This document shows, in pieces, positions 1-64,000 of a stretch of DNA of 64,000 bases. The notes below the pieces were generated by a model. It saw only the letters and a program-made list of their open reading frames with translations. It was not told where the DNA came from and searched no databases. This DNA is from Sthenelais limicola (lineage: Eukaryota; Annelida; Polychaeta; Phyllodocida; Sigalionidae). The DNA is taken from assembly GCA_942159475.1 (NCBI GenBank), contig OW804095.1, forward strand, positions 149,906,808 through 149,970,807, read 5' to 3'. The number at the start of each line of letters is the position of its first letter. The first letter of the stretch is position 1. A program made the translations under genes and the position numbers.

Positions 1-311
1 AACTTAAATCCCAATGTGACGTCATTCAGTTGTGTAAATCCCAAATGTGCACAGCCTCCTAGACAGAGAGACCATAACTTTGACTGCTATCTCCCTCTAT
101 CGGCGGAGATCTGAACTAGGCCTCGCTGCTTATAAATATGCAGCAAGAGTAACCGCCACTCACATAGTACGTAGTTCACCCAACGCTCAAAAGAGGGCGT
201 TGCTGTAGAGGCTGGAGGCGGCGGGAAGGCGAGTGTAGACGCCATCAAATGCTGGCCTCGCCGTTGCCATGGAGAAGAGGAAGTGCTGTGTGTACCGCTA
301 GGTGGCGTGGG
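1..311. other. GC-richer segment beside a candidate terminal exon; 3' UTR or promoter-like
   Basis: This stretch is less AT-rich than its surroundings. It holds a perfect CRE palindrome TGACGTCA at 17-24, a TATAAATA string near 131, and a CTCF-like core (CCGCTAGGTGGCG) at 296-308. If the minus-strand exon at 312-414 is real, this is its 3' UTR; no AATAAA is visible on the minus strand, so the UTR would run out of the window. The CRE and TATA string would also allow a plus-strand promoter. The two readings cannot be separated from sequence alone. Confidence 0.3.
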
Positions 312-414
312 TCAGTAGTCACTGGCGTCAATGCCTTTACACAACGTGGCGTAGGCCACCACGAATATAATAAGTCCAATGAAGAAGAATATGGGTCCTA
401 CGTACCAAAAAATT
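312..414 (-). CDS. Candidate terminal coding exon of a host gene, single transmembrane segment (partial)
   Basis: On the minus strand a textbook 3' splice site precedes this exon: a branch-like CTAAA, a T-rich tract, then TTGCAG with the exon starting at 414. Taking the first base as the end of a split codon, the frame reads 33 residues and stops at TGA (312-314). Residues 2-24 (FWYVGP...VVAYATL) are strongly hydrophobic and read as one membrane-spanning helix, followed by a short polar tail ending in SDY. Earlier exons would lie at higher coordinates, but none was recognised; they may sit beyond the transposon-rich DNA. The protein family is not recognised. The short length means chance cannot be excluded, but the splice signal and helix in the same frame support a real exon. 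Confidence 0.45.
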
Positions 415-1185
415 CTGCAAGAGAAAAAAAGAAATATTTTAGTTTTTTTTCAGGAACCATCATGTATGTAACACATACATTAGAAGAGAAAAGGCATTTT
501 AAAGTACTGTATATAATTATTATGTTTCAACTGAAAAGAGACCTTAACAGATTGCATACACAGTTGTGTTATTTCATAATTCTCTTTTATACATCATATA
601 ACATATCACATTATAACACTGCCTTCTGTTGGCTTTGATGATTTTTCTTCCAGGGGTGATGTTATCAAAACATAATGGCTGTTTAATAATGACTTGTTCT
701 ATGATAAAGGATAACAACCAAGAATATATTCAGGGCATTGAGATTATACACATGGTAAAACTTAAAGGCCGATACCAGAGCACATATAAATGATTGACAT
801 GGTCATCTGTATCGGAGAAAAGAAACTTCCCACATTTACTGCGGAAAGTTGGTCGTTACACTGGAGAGAATTGTCATGTATTCATCCCACCTTATTCCCT
901 CAGTTGAACATCCCTGACAATATGGACCTAGTAAATAATATAATAAATACTATGTTCTAGAAATGACCTTTAGCAGTACTCTCAATGCATTTTACACACC
1001 AAATCAGTGTAGTAGGTACACCAAATCAGTGTACGAGGTAGAAAACATAGATCTGTGTTGCAAGGCCCCTTGGCTAGTGTGATTTGCCTTCATAATGAAT
1101 ATATGTATGCCTCGGCAGGCGAAACTAATGAAGCTATGAGTATAACTCAGGAAGTATAGTTCATACATTAGGTACAGCCATAGTA
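415..1185. other. AT-rich non-coding DNA, possible intron
   Basis: No coding frame, RNA gene or clear repeat is visible. A short duplication (ACACCAAATCAGTGTA, twice) lies near 998-1033. If the exon at 312-414 is real, this is the 3' part of its last intron. Confidence 0.4.
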
Positions 1186-1500
1186 GTCAGGTTTATAAAA
1201 TATATATCACTCTATAGATCTCCATAATACAGTCAGCTTTATAAAATATATATCACTCTATAGGTCTCCATAATACAGTCAGGTTTATAAAATATGTATA
1301 CAGCTCTGTATTTTAAGGCATAAATCTATAGGTGCTACCTGATATACACAGCTGTATTTTAAGGCATAAATCTATAGGTGCTACCTGATATACACAGCTG
1401 TATTTTAAGGCATAAATCTATAGGTGCTACCTGATATATACAGCTGTATTTCAAGGCATAAATCTATAGGTTCTCCCAGATTTATAGCTGTATTTTATGG
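1186..1500. repeat. Two adjacent 46-bp tandem repeats
   Basis: From 1191 a unit starting GTTTATAAAATATATATCAC recurs at 1237 and 1283 (period 46). From 1301 a second unit (CAGCTGTATTTTAAGGCATA...) recurs at 1349, 1395, 1441 and about 1485, also with period 46 apart from one 48. Both contain CTATAG followed by a CC-containing stretch and a TACAG end, so they look like diverged branches of one ancestral array. Confidence 0.8.
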
Positions 1501-1948
1501 CCAGTAAAGAGTAGGTGTAAGACAGTTTCATTCCCTGCCAAACATTTTATGTCTAGTTTTATTTCTACTTGCACGAATAGAAACCAAACCCCACGAGGTC
1601 TCAGTAACCTCCAACTTGCTCCTTGTCATATAATGGGCGAATTAGTGGGTACAAGTAAGGGGAAGCGTTTTCCCCAGGGTATTGTGGTCATGCAGGTGCA
1701 CACATGAGGTTAGTTGCCGTATACAATTTTTTTAAAAACTAAATTTTATTTGTTCTCTTCATCGACAATGCAATATCTCCATATGATACAAAGTAATGTG
1801 TATAGTATATTTAAATATTTGACGGTTAATTGTATGGAACGATTCCTTTATATCAAGTGTTTGTTATGTTTTTGACACAGCACCGAGTGATGGCATATTT
1901 TAATTAATATTTATAGTCGGTGATTCACGATATACTTACTAGATTTTG
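1501..1948. other. Non-coding, nothing recognised
   Basis: AT-rich sequence without an ORF, RNA gene or repeat that I could identify. Confidence 0.4.
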
Positions 1949-2257
1949 ATATTTGGGTGGGGGGGGGGGGGGGGGGTGGTAACTTTTTTTGTTGTTAATT
2001 TTGTTTGTTTGGAAACCACCTCCCGGGAACTGAAAAAAATGTCTTTTTCATAACAATAGTTGTTTTGAACATGGGAAATGTGCTTTTTGACAGTTTTGGT
2101 TTAGGAAAACCCGTTTTCCTGCTTTTATGAGATTTTTTTGTCAAAAAATCCAAAAAAAGTTAGATATGATGGGGAAAAAATCAGGTATGGTAAATTTTTT
2201 TTAAAGTAGGGTAAGGTTTTTCTAGGTAGGGGGGGGGGGTAAATCGGAAACACACCT
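1949..2257. mobile_element. Dispersed element H, copy 1 (5' end incomplete)
   Basis: This segment aligns along its length with 20230-20553: a GGTGGTAAC block, GAAACCACCTCCC, ATAACAATAGTTGTTTT, AAAACCCGTTTTCCTGCTTT and a poly-G tract, ending TAAATCGGAAACACACCT. In the other copy the left end is the reverse complement of this terminus, so the family has terminal inverted repeats. Here the left terminus is replaced by a poly-G run at about 1957-1976. It carries no coding capacity and is probably a non-autonomous DNA transposon. Confidence 0.65.
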
Positions 2258-2680
2258 TTTTTTTCCTCACTAGGAGGGTGGGGGGCTAACTAGGAGGTAG
2301 GGCTAACAGGTCGCTGAACCACTTTTGAATCCATCGCTGTTCCCATAGGACAATTCAGTGAACAGTTGCCGATGCTGGGACAGCAGTTTATGGGACTCTT
2401 TGCTCTGAGTTTGCTGCAACTATTGACTTGAAGTAGGCCTTTAGGGGCAACAACACACAGACATATACTCTTACCACAGGAAAGTGGAAGGAGATGTAGG
2501 GCCTTTATATAAAGTCTGAAGGGCAATGAGAGGGCTTTGCCCTTTCTTACTCCAGCAGGGTAACATGGAAGGGGCTTATGTTTGCTGCCCCCTCTCCCTC
2601 CCTCCTGCCTCACTTGCCCCACTCCTTCCGCCTTCCCTCTCTCCCTTTCCCTGCCCCCCCCTCTGCCCCCCTGAACCCAA

Positions 2681-3796
2681 GCTGCAGGTACTGGGTTCTA
2701 ACCCACACCTGTGCTAGGGTAGAGAGCTGCAGGTACTGGGTTCTAACCCACACCTGTGCTAGGGTAGAGAGCTGCAGGTACTGGGTGCTAACCCACACCT
2801 GTGCTAGGATAGAGAGCTGCAGGTACTGGGTTCTAACCCACACCTGTGCTAGGGTAGAGAGCTGCAGGTACTGGGTTCTAACTCACACCTGTGCTAGGGT
2901 AGAGAGCTGCAGGTACTGGGTGCTAACCCACACCTGTGCTAGGATAGAGAGCTGCAGGTACTGGGTTCTAATCCACACCTGTGTTAGGATAGAGAGCTGC
3001 AGGTACTGGGTTCTAACCCACACCTATGCTAGGATAGAGAGCTGCAGGTACTGGGTTCTAACCAACACCTATGCTAGGATAGAGAGCTGCAGGTACTGGG
3101 TTCTAACCAACACCTGTGCTAGGATAGAGAGCTGCAGGTACTGGGTGCTAACCCACACCTGTGCTAGGATAGAGAGCTGCAGGTACTGGGTTCTAACCCA
3201 CACCTGTGCTAGGGTAGAGAGCTGCAGGTACTGGGTTCTAACTCACACCTGTGCTAGGGTAGAGAGCTGCAGGTACTGGGTTCTAATCCACACCTGTGCT
3301 AGGTTAGAAAGCTGCAGGTACTGGGTTTTAACCCACACCTATGCTAGGATAGAGAGCTGCAGGTACTGGGTTCTAACCCACACCTGTGCTAGGATAGAGA
3401 GCTGCAGGTACTGAGTTCTAACCCACACCTATGCTAGGATAGAGAGCTGCAGGTACTGGGTTCTAACCAACACCTATGCTAGGATACCTGTGCTAGGGTA
3501 AAAAGCTGCAGGTACTAGGTTCTAATCCACACCTGTGCTAGGATAGAGAGCTGCAGGTACTGGGTTTTAACCCACTCCTGTGCTAGGGTAAAAAGCTGCA
3601 GGTACTGGGTTCTAACCCACTCCTGTGCTAGGGTAAAAAACTGCAGGTACTGGGTTTTAACCCATTCCTGTGCTAGGGTAAAAAACTGCAGGTACTGGGT
3701 TTTAACCCGCACTTGTGCTAGGGTAAAAAGCTGCAGGTACTGGGTTCTAACCCACACTTGTGCTAGGGTAAAAAGCTGCAGGTACTGGGTTCTAAC
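2681..3796. repeat. 45-bp minisatellite (about 25 copies), left part
   Basis: The unit is CTGCAGGTACTGGGTTCTAA followed by CCCACACCTGTGCTAGGRTAGAGAG. Variants are grouped: units in the first two thirds end GGATAGAGAG or GGGTAGAGAG, while units after about 3490 end GGGTAAAAAG. A truncated unit lies near 3480-3500. Because 45 is a multiple of three and the unit lacks stops, long frames appear on both strands; these are not genes. The array continues at 4194 after an inserted element. Confidence 0.95.
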
Positions 3797-4193
3797 GGGG
3801 TCTGGAGAACTCGGACCATTCTGGGCTCGGACCGTTGTAAGCTTGGACTGGGTAAGGTCGGACCAGGGAGTTAGTGGACTCGGACCAGGGGGTTAGTGGA
3901 CTCGGACCAGGCATAGCTTTGAATAGAACATTATTATGATAGGTATATCATCAAAGTAATTCTTATATTAGTCAGTTTTACTTCGGACACTGCACTACTA
4001 GCTTTACTGACTTAGGACAACCAATTTTAGGGTTAGGTTTAGGGTTATTTTTTGTATGGTATGGTTTGGTCCGAGTCCACCAACCCAGTGGTTCGAGTCC
4101 ACTAACCCAATGGTCTGAGTCCACTAACCCCCTGGTCTGACTCCACTAACCCACCCGGTCCGACATCAGAGTGGTCCGACTTCTCTAGGAAGC
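3797..4193. mobile_element. 397-bp foldback element inserted in the minisatellite, 8-bp target duplication
   Basis: The element interrupts a repeat unit and is flanked by the direct repeat GTTCTAAC at 3789-3796 and 4194-4201. Its arms are long inverted repeats made of subrepeats such as GGACTCGGACCAGGGGGTTA; the right arm carries the complements. Termini pair imperfectly (about 17 of 22 outer bases). The centre is AT-rich with a short TTAGGG-like patch at 4025-4047. An 8-bp duplication is typical of hAT-type transposition. There is no coding capacity, so it is a non-autonomous foldback/MITE, probably moved by a transposase encoded elsewhere. Confidence 0.8.
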
Positions 4194-4227
4194 GTTCTAA
4201 CCCACACCTGTGCTAGGATAGAAAGCC
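4194..4227. repeat. 45-bp minisatellite, right remnant
   Basis: This is the continuation of the unit broken at 3796, beginning with the duplicated GTTCTAAC and running through CCACACCTGTGCTAGGATAG, after which unique sequence starts. Confidence 0.85.
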
Positions 4228-4607
4228 AATATGCCAATTTATAATTTTAAGAGGTAACCCTATAATACCTACATGTAGTACATTTTCTAGTGACTTCACA
4301 CACAGGTTTCACCAGAAATAGAGACTGAGAGCTCGTCTGTAACTCTTTGACAAAATTGTCATCTTTCATCAATACTGGCTAAATGCTGGCTTAGTGCTTC
4401 CCCTTCTCCCAGTGAAGCTAATAGAAGCCGATTCATGCACATAGGGAGCACTGAACAACCCACACAACCCCATCTCTGGTTACAGATCTCTGGCTACAGA
4501 TCGCTGTCGTGTAGTCATGATGTAGTAACAGTGTCGCCTGGCTTCTGTTCTCATTACTTGGTACTTGTTTAATAACACGGTTATCACACTGTAAACCCAT
4601 TACATGA
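4228..4607. other. Non-coding, nothing recognised
   Basis: No ORF of note, RNA gene or repeat was recognised. Confidence 0.4.
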
Positions 4608-4609
4608 TA

Positions 4610-4850
4610 TGTGGGTCAGATTTTCAGAAAATGTACAATTGGCAGCTCTACACATTTAGGAAATTCTCCTAAATTAGGCTGAAAAATGAAGAATACCAAG
4701 CATATCTGGGTATATTTGGTATAGCATTGATTTAAAGTATCAGTTCTGTTATGTTAAACTGCATTTTGAAGCTCATTTTTGTCTTAAATGTGGGTTATTT
4801 AAAAGGATTGGTGAAGGCAAATTGTACATTTTCTGGAAATCTGACCCACA
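4610..4850. mobile_element. MITE family A, copy 1
   Basis: The element is about 240 bp with termini TGTGGGTCAGATTTTCAGAA and its reverse complement, each followed inward by AAATGTACAATT. It is flanked by TA on both sides (4608-4609, 4851-4852), the target site of Tc1/mariner-type transposases. The interior has the family's CTCCTAAATTAGGCTG and TTTGGTAT blocks and no coding capacity. At least eleven recognisable copies occur in this window. Confidence 0.85.
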
Positions 4851-5174
4851 TAAGTACACATTAGTCTTCCCTTTATCTTTCATAACCGATGCCATGATGC
4901 TGTAAAATTCGGAACTACTCTTTGTAGTGTTTTAAATCTATATCTGAAGTCTTATTCCTCATTCTACTTGGTTCGGTTCTGACTTTGAAACATACTTCTC
5001 TGTGTGTTGCGTTGATTAATTTCTCGCCCAACTGCTGACCCTATATTGAAGAATGACCCTGAATTCTTCAATGCCATGAGGTAGCCTTTTATCCCAGCCT
5101 GGGTGGAAGTAATAGATCCTGGTGTTCTATATATAGACACATTGCATGACTTCCATAAGGCCATAATATACTCC

Positions 5175-5440
5175 AATAGGGGACTTGCATAGCCGCCATT
5201 TTGAATCTAAATTCGCACGGAATTATGGCACTAATGGTACAGTATAAAAGCTATAGAAAACATGCCATGTTCAGTATGGTATATTTTTCACTGTTCTAAT
5301 GTCAATATCCATGTATTATGCATGTTTTCATCACACAAGTCCCCAAATGTTGCCAAATATTTGTATGTCAGATTTCAACAGAATCCATCCCAGCACGCAC
5401 TGCAGTAGACATGCGCAGTGGCACATGCAAGTCCCCTATT
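5175..5440. mobile_element. MITE family B, copy 1
   Basis: The 266-bp element has termini AATAGGGGACTTGCAT and ATGCAAGTCCCCTATT. Just inside the left end is AGCCGCCATTTTGAATCT; inside the right end are CCCAGCACGCACTGCAGTAG and ACATGCGCAGTGGCAC. There is no coding capacity. Two further complete copies lie at 43637-43985 and 44103-44450. Confidence 0.85.
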
Positions 5441-5754
5441 GCCATCTTAGAAATACTGTTTATAGGGCTAACCAGAACTCTGTGGTCAAAGTCATGTCGA
5501 CATTTAAGGTCATAAAGGTACAGTAAGTGAAATGGGTGAAGGGCATGAGATCAAGGATTGACAATCGTGTTTTCAGTCAAGGGTTCCTGTGTCAACCTAT
5601 AGATGGCGTTAATCAAACATATCTTATAACTGAAATTGTTTAAAGACGTTCATGGTCTCTTATAGGACTAATAGCTAAGGATTGTTTCTATATAAGTCCA
5701 ACTTATTTGATAAAAGTAAAGGTTCTTAAGTATAAACATATCATATCATGATAC
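5441..5754. other. Non-coding DNA before the LINE
   Basis: No coding region or repeat was recognised. The 5' boundary of the LINE could not be fixed by a target duplication, so part of this stretch could belong to it. Confidence 0.35.
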
Positions 5755-5973
5755 TAGAGTCCTGAGCTTTCGAGGGGGACGGACGTGCTTTCAGAGAGTG
5801 GAAACAATACTACGAAAAACAAGCCATTATGAGGGTTATCCGTAGAGGAGAAACCCTGGAATAAGATATACGGGAAGTGCGGGTGATACCGATACGTGGG
5901 ACAGAAACAGTGAGTTAATTTGGTGCAATTTCTGGCCAGAATATTGAAATTTGTGTATGAAAATCGATCGAGA

Positions 5974-7914
5974 ATGGCTGAAAACAGTCAATTTTTTTAA
6001 TCGCTGGTCGCGGAGGCCGGCAACAAAGCGTTCACGCCCGCCGCTAATCTAAGATTACATAGCAAACTAGTGTTTGAAGCCCCATGTGTACCTCCATTCA
6101 AAGAACATGAATTGTATAGCATTGCGGATTACAGCCTAGACGACGATTCGCCCAGTCCTGAGCAATTAAAATCTTCAATTCGTATGTCACATGAAAATAC
6201 TGAATGTCTAGGTGGTAAAATTCAACATCTGATTTGTAACGACTGGGATATGAGAAGAGAAATGAGAAATCTTAGAGAGGATCTCAATAAAGTAATACTT
6301 GAAAAGAAATGTTTGGAGAAGAGAGTAGTAGAAATGGATATAGATCGCAGAAGATGCAACTTGATACTATCGGGCGTAAACGAATACAAACTAGAGAATA
6401 CGGTCGAATCAGCACATTATGTTCTGCAACAATTAGAAAAAAGGCTGTCAGTCAATGACATAGTTTCAGCAAAGAGAATCCCAATTAGAACAAAGGGAAC
6501 TAGACAAATACTAGTGAAATTGAGAGACGCGAGTAAAAGAGATTACATCTTCAACAGGCGGAAAGGCCTGAAGGACACAAAAGATTGTTTCTCAGTGTTC
6601 ATTAATGCAGATCTACCAGAAAGTGTTATTGAAACCAAGAACGATCTGAGATGTATCCAAGCGCATGTTAGTAGTATTGGTAAGAATGAGGTTGGCAAAA
6701 TTATCAAGGATACCATTACCATCAATGGAATCACGTATGAACATGATCAACTAGGAAATCTACCGGAGGGATTAACTCTCAGCGACGCCAAAACAGTAGA
6801 AACCAACCATGGAATATACTTTCAATCCAAATATAGTCCGCTCAGTAACTTTTATAAATGTAAAATCATGGTTAGAGGCGAGGAATATCACAGTGTGGAA
6901 CAAGCTTATCAATTCTGTCGTGCGAATGTACTTGGAGATAGAGATAGGGCGTCCCAGATATTCAACTGTTATGAGGCTAAAGAAGCTAAACGAATCGGCG
7001 GACAAATCGAATCGACTGATAAATGGGACAAAGTGAAAGTCGACGTAATGAGGGCAATTCTAAATGAGAAATTTGAACAAAATGAAGAGTTACAGGACTA
7101 TTTAGTAAGAACTGGACCGGTGCGGCTAAATGAAGCAACAAATGACAAATTCTGGGCATCCGGATGTCGATTGGGATCAGTATTGATGGAAGAAAAATCT
7201 CACAAAGGAGCGAACATAGTGGGACAATTGCTTGAAGAAATTAGACACCACTACAACACCAATTCGGAATTACCTGATAGATTGCAATTTCAATTTACAG
7301 GATTAGATGAAAGAGAGACAGACCGAACCACTAGTAACTCGCCCCGTAGAAGGCATTATGTAAGAGGTGGACAGAGGAATGACAATAGGAGAGAAAGAAC
7401 ACCAAGATCATATGAAACTGACCACACTAGCATGATTACTGACCAATCAGAAATAAACATGGTAGGACAGCCGATTCGAAATACTGAAGCCAAATCGAAA
7501 GACGAGTTGGAAAACAGATTTCAACCAGAGTGGAGGAGAGGTGCCCGTGCTGATCAGATCATAGACAGAACTCAGCAAAATAGAAACAGATCGCCCTCGG
7601 TCAAGCGACCACATAGTGGATCTACAAGTGAAGAAGAGAAAAATGTGAGTAGAAAACGAGATAAAAATGAAGTCCCACTATATTCTGAGAAAGCTGACAC
7701 GAATGTGGATAAATCATGGCGTTCAAACATGACACCTCTATGTAAAGCAAGCGATAATGTAACTGTAATATCTCCTCCAGCCAGGATCGCACCGATTATT
7801 GACGATGGAAATGTCCCCCAAAGCAATAGTTTTGAAAACCTAAGATCAGACCCGTTAAGCGGATTTGAGAAAGAAAATTCCAGTATATGTGCAAATGAAA
7901 TGGAATGCTCTTGA
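5974..7914 (+). CDS. LINE ORF1: coiled coil, L1-ORF1p-like RNA-binding region and NADAR domain
   Basis: The open frame runs to TGA at 7912-7914. The best initiator is ATG 5974, but TAA at 5998 interrupts the frame after eight codons; it is then open from 6001. Counting residues from the GTG at 6070 (614 aa): 40-92 are charged and heptad-like (coiled coil); 93-235 resemble the L1 ORF1p RRM and C-terminal domain (RRCNLILSGV, VSAKRI, QILVKLRD, FINADLPE). Residues 247-395 are a NADAR domain with KYSPLSNF (254-261), SVEQAYQ (275-281), KFEQN (334-338), TG (348-349), FWASG (361-365) and GANIVGQLL (380-388). After about 415 the chain is low-complexity, rich in Arg, Ser and Asp, with basic clusters (SRKRDK) suited to RNA binding or nuclear import. 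ORF1 proteins coat LINE RNA; the NADAR addition is unusual. The role of the NADAR domain is inferred, not known. Confidence 0.85.
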
Positions 7915-8000
7915 TAATTGCTATATTCCCTTTGAACATATGTACTCATGATGATAATTTCAATTATGTTTGCAGACGAAGAATCAGAAAGGTTTAGAGG

Positions 8001-8633
8001 ATGAACATTGAAAAGCTTACGTTAGTCCTCTCCGACTCTAGAGGGAGACACTTGATAGATCACCTAGGAAGCAACCCTAATATCGCAACTTATTCGTACC
8101 CAGGCTGGGGAATCGTAAAATTGGCACATAAGGCAAAGGAGATCTTCCCTGAGCTAATTCCGTCAAATATCGTGTTGATAGGAGGCATATGCGATTTCTG
8201 TCGTAAAAACCATATCACGAAAGAAATTAGTCTAGCAGAGGAAACTGAGGACATGTTAGCGAGATTGATGTTTGATAAATATACAGAGGCATTATCAGTA
8301 CTTGAGAGAGAACAAAGGATATCATATATAACACTGGGTGGATTGATCGGAATGGAACTAAATCGTGCGAACCATCTTGAAGGTATTTCTGATAAGCAGA
8401 ATATGATCAACAACGCAGTAATGACTATTAATGAGGATATACGTATGATGAATGAAAAAAGGGGTATACGACACATCTATCTGCATACCAGAGTGCACAG
8501 ATATCAACGTGGTAAACCTCGTCATTATCTGAACAAGATACCTGATGGTATACACGTAGACGACTCAATTGTGAAAGAGTGGGCTAAGCAAATTATAAAT
8601 TACCATGATGACCCGATCACCAAATTCCAGTAG
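8001..8633 (+). CDS. LINE small ORF: stand-alone SGNH/GDSL hydrolase-like protein
   Basis: This 210-residue protein starts at ATG 8001, 86 bases after ORF1 ends. SGNH blocks are in order: SDSRGR (11-16, candidate nucleophile Ser13), PGWG (34-37, block II glycine), GGICDF (61-66, block III, where the usual Asn is Cys64) and PDGIH (181-185, the Asp-x-x-His pair of block V). The length fits a single minimal SGNH domain. Esterase-type domains are known inside ORF1 of some CR1/L2-type LINEs; here the domain is a separate frame. Replacement of the block III Asn may mean altered or lost hydrolase activity. It lies between ORF1 and the hairpin-bearing spacer, so its translation would need reinitiation, an internal entry site or a separate transcript. 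Confidence 0.75.
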   Translation: MNIEKLTLVLSDSRGRHLIDHLGSNPNIATYSYPGWGIVKLAHKAKEIFPELIPSNIVLIGGICDFCRKNHITKEISLAEETEDMLARLMFDKYTEALSVLEREQRISYITLGGLIGMELNRANHLEGISDKQNMINNAVMTINEDIRMMNEKRGIRHIYLHTRVHRYQRGKPRHYLNKIPDGIHVDDSIVKEWAKQIINYHDDPITKFQ

Positions 8634-9449
8634 GGATCATACTGTATTATTATTTCTGATCAGATTCCTCGCTGCCAGACGGCAGGACTTCATTTCATAA
8701 ATAACACGATGACCCAATTGAAGAACATAACAACAACAAATGCACCATGTGAACCCGTTCATGCACAGCCGAGTGATGTAATACGGACAATTGTTTTCTC
8801 AACGCCTCAATACGCTGAATATGTTATTCACTGGGGAGTGCGCTCAAAGCGCCCCTCGACAAAGAATTGAAAGGATAATAGGATGCCCATAGATATACTT
8901 AGAACTATATGGCTTTCTGTATTAGCTCACAGTAATCAATGACTGCGCTTACAATAAGCCAGTCACTTACTAGATAGATTAATAGTGTGTAAAACAACTC
9001 TATTGTAACATGTCTCGCTCTTGTTCGTTTTCATTGCCTTCTATAAGTAAATCTGAATCGCTTCCACTTCAACATAACGTCTGCGCTTACAATAAGCCAT
9101 ACGAACAGTATATTAAGCCTCGATCTGCCGACTATCATAATGATTATTGCTATTATTGTTGCTTCGATTTAAACGTAACGTCTGCACTTACAATAAGCCA
9201 TACGAACAGTATATTATGCTTCGATCTGCCGACCATCAGAATGATTATTGCTATTATTGTTGTATCATATGTTTCAGTCAGAGTTGTATTATTTGTGAGA
9301 AAATTTAGGGATTGCGCTTACAATAAGCCAATTCCCCGTATAAAACCATGTATTATATATTGGAAGATGATAGAGAATGAAGCGCTTACAATAAGCCTTT
9401 TCAATACAGGACTTGTCTTAACTAATGTGACATACTGACCGTACTGACA
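8634..9449 (+). promoter_or_regulatory. LINE inter-ORF spacer with five hairpin motifs and a 101-bp tandem duplication
   Basis: The motif GCGCTTACAATAAGCC occurs at 8945-8960, 9083-9098, 9314-9329 and 9382-9397, and with one change (GCACTTACAATAAGCC) at 9184-9199. Each contains GCTTA-CAA-TAAGC, or CTTA-CAA-TAAG in the variant, a small stem with a three-base loop. Two lie in a tandem duplication of about 101 bp (about 9073-9262) that also repeats CATACGAACAGTATATTA and ATGATTATTGCTATTATTGT. A 142-codon frame (9010-9438) crosses this region and ends 12 bases before ORF2, but its content follows the repeats and it is not called a gene. The motif could be a protein-binding or translation-control element. 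Confidence 0.6.
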
Positions 9450-9899
9450 ATGGCCCTAAAAAACTGGACTGATATCACCAGAAAGAACGGTTTTAAAATT
9501 TTGCATCTGAACGTTAGATCAATAGTACAGAAAAAAGACTCCATACATCTGGACATATTAGAAAATAACCCAGAAGTGTTATGCCTATCTGAAACCTGGT
9601 TAAAATCTACTGTAGCGACAGAATACATATCTCACGACAACTATAACTGCATTAGAACTGATAGAGACAGTGATAAACATGGAGGAGGACTATGTACATT
9701 TATTAGGAAAGATTTAGACATAGACGAAATTACATTAGATACTGATAGAATCAAGAATATAGAAATCCAAGCGATGATTGTTAAGAAAGAGAACGTGAAA
9801 AGGAAATTAATCTTGTGTGTTTATAGGCCACCGGCATGTAACGTATTCGGAGGGACTAAGCGAACTATCAGACGTATTAGAGGAAATTATAGCCAATAA
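9450..9899 (+). pseudogene. LINE ORF2, 5' part: APE-type endonuclease N-terminal half, frameshifted
   Basis: ATG 9450 opens a frame with the start of an exonuclease-endonuclease-phosphatase fold: KILHLNVRSI (16-25, catalytic Asn block), LCLSETWL (44-51, metal-binding Glu), HGGGLCTFI (77-85) and LCVYRPP (122-128). Family similarity ends after YRPPACN, and the frame then runs into a stop at 9897-9899. The continuation (SEGLSELSDVLEEI, then GDFN) is in the +1 frame, so a single-base gain or two-base loss lies at about 9835-9860. This enzyme nicks target DNA to prime reverse transcription. With the shift, this copy cannot make intact ORF2 protein unless frameshifting occurs. Confidence 0.85.
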
Positions 9900-12318
9900 G
9901 CTAGCAAACAAGAGTAATTATGACACGATTATAGTAGGAGACTTCAACATAGATCTGATGGAAAAAACTGATAGGAAGTATATATTATTAGACCGATTTA
10001 GTAAGAAACACAGTCTAGAGATAAAAATGGACAATATTACTAGATATGGACTGCATAAAAACTCCATATTGGATTTCTATATGGTAAATATCAAGATTAA
10101 CTACAGCTATGGTATGATTGAATATAATATATCAGATCACCAGGGTATATACCTAAATATTAAATCTGAAAGAGAGATACGACAAGGAACAGAATTCACT
10201 GGAAGAGATTTTAAGAATTATACGCAAGAAAAATTAGCTAATTACTTGAAAGAATGTAACTGGGAATATTTATATTCATGTTTAGATATTGACGAAGCAT
10301 GGAACACGGTAGTAGAACAGATAAAGGAAGGAGCAAACAGACTTGCACCAAGAAGAAAATACAAATTTAAAGTAGAGAGACCTTCATGGTATGACGATAA
10401 CCTGGTACAATTAGCTAGAGAAAGAAAATTAGCATATAGGAAGGCAAATAGATCCAAAAACTTGGCCGACTTGAGCATCGCCAGACGATCTCGCAATGAT
10501 TTTAATAAAAGCCTGAAGCAAGCTAAGCAGCGATTCTATAGAAACCTATTAGATGTTAATAAGAATGATGGAAAGAAATTCTGGAGAATTGTGTCAGAAA
10601 TACAAGGGAAAAAAAATACCAATATTACTAGCTTATATAATAAGGACGGTGAAATCGTAAAAGGGACAGAACTAGCAAATCATACTAATGCATTCTTTTG
10701 CGAGATAGGTGAAAAGATACAAAATGAAATACCTCATATTGAGAATAATATAATACGAGAAAACTACAATAGACCGCTAGAACTGGAAGATATACAAGAA
10801 GAGGAGGTGTCAAAATTAATAAGAAAAATAGACATCAGCAAACCCTCCGGCTGTACAGATCTCAATAGCAGATTGTATAAGGATGGATTAATAGCAGTAA
10901 CGAAGCAATTGACCTATATATTCAACATCTCACTTAGTAAAGGTACTTTCCCGCTAGAGTGGAAGAGAAGTTTATGTAAAGCCATCCCTAAGAAGGAATT
11001 GCCCAGAACGGTGGAGGAAGTTAGACCGATTACCCTAGTACATACTGTAGGAAAAATACTGGAAAAATTAGTTACGCCGAGAATACAGGCACACTGCCTA
11101 GAAAACGATATTTTAAGTATAAATCAATATGGCTACCTGCCAGAAAGGGGAACAGCAGACGCACTGACAGCTCTGTTAAAACCACTAAATGAAGCTTTAA
11201 ATAACCAGGAGTTTGTACTAGCAATATTCATCGATTTTAGTAAGGCTTTTAACAGTGTGAACCATAATATTTTAATAGAAAAAATGGAAAAATGCGGGAT
11301 TGGAGGAGATTATTTAAAATGGGTTAAATCATACCTAGACAATCGGACGCAAAGAGTACAGGTAGGAGAGAACATCTCAGTAGAGTTAGACATAGGATGC
11401 GGAGTACCGCAGGGGTCAGTGTTAGGACCATTAATGTATCTAATTTATGCTAATGACATTAAAAATCTTAAAATGAAGAGTGATTGCATATTATATGCAG
11501 ACGATACCGTTTTATACCTCAAAGGAACAGATTTGAATACGCTGGAAGCAAGATTGGAGGAAGACATGACACTATTCTATGAGTGGTCAGTTGCGAATAA
11601 AATAAAAATAAATATTAAGAAGACGAAAAGTATGCTATTCACCCGGAAGAAAATAGAAAGATCGCCCAAAGTACGAATTAATAATATAGCATTAGAAAAC
11701 GTAGACAACTATGAATACCTAGGAATAAACCTGGATAGGAAGCTTAATATGTTGAAACAAGTAGGTTTGTTACATAAGAATCTAAACTATCGCATACACC
11801 AACTGAGTATTATGAGGCCCTATCTGACAGAACATGAGGCAATATTAATGCTGAAGACGTATATATTATCCATATTGGACTACAGCTTGCTGTTCCTAAC
11901 GCCGGTATGTAAAACAAAGTTGAAGAAAATACAACAATTGCAGAATAGAGCAATCAGAACAGCTCTGAAAGCTGATGTTAACGTATCTCGTGTCGAAATG
12001 CATGAAAAATGCAAGATTCTGTCAGTTACGAATAGACTAGAATTATTATTAATAAAAATGGGTAAAAAACAGAGTCGAAAAATAGAAAATACAGAACAGC
12101 CAGGAGTCACAAACAGAGCCACTAGACGGCATGATGGCATAATACTAAAACAGTTTATGCCCAGAACGGAATGTGACAAAAAATCGCTATCGTATCAAAT
12201 ATCCAGCAACTGGAATAAACTGAACAGTAACATTCGAAATCTAGACGACAATGGACTAAAGTCTCATTTAAAATATAGTTTATTATTAAGCCAACGCGAT
12301 CATGGCCACTTTGACTAA
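9817..12318 (+). CDS. LINE ORF2, 3' part: endonuclease C-terminal half and reverse transcriptase
   Basis: The frame is open to TAA 12316-12318; its real beginning is by frameshift from the preceding frame at about 9835-9860, not at ATG 9817. Numbering from 9817 (833 aa): endonuclease motifs GDFN (41-44), SILDFYMV (93-100) and SDH (106-108); a linker; then reverse transcriptase with KPSGCTDLN (342-350), VRPITLV (402-408), FIDFSKAF (471-478, first catalytic Asp), GVPQGSVLGPL (529-539), the catalytic YADD (560-563), and INIKKTKSMLF (598-608). A thumb-like region and LQNRAIRTALK (708-718) follow. This layout matches Jockey/CR1-superfamily LINEs without RNase H. The enzyme copies element RNA at a nicked target site. 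Confidence 0.92.
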   Translation: MFIGHRHVTYSEGLSELSDVLEEIIANKLANKSNYDTIIVGDFNIDLMEKTDRKYILLDRFSKKHSLEIKMDNITRYGLHKNSILDFYMVNIKINYSYGMIEYNISDHQGIYLNIKSEREIRQGTEFTGRDFKNYTQEKLANYLKECNWEYLYSCLDIDEAWNTVVEQIKEGANRLAPRRKYKFKVERPSWYDDNLVQLARERKLAYRKANRSKNLADLSIARRSRNDFNKSLKQAKQRFYRNLLDVNKNDGKKFWRIVSEIQGKKNTNITSLYNKDGEIVKGTELANHTNAFFCEIGEKIQNEIPHIENNIIRENYNRPLELEDIQEEEVSKLIRKIDISKPSGCTDLNSRLYKDGLIAVTKQLTYIFNISLSKGTFPLEWKRSLCKAIPKKELPRTVEEVRPITLVHTVGKILEKLVTPRIQAHCLENDILSINQYGYLPERGTADALTALLKPLNEALNNQEFVLAIFIDFSKAFNSVNHNILIEKMEKCGIGGDYLKWVKSYLDNRTQRVQVGENISVELDIGCGVPQGSVLGPLMYLIYANDIKNLKMKSDCILYADDTVLYLKGTDLNTLEARLEEDMTLFYEWSVANKIKINIKKTKSMLFTRKKIERSPKVRINNIALENVDNYEYLGINLDRKLNMLKQVGLLHKNLNYRIHQLSIMRPYLTEHEAILMLKTYILSILDYSLLFLTPVCKTKLKKIQQLQNRAIRTALKADVNVSRVEMHEKCKILSVTNRLELLLIKMGKKQSRKIENTEQPGVTNRATRRHDGIILKQFMPRTECDKKSLSYQISSNWNKLNSNIRNLDDNGLKSHLKYSLLLSQRDHGHFD

Positions 12319-12668
12319 ATCAACCACGTGCCGGTAATAACCTCACCCGCCCCCTCGACAAAACATTGACTCTGACGATGACAGACTAATCACATTTTAT
12401 TGTAAGAAAATTGTACATTGATTTTATTTGATAAGAGAGAAGACTGTACATCACATTTATAACAATATTTGATCATAAAGAATAAAGAACAGTAATTAAG
12501 GCAGGTGGTCATAAAATCGCCTCGCCGCGAGACCATGAATTTGTATGTACTGTCGGAAAAAAATAAATAAAAAAAAAAAAAAAAATAATTTAATTTTAAA
12601 GGCATCCTGCGGGATCCCTACTCCATAAGTATAATAATGGCTTTAAAGGAAATAAACTTGACTATTTA
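12319..12668 (+). other. LINE 3' UTR
   Basis: An A-rich run lies at about 12558-12585. Beyond it GGCATCCTGCGGGATCCC, then GGCTTTAAAGGAAATAAACT and a TAATAATAATA tail look like a typical short-repeat LINE end. Whether the element ends at the A-run or at the TAA tail is unresolved. Confidence 0.5.
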
Positions 12669-13630
12669 ATAATAATAGATTTTTATTTCCATAACACAGC
12701 TACAATGTTATAATATAATGTAACAGACTAGAACATTTATATATAAATAGGAGTATTCTCTGTAAAAAGTACAGGTCAAATACCCCTGAATTTGGAAATA
12801 TATGTTTTATATTAATTAATAAGCGCAATAATACTAATAAGCACACAGTTGAGTGATCAACTTATAATAGTTTTCAAGTCATCGCATTTGGCAATGACTG
12901 GGCATTGAGGCGCTACCCTCACCCCCTCCCTCTACCACTACTCACACTACTAACCCACGTGACCGGTCACGCTTCAATACGCACCGGCCCCGTGCCCCTC
13001 ACTTCACCTTCGCCTACCAACCTATACGGTTCAAATTCCCACCCACCCACACCTCTCTTTCTTCATCTCAAAATCCCTACTAACTAATTAATCAATTAAA
13101 TCTCATTTAATCAATTATCATCAATTTAGATCAAAATCTTTCAATTTTATACAAATCTATGTACCAATTTTACACTCACCTTTTATTTATTTATATTTTA
13201 TATAAACAAATTTAATTAAAAATGCCTTCACTCATTCTTCCTAATAATATTTAAGGGTTACTGCATCAATGACATTATATAACAATCGTATCCTTTTCAA
13301 TCATTAACACGAATGACAAGGTGGTACATTTTTATGAGGAGTTAAATTGTCTTTGAGGAAGTATTTAGGCCTACTTTAACAGTTTGTATAATCATTCGTG
13401 CCCACAAGGTGGTGCTGAACACTGACCGCTTATAGGTGAAGAAGCAGCTCAAGCTAGGCAGACTGGTGCTGCCACGCCACGGAGTCAATGGGTGTTACTT
13501 CCGCCTTATTTCCGCCACGTGATCGATTGTGATGCAATAGCCTCGTTGTGGGAGAGATATCGAGTTTGCAGGAAGCGCCGTTAGATGGCAGTTCACTGTG
13601 GCCGCGCCTCACTTTGAGTTAGCAGGCTCT
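12669..13630. other. AT-rich non-coding DNA with a GC-richer patch
   Basis: No gene was recognised. The patch at about 13430-13620 holds CACGTG near 13517 and GCCGTTAGATGGCAG near 13577, the latter like short motifs scattered elsewhere in the window. No start, splice site or conserved frame supports an exon. Confidence 0.35.
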
Positions 13631-13930
13631 GATATATTTCTCTCTCGTTTCCACTCTCTTTCTCTCTCTCTCCCTCTCCTTTTCTCTCTCTTCAACTCTC
13701 TCTCTTACCAAGACTCTTATTTCTCCCCCCTCGCTCTCTCGCTCCCTCTCTTCCTTTATTTCACTCTCTCTTTCAACCAGTCTTGATCCCCCCGTTTGTC
13801 TGCCCCTCTATCACTTTGCCCCTCTCTCTCAGCCCGTCTCCTCACCCGCTCTCTGTATATCAGTCCGCCTCTCTACCCCTCTCCCAAATTTGTCTAACTC
13901 TCTTCCAGTCTGTCTCAATCTTTAGCTCAC
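13631..13930. repeat. TC-rich low-complexity tract
   Basis: Pyrimidine-rich DNA dominated by CTCTCT and CCCTCT without a fixed long unit. Stop-free frames across it reflect composition only. Confidence 0.8.
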
Positions 13931-14128
13931 TCACTCCCCTTAAATTATACTCGAGTTTGAGATATTTGAAATACTGGTAAACACTGAGCCAAGCAAGTAA
14001 ACAGTTGTATTACAGAATATGATTCTCAATTTAAAAGGTCTTTACACAAATTTGATTGGCACATCACCCACCTTTATAGGAAAGACCCAGATTTGCGTAA
14101 TACCACACTAAATGGACAACACATAGCT

Positions 14129-14212
14129 GACCATTATAAGCCTAATTCATTGACCGTTGACCATTATAAGGCTTATTCATTGACCGTTGACCATTATAAG
14201 GCTTATTCATTG
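14129..14212. repeat. 30-bp tandem repeat, about 3 copies
   Basis: GACCATTATAAGGCTTATTC plus ATTGACCGTT begins at 14129, 14159 and 14189. Confidence 0.9.
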
Positions 14213-14659
14213 TAAATAATTGATGAACTCAGGAGTAGTTCATCCGGGGACTTAGCTATATAGCATGCGCATAACTGGATGCGCAGTGAAACAGTGAGAA
14301 CTGGCCCTGTCTGACGTCAGGAGATTGATTATGTTTTATTATACGTATCAGGTGAAGAGGGATGCGCAGGCTAACTAGGAGGGTGGGGGTGGGGCTAACA
14401 GGCCTGTCAATAACACGTCAATAGTCGGTTACCTTACGTCATTAGCCAGCCCATAATGCCTGCGTGGGGTTGCACTGCGCATGGGCGGAGTGGCCGGAAG
14501 CTGGGTATGAATATAAGGTTGGGGAGATGGAGGGATAAGGGTGTTATGGGGGACGAGGAGGTTCGGCGATTTGGAGGAGATTGAGAGTAGGTTTGGATGA
14601 GATGGGACATGAAAGCAGGAGGAGATTGTGTTACGTTGCCATATTTAGGGGGCAATGAG

Positions 14660-15235
14660 ACGCAGGGAGGGGAGGGAGGGGGGGGGGCTGGAGGAGATAT
14701 ATATATAGAGAGAGAAAGGGAGAGGGGGAAAGGGAGAGATGGAAAAGCGAAGGGATGGAGGGAAAGAGAGGCAGGAGGAGAGATAGGGGTGGGGGTAGAG
14801 GGAGACATCAAAGGAGAGTGAAAAAAGGGGATGGAGAGAAGGAAATTAAAGAGAGAGGAGATAGAGATGGATGATGATGAGGGGATAGAATGGGAGAGGG
14901 ATAGGAGAGAGGAAAATAAAGAGAGGGGATAGGGAAGGAGACAGAGAAAACCAGGGAGGGAATTCGAAAGAGGAGAGGATGGGAGCAATGAAGAGGAGTG
15001 AGAGGAGGATGCGGAGAGAAAGAGGCAGATAGAAAAGAGAGAGAGAGAGAGAGAGAGGGAGAGAAAGGGAGGGAGAGAGAGGGAGAGAAAAGAGAGAGAG
15101 AGAGACAGAGAGAGGGAGAGAAAGGGAGGGAGAGAGAGGGAGAGAAAAGAGAGAGAAGAGAGAGAAGAGAGAGAGAGAGAGAAAGGGAGGGAGAGAGAGG
15201 GAGAGAAAAGAGAGAGAGAAAGGGAGATCAAGAGT
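14660..15235. repeat. GA-rich low-complexity tract
   Basis: Purine-rich on the plus strand (GAGAGGGAGAGAAA and similar). Short local duplications of about 60-70 bp occur between 15040 and 15210. Long frames on both strands are compositional. Confidence 0.85.
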
Positions 15236-15598
15236 ATATAAGAATATAGCTGTAATGAACGCAGAGGCAGTAGAGATGAATACTCATAATCGATAGCGCA
15301 CACAAACCATACAACACAGGAAGACCAACATTCAACATAGATATAAGAGTCTAAAATAATGGTTTTAATTAATTTAAACCTCCAGACTAATTACACATCC
15401 ATCCTGTTAATTAAAGATCATAATCATAACCTGGGGCAAAGTGCTGCCACATTATCATCCCCTCTGCCTCTCCCCGTCCCCTCTCCCTCTGCCCCTCCCC
15501 CCCTCTGCCCTCCCCTCCCCCCACTCCCCTTCCCCCTCCCCCACTCCCACCCCTGAATCCATGTCTGGGCCCATACAAACACCCTGGCAATGGCTCTA
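15236..15598. other. Non-coding with a C-rich stretch
   Basis: AT-rich DNA followed by a CCCCTCCC-type low-complexity stretch at about 15455-15555. No gene was recognised. Confidence 0.4.
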
Positions 15599-15842
15599 TG
15601 TGGGTCAGCTTTCCAGAAAATATACAATTCACCTTCACCAACTTTCTCAAATAACCCACATTTAAGACAAAAATGAGCTTCAAAATGCTGTTTAACATAA
15701 CAGAACTGATACTTTAAATCAATGCGATACCAAATATACTCAGATATACCCAAAATTTATCATATTTTTAGCAGAATCTAGCAGAAATTACTAAAAATGT
15801 AGAGCTGCCAATTGTACATTTTCTGAAATTCTGACCCATGTG
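15599..15842. mobile_element. MITE family A, copy 2
   Basis: Left end TGTGGGTCAGCTTTCCAGAA, right end ATTTTCTGAAATTCTGACCC then ATGTG, flanked by TA on both sides. It is in the opposite orientation to copy 1 (interior AACATAACAGAACTGATACT). Confidence 0.85.
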
Positions 15843-16276
15843 TAGTTGGCCCTGCAACACTTGCACATAAAGGTCTAGTACTACTGGCCTGAATGATGGA
15901 TCCCCAGTTATCGCCCAGTATCGCATGTCAATCTACGGACCAACAAAGGTTAATCACATCCCATTCCCACAACAAATGTTACTATAATTAGCCGCTCAGT
16001 TGGCTGGGCGCCAACCAATGCCAAACACTCCTGGATGTCACGTGAATCGTGTTCCAATGGCCCGGATGTAGAGGATGAGCAGCGGCGGCCATGTTGAGTG
16101 GGTGAGGAATGGACAAGGGGGGAGGGTTGGGAGAATATAGATGCATGTTGCATAATGTGGTATCATATTTACAGCTCATTGTTCTGATCCTGATTGTAAT
16201 ACGTGAGTGTAGGGTGCATGTGTGATGAAAACAAGAAATAGATGTCTATAGATACGGGCGTAGGTCTATCTATATA

Positions 16277-16774
16277 TGGGTCACATTTTCAGAAAATGTA
16301 CAATTCATCTTCACCAATTCTCTCAAATAACTCAGTATTTGTTTATATGATATAAGTGGATTTCATGTGATTGGTAATGGGTAATTTTAGTTTTGTTTGT
16401 ACGGTATTAATTGGACAAAGCCAGTTAAATAAAGAAAGTTATAAAATAAGGCGGTCCATATTATGCCATTTTCAGTAGTAAATGATAGTGGTAGAGAGGA
16501 CTATATTCCTAATGTAAATGAAGTAGAGAGTGGGATTTACTCGAATCTAATTTTAATAACAAGGCAACGCCTCAATTAGTCCATGGTGGACAGTGCGTTT
16601 TTTCATGTGAACTATTAAATATTATATTGGCCTTAAATGAATAAAAAAAAAATGCAATGCAATGCCAAATTTTCTTGAATTTACCTAGTATTGAGTAAAT
16701 TGCAGTCTAATTTTGCAGCATTTACTAAATGTGTACAGCTGCCAATTGTACATTTTCTGAAAATCTGACCCACA
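16277..16774. mobile_element. MITE family A, copy 3, interrupted by a retroposon-like insert
   Basis: The left end (TGGGTCACATTTTCAG...) runs to about 16340 and the right part (TTACCTAGTATTGAGTAAAT to TGACCCACA) resumes at about 16640. Between them are about 300 bp of unrelated DNA ending GGCCTTAAATGAATAAAAAA, a retroposon-like tail similar in style to the LINE 3' end at 12640. Part of the MITE interior is missing at the junction. Confidence 0.65.
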
Positions 16775-16950
16775 TAGAACCATTGCATCATGAGGATTTG
16801 TATAGATTGTGTAACCTATATTTGGGGTGTCATAGATGTTCAATACAGACCTTGACATTACAGTTCTGCAAGTTCTATATAATTTAACTGTCACATATTG
16901 ATAATGTGTATAGGGCTTGGGTAGTATTCTAGGAACGCTACCCTGCTATA

Positions 16951-17176
16951 TGGGTCAGATTTTCAGAAAATGTACAATTGGCAGCTGTACACATTTAGTA
17001 AATTCTGCTAAATTAGGCTGCAATTTGGTCAATACTAGGTAAATTTGAGTATATTCAACATTGCATTGATTCTAGCAATCTGTTTGGTTATGTTGAACTG
17101 TATTTTGAACTTTGTTTTCGTGTTATTTGAGAAGATTGCCGAAGTTGAATTGTACATTTTCTGAAAATCTGACCCA
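16951..17176. mobile_element. MITE family A, copy 4
   Basis: Termini TGGGTCAGATTTTCAGAAAA and the reverse complement, flanked by TA. The interior reads in the same orientation as copies 7 and 9 (TTTGGTCAATACTAGGTAAA). Confidence 0.85.
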
Positions 17177-17226
17177 TATATCAGCCAGTAAACAAGTGAT
17201 TATGTAACCAGGGTACACAAAGAGGT

Positions 17227-17400
17227 ACAAGGTAGCCCCATGGCCATGCACGTATCTGCCAAGCTAGCCTCATGCACCTTTCTGTCACGAGGTAGCCTCA
17301 TGCACCTTTCTGTCACGAGGTAGCCTCAAGCACCTTTCTGTCACGAGGTAGCCTCATGAACCTTTCTGTCACGAGGTAGCCTCATGAACCTTTCTGCCAA
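17227..17400. repeat. 28-bp minisatellite, about 6 copies
   Basis: Unit CGAGGTAGCCTCATGCACCT plus TTCTGTCA, with the first and last copies degenerate. Confidence 0.85.
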
Positions 17401-17519
17401 ACTGGTTGGAACAACCTGGGGACAGAAGCACACAGAGTTCAAGATAGATTCGCTTTTATTTTGTATATCAAAAGGAACTTGAATAGATATAAAGGGCTGT
17501 TGAGAAGACACTTGTTATA

Positions 17520-18275
17520 TTAGGTCTCACTGTTGCTTGCCACACTGAAATATTTTATCTGATTTTATATCCACTTAAATATGTTGTTTTTATTAGGACA
17601 CTATTTGAAGGTGTTTAGAAACAGTCTGGTATCGTTGATATTGACATTAATATTGGGACGAACATTTTGTAGTTTTCAATCACTTTTTATTTACATTATT
17701 AAGTCTTAGATAAAACTCTATAAAAAATGTAACACAAATGTAAGATCTCTTTAGACTATCATGAATCATGATTGCAGATGCGTACTGTGTAATTTCCATG
17801 CACAGAAAGTTCTGTAATAGATATTATGTGACAAAGAGAAGAAACAACACGAAAGCCATGGTCTGGAAGACCTCTTGTCGATAAGACTACAACCTTTTTG
17901 TCAGAACCATTTCATGATGAATAAAGAATTCTCTTATCTTATCTTAATCTGTCCTCAACCCTTTCATGCATGATAAGAAAGGTATAAGAGAAAATATGGG
18001 TCAGATTTTTAGAAAATGTACAATTGGCAGCTCTACACATTTAGGAAATTCTCCTAAATTAGGCTGAAAAATGAAGAATACCAAGTATATCTGAGTATAT
18101 TTGGTATCACATTGAATCAGATGATTTAACATATCAATTCTGTTATGTTAAACAGCATTTTGAAGCTCATTTTTGTCTTAAATCTGGGCTATTTGAGAGG
18201 ATTGGTGAAGGCTAATTGTACATTTTCTGAAAATCTGACCCATATGGATTCTGTACCCTACAACCAGACTAGTGC
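17520..18275 (+). repeat. Dispersed element E, copy 1, carrying a nested MITE A
   Basis: This segment matches the reverse complement of 35330-35855, including GCCACAC near 17537, GATGAATAAAGAATTCTCTT, ATCTTATCTTAATCTGTCCT, AACCCTTTCATGCATGATAA and, after the nested MITE (17997-18242), GGATTCTGTACCCTAC. AATAAA followed by TCTTATCTTATCTTA suggests a retroposon-like tail, but similarity continues past it. No coding capacity is seen. Confidence 0.65.
17997..18242. mobile_element. MITE family A, copy 5, inserted in element E
   Basis: Termini TGGGTCAGATTTTTAGAAAA and the reverse complement, flanked by TA at 17995-17996 and 18243-18244. The second copy of element E (35330-35855, reverse strand) lacks the insert and serves as a natural empty site. 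Confidence 0.88.
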
Positions 18276-18360
18276 CCCTTTCTCCTCTTCCTATAACATC
18301 TTCTTAACCTCCCTCTTTCTTGTATTCATACTGAAATAGGCCTATGTATGGAACATCTTA

Positions 18361-19273
18361 CACTCTAAGAAAAAAGGGTTCTTTTGGGTTCTAGATAGAA
18401 CCCCATGGTTCTACCAAGAACCCTAGGGTTCTTTGACACCTAAAAGGGTTCTTCGGAACCACCGGGGGTTCCATCTAGAACCATAGGGGTTCTTCATAGA
18501 TTTCTCACCAGGTGGCAGTACCGTGGAACTTGGCTTTCACTAGGTGCCCTCACAGGTTACTACATGCTATTTACAATTTCTATTAAAACAAAAGTCTCAC
18601 TAGTAATACTTATATGAGGCATTTATACCTTATAGATATTACACTTTATAAACTTGGGAATATTGAAAGCAATGAAATCAATACTTTATTTGTATAACTT
18701 ATCTGCTTGATGTTGAAAAATGTTGTGAAGAAAGCACCCTTATAATTCTAATATTATTACTATGAGTACTACTGAAGTACCAAGATTGTCAAACACCAAG
18801 TTGCAGTGGATACCTATGTCAGCTGTAGGAGAGGATTATATTAAGGGTAAATTTAAGTGATGGAAATGGATGAGGAACTCTGAAAAAGTCAAGCAAAGGG
18901 ACTGCATATAATATGCAGTCTCTCCTTGAATGCTCTTGGGCAAAATGCTTCTGTGGAGAAACATGCTGCCTTAGCACTGAGCACAAATCTGCTATTATAA
19001 GGACCAGTCTAGATTCAACAGGGAATAATGAATTCATTACTTTATTCAGAATTAACATTGTAAATTACAAGCAATTTTAGGGATGCCAAATCAGGGTTCT
19101 ATGTAAAACCCTACCTATTTTGGCCAGAGGGTTCTTCAAAGGGTTCTTCAAATCGAGGGTTCTATGTAGAACCCTCAAAAAAGGGTTCTAAGTAGAACCC
19201 TTAGGGGTTCTGCCATGTCGACAAGCTGAAGAACCCTTAAGGGTTCTTGTTAGAACCCTTTCTTCTTAGAGTG
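18361..19273. mobile_element. 913-bp terminal-inverted-repeat element with GGGTTCT subrepeats
   Basis: The ends are CACTCTAAGAAAAAAGGGTT and the complement of a near-identical sequence (AACCCTTTCTTCTTAGAGTG), flanked by TA. Both arms (about 140-180 bp) are built from short inverted motifs such as GGGTTCTANNTAGAACCC. The interior (about 18500-19080) is AT-rich with no transposase. It is a non-autonomous DNA element of unassigned superfamily. Confidence 0.75.
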
Positions 19274-19430
19274 TAGTTATAGCCTTGGTATCATATATCA
19301 TCATGTTTGATATAAATGGACACACGATATATCATCAAAGAGTTATGGTTATTGATTTGGCATTCTTCTTCCTATTGTCATCTGGAACATCAATCTGATG
19401 ATGTTGAACCATCGATGTGACGTGCGCTCA

Positions 19431-19500
19431 GGTTAGCCCAGGTTAGCGCAGGTTAGCGCAGGTTAGCTCAGGTTAGCTCAGGTTAGCTCAGGTTAGCCCA
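19431..19500. repeat. 10-bp tandem repeat, 7 copies
   Basis: GGTTAGCNCA repeated at 10-base spacing. Confidence 0.9.
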
Positions 19501-19570
19501 GTTCAAAGCCAGTATAGTTGCACTTTTACCCCCCCCCCCCCACCGCCACTAGGGGAGCCAGCTGTATGCG

Positions 19571-20154
19571 AGCTGCATTCTCTGGTTCCACGACAAAAGT
19601 AATCTGATCAAATTAACTTATATTATGACTTGTATCAATATTCTGGTCCTGTTATTATCCTGTTATATGGGTCAAGTCTCCAGAAAATGTACAATTCCCC
19701 TTCACGAATGCTCTCAAATAACCCAAATTTAAGAGGAAAATCAGGTTCAAAATACAGTTCAACATGACCAGACAGATTTATTGAATGAATACAACACAGA
19801 ATAGACTCAGATATACCAAATATTCATCAATTTTCACTCTAATTGAGCAGAATTTGATAGATGTGTAGAACTGTAGATTGCGCATTTTCTGAAAATCTGA
19901 CCCATATGATTATGCAAGAATTTGAAGGCGAATCAACCGAGAGAAAACGGTCCCTGTTGAGCGATAATAGATGAACGGATTTTGGCGGGTCATCGAAATA
20001 AAACATGTGATTTCATGAAGCCCTGTAGCAAAAACAACCGGACAGAATCACACAAGTTTGGTCAAATGACTTATAGATGACATTGTTTTGGAAACGAATG
20101 GAGCAAAAAGTAGAAAATCTGTAGTTTTTTTGACCATCATCTGAGAGTGCAGCT
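19571..20154. mobile_element. Dispersed element D, copy 1, carrying a nested MITE A
   Basis: The ends AGCTGCATTCTCT and CTGAGAGTGCAGCT are inverted repeats. The body aligns with 36396-36761 (GAGAGAAAAC, TTTTGGCGGGTC, GCAAAAACAAC, GTCNAATGACTT, GTAGAAAAT). MITE A copy 6 splits it at 19668-19904; the other copy has no insertion there. Confidence 0.7.
19668..19904. mobile_element. MITE family A, copy 6, inserted in element D
   Basis: Left end TGGGTCAAGTCTCCAGAAAA, right end CATTTTCTGAAAATCTGACC then CA, flanked by TA at 19666-19667 and 19905-19906. Confidence 0.85.
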
Positions 20155-20229
20155 TTGCCTAGTCCTGGTAAAGTTTCATATATCACCTGTAGCTAGTTTG
20201 TACAACACTATGATTAGGCAAAAAAAAAT

Positions 20230-20553
20230 AGGTGTGTTTCCGATTTATCTGGCTGAAAACTAGGTAGGGGGTGGTAACTTTTTTTTTAATTTTTTTTTTT
20301 TGAAACCACCTCCCAGGAACTGAAAAAAAAAATGTCTATTTCATAACAATAGTTGTTTTAAACATGGGAAATGTGCTTTTCGACAGTTCTGGGTTAGGAA
20401 AACCCGTTTTCCTGCTTTCATAAGCTTTTTTTGTCAAAAAATCCCCAAAAAGTAAGATATGATTTTTAAAAAATCAGGTATGGTTAAAAAAAGGTTAGGT
20501 AGGGTAAAGTTTTTTCTAGGTAGGGGGGGGGGGGGTAAATCGGAAACACACCT
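20230..20553. mobile_element. Dispersed element H, copy 2 (complete)
   Basis: Terminal inverted repeats AGGTGTGTTTCCGATTTA and TAAATCGGAAACACACCT enclose a T- and A-rich interior with a poly-G run near 20522-20535. No coding capacity. It matches 1949-2257. Confidence 0.75.
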
Positions 20554-22290
20554 ATTTTTTGGGGGGCCTTAAGTTATCTAAAACAAACCCCGAGTGAGGA
20601 AGGAGATCTCTTCGTATACGAGTCTCTTCCAAGATCAGCGCGAATCTTATTGTACGAATTTCTGATGGAATAAAAGTGTGGATGAAACGACCATTTTTTG
20701 AGCCCATCAAAAACCTTACACTTCCCCTGATTCGTACAGATCGCAGTGATTCTATTCATGCGGAAATTCTAACAAATAACTCCCCCCCCCCTCCACCAGG
20801 GCCTACTCCAGGCAAATCCCATGCGCATGAGGGGAGAGGAACAGAGGAGCTATGAAATAATTATGAGTCGGCAATTTGCCACCACAGCCCAGCAGCTGCC
20901 AAAACCTTCCCACCAGTTGTATGTAGCACTAATACGTCTAGTCTAATAGTCTCTCTTTACTCAGGGCAAGAAAACATGGTTTGTTAGAAAAAAATATTCC
21001 CCAAAATGGGTAACACCATCCAGGGTTGGAGATTTTGAAATCTAAGAAAACATGGATTATTAAGTTTATGTTGTGTTAAGAAATGAGACTAAAGTCGAGA
21101 AAATCACATTTTTGAAATGTTCTGCCAACAAGATCTCTTTTTATAAATTTCTAAGTTTAGTTTAATGTTTTAGTTCCATTATGTAGTCATGCACCTAGAT
21201 AGATAAACCCACCCTGGACATAGCGCCAGGCATAATAGCATGTTTAGCCCAAACCCTGTGGATTATTGCATGTAGGCTGTATATAATGGACGCGTATGAG
21301 AAGGCAAAAACCCACACATAATAAGTTGAATGACGATTGATTATGATAATATGGTAGTAAAAGATGTCGATGAGAAAGTTATGGGTTAAATTGTGTAGAA
21401 ACATTGTACACTATGTATCATCTCCTGAACATATCGAAGTATCGAAGATGAGTGCAAATACAATTTAAAAAAGAAAAAATATATTTATCCTGTGAGCTTT
21501 GATGCTGACAAATAATGTTTTGCAGTATAAAAATGTTGAATAAAAAAAATAACTATAGAAATACACATAGACATACATATTAGGTTCATCAAAAGTTAAC
21601 ATCGTTAGAATCCACTTGATTCTATATTTCCATATATTAAGGTATTTCAAAATCATTTCTTTGCGACTTAACATATTAGATATATTTCCGGTTTTGTAAG
21701 AATTTTGTTGGAATTTATTTACAACCAATAGACACACGAGAAGTAGTAGGCCTATACACACAGTAATGTGACATATATCTATTCAAGATGAAGGCCCCTT
21801 GAAGTCAGACCTTTTTGTATAAATAAGAAAGACTAAAACTCTAAGTGAAAATGATATAGATATCATATTATTCCAATTATTTCTAGTGGCATAAAGATAC
21901 GCTTATTTAGACATGTTCGGAAGTAATTACACATTTGCAGAGATTTTGTTGGGCCAAAGTGTCCAAAGAAGCCTTCGCATGGTTCCACTTGTCCTATACT
22001 ACTTACACCCAGAAGCCTTTATACCTGAGTGAAGGGAAGTTTTGCCTATACTACTACTAGTCTACATGTACTACCCCCCACCTTACATTATTACACCCCT
22101 GTGCTGTAGTTGCCTATACCTTCAGCATTGTATGCCACACTTGGTCAAGGTGGTACATAACATGTAAATTATGCCACCCTTGACGCATACAACAAGTAGG
22201 TCCGCCAAAAACTGAAATTACTTCTTTTATTTTTATTTTTTCATATTTTTTATCTATTAATGGGGTGTAATAAATATGGAACAAAGCTCG
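20554..22290. other. Non-coding DNA, nothing recognised
   Basis: No exon, RNA gene or repeat family was recognised. A near-repeat of AAGAAAACATGG occurs at about 20969 and 21042. The frames on both strands are short and without recognisable motifs. Confidence 0.35.
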
Positions 22291-22293
22291 GGT

Positions 22294-22395
22294 GAAGTCC
22301 TCCACTTGTTAGTGACCTTGGGAGGGCGGAAGATCTCGAGCTAACGCCCGCTAACTTCCCGCACTCCCTCAGTCACTAACAAGTGTACAGACTTC
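22294..22395. other. 102-nt imperfect hairpin
   Basis: The arms contain a perfect 14-bp match (CACTTGTTAGTGAC at 22303-22316 with GTCACTAACAAGTG at 22372-22385), an outer 6-bp match (GAAGTC/GACTTC) and an inner GC-rich match (GGGAGGGCGGAAG with CTTCCCGCACTCCC), leaving a loop of about 22 nt. The size and shape resemble a microRNA precursor, but a small palindromic transposon is equally possible. Confidence 0.5.
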
Positions 22396-22823
22396 CCCAT
22401 TTTGACTTTTTGAGAATATGAGAATAATAGATATAAAACATCTTGCCTTGTTTACAACATTCCTGCAGGTTTAGAAACACAATAATACTATTATATATTT
22501 TTTTTATTTTATTTAAAAAAAAATATAATTATTTGACAGTGATACTGATTTCATGATGTCGCCGCTAGACGGTGTTCCCACCTCCTGCCTTATGAACTAT
22601 ACATGGGGTTTGGTGGGAGTTGGTCACATGGTTCCAGGCCCTTTCAACCAATCAGAGGCCAGCATCACCAAATTCCTTTGCTGCTATTTATATCTGCATA
22701 AACTCCTGGATTTATTTGTTAAATCAGAAAGACATTACAGTGTAAAACGTGCTTCCTTTTCTGGGTGTACAGTTTTGAATATGTCTTCCATCAGTATGTT
22801 AAACAATTCTGCTGTATGTTATA

Positions 22824-23059
22824 AGGGCAGATTTTCAGAAAATGTACAATTGGCAGCTCTACACATTTAGTAAATTTTGCTAAATTAGGCTGTAATTTGG
22901 TCAATACTAGGTAAATTTGAGTATATTCGGCATTGCATTGATTCTAGCAATCTGTTTGGTTAGGTTGAACCATATTTTGAACTTTATTTTCGTTTGAAAT
23001 TTGGGTTTTTTGAGAAGATTGGTGAAGTTGCATTGTACATTTTCTGAAAATCTGACCCA
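22824..23059. mobile_element. MITE family A, copy 7
   Basis: The left terminus is degraded (AGGGCAGATTTTCAGAAAAT); the right terminus is intact (ATTTTCTGAAAATCTGACCC). The interior is as in copy 4. Confidence 0.8.
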
Positions 23060-23507
23060 TATGTTAGGCTATATACAATGTAGTCGGTTGTACTTGCCCA
23101 GTGAATTACTCACTCAACTGGAATCTCTGTGAGAGACTACTCTAAGCATCAGACACTGCATTGAAGTATTTGTAACCTCGGCGTTATTCAATTTAAAACA
23201 CAACCAAGTGAGCTGAGGTACAAAAAATCAGCCCGACCTCAGAGAGGGAGCAAAATGCTCTGAGTGCCTTTGATTGATTTGTACTGGTGCGGCGTATTAA
23301 AAACATTGAAGCGTTTTTAGTTTTTATGGCAGCAGATGGTCCAGTGAAGAGGAAACCGAGGCTGGCAGCAGCTCCCACATCACTTCCTCCAGGGTGGGCT
23401 GAGGCAGGATGAAACGTTTTGGCTCAAGAGTTTAAAACATCATGTCGGCCATATCACATATGGGTGATGGTAGCCAGAATAATTTGCCTTCAGAGAGGGA
23501 CAGGTAC

Positions 23508-24010
23508 AGCATTGATAACAGTGGCATTACCATATGTGATGTGTTACAGGAAAATGAATCATTAGTCGCAACCAAATAAGAGATATTATCATGTTTGGAA
23601 ACTATGAGATCCAGCGGATTCCAATGATGGTAATCATTAGGAATCTGATTTTTTTTAAAAGAAATTTTATTGAGCTGGTTTCCATGCGGTACATAGATAC
23701 TCTCACAGTCTCAAGGGAAAACCTTTTACATAATCGTTGAATAAGTACTTCTATATAATTTATGCATCAAACGAGGTACAGCATTGATAACAGTGGTAGT
23801 CTGCCGACCTATTTGTCACTGTAAACTCTTTTTTTATAAATAAAAGATTGCTCTATGTATGTATGTATCTCTATCTATCTACCATATGTGATATGTTATA
23901 GGAAAATGAGTCATAAGTCACAACCAAATAATTATTTTGAGATATCATCATTTTTGGAAATATGAGATCAAGCGGATTCCAATGATGGTAATCATTAGGA
24001 ATCTAGTAAG
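23508..24010. repeat. Two partial copies of MITE family C in a local duplication
   Basis: GAGGTACAGCATTGATAACAGTGG-like sequence occurs near 23508 and 23775, and each is followed by ATATGTGATNTGTTANAGGA, a GAGATATNATCAT block and GGATTCCAATGATGGTAATC (about 23529-23648 and 23881-24008). These match the left halves of the elements at 37594 and 47271. The right termini are missing here. A GTAT microsatellite lies near 23857. Confidence 0.6.
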
Positions 24011-24219
24011 TAGTTCTATATAACCTATGCATCAAAAGAAGTTAGTGATATTTCTTAAAGGTCACTCTCACTATAGTAAAGTAGATGAATATAGTCAAAT
24101 ATACTGCTTCAGATAAACTCAGAAACATATTTTATGGATATATTCAATACAAAGTCCTGAGATTTGGCACATGTATTCATACCACCAACTGCAAGCTGAT
24201 TGTGCAGTATATGTAGTTG

Positions 24220-24660
24220 AGTCAGTAATCCATATATTTTATAGCATCTTTGATTCTTACTGCATGAAACAATGCTGAACTGCAAGCTTATTGTACAGTG
24301 TATTTAGTTTTGTCAGGAACGCACATAACATTCATAAACCATCCTCCTGATGAAGGGCCACATATGCCCGAAAGCTTGAGAAACTAATAAAATCAACACC
24401 AACTTTATTATGTTCTTCATAAGTTACATCTATTAAAAATACTTCGGCCAACCCGATATACAGCGAGCTCCCTTCCCTTCGACTGTATCCTACTGCATGA
24501 ACCAATGCTGAACTGCAAGCTGATTGTGCAGTGTATTTAGTTTTGTCAGGAACCCATATATTATATAGCATCTTTGATTCCTACTGCATGAAACAATGCT
24601 GAACTGCCAGCTGGTTGTGCAGTGTATTTAGTTTTGTCAGGAACGCACATAACATTCATT
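24220..24660. repeat. Three partial copies of a repeat of about 105 bp
   Basis: TACTGCATGAANCAATGCTGAACTGCNAGCTNNTTGTNCAGTGTAT followed by TTAGTTTTGTCAGGAAC occurs starting near 24259, 24491 and 24587. The first and second are separated by a segment with a CTGATGA...GAAA motif. Confidence 0.7.
24335..24485 (+). mobile_element. Fragment of a dispersed retroelement with a hammerhead-like motif
   Basis: CCTGATGAAGGGCCACATAT then GCCCGAAAGCTTGAG has the hammerhead pattern CTGATGA, a GGGC/GCCC stem, then GAAA. It aligns over about 130 bp with the reverse complement of 48955-49085, through AATAAAA, TTTATTATG and CCGATATACAGCGAGC. Such motifs are known in Penelope-like elements and related retroelements; the family assignment is tentative. 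Confidence 0.45.
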
Positions 24661-24965
24661 TTCAAGACCAAAAAAATCATGCCTGCATACTTACATACTA
24701 CATTCTTATCAGAGTCAGGGCAACAAATCTATAAACGATGAATAAAAAAATCATCCCTCAACTGTTGAAAATCTGTTGCCTGTGGGAACATAATTAAAAT
24801 ACGAGTGTATCCAAACAAAAGACCTGGAAGGTGTTCGTCCGGAGAGAGTTTCCCATTTCAAAGATATTTAGATGTTAGCTTGCTGGAGGGTATTTTTCTT
24901 TGTGTTAATTTCCTTTGTGTGAGCACCACCCAGGAGGAGGGGGCCTGGAGGAGAATACATGTACA

Positions 24966-25203
24966 TGGGTCAGAATTTCAGAAAATGTACAATTTCGCCT
25001 TCACCAATCCTCTCAAATAAGCCACCTTTAAGACAAAAATCAGCTTCAAAATGCAGTTAAACATAACAGAACTGATACTTTAAATCAATGCGATACCAAA
25101 TATACTCAGATATACCCGGTATTCTTCATTTTTCAGCCTAATTTAGCAGAATTTACTAAATGTGTAGAGCTGCTAATTGTACATTTTCTGAAAATCTGAG
25201 CCA
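24966..25203. mobile_element. MITE family A, copy 8
   Basis: TGGGTCAGAATTTCAGAAAA on the left and ATTTTCTGAAAATCTGAGCC on the right; interior in the copy 2 orientation. Confidence 0.85.
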
Positions 25204-25334
25204 CATGCTGGTGGCCTGGAGGGACGCTACACAGACACCAAGCCTGTCGTCATGTGATGATACATGGTTAGTACAGGGCAGATGATTCATCGCTACACCG
25301 CGACTCATTTCATCAGCAGAATAAACAATTCATG

Positions 25335-25600
25335 CTCTCTCTCTCCTACACCCTGCATGCATGCACCCCTCCCTCCTACACCCTGCATGCATGCACCCCC
25401 ATACACCCTGCATGCACCCCCCCCCCCTACACACTCCTACACACACAGCCCACCCATACATGCACCCCTCCCTCCTACACCCCCACCCATCCATACACAC
25501 ACCCCTCCCTCCTACACACACACCCCACCCATACATGCATCCCTCCCTCCGACAACCCCCCTCTACCCTATACACACACATCCATACATGCACCTCTCTT
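25335..25600. repeat. C-rich degenerate repeat (CTCCCTCCTACACCC / ATGCATGCACCCC)
   Basis: Short motifs CCCTCCCTCCTACACCC, ATGCATGCACCC and CATACACACAC alternate without a strict period. Stop-free frames on both strands are compositional. Confidence 0.8.
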
Positions 25601-26008
25601 GGGCAGAAAGTTGAAGAGGTTGAAGTGGGAGGGGCCTTGTACCTTAATAAGCAACCCTTTGTCTCAATATTAGCTGCATTTTCCTTCTAGTTTTGAGTCT
25701 ATTGAATCTGGGCTGGGGATAGAGGGCCGCTTAATAGGCCGCCCATTGTTTTAACATAAATAACTTTATATTTCAAGGGAAAAAATGACCAATGAAGGGA
25801 ATTTGAGAGAAGAATTATTTCAAATTATTTCACATCTATTTAACTCATTATATCACAACTTCATTCTTAAGCCGCTACCGTGAGACCGACAGGCTGCAGT
25901 TTGTTTAGAGAAAACACATGTGGATCTCTACTGACAATGTGCTTTGTGGAGCCGTGAAGGCTTTGTAGAGGCATGTAAACAATGTGGGGAAGGATGATGG
26001 AACAAGAG
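25601..26008. other. Non-coding, nothing recognised
   Basis: No coding frame or known element was found. Confidence 0.4.
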
Positions 26009-26302
26009 AATTTCACCATTTGAACATGGAATTTCACCATTTAAACATAGATTTTCACCATTTAAACATGGATTTTCACCATTTAGATATGGAATTTCAC
26101 CATTTAAACATCAATTTTCACCATTTAAACATGGAATCTCACCATTTTAACATGGAATTTCACCATTTGAACATGGAATTTCACCATTTAAACACGGATT
26201 TTCACCATTTAAACATCAATTTTCACCATTTAAACATCAATTTTCACCATTTAAACATGGAATTTTACCATTTAAACACGGATTTTCACCAATTAAACAT
26301 GA
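26009..26302. repeat. 21-bp minisatellite, about 14 copies
   Basis: Unit AATTTCACCATTTAAACATG plus G, with variants ACATCA, ACACGG and ACATAG at the end. The unit is a multiple of three, so a repetitive frame exists; it is not a gene. Confidence 0.93.
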
Positions 26303-26739
26303 TAGAGGATAGTTGTGATATGAATATGGTAATACAAACTCAAAGTTGATTTCCTCATGGATATTGTTTGGTCCTGTTGCGGAGATTTGCACATCATTGT
26401 TTGTGGCCTGACCACTTGTGATGATGCGCACGCTTTACACTTTACACCTTCATTTCTTTCATAACCAACTCATGTCATCACAACATCGAATGTACAGCAG
26501 GAAGAACTTGTGCCATTTACAACACCATCTTCTTGTATTTGTATTTAAAATATTTATATTCAGCAAAAAACATTATGTAACGAGTAGTCTTTTTCTCAGT
26601 AGTCGCTGACAAAATTGAATATTTTATCAAGAAAAATTAGTGAATACATATAGTAATCCTTATATTGAAATATTCAACATGAAATAAGTAAAAATACTGA
26701 TAGCTTAAAACCATCACCGACGCATCATTCAAGTCTTAA

Positions 26740-26962
26740 GCCGGGCCCACACATTCAAGAACTCGCCCATCATACGAATTGGGGACTCACGAAAAGTCCA
26801 AAATCTTGCCTATGAATTGTCGTAAGAACCTATGATTTGTCATATGAATTGAAGGTTTCTTCCTAAGAAAGCTCAGACTATACCGAACTCAAGTGTGTTT
26901 CTTAAGAATGATTTTGAATTCATACGAATTGTCTTAAAGTTCTTGAATATGGGGGCCTGGCC
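26740..26962 (+). mobile_element. TTAA-flanked palindromic element, copy 1
   Basis: Begins GCCGGGCCCACACATTCAAG and ends in CTTGAATATGGGGGCCTGGC plus C, with TTAA on each side (26736-26739 and 26963-26966). TTAA target duplication is typical of piggyBac and Kolobok superfamilies. No coding capacity. Confidence 0.75.
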
Positions 26963-26966
26963 TTAA

Positions 26967-27204
26967 GCCGGCCCCACACATTCAAGAACTCAGAGCCGAA
27001 TTGGCCTTAAGACAGTTCGTATGAATTCAAAATCATTCTTAAGAAGCACACTTGAGTTCGGTAACTTGTGAGCTTTCTTATGAAGAAACCTCCAATTCAT
27101 ATGACAAATGATGGGTTCTTAGGACAACTTGTAAGCAAAATATTGGACTTTTCGTGAGTCCCCCTTCATACGAATTGCGAGTTCTTTAACGTGTAGGCCC
27201 GGCT
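26967..27204 (-). mobile_element. TTAA-flanked palindromic element, copy 2, inverted
   Basis: Same family in opposite orientation, sharing the central TTAA with copy 1. Begins GCCGGCCCCACACATTCAAG and ends GTGTAGGCCCGGCT next to TTAA at 27205-27208. Interior blocks (TTCATACGAATT, GACTTTTCGTGAGTCC) are the complements of those in copy 1, so the pair forms an inverted repeat of about 470 bp. Confidence 0.75.
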
Positions 27205-27221
27205 TTAAGCTCTGTCCTATA

Positions 27222-28410
27222 CGGTATATAATGTGTATAAACATGGGAAATGGTGTTTGTGCCAACCCCCCTATTGCTGCTTGACGGTATATAATGTGTA
27301 TAAAGATGGGAAATGGTGTTTGTGCAACCCCCCTATTGCTGCTTGACGGTATATAATGTGTATAAAGATGGGAAATGGTGTTTGTGCAAACCCCCCTATT
27401 GCTGCTTGACGGTATATAATGTGTATAAACATGGGAAATGGTGTTTGTGCCAACCCCCCTATTGCTGCTTGACGGTATATAATGTGTATAAAGATGGGAA
27501 ATGGTGTTTGTGCAACCCCCCTATTGCTGCTTGACGGTATATAATGTGTATAAAGATGGGAAATGGTGTTTGTGCAAACCCCCCTATTGCTGCTTGACGG
27601 TATATAATGTGTATAAAGATGGGAAATGGTGTTTGTGCAAACCCCCCTATTGCTGCTTGACGGTATATAATGTGTATAAAGATGGGAAATGATGTTTGTG
27701 CAAACCCCCCTATTGCTGCTTGACGGTATATAATGTGTATAAAGATGGGAAATGGTGTTTGTGCAAACCCCCCTATTGCTGCTTGACGGTATATAATGTG
27801 TATAAAGATGGGAAATGATGTTTGTGCAAACCCCCCTATTGCTGCTTGACGGTATATAATGTGTATAAAGATGGGAAATGGTGTTTGTGCAACCCCCCTA
27901 TTGCTGCTTGACGGTATATAATGTGTATAAAGATGGGAAATGGTGTTTGTGCAAACCCCCCTATTGCTGCTTGACGGTATATAATGTGTATAAAGATGGG
28001 AAATGGTGTTTGTGCAAACCCCCCTATTGCTGCTTGACGGTATATAATGTGTATAAAGATGGGAAATGGTGTTTGTGCAAACCCCCCTATTGCTGCTTGA
28101 CGGTATATAATGTGTATAAAGATGGGAAATGGTGTTTGTGCAAACCCCCCTATTGCTGCTTGACGGTATATAATGTGTATAAAGATGGGAAATGGTGTTT
28201 GTGCAAACCCCCCTATTGCTGCTTGACGGTATATAATGTGTATAAAGATGGGAAATGGTGTTTGTGCAACCCCCCTATTGCTGCTTGACGGTATATAATG
28301 TGTATAAAGATGGGAAATGGTGTTTGTGCAAACCCCCCTATTGCTGCTTGACGGTATATAATGTGTATAAAGATGGGAAATGGTGTTTGTGCAAACCCCC
28401 CTATTGCTGC
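27222..28410. repeat. 63-bp minisatellite, about 19 copies
   Basis: Unit CGGTATATAATGTGTATAAA / GATGGGAAATGGTGTTTGTG / CAAACCCCCCTATTGCTGCTTGA. Copies are nearly identical; some are 62 bp (CAACCCCCC) and a few carry AACATGG or ATGATG variants. The homogeneity indicates recent amplification. The end of the unit resembles the MITE B terminus. Confidence 0.95.
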
Positions 28411-29205
28411 TGGATGACTAGTCGTGTGAGGATCATCAGTTTGAGGTAAAGTTGTTCTTTCTTCCACAACGTGTCGCTACATGAGCACCTGTATAGCCCA
28501 CGCCCCCTGGTGGTGGCAACAAAGACTACATCTAGTGCGCCTACATCTCTCCAGGGGGCTCTGGCCATAGTGGCGGGAAATGTGCGTGCTTGATGAGAAT
28601 CGCTTATGGGGGTTGGTGGTGGTGGGGGGGGGGGGGGGTAGGGCAGGTAGGGGCAGGGGGGTATATGGCTGATGGTATTGGGCCTAATGGTAAGAGGAGT
28701 AGGGATATGATGAGTGAGAAAGGGGGAGGGATGGGGAAAAAGGGGGAAAGGCGGGTGAGGACTATGTGGTGTAAATGGCACTTAATGGACAGGTGTTGAC
28801 AGTAGGCGCCTACAGGTACTCTTAGATGTTACTGGGAGTCAAGGCAGGGGTGGGGGTGGGGGGGGGGGGGGAGTTATGAATGACTTAGAAACAACTCTAC
28901 TTGAGGTTAAGAACTACTGGTGCGATTCAATGGCCCGAGTTAGGATTTTATTTCGTATACAACAAGCGGTGAAATAAAATTGTAACAAAAGCCATCACAC
29001 GAGTAGTCCTTAACCTCAAGTACACAGCTTTAATACGTGATATGTGCTGCCCCCCTGTGACGTGTATTGAGCGTGACCCACTTGTATCATTACACGCACA
29101 GGAAGGGACGGAGATACCACTCTAGCTCACCCTGGGTTATATAGAGTACAGGAGTCAGTGCGGGTCAATGAACTCGCTCCATGAACGTACATATCATAGC
29201 ACTGC
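28411..29205. other. Non-coding with G-runs and a CTCF-like site
   Basis: Poly-G tracts lie at about 28625 and 28860. CGCCCCCTGGTGG at 28501-28513 (complement CCACCAGGGGGCG) is a close match to the animal CTCF core, and CCAGGGGGCTCTGG lies about 50 bp on. No gene was recognised. Confidence 0.4.
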
Positions 29206-29625
29206 CCTAATGTCTTGAGAGGGAAGTGGTGGTGGGGGGGGGGGGGGAGAGGAGAGAGACAGGCAGAGAGACAACCAGACATAGGAGAGAGAGACAGGCA
29301 GAGACAGAGAGAGAGAGATAAACAGAGAGAGCCAGAGATGCGAGAGAAGGGTAGAGACAGAGAGAGGAGAGACAGAGAGAAGGGAGAGAGACAGACTGAG
29401 AGACAGGGAGAGACATACAGGGAGAGACAGACAGAGAGAGGAGATAGAGACAGAGAGAGGAGAGAGAGACAGAGAGACAGAGAGAGGAGAGCCAGACAGA
29501 GAGGAGAGACAGGGAGAGACGGACAGAGAGACACAGAGAGAGGAGAGAAAGGGAGGGTGGAGGATGTGAGTGTGGAGGTTGTGTGTGTGTGTGGGGGGGG
29601 GGGGGGGCAGGGGCAGGTTGGAGGG
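29206..29625. repeat. GA-rich (GAGAGACAGA) low-complexity tract with G-runs
   Basis: Irregular GAGAGACAGACAGAGAGAGG repeats bounded by poly-G runs at about 29235 and 29590. Open frames on either strand are compositional. Confidence 0.9.
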
Positions 29626-29823
29626 TGGAGGGGTTTAGCCAATCATTGCCAGTAAGGAGTGGATGATGAATCTAAGTGGTTCCTCTATCACGTGTCCTAC
29701 AATGTCAGCCTGATACAACCCACAAGCCACCATTGGACACATCCATTTACACTCCATCAGGAGAAGCGTCATGCATCATCCTTGTCTCACGGTGTATAGG
29801 CCGGAGGTCACCACCACACTGGC

Positions 29824-30275
29824 AATGCGCATGTATGTAAAGTGCATGCTGGGATACACAATAGGGGGTTTGTATGTGCCACTGCACATGTCTGTACAGT
29901 GGATGCTGGGATACACAATAGGGGGTTTGTATACACAACTGCACATGTCGGTACAGTGCATGCTTGGATACACAATAGGGGGTTTGTATGTGCCAATGCG
30001 CATGTATGGTACAGTGCATACTGGGATACACAATTGGGGGTTTGTATGTGCCAATGCGCATGTCTGGTACAGTGCATACTGGGATACACAATAGGGGGTT
30101 TGTATGTGCCACTGCGCATGTCTGTACAGTGCATGCTGGGATACACAATAGGGGGTTTGTATGTGCCACTGCACATGTCTGTACAGTGCATGCTGGGATA
30201 CACAATAGGGAGTTTGTATGTGCCACTGCACATGTCTGTACAGTGCATGCTGGGTTACATAATAGGGGGGTTTGT
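29824..30275. repeat. 57-bp minisatellite derived from a MITE B terminus, about 8 copies
   Basis: Unit AATAGGGGGTTTGTATGTGC / CACTGCGCATGTCTGTACAG / TGCATGCTGGGATACAC. Unit starts at 29824, 29881, 29938 and 29995 give period 57. The unit aligns with the complement of the MITE B right end (44390-44450): AATAGGGGATTTGCATG, CACTGCGCATGTCT, GCAGTGCATGCTGGGAT. Confidence 0.92.
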
Positions 30276-31240
30276 ATATTGAGTATTATAGTAAGGATAC
30301 AACAGTGTGCAGTACAAGGCCGAGTAGGCTGTAGGCCATAGGCCAAGTTGCTTCTGGGCTTACAAGGTGAGTATTGTCCACCAACTTTTATTCCATGATT
30401 TTATGAAAGACTTTTTACCAATTTTTGATAGAGTACCCCTCTATCAAAAATACGGCTCATTTATACATCATAGGTCGTGACTGATTTATATTCAATATAC
30501 GGCACTCTCACGGGCAAATCATGGAATAAAGTAAATGTCATACTATACTGTATAGAGGTATGGGTGAAAGGGAATATATGGCCTTGTATTCTTGGATCAT
30601 AGATCATAGACGATGTGAGGCCACGAGGGACTCCACACGCCCCCCCCCCCCCGTCTACTGTACCTGGAAAGGAAAGTGCAGCTCATGCACTTATACCTTC
30701 TTACACACTGTCCCTGGCGGCTTCTATTTCACTGCACGGCAGGATTCCAGGCTTTTAGACTGTATTACCTCCGTGCAGCATGAGATATTGCGGTTTATTA
30801 TACCTCTGGAAGGGATGGTATGGTAAGCCATAGGCTACAGCATTGGAAAACCGTATTACCCTCTGGGCGGTATTTACATATCATATTGCCCTCTGGCGGA
30901 ATTTTTGTTGAAAAAATAGGTCCATGTTGGCATCCTTATTTTCGTTATTTAAATAATTATTTTCATGGAAAAAAGACTTGTAATACATCATATATAATGA
31001 TATGATAATAATTAGAATGATTAGCAACTGTAAAATTACGAATTCATTGCGTATTTAAATAGAAAAATAGACCCGATAGCACCCTTAAGAAATTGGTACG
31101 CCCACGGGAGATAACCACCTCTCACACGACCAGGAGTCAATTTTGTCTATATATGATGTATAGCAGGGTAAGGTATATGATATAGGTGTATCTAAAGTTG
31201 TGATATAAGGGTAGAACTAAACAGTCTAGTAAATTAATGA
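30276..31240. other. Non-coding, contains a small nested inverted repeat
   Basis: TTTATTCCATGATTT (30387-30401) pairs perfectly with AAATCATGGAATAAA (30516-30530), and inside it TTTTTGATAGAG (30422-30433) pairs with CTCTATCAAAAA (30439-30450). The rest shows no gene. Confidence 0.5.
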
Positions 31241-31765
31241 TAGTATACTACCCCAGCTATAGGACCCGATGTAAACAGCCTGGTAAAACATCATACAGCA
31301 ATAGATGGTAGTATACTACCCAAGGAGTTAGTGGAAGACCAGCTATAGGAGCTGGACTAAACAGCCTGGTAAAACATTATACAGCAATAGATGGTAGTAT
31401 ACTACCCCAGGAATTAGTGGAAGACCAGCTATAGGAGCTGCACTAAACAGCCTGGTAAATCATCATACAGCAATAGATGGCAGTATACTACCCCAGGAGT
31501 TAGTGGAAGACAAGCTATAGGAGCTGAACTAAACAGCCTGGTAAAACATCATACAACCATAGATGGTAGTATATTACCCCAGGAGTTAGTGGAATACCAG
31601 CTATAGGAGCTGCACTAAACAGCCTGGTAAAGCATCATACAACAATAGATGGTAGTATACTACCCCAGGAGTTAGTGGAAGACCAGCTATAGGAGCTGCA
31701 CTAAACAGCCTGGTAAAGCATCATACACCAATAGATGGTAGTATATTACCCCAGGAAAAGCACCT
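31241..31765. repeat. Tandem repeat of about 85 bp, about 6 copies
   Basis: Unit GGTAGTATACTACCCCAGGA / GTTAGTGGAAGACCAGCTAT / AGGAGCTGCACTAAACAGCC / TGGTAAAACATCATACAGCA / ATAGAT, with the first and last copies shortened. GGTAGTATACTACC is itself a 14-bp perfect palindrome. Confidence 0.88.
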
Positions 31766-32274
31766 AAATAGCCTGGTAAAATATTAACATGATTGTTTCA
31801 TTTAGTAAACATTAATAACATTAAAGGGTAAATGATAACTTATTTATAATATATAACTTAATTATAATATGATATGAAATACATTTCTGCAATTAACAGC
31901 AGCTAGTGTATATAAATATCAATATAAACGTATCACCGATGTATAAATATCCCCATTAAAATCACATTAACTTAAAACAAATAAAAAAAAGGATTTTCAA
32001 GGTCTCTTTCCTCCAGGGTTCCAGAGGGCTTTAAGTATCCATCGATCTCAGTCTGTCTCTCCCAGTGGTAACCAAGTTACTGGCATAAATAGATTTTCAT
32101 TTAATGATAGTAACAATATGTCAATTCTAATGTCTCCCCGTGGGAGCGCGTTAACCTAATAGGACGAGGCGAGTCATCAATTTTACATCTAATTTACTGA
32201 ATCAGGAGACTCCCGTGGGGGCAGGCAGCTTTTGAGATATGTTAGATTAAGAGGGGACGGCACTAATGTAATAG
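31766..32274. other. AT-rich non-coding DNA
   Basis: No gene, RNA or repeat was recognised. Confidence 0.4.
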
Positions 32275-32645
32275 CGGCTGTGGGGCACCTACAGGGGCTG
32301 ATTTATAGTGGTGGGGTACCTACAGGGGGTGATGTATAGTGGTGGGGTACATATAGGGGCTGATCTATAGTGGTGGGGTACCTATAGGGGCTGATCTATA
32401 GTGGTGGGGCACCTACAGGGGCTGATTTATAGTGGTGGGGCACCTACAGGGGCTGATGTATAGTGATGGGGCACCTACAGGGGCTGATGTATAGTGGTGG
32501 GGCACCTACAGGGGCTGATGTATAGGGATGGGGTACCTACAGGGGCTGATGTATAGGGGTGGGGCACCTACAGGGGCTGATTTATAGTGGTGGGGCACCT
32601 ACATGGGCTGATGTATAGTGGTGGGGTACATATAGGGGCCGGAGG
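32275..32645. repeat. 31-bp minisatellite, about 12 copies
   Basis: Unit TGATGTATAGTGGTGGGGCA / CCTACAGGGGC, with TTTATAG, GGTACC and ATATAGG variants. Confidence 0.9.
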
Positions 32646-32734
32646 GCTACAGGGCCTCCATAGGCATAGACTATAACAAATATTAGTTGAAAGATGAATT
32701 GTCCCGCTATAGCCATAATGATTGCTCCATCCTT

Positions 32735-33925
32735 ACACAACCCCTTTAGCTCCTCCCCTAGATCCCCCTTAGTCCCTCCCTTTCCCCCTTAGTCCCTCCC
32801 CTTTCCCCCTTAGTCCCTCCCCTTTCCCCCCTTAGCCCCTCCCCTATTCCCTTAGTCCCTCCCCTTTTCCCCCTTAGCCCCTCCCCTATCCCCTTAGATC
32901 CACCCCTATGCCCCTTAGTCCCTCCCTTTCCGCCTTAGCCCCTCCCCTTTCCCCCTTAGTCCCTCCCCTTTCCCCCCTTAGCCCCTCCCCTATTCCCTTA
33001 GTCCCTCCCCTTTTCCCCCTTAGCCCCTCCCCTATCCCCTTAGATCCACCCCTATGCCCCTTAGTCCCTTCCCTATTCCCCTTAGTCCCTCCCCTTCCCC
33101 CCTTAGTCCCTCCCCTTTCTCCCCTTAGCCCCTCCCCTATTCCCTTAGTCCCTCCCCTTTTCCCCCTTAGCCCCTCCCCTATCCCCTTAGATCCACCCCT
33201 ATGCCCCTTAGTCCCTTCCCTATTCCCCTTAGTCCCTCCCCTTCCCCCCTTAGTCCCTCCCCTTTCCCCCCTTAGCCCCTCCCCTATCCCCTTAGATCCA
33301 CCCCTATGCCCCTTAGTCCCTCCCTTTCCGCCTTAGCCCCTCCCCTTTCCCCCTTAGTTCCTCCCCTTTCCCCCTTAGCCCCTCCCCTATTCCCTTATTC
33401 CCTCCCCTTTTCCCCCTTAGCCCCTCCCCTATCCCCTGAGATCCACCCCTATGCCCCTTAGTCCCTTCCCTATTCCCCTTAGTCCCTCCCCTTCCCCCCT
33501 TAGTCCCTCCCCTTTCTCCCCTTAGCCCCTCCCCTATTCCCTTAGTCCCTCCCCTTTTCCCCCTTAGTCCCTCCCCTATCCCCTTAGTCCCTCTCCTATC
33601 CCCCTTAGAACCTAGCTTACATCTCTTTAGCCCCTCCCTATTTCCCATGCCCCTTGCCTATCCCTCTTAGATCCTCCCCTATTTCCCTCATTCCCCTATG
33701 CCCCTCTTACACCCCCTTAGTCCCTTCCCTATCTCCCTTAGTCCCTCCCCTATTTCCCCTTAGAACCTAGCTTACATCTCTTTAGCCCCTCCCTATTCCC
33801 CATGCCCCTCGCCTATTCGTCTTAGATCCTCCCTATTTCCCCCATTCCCCTATGCCCCTATCTAACACCCCCTTAACCCCTTCCCTATCGCCTTAGCCCC
33901 TCCCCTATTTCCCCTTAAGCCATCC
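32735..33925. repeat. C-rich degenerate minisatellite (CCCTTAGTCCCTCCCC)
   Basis: Basic unit of about 20-22 bp, CCCCTTAGTCCCTCCCCTTT, with many length variants. Blocks of about 150-210 bp containing TTAGATCCACCCCTATGCCC recur (about 32896, 33041, 33188, 33293, 33438), showing a higher-order level. Frames on both strands are artefacts. Confidence 0.9.
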
Positions 33926-34262
33926 CATACACCCTCCCTATGTATTGGTATAAAGCATTAGGTAGGGAGTGCATGCAGGCACTGAAGGCCATGTACTGGC
34001 GGGGTTGATAGACAACAAGTCAATACTGAGTGTGTATAGAGGTGGGGTGTTGTAGTGTGTGTACATACAGGGTGATTAAGCACTGGGTGAGGCAGGAGGA
34101 GAGCTATCATACCCAAGGGTATACACCTGGGGTTGGGAACCAGTCACTTATAGGTCTCTACATCATGGCAGTGCTTCATCTGAAATCATTCTTAGCTCTC
34201 TTTTTAGAAAGCAAGATCTAATATTACATCCTTCTTCTACTCATGGAAGTCATCTGACAACA
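33926..34262. other. Non-coding, nothing recognised
   Basis: No exon or repeat was recognised. Confidence 0.4.
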
Positions 34263-34264
34263 AA

Positions 34265-34501
34265 TGGGTCAGATTATCAGAAAATGTACAATTGGCAGCT
34301 GTGCACATTCAGTAAATTCTGCTAAATAAGGCTGCAATTTGGTCAATACTAGGTAAATTCGAGTATATTTGGCATTGCATTGATTCTAGCAATCCGTTTG
34401 GTTAGGTTGAACTGTATTTTGAGCTTTATTTTCTTCTGAAATTTGGATTATTTCAGAGAATCTGTGAAAGTGAATTGTACATTTTCTGAAAATCTGACCC
34501 A
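34265..34501. mobile_element. MITE family A, copy 9
   Basis: TGGGTCAGATTATCAGAAAA and ATTTTCTGAAAATCTGACCC then ACA. The interior is as in copies 4 and 7. Confidence 0.85.
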
Positions 34502-35329
34502 CATATTAGAGGATTTTGATACATTCTTTTCATTGTTGGGCTCCATAAATTCCTGATTCCCCACTTCTGACTTGTTTACCATGATATATTATCGCTCACA
34601 CAAATGATAGTCCCATGTAAGTATCTGTTCATGGTACAAACTGGGCAATTGAACACACAAGTTTGGTGTCCTGTCTTGTCTCACTACCTCCCTGTTACAT
34701 CTTTGGTGCTCTACCAGGGCTGCCTTGTCACACTACCTCCCTATTACATAATATCTGATAATCTTATAAATGATCTACATTTCTGACGAAATTGTCATGT
34801 TCAGTTGTCTTTGAAATGTTGCCTATGGATATGGGTGGTTATTGCGCCTTTTTGCTGCCTCTCAGACTTGTTTGAGGATCCACAATTCTGCCTTCTGGTC
34901 CCGACTTGAGGATCGTGATCTATTGTGCTGTACTGCTGCACCCGCCTACAGTGATTAAGGGTTGCAGTGGGGGTGTAGGGTTGCACTGGGGGGTGGGGGG
35001 GGGGGTGGAGAGGGTGGAGAGGGTGGAGTAGGGGCAGGGTTAGTGCACACTTATACACCTGCACTAGGTTCAGTGGTGAGCGATGCCTAGTCACTACACA
35101 GAGGTGGAGATATATGTGGGGAAGCACAAAACTAATCTTTGTAATGGTGTGGCGGCTAAAACAAGCTCATCTAGAAAATAAATCTTCTTCTGCCGAATTC
35201 CATTTGCAGATGATATCAAGTAAATTTATATGTTCTAGGATTTCTACCATATCCCTGAAGTACTGGATTCAACCACATCCCCAAAGCAATGGATTCTAGA
35301 GGTGTGAAAGGGGTTCTGAGGGGGAATTA
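34502..35329. other. Non-coding, nothing recognised
   Basis: One poly-G patch near 34990. CTTGTCNCACTACCTCCCTNTTACAT occurs twice (about 34677 and 34726). No gene was recognised. Confidence 0.35.
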
Positions 35330-35855
35330 TGTCCTGGAATATAAATATAATGGTCGTAGGGTACAGAATCCATGTCTTGTCTTATACCTTTCTTATCATG
35401 CATGAAAGGGTTGAGGACAGATTAAGATAAGATGAGAGAATTCTTTATTCATCATAACATGGTTTTGACAAAAAGGTTGTAGTCTTATCAAAAATAGGTC
35501 TTCCAGACCAGGCCTTCTACCAAATTCTACCTAAACTACGTACTTAACTTTCTGTGCATGGAAATTATACAGTATGCATCTGCAATCCTGGTCCATGATA
35601 GTCTAAAGAGATCTGAGTTACATTTGTATTACATTTTGTAAAAGAGTTGTATCTTAGAACTAACAATGTAAATTAAAAGTGAAGCTACAAAATGTTCATC
35701 TCAATATGAATAGCAATATCAATGTCAATACTAATAAAAAAAAAAGGTCTGTTTCTTAACGCCTTCAATATAGTGTACCTAATAAAAAAAACATATTTAG
35801 GTGAATATAAAACCAGATAAAATATTATGAATGAATGAGTGTGGCAAGAATTAGT
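35330..35855 (-). repeat. Dispersed element E, copy 2 (no MITE insertion)
   Basis: Reverse complement of 17520-18275 without the nested MITE: GTAGGGTACAGAATCCATG leads directly to TCTTATACCTTTCTTATCAT, then AAAGGGTTGAGGACAGATTA and GAATTCTTTATTCATCAT. It runs to GAGTGTGGCAAGAAT near 35850. Confidence 0.65.
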
Positions 35856-36395
35856 GTCAGCATTACTTCTGGTTGTGAGTATTCTATTGTCTAAATTCCC
35901 AGGGTTTTTACCTTAGTGCTAAGCAGTTCCAATAATGTGTCTTTGTCTTTGTCGAATGTTTAACACTTTGTGTTCGTTGTCAACATTATCCAATTTACAT
36001 TTGTCAAAGATGATACAAACAATCTGATTTTGAGAGAGACCTTTTTGAAAAGGTTATTCAAATGCCGCTTGAATGAAAGGGAAAAGTACTTCAATTATTT
36101 CTTTAGGGAAAACCAAATCATCTTGATATGAAGATTATATACAGGCAAATGATTTGTGAAGATGTAGCCCATATCTAGACATGTGGTGTTAAAAAGCCAA
36201 GACTTCTGTTTTTACAGAAACACTTGAGAAAGAGAAGATGGCGTTTGCCTGCAATACGATACGGTTTATACGGTGTAAAGAGTGAAGCCTGGAGCAGCGA
36301 AGTCCTTCATTCCCTCCTGTACTATAGCAGAGGATCAATGTAGGGGAAGGAGTGGCTATAGGTAGAGAGCGGATGCTGTAGGCATGGGTAGGTTA
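35856..36395. other. AT-rich non-coding DNA
   Basis: Nothing recognised. Confidence 0.4.
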
Positions 36396-36761
36396 AAGCT
36401 ACATTCTCAGCTATTATAACAAAACAAATCTTACTAACTTCACTCATATTATGACTTACAAGTGCGACTGAATTTGTCAATATTCTGCTGTTGTATATAT
36501 GCCCATACTAGAATTTGAAGTCTAATCATCGAGAGAAAACTGCCGCCAATGAGCGAAAATAAGTGAAGTCATTACTGGAAAGTGTTTTGGCGGGTCCTCC
36601 AGATACAAATGAGGACGTTTCAAAAGCCCTTTTATAGCAAAAACAACTGGAGAAAATTCTCCAAAATTGTGGTCCAATGACTTTTAGATGGGGTGGGAAA
36701 GAATGGAACAAGAAGTAGAAAATGTTCAGTATTTGACTGATGTTAGCTGAGAGTGCAGCTA
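36396..36761. mobile_element. Dispersed element D, copy 2 (no MITE insertion)
   Basis: Inverted termini AAAGCTACATTCTCAGCT and AGCTGAGAGTGCAGCTA. Homologous to 19571-20154 but uninterrupted, so it acts as the empty-site counterpart for MITE A copy 6. Confidence 0.7.
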
Positions 36762-37589
36762 CTCGTCCAGGGCCTATAACAACTTCAGTCTTTATATCTT
36801 TTGCTAACTATAGGTGGAAAAAGGAGGTAGCCTCTGTATTTTGTGTCACCTTTTTGTCACCACAATGTGCCTTAATATAGTATATTGTTTGATGTCACTT
36901 TTCTGCGGATATGATGTATATAATAAACCAATAAAAGTGTCGCAGCAGCCGCTAAATATCGGTCATTAATCCTTTAGTAATACAAATTAAGAGGTAGAGA
37001 GAGCAAACAGATGGGGCACTGGAAGAGAGAAGAAGAGGGAGGGATAGAGAGGCAGTGAAAGAGAGACAGAAAGAAAGAAGCAAAGAAAGAAAGCGCGAAA
37101 TATAGAAATACCTTTCCGATTTCCCAAATATTAACATAGTTGGAATGCACTTAATCTCATCATTTCGAGTAAGATGTTATCTAAAAATACATTTTCTCGA
37201 CTCATAACATTGACATATGACATATTAACTAAGCTGGTGAGATTAAGCCAGGCATATTGAAAGACTGCCTTCTACCATTGTGTGACAAGCAGCAGGGCTA
37301 TTGTACGCCGCCCGCCATCCCTCACTCTATGTAACAAGACGTAAATTAGTCAGTGTTGTGAGGCCAGCCTTAATTAGGTCTCCCTCATTAGTGAACAGAC
37401 TTGTCCATAGTCTTGTATCACATTGTACAACTTCCATACATTGCTCATGGTCTTATTTCCGACATTTTATAAGCAGGATTTCAGGTCTGATACGGTTCTA
37501 GAGCAGAAAGTGTTGGCTTTGGTTCCTGGGTTATTTAGATAATAAAGGAACAATGGTTTAGAAACCAGTAGCAGCGTTCCAAAAGCATC
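36762..37589. other. Non-coding DNA with a short GA-rich patch
   Basis: GAGAGA/AAGAAAGAAA sequence at about 36990-37095. No gene was recognised. Confidence 0.35.
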
Positions 37590-37593
37590 ATTT

Positions 37594-37957
37594 GTGATGT
37601 GTTACAGGAAAATGAGTCACAAATCGCAAAATAAGGGATTTTGAGATATCATCATATTTGAAACGATGAGGAGATCAAGGAGATGCTAATGATAGTAAAC
37701 ATTAGGATATCTAATAACTTTCCATACTTTAAGTTTTATATTTCTATCTAAAAATTTACTAGTAAAGTATAGCTAAATACACACTATAAGATGACATTAG
37801 AAATGCAAGGATATATTCAATACACAGTCCTGAATTCTACAAAAAGCGTTAAGCACCCCAAAAATTCTCACAAATACATCATGTGAATAAATCACTTTGA
37901 AACATAGTAATTTTGCGAATGTGAATCATTGTGAATCATTTTCCTGTAACACATCAA
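37594..37957. mobile_element. MITE family C, copy with ATTT flanks
   Basis: Left end GTGATGTGTTACAGGAAAAT, right end ATTTTCCTGTAACACATCA, flanked by ATTT (37590-37593 and 37958-37961). The interior has GAGATATCATCATATTTGAA and CTAATGATAGTAAACA as in the copy at 47271. No coding capacity. Confidence 0.7.
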
Positions 37958-37961
37958 ATTT

Positions 37962-38469
37962 TACCTCCCGATATTTGATGTGATTCTGTCAGTTGCTACA
38001 AACAAACAACAATATGGAGGGAAGTCTTTCCTGAGCACAACTGCTAACAACACTCAATCTAACATAATACCTTCTTGACCGGAATAATCCTCATGTTATC
38101 TGGTCCCCACCTTCAGCCTAATGACATCCTGGTTGCACTAATAAAAGAAGGATTATTCCTAGAAATGACTTCCGTGATTAAGGATGAACATCCGTCCATG
38201 CGGCGGACACCTGATATCCATGATTACTCCCAGAGGGACCTGTTTGCCTGGATACCTCATGGGCCGGTGTATGCGCAAGACATTATTCTGTTTGCGTGGT
38301 TTGTCTCAGAGAGAGTGGAGAGGGATGGGATGCGATTGCGTGAAACTATTTGATGTTATAATCATTCTTCAGTGAATGGGGATAATTTAATGTAAATGTT
38401 GACGTCATGGACGCGGGATTGGCGTTTCCTTCTTCGTGCGAGTACAGGCGACTTGTGATGGTTTTTTGT
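37962..38469. other. Unassigned DNA with an unrecognised 92-codon frame
   Basis: A plus-strand frame at 38075-38353 encodes a fairly ordinary-looking peptide (contains LFAWIPHGPVYAQDIILFAW). I recognise no family, and it has no convincing splice sites or codon bias. It could be an unrecognised exon or chance. Confidence 0.25.
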
Positions 38470-40530
38470 CGTTGCCTTATCCTCTCTGTCTTCTATTCTC
38501 TCTTCTATTCTCTCTCTGTCTTCTATTCTTTCTCTCTGCGTCTTCTATTCTTTCTCTGTGTCTTCTATTCTTTCTCTGTGTCTCTATTCGTTCTCTCTCT
38601 GTCTTCTATTCTTTCTCTCTTTCTGTCTTCTATTCTTTCTCTCTTTCTGTCTTCTATTCTTTCTCTATCTGTGTCTTCTATTCTTTCTCTCCGTCTTCTA
38701 TTCTTTCTCTCTCCGTCTTCTATTCGTTCTCTCTCTGTCTTCTATTCTTTCTCTCTTTCCGTCTTCTATTCTTTCTCTCTCCGTCTTCTATTCTGTCTGT
38801 CTGTCTTCTATTCTTTCTCTCTGTGTCTTCCATTCTTTCTCTCTGTGTCTTCTATTCTTTCTCTCTGTGTCTTCTATTCTTTCTCTCTGTGTCTTCTATT
38901 CTTTCTCTCTCTCTGTCTTCTATTCTTTCTCTCTGTGTCTTCTATTCTTTCTCTCTGTGTCTTCTATTCTTTCTCTCTGTGTCTTCTATTCTTTCTCTGT
39001 GTCTTCTATTCTTTCTCTCTCCGTCTTCTATTCTTTCTCTGTGTCTTCTATTCTGTCTGTCTGTCTTCTATTCTTTCTCTCTGTGTCTTCTATTCTTTCT
39101 CTGTGTCTTCTATTCTTTCTCTCTGTGTCTTCTATTCTTTCTCTCTATGTCTTCTATTCTTTCTCTCTGTGTCTTCTATTCTTTCTCTGTGTTTTCTATT
39201 CTGTCTGTCTGTCTTCTATTCTTTCTCTCTGTGTCTTCTATTCTTTCTCTCTGTGTCTTCTATTCTTTCTCTCTGTGTCTTCTATTCTTTCTGTCTGTCT
39301 TCTATTCTTTCTCTCTGTCTTCTATTCTTTCTCTCTGTCTTCTATTCTTTCTCTGTGTCTTCTATTCTTTCTCTGTGTCTTCTATTCTTTCTCTCTGTGT
39401 CTTCTATTCTCTCTCTCTCTGTGTCTTCTATTCTCTCTCTCTCTGTGTCTTCTATTCTTTCTCCCTCTGTCTTCTATTCTTTCTCTCTCTGTCTTCTATT
39501 CTCTCTCTCTGTGTCTTCTATTCTTTCTCTCTGTGTCTTCTATTCTTTCTCTCTCTGTGTCTTCTATACTTTCTCTCTGTGTCTTCTATACTTTCTCTCT
39601 GTGTCTTCTATTCTTTCTCTCTCTGTGTCTTCTATACTTTCTCTCTCTGTCTTCTATTCTTTCTCTCTGTGTCTTCTATACTTTCTCTCTCTGTGTCTTC
39701 TATTCTTTCTCTCTCCGTCTTCTATTCTTTCTCTCTCTGTCTTCTATTCTTTCTCTCTCTCTGTCTTCTATTCTTTCTCTCTCTCTGTCTTCTATTCTTT
39801 CTCTCTCTGTGTCTTCTATTCTTTCTCTCTGTGTCTTCTATTCTTTCTCTCTGTGTCTTCTATTCTTTCTCTCTGTGTCTTCTATTCTTTCTCTCTCTGT
39901 GTCTTCTATTCTTTCTCTCTCTGTGTCTTCTATTCTTTCTCTCTGTGTCTTCTATTCTTTCTTTCTGTCTTCTATTCTTTCTCTCTCCGTCTTCTATTCT
40001 TTCTCTCTCTCTGTCTTCTATTCTTTCTCTCTCTGTCTTCTATTCTTTCTCTCTGTGTCTTCTATTCTTTCTCTCTGTGTCTTCTATTCTTTCTCTTTCT
40101 GTCCTCTATTCTGTCTGTCTCTCCGTCTTCTATTCTGTCTGTCTCTCCGTCTTCTATTCTTTCTCTCTCTCTCTGTGTCTTCTATTCTTTCTCTCTGTGT
40201 CTTCTATTCTTTCTCTTTCTGTCCTCTATTCTGTCAATCTGTCTTCTATTCTGTCTGTCTCTCCGTCTTCTATTCTTTCTCTCTCTCTGTCTTCTATTCT
40301 TTCTCTCTGTGTCTTCTATTCTTTCTCTCTCTGTCTTCTATTTTTTCTCTCTCTCTGTCTTCTATTCTTTCTCTTTCTGTCCTCTATTCTTTCTCTCTCT
40401 GTCTTCTATTCTTTCTCTCTCTGTCTTCTATTCTTTCTCTTTCTGTCCTCTATTCTGTCTGTCTGTCTTCTATTCTGTCTGTCTTCTCTTCTGTCTCTTC
40501 TATTCTGTCTCTTATTCTCTCTTATATTCT
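38470..40530. repeat. Pyrimidine-rich 22-bp minisatellite, about 2 kb
   Basis: Unit CTTCTATTCTTTCTCTCTGT plus GT, varying from 18 to 26 bp by gain or loss of CT and GT dinucleotides, with CCGT, CTGTCTGT and TTTCTGTCC variants. All three plus-strand frames are open for about 680-720 codons because the unit has no stops in any frame; this is not a gene. Confidence 0.95.
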
Positions 40531-41620
40531 GCCTGGGGTAGGGGGATGGATTTGTAACTACAGGCGTGCCCGGGCTCAAACCTTTCAATTAACCTAGAGT
40601 TAAGTTGGTTATAAACGTGTATGTAAGCATGTGATTCGATAAGATCCTGCGTACAGATAAACATGGCATATAATCATGATTCAGTGAAGTAGCTCGTGTA
40701 ACGTCCTGATATTGACTGACAATAATAACTAGAACTTCATGCAGTACCAGAATTATCTAGTATTTTGACTCCGATTGACGCATATAATGACGCTTTTTTT
40801 TATATAACAGAATATCTATTCAGTAGGTATAATACAATTACAACCAAAACCATCTCGTTCCTTGGAACGGTGTTCCTCGGGTCCTGAAGATTAAGCTATA
40901 GATCCCGAAACCGGGTATGGGTGGATGATACAACACTATATTGGTTTACATATAGACTGGTCTTCTATTCTTTGAATTATTGTAGGTTCCTTTTCAGGAT
41001 AAATACATGTGTCTTATTGACCTTTATACTACTTAGATTAGAAGTGAAAAAAATGGTAATGAAATGAACGCTTTGTGTATTTTGATATCGTCTGATTGTT
41101 GTCGGAGCTATCAATATGTATATTGATAGCTCTATTGTTACCAGCGGCACTGACAATATTAGATCTACACTCTGTATATTGGCTCCCAGAATAGAATGTT
41201 CAAACAAATCTTTCAGAGCCAACAAAATGTTAATAAACTACAGTGCTAGTATAGATCTTCAACATTCTATATATATATATCTAATTTTTTGTTCCCAAAT
41301 TGAAATTCTTACAGAACCTCTCAGAGGAAACCACTTAAATTTGTATTTTGAAAGTTTTTGAGCAAGTCAAAAGACTTCTTTGCCTCGTAAAGACATTGTT
41401 GCACCTGTCTTTATGCATCCATCCTGGCTGCAGGACGTGGTACAAACATATCAAAAGCGAATATCTGATGTGTCACAGAAGAATGAGTCTAATATTGTAG
41501 AATTTATATTTTTCGAATGTTTTGTCCACAAGATGTAAGATCTCATCATCTTAAATATAATGGTATCTCAAAATACATTTTTTTTGCAACATGAGACGCA
41601 TTGCCTATGAGACATCACAT
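40531..41620. other. Non-coding DNA, degraded MITE C-like segment at the end
   Basis: From about 41460 (ATCTGATGTGTCACAGAAGA) to 41620 (AGACATCACAT) the sequence resembles a diverged family C element. The rest is AT-rich and unrecognised. Confidence 0.35.
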
Positions 41621-41623
41621 ACG

Positions 41624-41854
41624 AGGGTCAGATTTTCAGAAAATGTACAATTCAACTTCGCCAATCTTCTCAAATAACTCAAATTCTAGACGAAAATAAA
41701 GTTCAAAATACAGTTCAACTTAACCTAACAGATTGCTAAAATGAATGCAACGCCAAATGCACTCAAATTTACCTAGTATTGACAAAATTGCAGCCTTATT
41801 TAGCAGAATTTACTTAATGTGTAGATCTGCCAATTGTACATTTTCTGAAAATCT
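41624..41854. mobile_element. MITE family A, copy 10 (right terminus degraded)
   Basis: GGGTCAGATTTTCAGAAAAT on the left; ACATTTTCTGAAAATCTAAA on the right with the outer TIR mutated. Interior TTACCTAGTATTGACAAAAT. Confidence 0.8.
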
Positions 41855-41879
41855 AAATTATATATACCCAAGTGCCAAA

Positions 41880-42320
41880 CACATAGCCAGAGCCAAGATG
41901 GCGGCCTTGCCTGGTGTCCCCTCCTGGCGGCTATCTCCAGACTCACTCGGCTGCCCGCATCCCACAATCACTCTATCAAAAAACCTGCACTTAAAATACT
42001 CTCTTGTTCACGCGGCCAGAAAATCTCGTCCCAGTCGTCTGAGATCTCGTCCCTGCAGTCTGAGATCGTGACTTTTTACTTGCAGGGACCTTGAGTAAAG
42101 CCTGTCTCCGCTAGGAGTCGCCATAGATCTACACAGACGCACAGCGCCCCTGAGAAATGGCTTGTGACGTCACAAACCGGAAGCGGAAGTTAGGCAGCGC
42201 GGTGAGGGAGAAACACGGTAGAGGGCGTAGAGAGGAATTATCTTTGAGGCGCAGATTGACGGACATGGGCTGTGCCATCCTCTCTGTCACACGAGGTAAA
42301 GGGGTACAGGAGGAAAAGGG
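41880..42320. promoter_or_regulatory. CpG-, ETS-, CRE- and YY1-rich promoter-like region
   Basis: The GC content is well above its surroundings. It holds AAGATGGCGGC (41895-41905, YY1-like), TGACGTCA (42165-42172, CRE) and CCGGAAGCGGAAGT (42177-42190, tandem ETS-like). On the plus strand ATG 42265 reads ten codons to a GAG/GTAAAG splice donor at 42295/42296. On the minus strand an ATG near 42124 reads about 15 codons to a CAA/GTAAAA donor. Either could be the first exon of a gene whose other exons I cannot see; a bidirectional promoter is also possible. Confidence 0.35.
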
Positions 42321-43636
42321 TGTAGAGTAAAAGGGGGGAGGGGTAAATACTCTAGTGTTATTATTACTATCTGCAATTCTCATTTATGCTTCTTGTGTTT
42401 CATTGTTGTGTTTCTCTATCTCTCTCCCTTCTTCTCTATCTCTATTTCCTGGGTTAGATCATAAACTGCCTCCCTCTCAGCTCTCCCGCCCTTGATAGAA
42501 CATTCAATGTGTGGATAAGGGCGTAAAGCAACCAATCTCACTCACTCACTCATTGTCTCCATCCGTCTCTACTGCTCTTCCCTTCCATGTTGCCAGTCTT
42601 CTCTTTCTTATTATTCGTGTCGGAAAGAATAATAATTATTAAATGTTAAAACTATAAGTAAGGTATGAAATAAGAAAGAACTGAGAAAAATTCCAATGAT
42701 TATGTAAAATGTTTTCCCTTGAGACTGTGAGATTATCTTTGTATCTGCATTGAAACCAGCTCAATAAAATATCTTTAAAAAAAGAAATTATATGACAAAA
42801 GAATCTGCTGCTGTTTTTTTTCTGTTCTCTTCTGTTGTTTGAAGGTTTATTATTACATTATTATGTCTTAATGTTCGAGGGTGAAATACTCGTCACCTTT
42901 CCCCGGAACACTGTTCTTAGGCCTAATTAGTTTTAAATGGATTCTGCCTCTGAATTATACCTTTTCCCAGACTTTTCCCAAGTCAATATATTGCCTGTCA
43001 AACCTTCCACTCGCCTCCACTTCCCCAACTTCCTCCCTTTAACATCTTTCATTTTCTCACAAAGCATTTAATCCATTGTTCTCAAATTAAAAAGGCAAGA
43101 TTAATAAATAACTAATCTAATCATTAGAATTGAAATTACCTTGGATTAATAACTTCGAATTGAGCTCCTGCTTTAATTTCTATTATTGTCGACTATCTTT
43201 TTCACTCTTCAATGGAGTCATTCTATGAACTCATTTCATTTGCTTTGAAAACCAGAATTAGAATTTTCTTTGATTCCCAGTTTCCTCATTCACTTACGAA
43301 TGCGGTGAATTTCCTCGCAAACTTCAATCATCAACTCATTGAGGGAATGAAGGGGAAGTCATTAATTATTGCTAGGCTTTGGCGGCTCGCTTTGGCCTTC
43401 AATTCATCTCAACCTTTTCACACTTTTTCAATTTCTTTTTCATAGTGTTTTTACTTGTTCCTTCCTCCCCCGCCTCCACTCCACAAACGGTTGAGGCGAT
43501 TTCTGATGTATTCGCCTGTGACAAATCAAATATTATTTAAATTGTTGAAGACTTTGTCATCATTCATCTTAAAAACTGATTTGTAGAACCGATTTATTGT
43601 ACCTATCAATCATTGTAGAAAAATTGTTCTGATTCT
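42321..43636. other. AT-rich non-coding DNA
   Basis: No coding exon, RNA gene or element was recognised. Could be intronic if the promoter-like patch upstream is real. Confidence 0.35.
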
Positions 43637-43985
43637 AATAGGGGAGTTGCATAGCCGCCATTTTGAATCTGGATTCGCATGGAATTATGGGACTAATGGT
43701 ACAGTATAAAATCTATAGGAAACATGCCATGTTCAGAATGGAATATTTATCAATGCTCTTATATCAATATCCATGTGTTATACATGTTTCCATCACACAA
43801 GTCTCCATCCTTCCCATCATGCATTTGGTTTTTATAGATCATTTATAGAAGCTATGATATTGGTGAAAACATTCTTGCAATTTTCGAAAAGATCTTGCCA
43901 AATATTTGTACATCAGATTTCAACAGAATCTATCCCATGATGCACTGTAACAGACATGCGCAGTGGCACATGCAACTCCCCTATT
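43637..43985. mobile_element. MITE family B, copy 2
   Basis: Termini AATAGGGGAGTTGCAT and ATGCAACTCCCCTATT. It is longer than copy 1 (349 vs 266 bp) because it retains an interior block with CATCATGCATTTGGTTTTTA and GGTGAAAACATTCTTGCAAT that copy 1 lacks. Confidence 0.85.
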
Positions 43986-44102
43986 GTGTATGTCAAGGCA
44001 GAACGAAAACCGCATCTTGTTGCGAGACTTGGTGAGACGTGCGAGACTGCATTCATTAATATTTCCTGAATATTTATAAAAAAAAACCCCAAACATTTCC
44101 TG

Positions 44103-44450
44103 ATAGGGGATTTGCATAGCCGCCATTTTGAATCTTGATTCTCATGGCATTATAGGACTAATGGTACAGTCTAAAATCTATGGAAATCATGCCATGTTGA
44201 GCATTGATTATTTGTCAATGATCTAATGCCAATATCCATGTGTTATACATGTTTCCATGATATAAGTCCCCATCTTTCCCATCATGCATTTGGTTTTCAA
44301 AAATCATTTTTACAAGCTTTGATATTGGTGAAAACATTCTTGCAATATTCGATAAAAATGTTGCCAAATGTGTGTATGTCAGATTTCAACTGAATCCATC
44401 CCAGCATGCACTGCAGTAGACATGCGCAGTGAGACATGCAAATCCCCTAT
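44103..44450. mobile_element. MITE family B, copy 3
   Basis: Termini ATAGGGGATTTGCAT and ATGCAAATCCCCTAT, same orientation as copy 2 and about 118 bp from it. The right end contains CCCAGCATGCACTGCAGTAG and ACATGCGCAGTGAGAC, the closest match to the 57-bp minisatellite unit. Confidence 0.85.
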
Positions 44451-45020
44451 TAAAATATAGTTATAAAACGAATTCGAGCTCAGGTGCAATATTTACTGAA
44501 TAAAATATAGTTATATAAAACGATTTTGAGTTCAGGTGGAAGAGGAATTACCGTTAAATTAATAATAAGGTTTTTAATAATATTGATACTGGTGAATCAT
44601 AGGTTGGAAGCAGACCAGTGACGCAGGAGATCAAATTCCACTCTCAACTAATATCCATCAACAACTAAACCTTTTTTTACTTTTTGTTGGGTTATTCTCC
44701 TCACCATAAGGAAGCTATTTGATCAACAATTGGAGGATTTCACCAGGTTTTTCTTCCAAATGCAAGACTTCATAAAAGAGCCCGGCACTCGTTTTCTCTC
44801 AGACGAATCAACTTCAAACAAGATATTGATAACTGCAGTCCTAGAGGTCAAGAAGTGAGTGGATTTGGTAAGATTTATTTTGAGAACGAAGTTTTGAGCT
44901 GATTCATTCTAAAGTCTGACTGAAAGCTAAATACATTTTGACTCCGCCCCCTGTGAGTGACGTCAGATATGAATCTGTGGTCAGTTTGAGTGGACAGAGC
45001 TGACATGCTACCCACATGCT
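44451..45020. other. Non-coding with a 52-bp partial duplication and a CRE
   Basis: AAATATAGTTATAAAACGA and AAATATAGTTATATAAAACG (about 44453 and 44503) begin two related segments. GCCCCCTGTGAGTGACGTCA ends at 44965 with a perfect CRE (44958-44965). No gene was recognised. Confidence 0.35.
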
Positions 45021-45023
45021 ACA

Positions 45024-45258
45024 TGGGTCAGATTTTCAGAAAATGTACAACTCGCATTCACCAATCCTTTCAAATACCCCACATTTCGGACAAAAAAGCT
45101 TCAAAATGCAGTTTAACATAACAGAACAGATACTTTAAATCAATGTGATACCAAATATACTCAGATATACCCGGTATTCATCATTTTTCAGCCTAATTTA
45201 GGAGAATTTCCTAAATGTGTAGAGCTGCCAATTGTACATTTTCTGAAAATATGACCCA
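45024..45258. mobile_element. MITE family A, copy 11
   Basis: TGGGTCAGATTTTCAGAAAA and ATTTTCTGAAAATATGACCC then A; interior in the copy 2 orientation. Confidence 0.85.
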
Positions 45259-45585
45259 CATGATGAATGCATGTGACTAGCATGTTGATAATTGTTCCCT
45301 CTCTGTTAACCCCTTCCGCCTCTCCCTCCCCCCCCCTCCCCCAACTAGTGATGAATCATCTGGTTCTCCACTAAACGCTTATTGCATTGTCCTGAATATG
45401 ATCAGAGGTCACCCCAAGGTTACAAATACTTATATCTATTCATAACTATTGCTTTTACTTGTGAAAGGTTCTTTATGTAACTTGATAAATTAGATTCACT
45501 ATCACCTGTACGGTAACAGCTGGAAGACCTGGTAACTTCTTTAGCAGCATAGAGGGGACCTTGGGTTATTTCTTTTTTTCCCTAC

Positions 45586-45762
45586 ACCATGGGCGTGTAA
45601 TAATGTATATTTATTGAACCCCTCATAAAACATGGGCGTGTAATAATGTACATTTATTATACCCCTCATACAACATGGGCGTGTAATAATGGACATTTAT
45701 TGTACCCCTCATACACCACGGGCGTGTAATAATGGACATTTATTGTACCCCTCATGCACCAT
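45586..45762. repeat. 43-bp tandem repeat, 4 copies
   Basis: Unit CATGGGCGTGTAATAATGTA / CATTTATTGTACCCCTCATA / CAC, starting at 45588, 45631, 45674 and 45717. Confidence 0.9.
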
Positions 45763-47170
45763 CCCGGCAGCACTGCTATAAACCTGTAAATACTTAACCT
45801 CTGGTCCATAGCACCCATCGGGCAATCGACAAGTCAAAGCTCACCTGAAATACAACAATATCACATGAGTTTTTTTTATCCAATATATGTCATAAGCCAT
45901 ATATATATATATATCATTATTTTTATTCTGATAAGACAGTTACATGCTTCAGAAAGGGACGCCAGCCTCTCGCAATTAAGGTCTTCCTGGGGTATCCCAT
46001 TCGATAATACCTGTTACAAAGTTACTGGTTATTAAGTTGTACATTACTCTGCCTATTCAAAACCGATGTATAGTTAAATACAATACAATACAATAAACCA
46101 GAGCCAGCCCATTACATACCAATCTAATATATATAAGGGTGTTGTTAAAACTACTATGATAATTTTTAGATAATCCGACATTTTAGTTGAATTGTTCAGA
46201 GTTCAATGTTCAAAGTCAATGTCCAGTCGGTTTGAATTCAATTTGAATCACCCTTTCATTTCTAATCATTAAATGCATGGCTCCAGTGAGTAACTAGTCT
46301 ACATCATATGAGTACAATTCAAAACTACATAACAGTTTATACATTTAACAATATTATACAGTCAATGAGAAAAAATAATGCAATTAATTAATTGGTCCGG
46401 GGTTATCGCTATATCGATTTTTCTATAAGGTCTTACAAGCCTTTTTAGATGGCTGGTCCAAACTGATGAACCTTCGCAACATATTTGCTAGTCTTATAAT
46501 TAATTCAATTAGTACTATTACTATAATTAAAATCACAGTTAGAATCATAGTAATAATTAAAAAAAATTTCAATCACTCGAGAGATATTCGTCATAATCAC
46601 TACTATTTACTTGTTGTAATGGGTTAAAATCAGCAATGAGCCACCTTCAGTCAATAATAAAGGTAGTATTGTTTATTGCTTCCAAGAAACTAAGAAAAAC
46701 GAAGAGGGCTTGAAAACCACTGCTTGTGGCAGTTAAAGCGGTCGGGCCACTGTCAACAAAATTGTTAAGAATTTTGTAAAATTCTTATCGACCAAACCTT
46801 CGTGGACTTGTCATCGCTCAACGTCAGCACAGCAAGCGATGCATCAAGGACTATAGACCGAGAGAATGGACAACACTTATTTTTGGAATCTGAGATCTGG
46901 TTTCTCAGATCGTCAGAATAAAATGATCTGCAACTGTTTTATACAAATGAGAAAAGAATATTATTGAAGACAATACATTACATGAAGGGTTTTCAGTTAG
47001 GAAGATTGAGTGAGGTGCAGCTTTCATTAACCTTTTTGGATAACACAAAAAAAGGCGGAGGGAAAGGGGAAAAGGGGCGGGGCGGATGAAGCCTTAATGA
47101 ATTGATATGATAGCCCAACCATAATGCCATATTGCCATTTCCCGCCGCCAAAAAACGGTACTCCCCCACA
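45763..47170. other. AT-rich non-coding DNA
   Basis: A short (AATAC)n-type tail (ATACAATACAATACAATAAA, about 46078) may mark an old retroposon end. TAAGAATTTTGTAAAATTCT then TA (46766-46787) is a 10-bp stem palindrome. No gene was recognised. Confidence 0.35.
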
Positions 47171-47171
47171 A

Positions 47172-47730
47172 ACATGGCAGTACATTTAGTATTGCGTTGA
47201 TTAGAAACACCTGTTTGCTTAAGTTCAATTGTATTTTGTATTTCATTATTGTTTCAGATTTGGTTTATTTGTGATGTGTTTCAGGAAAATGAGTCATAAG
47301 TCGCAAAAAATAGATTATGAGATGTCATTATATTTGAAAAGATGAGATCAAGCCGATTCTAATGATAGTAAACAGTATGATAATCTGATAGGTATTTCTA
47401 GATTTTAAGTTTGATATTTTCTTTTTTGAAAAAAAAGAAGTTTCCAATATTTCTGGGGGTCACTAAACAGTAAAGTAACTATATGTAGTCCATATGAGGA
47501 CCTTTAAAACCAAAGGATATATTACATAGATGGGGCTAAAATTTAATACATCGATTGACATAACTGTACTTGATACACTCCCCCAAATTCAGAACATTCC
47601 AATAATGTAATTTTGTGGAAAAAAACGCTTTGAAAAATATCAATTTTGCGACTTATGACTCATTTTCCTGAAACACATCACATTTGAGAGAAATGGTGAC
47701 AGTGAAGTGAACACTTTCTGGCCGACATAT
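47172..47730. mobile_element. Degraded MITE A copy interrupted by MITE C
   Basis: GTATTGCGTTGATTAG, GTTTGCTTAAGTTCAATTGT and TTTCAGATTTGG before 47270 match the interior of MITE A (GCATTGCATTGATTCTAGCA, GTTTGGTTAGGTTGAACTGT). After 47682, TTTGAGAGAAATGGTGACAG and CACTTTCTGG match the next MITE A segment (TTTGAGAAGATTGGTGAAG). The outer termini are lost. Confidence 0.5.
47271..47681. mobile_element. MITE family C, complete 411-bp copy with ATTT target duplication
   Basis: Terminal inverted repeats of about 40 bp begin GTGATGTGTTTCAGGAAAAT and continue GAGTCATAAGTCGCAAAA; the right end is the exact complement. ATTT flanks both sides (47267-47270, 47682-47685). The interior is AT-rich with no coding capacity. 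It sits inside a degraded MITE A. Confidence 0.85.
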
Positions 47731-47741
47731 TCTATCCTTAA

Positions 47742-48274
47742 AGAGATAAACCACAGTTCAACTGAAAAAAAAAACTGAAAATAACATTTTGTTTAAACTT
47801 TGCCTCGTGAAAGAACAAGGTTATGTGAATTCAAAAAGCCAATGAAAACAATATGTCACTGGGTTAGTTTTCATTTCAGGGAGCCCTGAAATTTATGGTT
47901 GTTCACTATAGAAGTCTATGAGAAAAGGACAATTTTTTTCGTTTTTTCAGTATGAAAGAATAATTGAAAATAACTTTTTCCTAAAAATCTCTATAGGCAT
48001 AGCTGACATATTCCTTTACCCTCTCAAGCAATAAAAAATTGGGGGTCACCGACTTTTTTAAAAAGTTTTTGAACTGAATCTGCATCCAGATCAGTTAAAA
48101 ACAGGAATATTGAAGATTTTCAATGCTGAACAATATCTTTCAAAATATGTTGATACCCTGTTCTTTCATGCATGAGGGTAAACCTGTATAGTGGCTATGT
48201 TTAGAAGTCATTTCAACTGAAAAATGTTATTTGTCTGCCGCCTGCAGCAGTGCATATGACAGTGGTTTATCTCT
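47742..48274. mobile_element. 533-bp element with TTAA target duplication
   Basis: AGAGATAAACCAC (47742-47754) and GTGGTTTATCTCT (48262-48274) are a perfect 13-bp inverted repeat, directly bordered by TTAA (47738-47741 and 48275-48278). TTAA duplication points to a piggyBac- or Kolobok-type transposase. There is no coding capacity inside. Confidence 0.8.
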
Positions 48275-48278
48275 TTAA

Positions 48279-48950
48279 CATGGATCGTCTTCTCGGATAT
48301 ATGTATTTACACAAGTCTCTCAATTCCATACAAATCAAGACACAAAGCAATAATACAAATCAGGAATAACCAGACATTTATCACATCTCTGCATAGCTGT
48401 TAAGAATGAAAATAATTCGTTCTCTTTAGTTTAAACTTAATTGGAAACTTATAAAATAAACATCACTCAGCAAAAACCATCCACCATTGTCTTATTTCCG
48501 GATTTGGTGTTTTATGTCCTAGTTACATCATCATCTCTTTAGATTAACTTTACTTTTATTTTTTATCCATAGACCAGGAGCATACTGGAAAACCTAGCAT
48601 TCACTTTTCACATGTATGCCTACTTTTTGTACAATGCATTTAGGAACAAATAAATAATATGTTGAATTAAAGAGACAAGATGTCAGCCATACAACTCCCC
48701 TATTGTGCTAGATTTGAGACACTGCCTGGTATAGTTGACCCTTTGTTTGTACGTCTCCTTGTGAGTCCGGGCAGGTCTCCCCTGGGCCTTGTTCTCATAA
48801 TTGGATCTTAGTGTGGCGGGAAGGAGCAAGTGGAGGGGAAGTGGTGGTGTGGTGGTGTGCAGGACCGCACCACATCAGTCCCGGACTGAATACATTTAGT
48901 ACAAACTGTCAACTGCAAAATCCTTAATGAAAAATATTTTAATGTAGTAG
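48279..48950. other. Non-coding, contains a solo MITE B end
   Basis: ACAACTCCCCTATTG near 48691 matches the MITE B terminus with no partner. The rest is unrecognised. Confidence 0.35.
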
Positions 48951-48954
48951 AGGG

Positions 48955-49090
48955 AAGGGGGCTCGCTGTATATCGGGGAGGCTGGCTTAAAATAGTTGAT
49001 GTAATTGATGAAAGAGCATAATAAACTTGATTGTTGTTTTATTTGGTTATCTCGAGCTTTCGGGCGACTTGCCCTTCTTCAGGAGTTGGT
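48955..49090 (-). mobile_element. Second copy of the hammerhead-like dispersed fragment
   Basis: The reverse complement reads CCTGAAGAAGGGCAAGTCGC then CCGAAAGCTCGAG, then CAAATAAAAC, TTTATTATG and CCGATATACAGCGAGC, aligning with 24335-24485. Here CTGATGA is CTGAAGA, so a ribozyme core is not intact. A minus-strand frame (49047-49325, 92 codons) runs into this segment; I do not recognise its product. Confidence 0.45.
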
Positions 49091-49325
49091 GATATGGATA
49101 TTTTAATGTAGTCTGGAAAGCATCGTCGATTTTTTTCCATAGGTGTAAATTATTTTTAAAGATAAGGTTATATTTGCATAATTCTTTATTCTTCGATTGT
49201 TTTAAAAAAAGAATTTTATTTCCATAAATTAAAGGAAATACTTTCGAGCATTTTTTATCATGGTTATCTGCCATGATCAATTTACATAACATTTGCGACG
49301 ATATTGGCGACCACCATAGACCCAT

Positions 49326-50390
49326 TCATGGCCACCCTAATGACACGTGAGACCTATCTATGATATTACCAGGTGGCTACTCGCAACCAGGTTCACCAAT
49401 TTTGCAGACGTTCCAAAATTTAGATTAGCAGGTGTACCTGTTTCTCTGTGAATGTCCTATTTCCCGAAAATTTTATGTGTTTATATAAAATTGTAAATAA
49501 AACTATTTATATACTTTTGATGCGACCCCTACCTATTTCCAAATACAAAATTGTTATCGTTAACGAATTCATTTACTAAACTATAAATGCTTCCTATTAG
49601 TAAATAATACAACAGTCTCCATTAACTGACACATAAGTAGTCCTAATGATCCCAAGAATAGCTCCACTGGCAAGTTGTTCACGTAAGAATAAAGAGAACA
49701 AGGGGGGGGGGGGGCGAGCAACCGATTATCTCCTCCCAGGCAGGAAACAACAGTATTTTTTCCCCTCAAAAGCTATAATAAACTTCACAAATATGTCAAA
49801 ATCGTGACATCAAATTTTCATGGCGTGGATATTAAGCTGAAAATATGGGCTTTTATTATTGTATTTTACCCTGGGGCTATATATTTCTGTATTTGTTTTC
49901 TTTTTTTTCTCCTTTCCTTCTCTGAAGACAATATGCCATATACTGGTTATGTAAGAAAAGCATTTATCTGCTACCGCATGTATGATTATAGAGAATTAAT
50001 GTATCTAAAGATATTATAGTAGTGAGAGATCTAAAGTGGTTTATTTTGTCTAACTGTTTTTTTTTTTTTTTTAAATGGTTTATTTTGTCTAACCTTTTTG
50101 ATGCTCGTGATGGAAATTGCTGTGAAATTCTGGGAAAAAAACTTTTCACAAAAAAGAGCCCCGCACCAAGCACTGCGCGCTGGCTGCACACACCCTGACG
50201 TGTCCCTGAGTGATTGGTCATGTGACTTGTTATTGTTATGAGTGATTATGACAGATGGGAAGAGCTAAAAGTACTTGCTATACATTAAAACATTAACACT
50301 GGCGTAAATTACAATATTTACAGTGGAATAAATACAGATTAGGACAGGCTTTGGTTAAAGTTTGTCTCTCTATATTTAGTCCAGTCAATC
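49326..50390. other. AT-rich non-coding DNA
   Basis: A poly-G run at about 49701, and a tandem copy of TGGTTTATTTTGTCTAAC (about 50037 and 50076) around a T-run. No gene was recognised. Confidence 0.35.
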
Positions 50391-50392
50391 TG

Positions 50393-52552
50393 TGTTTATC
50401 CCTGGTATAAGTTATATAGGGAAAGATGTGTTTATCCCAGGTATAAGTAGTATAGGGAAAGATGTGTTTATCCCTGGTATAAGTAGTATAGGGAAAGATG
50501 TGTTTATCCCAGGTATAAGTAGTGTAGGGAAAGATGCAGGTATAAGTAGTATAGGGAAAGATGTGTTTATCCCAGGTATGAGTAGTATAGGGAAAGATGT
50601 GTTCATCCCTGGTATAAGTAGTAGAGGGAAAGATGTGTTTATCCCAGGTATAAGTAGTAGAGGGAAAGATGTGTTTATCCCTGGTATAAGTAGTATAGGG
50701 AAAGATGTGTTTATCCCAGGTATAAGTAGTAGAGGGAAAGATGTGTTTATCCCTGGTATAAGTAGTAGAGGGAAAGATGTGTTTATCCCTGGTATAAGTA
50801 GTATAGGGAAAGATGTGTTTATCCCCAGTATAAGTAGTATAGGGAAAGATGTGTTTATCCCAGGTATAAGTAGTATAGGGAAAGATGTGTTTATCCCAGG
50901 TATAAGTAGTATAGGGAAAGATGTGTTTATCCCCAGGTATAAGTAGTATAGGGAAAGATGTGTTTATCCCTGGTATAAGTAGTATAGGGAAAGATGTGTT
51001 TATCCCTGGTAAAAGTAGTATAGGGAAAGATGTGTTTATCCCTGGTATAAGTAGTATAGGGAAAGATGTGTTTATCCCAGGTATAAGTAGTATAGGGAAA
51101 GATGTGTTTATCCCCGGTATAAGTAGTATAGGGAAAGATGTGTTTATCCCAGGTATAAGTAGTATAGGGAAAGATGTGTTTATCCCTGGTATAAGTAGTA
51201 GAGGGAAAGATGTGTTTATCCCAGGTATAAGTAGTATAGGGAAAGATGTGTTTATCCCTGGTATAAGTAGTAGAGGGAAAGATGTGTTTATCCCTGGTAT
51301 AAGTAGTATAGGGAAAGATGTGTTTATCCCTGGTATAAGTAGTAGAGGGAAAGATGTGTTTATCCCTGGTATAAGTAGTATAGGGAAAGATGTGTTTATC
51401 CCAGGTATAAGTAGTATAGGGAAAGATGTGTTTATCCCAGGTATAAGTAGTATAGGGAAAGATGTGTTTATCCCAGGTATAAGTAATATAAGGGAAAGAT
51501 GTGTTTATCCCAGGTATAAGTAGTATAGGGAAAGATGTGTTTATCCCAGGTATAAGTAATATAAGGGAAAGATGTGTTTATCCCTGGTATAAGTAGTATA
51601 GGGGAAGATGTGTTTATCCCAGGTATAAGTTATATAGGGAAAGATGTGTTTATCCCCAGTATAAGTAGTATAGGGAAAGATGTGTTTATCCCCAGGTATA
51701 AGTTATATAGGGAAAGATGTGTTTATCCCAGGTATAAGTAGTATAGGGAAAGATGTGTTTATCCAAGGTATAAGTAGTATAGGGAAAGATGTGTTTATCC
51801 AAGGTATAAGTAGTGTAGGGAAAGATGTGTTTATCCCAGGTATAAGTAGTATAGGGAAAGATGTGTTTATCCCTGGTATAAGTAGTATAGGGAAAGATGT
51901 GTTTATCCCAGGTATAAGTAGTATAGGGAAAGATGTGTTTATCCCTGGTATAAGTAGTATAGGGAAAGATGTGTTTAGGTATAAGTAGTATAGGGAAAGA
52001 TGTGTTTAGGTATAAGTAGTATAGGGAAAGATGTGTTTATCCCCAGTATAAGTAGTATAGGGAAAGATGTGTTTATCCCTGGTATAAGTAGTATAGGGAA
52101 AGATGTGTTTATCCCAGGTATAAGTAGTATAGGGAAAGATGTGTTTATCCCAGGTATAAGTAGTATAGGGAAAGATGTGTTTATCCCCAGGTATAAGTAG
52201 TATAGGGAAAGATGTGTTTATCCCCAGGTATAAGTAGTATAGGGAAAGATGTGTTTATCCCTGGTATAAGTAGTATAGGGAAAGATGTGTTTATCCGAGG
52301 TATAAGTAGTATAGGGAAAGATGTGTTTATCCCTGGTATAAGTAGTATAGGGAAAGATGTGTTCATCCCCAGTATAAGTAGTATAGGGAAAGATGTGTTT
52401 ATCCCCAGGTATGAGTAGTATAGGGAAAGATGTGTTTATCCCAGGTATAAGTAGTATAGGGAAAGATGTGTTTATCCCAGGTATGAGTAGTATAGGGAAA
52501 GATGTGTTTATCCCAGGTATAAGTTATATAGGGAAAGATGCGTTCATCCCCA
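50393..52552. repeat. 36-bp minisatellite, about 60 copies
   Basis: Unit GGTATAAGTAGTATAGGGAA / AGATGTGTTTATCCCA. Positions 34-36 of the unit alternate between CCA, CCT and CCCA variants, and AGTAGTAGAGGG units cluster at 50620-51350. Because 36 is divisible by three, a GISSIGKDVFIP-type frame stays open until one-base longer units (CCCCAGG) break it; this is not evidence for a gene. Confidence 0.96.
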
Positions 52553-53410
52553 GCACTACACAAGGTTCATTTAATAAGTACTCAGGGATATCCAGGCTTG
52601 CGGCACGCTGACTAATGACTGCAAATTCCAGAGAGACAGAGAGTTATTAAACAATAAATAAAAGTAAGACACAATGGCAACAAAGCGAATTAACCTCGAC
52701 AGTCTGAAGTGATTAGTGATCAACAAATACTTGACATCTGCATGAGGACCCTTTATGGCCATTCCTTTTATTGCATTTATAAATTGTTTTTTCCCAGTTG
52801 GGTTGTCATCTTGTGGTGTCATTTATTTGACTTTTTCAGATGTTTATGGTTTTGGCAAACATTTTGATTGGTGTAATAAACTCTACTACTTCTCATTAAG
52901 AGGGTTTAGGTCGTCACGCTTACTCTGAATGTTTTTGATGTAATATTTATAGAAATAACAACATCTGTCTGATTAAAGGCTAATCAGTGTAGGCCCAAAC
53001 TTGAAAGAATCCCTTCAAACGAAGGGAAAGCCTCTTGCCTCAAACCGCAAAGAGTCATTATAATTCCATTAAGTCTGCAAAATGTCATCATATTCCCATC
53101 AAAACGCCGAGTTCTAGGACAAGAAACTGATTAGCGAGGTAGGCTGGCATACCATTCTTATCTGAACTGAGGGTTTGGACCTAGAGTGTAATCATAACAA
53201 TATCCCTGACCTAAGCAGTACATTGCTAAGCAACCAAACCATAGTAATACCGACTTTTTTCTATATCATCACCCCCCCCCCCTCGACATCCTGAGTTACC
53301 AGTCATATAGATTGCATTGCCTGCAGATGGGAAATGATATCAGGTGCCTTTCATGAATAAATTTACTCGTAAAAAGATGATTACCCAAGCCATCAGAAAT
53401 CTTCGGTGTA
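52553..53410. other. Non-coding, nothing recognised
   Basis: AT-rich, one poly-C run near 53272. No gene or repeat was recognised. Confidence 0.4.
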
Positions 53411-53411
53411 T

Positions 53412-53462
53412 TTAACTTCTCCAATGTTTCGTGCTAGTAGTGGGGTGGGCTTCTTCAGGGAG
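53412..53462 (-). other. Short CTGAAGA...GAAAC motif, retroelement-like
   Basis: The reverse complement reads CCTGAAGAAGCCCACCCCAC then TACTAGCACGAAACATTGGA. It has the same arrangement as the motif in the fragments at 24344 and 49085 but is otherwise unrelated in sequence. Confidence 0.3.
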
Positions 53463-53497
53463 TACAGTTACATAGTATACATAAATATGGCGATCTA

Positions 53498-53737
53498 TAT
53501 GAGAAAATGTGTAATTTTAATTCATGATGATTCATTTAAAATAACTTGACATATTTTCTGAATCAACCTAACACCAAAAATACTCAGATACACCTATAGT
53601 ATAGGTATAGGTATAGGTATAGGTATAGGTATAGGTATAGGTATAGGTATAGTATTTTATTTTATCATTTTCCGCCGAATTTAGCAGGATTCAATATGCT
53701 GCAGATTGTAATTATCTAATTCCCTGACTCCTATAAT
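53498..53737. mobile_element. Degraded MITE A containing a (TATAGG)n expansion
   Basis: GAGAAAATGTGTAATTTTAA, CAACCTAACACCAAAAATAC, CTCAGATACACCTA and CCGAATTTAGCAGGATTCAA match MITE A blocks in order. Where intact copies have GATATACCCGGTATTC, this one has about nine TATAGG hexamers (about 53598-53652). Confidence 0.6.
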
Positions 53738-54766
53738 AGTTCAATAAAGGGAGTCATCATGGCTCCATTAAAGCTGAACAAACTGAACTGATAAATCTTA
53801 AAGCAGGAGAGCAATAACATGGAGCTGGGATGTTTCACCTGAAGTTTATGTGAAGTAAACAGATACTGTTATCACCGGACTCATCACTCACAGCCTCCTC
53901 CCCTTCACTACCTCTCTCGTGATCTTAATCAGTAAGTTGATACAAGGCTAGCGTTATTGACACCTCAGCCACCCCAGATATCCCCAAATTAAACTATATA
54001 ACTATGAACTTTGTCAGCCACCTGATGAACATAGTTTAAAAGTAAATCAAATATCCTAACAATAGAGATAATTCCATACATACTTGGGTGTATAGATTGT
54101 ATACTACATGCACATGATAAATGACAAATATTGAAATATAAAACTTTGAGTCTCAATAGATTGTCTATTCTTCATCTAATGTTTGAGGTGGGACATATTG
54201 AAGTCATCGGCAGTAATGGAAAATGCTAAGGTAATGAATCCATAGTAACTCATATTCTCATGAAACTTAGCGAAAAAATAATTTTAATACAAAATCATAT
54301 ATATAAAGGTTAAGTCCATTACATCAACATCTAATTAATATAGTCAGGGAATATTATTAGAAATCAGGCTAATTATAAATCTGTGACCAAATTCCTTACC
54401 AAGAAATTTCTTCACACAAATTCTGTGTTAAACAGAAATTTAAAGTGGTTTAGATCAGTAGGTTATAGCTTCCGGTCTCCCCTGCCCCTTCCACAACACA
54501 AACCTATGCCCCCGCCCCCCTACAAGCCCCCCTCCCCCACCTCCGCTAAATATTGCTGCTCCTGTTGATCCAGGCTGATTACTGTACTTCAGTCCTCACT
54601 ACACATGATTTATATTTGTTAGCAGGTTACACACGGTGCCTAATTACTACAGTCATCCATGATTGCCTCTGTGTAGCAGATACTGCCTCCTTGTGTCAGG
54701 AAACTGGGTCACATGTGATGGTCGATCAGGGGCTCTAATAGCTTGACGGGAATTTGTTGATAAAAA
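53738..54766. other. Non-coding, nothing recognised
   Basis: AT-rich with a C-rich patch near 54480-54545. No exon, RNA gene or repeat was recognised. Confidence 0.4.
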
Positions 54767-57700
54767 CATAATGTCTGTCAGTCTATGGCAGTCTGTATAA
54801 TGTCTGTCAGTGTATGGCAGTCTGTATAATATCTGACAGTCTATGGCAGTCTGTATAATGTCTGACAGTCTATGGCAGTCTGTATAATCTCTGTCAGTCT
54901 ATGGCAGTCTGTATAATGTCTGTCAGTCTATGGCAGTCTGTATAATGTCTGTCAGTCTATGGCAGTCTATATAATGTCTGTCAGTCTATGGCAGTCTGTA
55001 TAATGTCTGTCAGTCTATGGCAGTCTGTATAATGTCTGTCAGTCTATGGCAGTCTGTATAATGTCTGTCAGTCTATGGCAGTCTGTATAATGTCTGTCAG
55101 TCTATGGCAGTCTGTATAATGTCTGTCTGTCTATGGCAGTCTGTATAATGTCTGTCTATGGCAGTCTGTATAATGTCTGTCAGTCTATGGCAGTCTGTAT
55201 AATGTCTGTCAGTCTATGGCAGTCTGTATAATGTCTGTCAGTCTATGGCAGTCTGTATAATGTCTGTCAGCGTATGGCAGTCTGTATAATGTCTGTCAGT
55301 CTATGGCAGTCTGAATAATGTCTGTCAGTCTATGGCAGTCTGAATAATGTCTGTCAGTCTATGGCAGTCTGTATAATATCTGACAGTCTATGGCAGTCTC
55401 TGTAATGTCTGTCAGTCTATGGCAGTCTGTATAATGTCTGTCAGTCTATGGCAGTCTGTATAATGTCAGTCTATGGCAGTCTCTGTAATGTCTGTCAGTC
55501 TATGGCAGTCTGTATAATGTCTGTCAGTCTGTACCCGTCTGTATAATGTCTGTCAGTCTATGGCAGTCTGTATAATGTCTGTCTATGGCAGTCTGTATAA
55601 TGTCTGACAGTCTATGGCAGTCTGTATAATGTCCGTCAGTCTATGGCAGTCTGTATAATATCTGACAGTCTATGGCAGTCTGTATAATGTCTGTCAGTCT
55701 ATGGCAGTCTGTATAATGTCTGACAGTCTATGGCAGTCTGTATAATGTCCGTCAGTCTATGGCAGTCTGTATAATGTCTGACAGTCTATGGCAGTCTGTA
55801 TAATGTCTGTCAGTCTATGGCAGTCTGTATAATGTCTGACAGTCTATGGCAGTCTATATAATGTCTGTCAGTCTATGGCAGTCTATATAATGTCTGTCAG
55901 TCTATGGCAGTCTGTATAATGTCTGTCAGTCTATGGCAGTCTGTATAATATCTGTCAGTCTATGGCAGTCTGTATAATGTCTGTCAGTGTATGGCAGTGT
56001 GTATAATGTCTGTCAGTGTATGGCAGTCTGTATAATGTCTGTCAGTCTATGGCAGTCTGTATAATGTCTGTCACTCTATGACAGTCTGTATAATGTCTGT
56101 CAGTCTATGGCAGTCTGTATAATGTCTGTCTATGGCAGTCTGTATAATGTCTGTCAGTCTATGGCAGTCTGTATAATGTCTGTCAGTCTATGGCAGTGTG
56201 TATAATGTCTGTCAGTGTATGGCAGTCTGTATAATGTCTGTCAGTGTATGGCAGTCTGTATAATGTCTGTCAGTGTATGGCAGTCTGTATAATGTCTGTC
56301 AGTCTATGGCAGTCTGTATAATGTCTGTCAGTCTATGGCAGTCTGTATAATGTCTGTCTATGGCAGTCTGTATAATGTCTGTCAGTCTATGGCAGTCTGT
56401 ATAATGTCTGTCAGTCTATGGCAGTCTGAATAATGTCTGTCAGTGTATGGCAGTCTGTATAATGTCTGTCAGTCTATGGCAGTCTGTATAATGTCTGTCA
56501 GTGTATGGCAGTCTGTATAATGTCTGTCAGTCTATGGCAGTCTGTATAATGTCTGTCAGTCTAAGGCAGTCTGTATAATGTCTGTCAGTCTATGGCAGTC
56601 TGTATAATGTCTGTGAGTCTATGGCAGTCTATATAATGTCTGTCACTCTATGACAGTCTGTATAATGTCTGTCAGTCTATGGCAGTCTGTATAATATCTG
56701 TCAGTCTATGACAGTCTGTATAATGTCTGTCAGTGTATGGCAGTCTGTATAATGTCTGTCAGTCTATGGCAGTCTGTATAATGTCTGTGAGTCTATGGCA
56801 GTCTGTATAATGTCTGTCACTCTATGACAGTCTGTTTAATGTCTGTCAGTCTATGGCAGTCTGTATAATGTCTGTGAGTCTATGGCAGTCTGTATAATGT
56901 CTGTGAGTCTATGGCAGTCTGTATAATGTCTGTCAGTCTATGGCAGTCTGTATAATGTCTGTGAGTCTATGGCAGTCTGTATAATGTCTGTCACTCTATG
57001 ACAGTCTGTATAATGTCTGTCAGTCTATGGCAGTCTGTATAATGTCTGTCTATGGCAGTCTGTATAATGTCTGTCAGTCTATGGCAGTCTGTATAATGTC
57101 TGTCAGTCTATGGCAGTGTGTATAATGTCTGTCAGTGTATGGCAGTCTGTATAATGTCTGTCAGTGTATGGCAGTCTGTATAATGTCTGTCAGTCTATGA
57201 CAGTCTGTATAATGTCTGTCAGTCTATGGCAGTCTGTATAATGTCTGTCTATGGCAGTCTGTATAATGTCTGTCAGTCTATGGCAGTCTGTATAATGTCT
57301 GACAGTCTATGGCAGTCTATATAATGTCTGTCAGTCTATGGCAGTCTATATAATGTCTGTCAGTCTATGGCAGTCTGTATAATGTCTGTCAGTCTATGGC
57401 AGTCTGTATAATATCTGTCAGTCTATGGCAGTGTGTATAATGTCTGTCAGTGTATGGCAGTGTGTATAATGTCTGTCAGTGTATGGCAGTCTGTATAATG
57501 TCTGTCAGTCTATGGCAGTCTGTATAATGTCTGTCACTCTATGACAGTCTGTATAATGTCTGTCAGTCTATGGCAGTCTGTATAATGTCTGTCTATGGCA
57601 GTCTGTATAATGTCTGTCAGTCTATGGCAGTCTGTATAATGTCTGTCAGTCTATGGCAGTGTGTATAATGTCTGTCAGTGTATGGCAGTCTATATAATGT

Positions 57701-60700
57701 CTGTCAGTCTATGGCAGTCTGTATAATGTCTGTCACTCTATGACAGTCTGTATAATGTCTGTCAGTCTATGGCAGTCTGTATAATGTCTGTCAGTGTATG
57801 GCAGTCTGTATAATGTCTGTCAGTCTATGGCAGTCTGTATAATGTCTGTCAGTCTATGGCAGTCTGTATAATGTCTGTCAGTCTATGGCAGTCTGTATAA
57901 TGTCTGTCTATGGCAGTCTGTATAATGTCTGTCAGTCTATGGCAGTCTGTATAATGTCTGTCAGTGTATGGCAGTCTGTATAATATCTGTCAGTCTATGG
58001 CAGTCTGTATAATGTCTGTCAGTCTATGGCAGTCTGAATAATGTCTGTCAGTCTATGGCAGTCTATATAATGTCTGTCAGTCTATGGCAGTCTGTATAAT
58101 GTCTGTCAGTCTATGGCAGTCTGTATAATATCTGTCAGTCTATGGCAGTCTGTATAATGTCTGTCAGTGTATGGCAGTGTGTATAATGTCTGTCAGTGTA
58201 TGGCAGTCTGTATAATGTCTGTCAGTCTATGGCAGTCTGTATAATGTCTGTCACTCTATGACAGTCTGTATAATGTCTGTCAGTCTATGGCAGTCTGTAT
58301 AATGTCTGTCTATGGCAGTCTGTATAATGTCTGTCAGTCTATGGCAGTCTGTATAATGTCTGTCAGTCTATGGCAGTGTGTATAATGTCTGTCAGTGTAT
58401 GGCAGTCTGTATAATGTCTGTCAGTCTATGGCAGTCTGTATAATGTCTGTCAGTGTATGGCAGTCTGTATAATGTCTGTCAGTCTATGGCAGTCTGTATA
58501 ATGTCTGTCAGTCTATGGCAGTCTGTATAATGTCTGTCTATGGCAGTCTGTATAATGTCTGTCAGTCTATGGCAGTCTGTATAATGTCTGTCAGTCTATG
58601 GCAGTCTGAATAATGTCTGTCAGTGTATGGCAGTCTGTATAATCTCTGTCAGTCTATGGCAGTCTGTATAATGTCTGTCAGTGTATGGCAGTCTGTATAA
58701 TGTCTGTCAGTCTATGGCAGTCTGTATAATGTCTGTCAGTCTAAGGCAGTCTGTATAATGTCTGTCAGTCTATGGCAGTCTGTATAATGTCTGTGAGTCT
58801 ATGGCAGTCTATATAATGTCTGTCACTCTATGACAGTCTGTATAATGTCTGTCAGTCTATGGCAGTCTGTATAATATCTGTCAGTCTATGACAGTCTGTA
58901 TAATGTCTGTCAGTGTATGGCAGTCTGTATAATGTCTGTCAGTCTATGGCAGTCTGTATAATGTCTGTGAGTCTATGGCAGTCTGTATAATGTCTGTCAC
59001 TCTATGACAGTCTGTTTAATGTCTGTCAGTCTATGGCAGTCTGTATAATGTCTGTGAGTCTATGGCAGTCTGTATAATGTCTGTGAGTCTATGGCAGTCT
59101 GTATAATGTCTGTCAGTCTATGGCAGTCTGTATAATGTCTGTCAGTCTATGGCAGTCTGTTTAATGTCTGTCAGTCTATGGCAGTCTGTATAATGTCTGT
59201 GAGTCTATGGCAGTCTGTATAATGTCTGTCACTCTATGACAGTCTGTATAATGTCTGTCAGTCTATGGCAGTCTGTATAATGTCTGTCTATGGCAGTCTG
59301 TATAATGTCTGTCAGTCTATGGCAGTGTGTATAATGTCTGTCAGTCTATGGCAGTGTGTATAATGTCTGTCAGTGTATGGCAGTCTGTATAATGTCTGTC
59401 AGTGTATGGCAGTCTGTATAATGTCTGTCAGTCTATGACAGTCTGTATAATGTCTGTCAGTCTATGGCAGTCTGTATAATGTCTGTCTATGGCAGTCTGT
59501 ATAATGTCTGTCAGTCTATGGCAGTCTGTATAATGTCTGACAGTCTATGGCAGTCTATATAATGTCTGTCAGTCTATGGCAGTCTATATAATGTCTGTCA
59601 GTCTATGGCAGTCTGTATAATGTCTGTCAGTCTATGGCAGTCTGTATAATATCTGTCAGTCTATGGCAGTCTGTATAATGTCTGTCAGTGTATGGCAGTG
59701 TGTATAATGTCTGTCAGTGTATGGCAGTCTGTATAATGTCTGTCAGTCTATGGCAGTCTGTATAATGTCTGTCACTCTATGACAGTCTGTATAATGTCTG
59801 TCAGTCTATGGCAGTCTGTATAATGTCTGTCTATGGCAGTCTGTATAATGTCTGTCAGTCTATGGCAGTCTGTATAATGTCTGTCAGTCTATGGCAGTGT
59901 GTATAATGTCTGTCAGTGTATGGCAGTCTATATAATGTCTGTCAGTCTATGGCAGTCTGTATAATGTCTGTCAGTCTATGGCAGTCTGTATAATGTCTGT
60001 CAGTCTATGGCAGTCTGTATAATGTCTGTCAGTGTATGGCAGTCTGTATAATGTCTGTCAGTCTATGGCAGTCTGTATAATGTCTGTCAGTCTATGGCAG
60101 TCTGTATAATGTCTGTCAGTCTATGGCAGTCTGTATAATGTCTGTCTATGGCAGTCTGTATAATGTCTGTCAGTCTATGGCAGTCTGTATAATGTCTGTC
60201 AGTCTATGGCAGTCTGAATAATGTCTGTCAGTGTATGGCAGTCTGTATAATCTCTGTCAGTCTATGGCAGTCTGTATAATGTCTGTCAGTGTATGGCAGT
60301 CTGTATAATGTCTGTCAGTCTATGGCAGTCTGTATAATGTCTGTCAGTCTAAGGCAGTCTGTATAATGTCTGTCAGTCTATGGCAGTCTGTATAATGTCT
60401 GTGAGTCTATGGCAGTCTATATAATGTCTGTCACTCTATGACAGTCTGTATAATGTCTGTCAGTCTATGGCAGTCTGTATAATGTCTGTCTATGGCAGTC
60501 TGTATAATGTCTGTCAGTCTATGGCAGTCTGTATAATGTCTGTCAGTCTATGGCAGTGTGTATAATGTCTGTCAGTGTATGGCAGTCTATATAATGTCTG
60601 TCAGTCTATGGCAGTCTGTATAATGTCTGTCAGTCTATGGCAGTCTGTATAATGTCTGTCAGTCTATGGCAGTCTGTATAATGTCTGTCAGTGTATGGCA

Positions 60701-63700
60701 GTCTGTATAATGTCTGTCAGTCTATGGCAGTCTGTATAATGTCTGTCAGTCTATGGCAGTCTGTATAATGTCTGTCAGTCTATGGCAGTCTGTATAATGT
60801 CTGTCTATGGCAGTCTGTATAATGTCTGTCAGTCTATGGCAGTCTGTATAATGTCTGTCAGTCTATGGCAGTCTGAATAATGTCTGTCAGTGTATGGCAG
60901 TCTGTATAATCTCTGTCAGTCTATGGCAGTCTGTATAATGTCTGTCAGTGTATGGCAGTCTGTATAATGTCTGTCAGTCTATGGCAGTCTGTATAATGTC
61001 TGTCAGTCTAAGGCAGTCTGTATAATGTCTGTCAGTCTATGGCAGTCTGTATAATGTCTGTGAGTCTATGGCAGTCTATATAATGTCTGTCACTCTATGA
61101 CAGTCTGTATAATGTCTGTCAGTCTATGGCAGTCTGTATAATATCTGTCAGTCTATGACAGTCTGTATAATGTCTGTCAGTGTATGGCAGTCTGTATAAT
61201 GTCTGTCAGTCTATGGCAGTCTGTATAATGTCTGTGAGTCTATGGCAGTCTGTATAATGTCTGTCACTCTATGACAGTCTGTTTAATGTCTGTCAGTCTA
61301 TGGCAGTCTGTATAATGTCTGTGAGTCTATGGCAGTCTGTATAATGTCTGTCAGTCTATGGCAGTCTGTATAATGTCTGTCAGTCTATGGCAGTCTGTAT
61401 AATGTCTGTCAGTCTATGGCAGTCTGTTTAATGTCTGTCAGTCTATGGCAGTCTGTATAATGTCTGTGAGTCTATGGCAGTCTGTATAATGTCTGTCACT
61501 CTATGACAGTCTGTATAATGTCTGTCAGTCTATGGCAGTCTGTATAATGTCTGTCTATGGCAGTCTGTATAATGTCTGTCAGTCTATGGCAGTCTATATA
61601 ATGTCTGTCAGTGTATGGCAGTCTGTATAATGTCTGTCAGTCTATGGCAGTCTGTATAATGTCTGTCACTCTATGGCAGTCTGTATAATGTCTGTCAGTG
61701 TATGACAGTCTGTATAATGTCTGTCACTCTATGGCAGTCTGTATAATGTCTGTCAGTGTATGACAGTCTGTATAATGTCTGTCAGTCTATGGCAGTCTGT
61801 ATAATGTCTGTCAGTCTATGGCAGTCTGTATAATGTCTGTCAGTGTATGACAGTCTGTATAATGTCTGACAGTCTATGGCAGTCTGTATAATGTCTGTCA
61901 GTCTATGGCAGTCTGTATAATGTCTGTCACTCTATGACAGTCTGTATAATGTCTGTCAGTGTATGACAGTCTGTATAATGTCTGTCAGTCTATGGCAGTC
62001 TGTATAATGTCTGTCAGTCTATGGCAGTCTGTATAATGTCTGTCAGTGTATGGCAGTCTGTATAATGTCTGTCAGTCTATGGCAGTCTGTATAATGTCTG
62101 TCTGTCTATGGCAGTCTGTATATAATGTCTGTCAGTCTATGGCAGTCTGTATAATGTCTGTCTATGGCAGTCTGTATAATGTCTGTCAGTGTATGGCAGT
62201 CTGTATAATGTCTGTCAGTGTATGGCAGTCTGTATAATGTCTGTCAGTCTATGGCAGTCTATATAATGTCTGTCAGTGTATGGCAGTCTGTATAAGGTCT
62301 GTCAGTGTATGACAGTCTGTATAATGTCTGACAGTCTATGGCAGTCTGTATAATGTCTGTCAGTCTATGGCAGTCTGTATAATGTCTGTCAGTCTATGGC
62401 AGTCTGTATAATGTCTGTGAGTCTATGGCAGTCTGTATAATGTCTGTCTATGGCAGTCTGTATAATCTCTGTCAGTCTATGGCAGTCTGTATAATGTCTG
62501 TCTATGGCAGTCTGTATAATGTCTGTCAGTCTATGGCAGTCTGTATAATGTCTGCAGTCTATGGCAGTCTGTATAATGTCTGTCAGTCTATGGCAGTCTG
62601 TATAATGTCTGTCAGTGTATGGCAGTCTGTATAATGTCTGTGAGTCTATGGCAGTCTGTATAATGTCTGTCAGTGTATGGCAGTCTGTATAATGTCTGTC
62701 AGTCTATGGCAGTCTGTATAATGTCTGTCAGTCTATGGCAGTCTGTATAATGTCTGCAGTCTATGGCAGTCTGTATAATGTCTGTCAGTGTATGGCAGTC
62801 TGTATAATGTCTGTCAGTCTATGGCAGTCTGTATAATGTCTGACAGTCTATGGCAGTCTGTATAATGTCTGTCAGTCTATGGCAGTCTGTATAATGTCTG
62901 TCAGTCTATGGCAGTCTGTATAATGTCTGCAGTCTATGGCAGTCTGTATAGTGTCTGTCAGTCTATGGCAGTCTGTATAGTGTCTGTGAGTCTATGGCAG
63001 TCTGTATAATGTCTGTCAGTGTATGGCAGTCTGTATAATGTCTGTGAGTCTATGGCAGTCTGTATAATGTCTGTGAGTCTATGGCAGTCTGTATAATGTC
63101 TGTGAGTCTATGGCAGTCTGTATAATGTCTGTCAGTGTATGGCAGTCTGTATAATGTCTGTCAGTCTATGGCAGTCTGTATAATGTCTGTCAGTCTATGG
63201 CAGTCTGTATAATGTCTGTCAGTGTATGGCAGTCTGTATAATGTCTGTCAGTGTATGGCAGTCTGTATAATGTCTGTCAGTCTATGACAGTCTGTATAAT
63301 GTCTGTCAGTCTATGGCAGTCTGTATAATGTCTGTCTATGGCAGTCTGTATAATGTCTGTCAGTCTATGGCAGTCTGTATAATGTCTGACAGTCTATGGC
63401 AGTCTATATAATGTCTGTCAGTCTATGGCAGTCTATATAATGTCTGTCAGTCTATGGCAGTCTGTATAATGTCTGTCAGTCTATGGCAGTCTGTATAATA
63501 TCTGTCAGTCTATGGCAGTGTGTATAATGTCTGTCAGTGTATGGCAGTGTGTATAATGTCTGTCAGTGTATGGCAGTCTGTATAATGTCTGTCAGTCTAT
63601 GGCAGTCTGTATAATGTCTGTCACTCTATGACAGTCTGTATAATGTCTGTCAGTCTATGGCAGTCTGTATAATGTCTGTCTATGGCAGTCTGTATAATGT

Positions 63701-64000
63701 CTGTCAGTCTATGGCAGTCTGTATAATGTCTGTCAGTCTATGGCAGTGTGTATAATGTCTGTCAGTGTATGGCAGTCTATATAATGTCTGTCAGTCTATG
63801 GCAGTCTGTATAATGTCTGTCACTCTATGACAGTCTGTATAATGTCTGTCAGTCTATGGCAGTCTGTATAATGTCTGTCAGTGTATGGCAGTCTGTATAA
63901 TGTCTGTCAGTCTATGGCAGTCTGTATAATGTCTGTCAGTCTATGGCAGTCTGTATAATGTCTGTCAGTCTATGGCAGTCTGTATAATGTCTGTCTATGG
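54767..64000. repeat. 29-bp satellite array, over 9.2 kb, continuing past the window
   Basis: Unit TCTGTCAGTCTATGGCAGTC plus TGTATAATG, more than 300 copies. A 25-bp variant (TCTGTCTATGGCAGTCTGTA plus TAATG) recurs through the array. Rare variants mark higher-order duplication: CTAAGG at 56561, 58741, 60349 and 61008, and TCTGAATAATG at 56425, 58605, 60213 and 60872, both giving spacings of 2180, 1608 and 659. No coding potential; short frames near 62 kb are repeat-derived. It could be pericentromeric, subtelomeric or an interstitial block. Confidence 0.97.

Follow-up and report, generated by a model that had tools for sequence, protein, structure and literature searches.

A conserved NADAR domain inside ORF1 of a diversified LINE family in the annelid Sthenelais limicola

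A NADAR domain was found inside the first open reading frame (ORF1) of a LINE (non-LTR retrotransposon) of Sthenelais limicola; the domain is real, is carried across the LINE family, is old and is constrained. The element was studied in a window of 64,000 nucleotides (C2:149906808-149970807 of the 1.13 Gb assembly), and the same genome was searched for relatives. Coordinates refer to this window, and all the element's features lie on the + strand.

Architecture of the element and of its family

The copy in the window is approximately 6.8 kb long, from its 5' end to an A-rich tail (5763..12585), as delimited by homology with three 98%-identical siblings, which extends from 5751-5763 to 12585-12595. 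It shows the hallmarks of a LINE, namely an endonuclease and a reverse transcriptase (RT), an A-rich 3' tail (12557..12585), dispersed copies and 5' truncation. No convincing target-site duplication was found at its ends.

ORF1 (6070..7914) encodes 614 aa; its frame is open from 6001 and its start is tentative. A TAA at 5998 directly precedes the open frame. The open codons of ORF1 number 637 in the window copy and in two 98% siblings and 666 in two other 98% siblings, so that the start position may, on sequence grounds, differ between copies. The encoded protein comprises a predicted coiled coil (6193..6378; a helix of the AlphaFold2 model, model residues 3-64), a putative L1-like RRM plus C-terminal RNA-binding region (6355..6783), the NADAR domain (6826..7248, ORF1 residues 253-393) and a tail that evolves faster (7255..7911). 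Comparison of window-like with divergent lineages showed the RNA-binding region to be conserved (hhalign probability 97.4); neither RRM nor CTD gave a profile match, Pfam included, or a PDB match.

ORF2 was recognized in two parts: a first part with the start of an AP-type endonuclease (9450..9899; PF03372, E 1.2e-4), where the frame changes in the window copy, and a main part with the end of the endonuclease and the reverse transcriptase (9817..12318; RVT_1 at 10984-11733, PF00078 E 1.3e-33). Since ORF2 is split over two frames here and forms one 963-codon frame in six other copies (94-99% identical), the window copy is broken in ORF2 and intact copies exist.

A separate ORF of 210 aa that resembles SGNH hydrolases, with the blocks DSRG, GGICD and DGIH, is located after ORF1 (8001..8633). 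Such an ORF was present in nine of the 20 loci retrieved around NADAR matches (see below) and absent from ten other RT-bearing loci, namely nine members of divergent lineages and L178, which is window-like but decayed. Its motifs were conserved in seven copies (window, L180, L182, L186, L190, L193 and L195): the Ser and the Asp-x-x-His are kept, and the block-III (oxyanion) Asn is replaced by Cys in 7/7, within GGICD in six copies and TGICE in one. Lipase_GDSL_2 was matched by one of the seven members (E 0.006), no PDB match was obtained, and the single-sequence model of the protein was poor (pLDDT 49).

Five copies of the motif GC[G/A]CTTACAATAAGCC sit between the SGNH-like ORF and ORF2 (8938..9398). 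Four have a perfect 5-bp stem, and two fall within a 101-bp tandem duplication. As a marker shared by the wider family this inter-ORF hairpin motif was rejected, its core being present in 0/20 other loci, none of them a 98% sibling.

Tandem arrays occupy other parts of the window. A 29-bp repeat in about 321 copies (54768-63995) almost reaches the window end, and arrays with units of 36 bp (50391-52550), 22 bp (38499-40522), 63 bp (27221-28411), 42 bp (32741-33763) and 45 bp (2680-3796) were also observed.

The window element belongs to a large and diversified LINE family with young, recently active copies. The NADAR search of the genome yielded 5,561 first-look candidates, the best 150 of which were scored; all of these best-scoring 150 matches passed the Pfam cut-off, two with an internal stop. 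Twenty loci of approximately 9.4 kb were retrieved around NADAR matches, and endonuclease/RT sequence, whole or in pieces, followed downstream on the same strand in 19 of them, L183 being the sole exception. The linkage of ORF1, NADAR and RT, which the earlier note proposed to look for in other genomes, was upheld in the animal's own genome. Pfam searches of four other elements (L179, L180, L190 and L195) recovered NADAR in 4/4 ORF1s and RVT_1 in 4/4 ORF2s. In divergent lineages, where complete, ORF1 has about 630-650 aa and ORF2 about 950 aa; the ORF2s of L179, L187, L191 and L194 are 25-26% identical to that of the window.

The search with the window ORF1 gave 72 listed matches among 6,065 candidates. 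Among those listed, four matched the full 614 residues at 98% identity, the identity of the others ranged from 97% (partial) to 42%, and 58 of the 72 spanned both residue 120 and residue 390. Queries of viral contigs with ORF1, NADAR and ORF2 gave no relative.

Linkage was also followed from the RT side. Out of 58 listed RT matches, 49 start within the first 60 query residues, and for at least 29 of these an ORF1 match lies at most 6.5 kb upstream; in the reverse view, an RT match was located downstream of at least 29 of the 64 listed ORF1 matches that span the NADAR domain. A partner missing among the matches listed carries little weight. Upstream DNA was read for seven of the 20 unlinked RT matches and contained one full ORF1 with NADAR, four truncated ORF1s and two cases without ORF1. 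L239 has the RNA-binding region and NADAR upstream of RT; the upstream homology ends inside NADAR in L236 and in the tail past NADAR in L235, L237 and L238; L233 and L234 have no ORF1 sequence. Of these seven RT copies, for which no ORF1 match was listed, six lack ORF1 wholly or in its 5' part, which is 5' truncation as usually seen in LINEs. None of the seven has an RNA-binding region that lacks NADAR.

The earlier note had named a one-off insertion as the case against it. That case is ruled out: 150/150 of the best NADAR matches pass the cut-off, 58/72 listed ORF1 relatives span both residues, and among the copies examined the RNA-binding region never occurred without NADAR. An artefact, be it a match by chance or the single capture of a host gene in one copy, is likewise refuted by the many copies, the many lineages, the co-inheritance with RT and the constraint described below; nothing was found in its favour, and its probability is next to nil.

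The NADAR domain and its ligand pocket

The claim of the earlier note that a full NADAR lies in ORF1 (placed there at 6808..7254), and its proviso that a significant match might fail to appear, were settled in favour of the domain. The window domain scored 103 bits against PF08719 (Pfam cut-off 35.1) and 95.5 against TIGR02464 (TIGRFAM cut-off 73.7); PDB and fold matches were also found among the matches listed, the fold being that of YbiA. The presence of a NADAR domain, folded by prediction, inside the LINE ORF1 is thus confirmed.

Pocket residues were numbered after the NADAR structure of P. nicotianae (PMC11543638). Glu277 (6898..6900) corresponds to E43, a distal-ribose contact, and Glu355 (7132..7134) to E125, the YbiA-type catalytic glutamate and a marker of the YbiA subfamily. 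Arg284 (6919..6921) occupies the position of K50, an ADP-ribose contact that is Lys in most NADARs, and Gly311 (7000..7002) the position of R79, which also contacts ADP-ribose.

Pocket residues were compared in 41 copies (the window, 20 loci and 20 short stretches), which, except for the window, were drawn from the best NADAR scores, a choice that favours conserved residues. The equivalents of E43, E125, K75, W89 and W133 were invariant (41/41 each). The D130 equivalent was Asp in 35 copies and Asn in six; the K50 position was Lys in 21, Arg in 17, among them the window family, and another residue in three; and the G134 position was Gly in 25 and Ala in 16. At the R79 position a basic residue (Lys) was present in two copies, both of non-LINE type (L215 and L216), and the residue was non-basic in 39/39 LINE-type copies, 18 of which were retrieved as the NADAR stretch alone and one of which, L183, has no RT downstream.

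Additionally, a window-family set was assembled from the window and ten ORF1s picked by whole-ORF1 similarity. The equivalents of E43, W89, E125, D130 and W133 were kept in 11/11, and Lys was found at the R79 position in three of the ten further ORF1s (L224, L225 and L226). Over a total of 48 LINE-type copies (L220 being the same as L207), this position is Arg in none and Lys in three. For comparison, bacterial and phage NADARs have Arg or Lys there in 63 of 68 cases (60 random draws plus eight phages) and neither in five. The full bacterial and viral set held 159 of 160 loci plus eight phages, 162 of them distinct; its residue values of 100% are inflated, because the search patterns included some of these residues.

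L215 (C1:94854654-94856279) and L216 (C1:66982587-66984212) each contain a standalone NADAR ORF of 160 aa with Lys at the R79 position (Pfam E 3e-31 for L215). Next to the L215 copy is a fragment of an ORF, without Pfam match, whose stretch YQFHGCYFHGH is reminiscent of Polinton-type DNA polymerase B. The L215 neighbourhood may represent another class of mobile element that carries a NADAR.

R79 is a ligand contact and not a defining feature of NADARs. It is truly replaced in these elements and its replacement therefore counts against the classic ligand; it suggests that the ligand is held somewhat differently than by the classic enzymes, e.g., within a polynucleotide bound by the neighbouring region. 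Given the replacement of R79, the Arg at the K50 position in the window lineage and the Asn at the D130 position in six copies, the substrate or the efficiency may differ. In the E. coli C7 NADAR, the change K95R is described as retaining hydrolysis in vitro without rescuing cells (PMC11543638). The pocket retention raised in the earlier note holds in part: a relaxed pocket was rejected for the catalytic glutamates, as E43 and E125 are kept in all LINE-type copies examined, and the ligand contacts R79 and K50 vary.

These same changes, the replaced R79 and the altered K50 of the window lineage, would also fit a domain without catalysis, acting as a reader or scaffold that binds ADP-ribosylated nucleic acid, a nucleotide or cap structure, or an RNA factor of the host, and aiding the assembly or placement of the ribonucleoprotein (RNP); the RNA complex of the nematode protein SNA-3 with CBC-ARS2 is reported to make use of NADAR domains (PMC9303266). 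However, both catalytic glutamates are invariant across lineages with NADARs 34-53% identical to that of the window, which speaks against a pure binder, because in such a protein one lineage or another should have dropped the E125-type residue. We regard this alternative as unlikely, while giving it some weight.

Inheritance, selection and proposed function

Trees of RT-bearing ORF2 and of NADAR were compared for 16 elements, and their main groups agreed. Common groups were (i) the window element (WIN), L182, L186, L195 and L196, (ii) L177, L179 and L185, (iii) L184, L187 and L188, and (iv) L192 and L194. The trees disagreed in fine branching (L191 and L182/L195), and L180 and L190 were unsettled in the NADAR tree. 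RT and NADAR distances were correlated over the 16 elements (r 0.92) and over ten lineage representatives (Mantel r 0.83), with 0/9,999 permutations as high in either case. A single old acquisition of NADAR followed by vertical inheritance is the simplest reading of these sequences. In a tree of LINE, bacterial and phage NADARs, the domain set holding no named animal NADARs, the LINE NADARs were separated with a support of only 0.68, by a split that also includes the non-LINE L215 and L216.

The dN/dS ratios were calculated by the method of Nei and Gojobori, and pairs with dS ≤0.02 or ≥1.2 were dropped; the pairs are non-independent and values of dS near 1 are imprecise. NADAR ratios were 0.036-0.071 (11 pairs, dS 0.47-1.19), in accordance with the constraint that the earlier note had proposed to look for in synonymous and nonsynonymous rates. 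The N-terminal part of ORF1 gave 0.052-0.076 (5 pairs, dS 0.63-0.89), ORF2 0.076-0.111 (3 pairs, dS 0.62-0.98) and the ORF1 tail 0.245-0.635 (6 pairs, dS 0.38-0.79). Very young NADAR pairs (dS <0.05) had ratios of 0.09-0.38 (8 pairs), higher, as expected, because the neutral decay of dead copies adds in. Between the window and two 98% siblings, NADAR dN was 0.003 and dS 0.07-0.11 (ratios 0.026 and 0.039). Within the window's subfamily the contrast between tail and NADAR is weaker: among the pairs for which dS could be counted, eight had tail ratios of 0.083-0.370 and one had 0.605. In comparisons with saturated NADAR dS (window versus L219, L220, L221 and L222), dN of the tail was 2.4-3.3 times that of NADAR. 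The NADAR domain is under strong purifying selection across the old branches of the family.

A LINE produces single-stranded cDNA where it inserts, and its RNA is generally taken to be coated by ORF1p. Among the NADARs assayed, eukaryotic ones included, removal of ADP-ribose from guanine in single-stranded DNA has been reported (PMC11543638, PMC11125620, PMC10789625). A constrained NADAR with both glutamates fits, for these reasons, an enzyme that demodifies nucleic acid within the RNP. We tentatively propose, at slightly less than an even chance, that the domain is an N-glycosidase in the RNP that removes base-linked ADP-ribose and so undoes a host block. The ORF1p, in the order coiled coil, putative RNA-binding region, NADAR and tail, would coat the RNA and cDNA of the element and thereby position NADAR inside the RNP. 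The domain would act as an ADP-ribosyl (or related) N-glycosidase during target-primed reverse transcription, candidate substrates being base-linked ADP-ribose on the element RNA, the single-stranded cDNA or the nicked target, and the outcome would be reversal of a block by host mono-ADP-ribosylation. The reading of the earlier note, in which the domain removes or binds ADP-ribose on RNA, cDNA or proteins of the element, for instance against a PARP-type host defence, is thus supported in part: the domain, its linkage to RT and its constraint bear it out, and the substrate and the counter-defence are proposals.

The target may instead be a protein. ZAP is PARP13, a PARP-family protein. ZAP has been reported to restrict human LINE-1 (PMC4441479, PMC4423928), in line with a NADAR that strips ADP-ribose from ORF1p, ORF2p or the products of PARP1/2 at the nicked target; on the other hand, the NADAR literature consulted for assays names no protein substrate, and the NADARs assayed act on guanine. 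A protein target is very unlikely. Somewhat less improbable, although still quite unlikely, is the destruction of a soluble ADP-ribose-derived signal or NAD product of host immunity in place of a nucleic-acid modification. Such action is proposed for many phage and viral NADARs in PMC9503650, where macromolecular targets are preferred for the NADARs of eukaryotic RNA viruses; the present domain is, moreover, embedded in a putative RNA-binding ORF1p and is not a free enzyme.

If the N-glycosidase reading is carried further, the elements may constitute an ancient LINE superfamily with its own ORF1p eraser of nucleic-acid ADP-ribosylation. This possibility, which we hold to be rather less than probable, would imply an undiscovered host defence that ADP-ribosylates bases in the RNA or cDNA of retrotransposons, together with an arms race during which the LINE NADARs changed their ligand pocket (R79) and kept the catalytic glutamates.

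The physiological role of animal NADARs is presented as an open question in PMC11125620. Two questions become jointly testable in a LINE family that has young copies and a constrained NADAR retaining both catalytic glutamates: the substrates of eukaryotic NADARs, and the use by hosts of nucleic-acid ADP-ribosylation against retrotransposons.

Comparison with known systems

Of 16 ORF2s, 12 have the RT motif GVPQGS[IVL]L[GA]P and four have variants of it that differ by one residue. This motif is of Jockey/CR1/L2 style and not of L1/Tx1 style; judged by it, the elements look like members of the Jockey/CR1/L2 group and not of Tx1.

The earlier note knew of no described LINE family with a NADAR. 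The finding is partly anticipated, since the fusion of NADAR and LINE ORF1 as such is already in print (PMC12477816, 2025). That paper, the one among the literature consulted to link NADAR with retrotransposons, reports the domain in the Pol of Ectocarpus Gypsy elements and in the ORF1 of Tx1 LINEs from Crassostrea gigas, and suggests RNA processing. The oyster elements, compared here by description alone, share a YbiA-family NADAR in a LINE ORF1 and were reported from Repbase hits as Tx1; the part of the paper devoted to them describes no selection, RT linkage or co-inheritance, pocket analysis or SGNH-like ORF. The Ectocarpus Gypsy element is likewise a retrotransposon with NADAR, but an LTR element that carries it in another protein (Pol), and a possible horizontal transfer from bacteria is suggested for it (PMC12477816).

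Enzymes inside LINE ORF1p are rare, and ORF1ps bearing SGNH were termed unique in having an enzymatic function (PMC3905857). The type II ORF1s of the Jockey superfamily (coiled coil-RRM-CTD) resemble the present one in combining a coiled coil with a putative RNA-binding region (PMC4120745, PMC3905857). Type IV ORF1s (SGNH esterase) recall the SGNH-like protein of part of the window's family, which differs in being encoded by a separate ORF and in that its oxyanion Asn is replaced by Cys. NADAR, YbiA and DUF1768 go unmentioned in the main text of PMC4120745, which covers 448 elements.

With regard to single NADAR proteins, the window domain differs from those of P. nicotianae (8bau) and E. coli YbiA (2b3w) by the Gly at R79, the Arg at K50 and its embedding in an ORF1p, and from E. 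coli YbiA also by a longer loop after the FW motif. The nematode SNA-3 (PMC9303266) is, like the ORF1p described here, an animal RNA-associated protein with NADAR, whereas it is a host trans-splicing factor with three NADAR domains and not part of a transposon.
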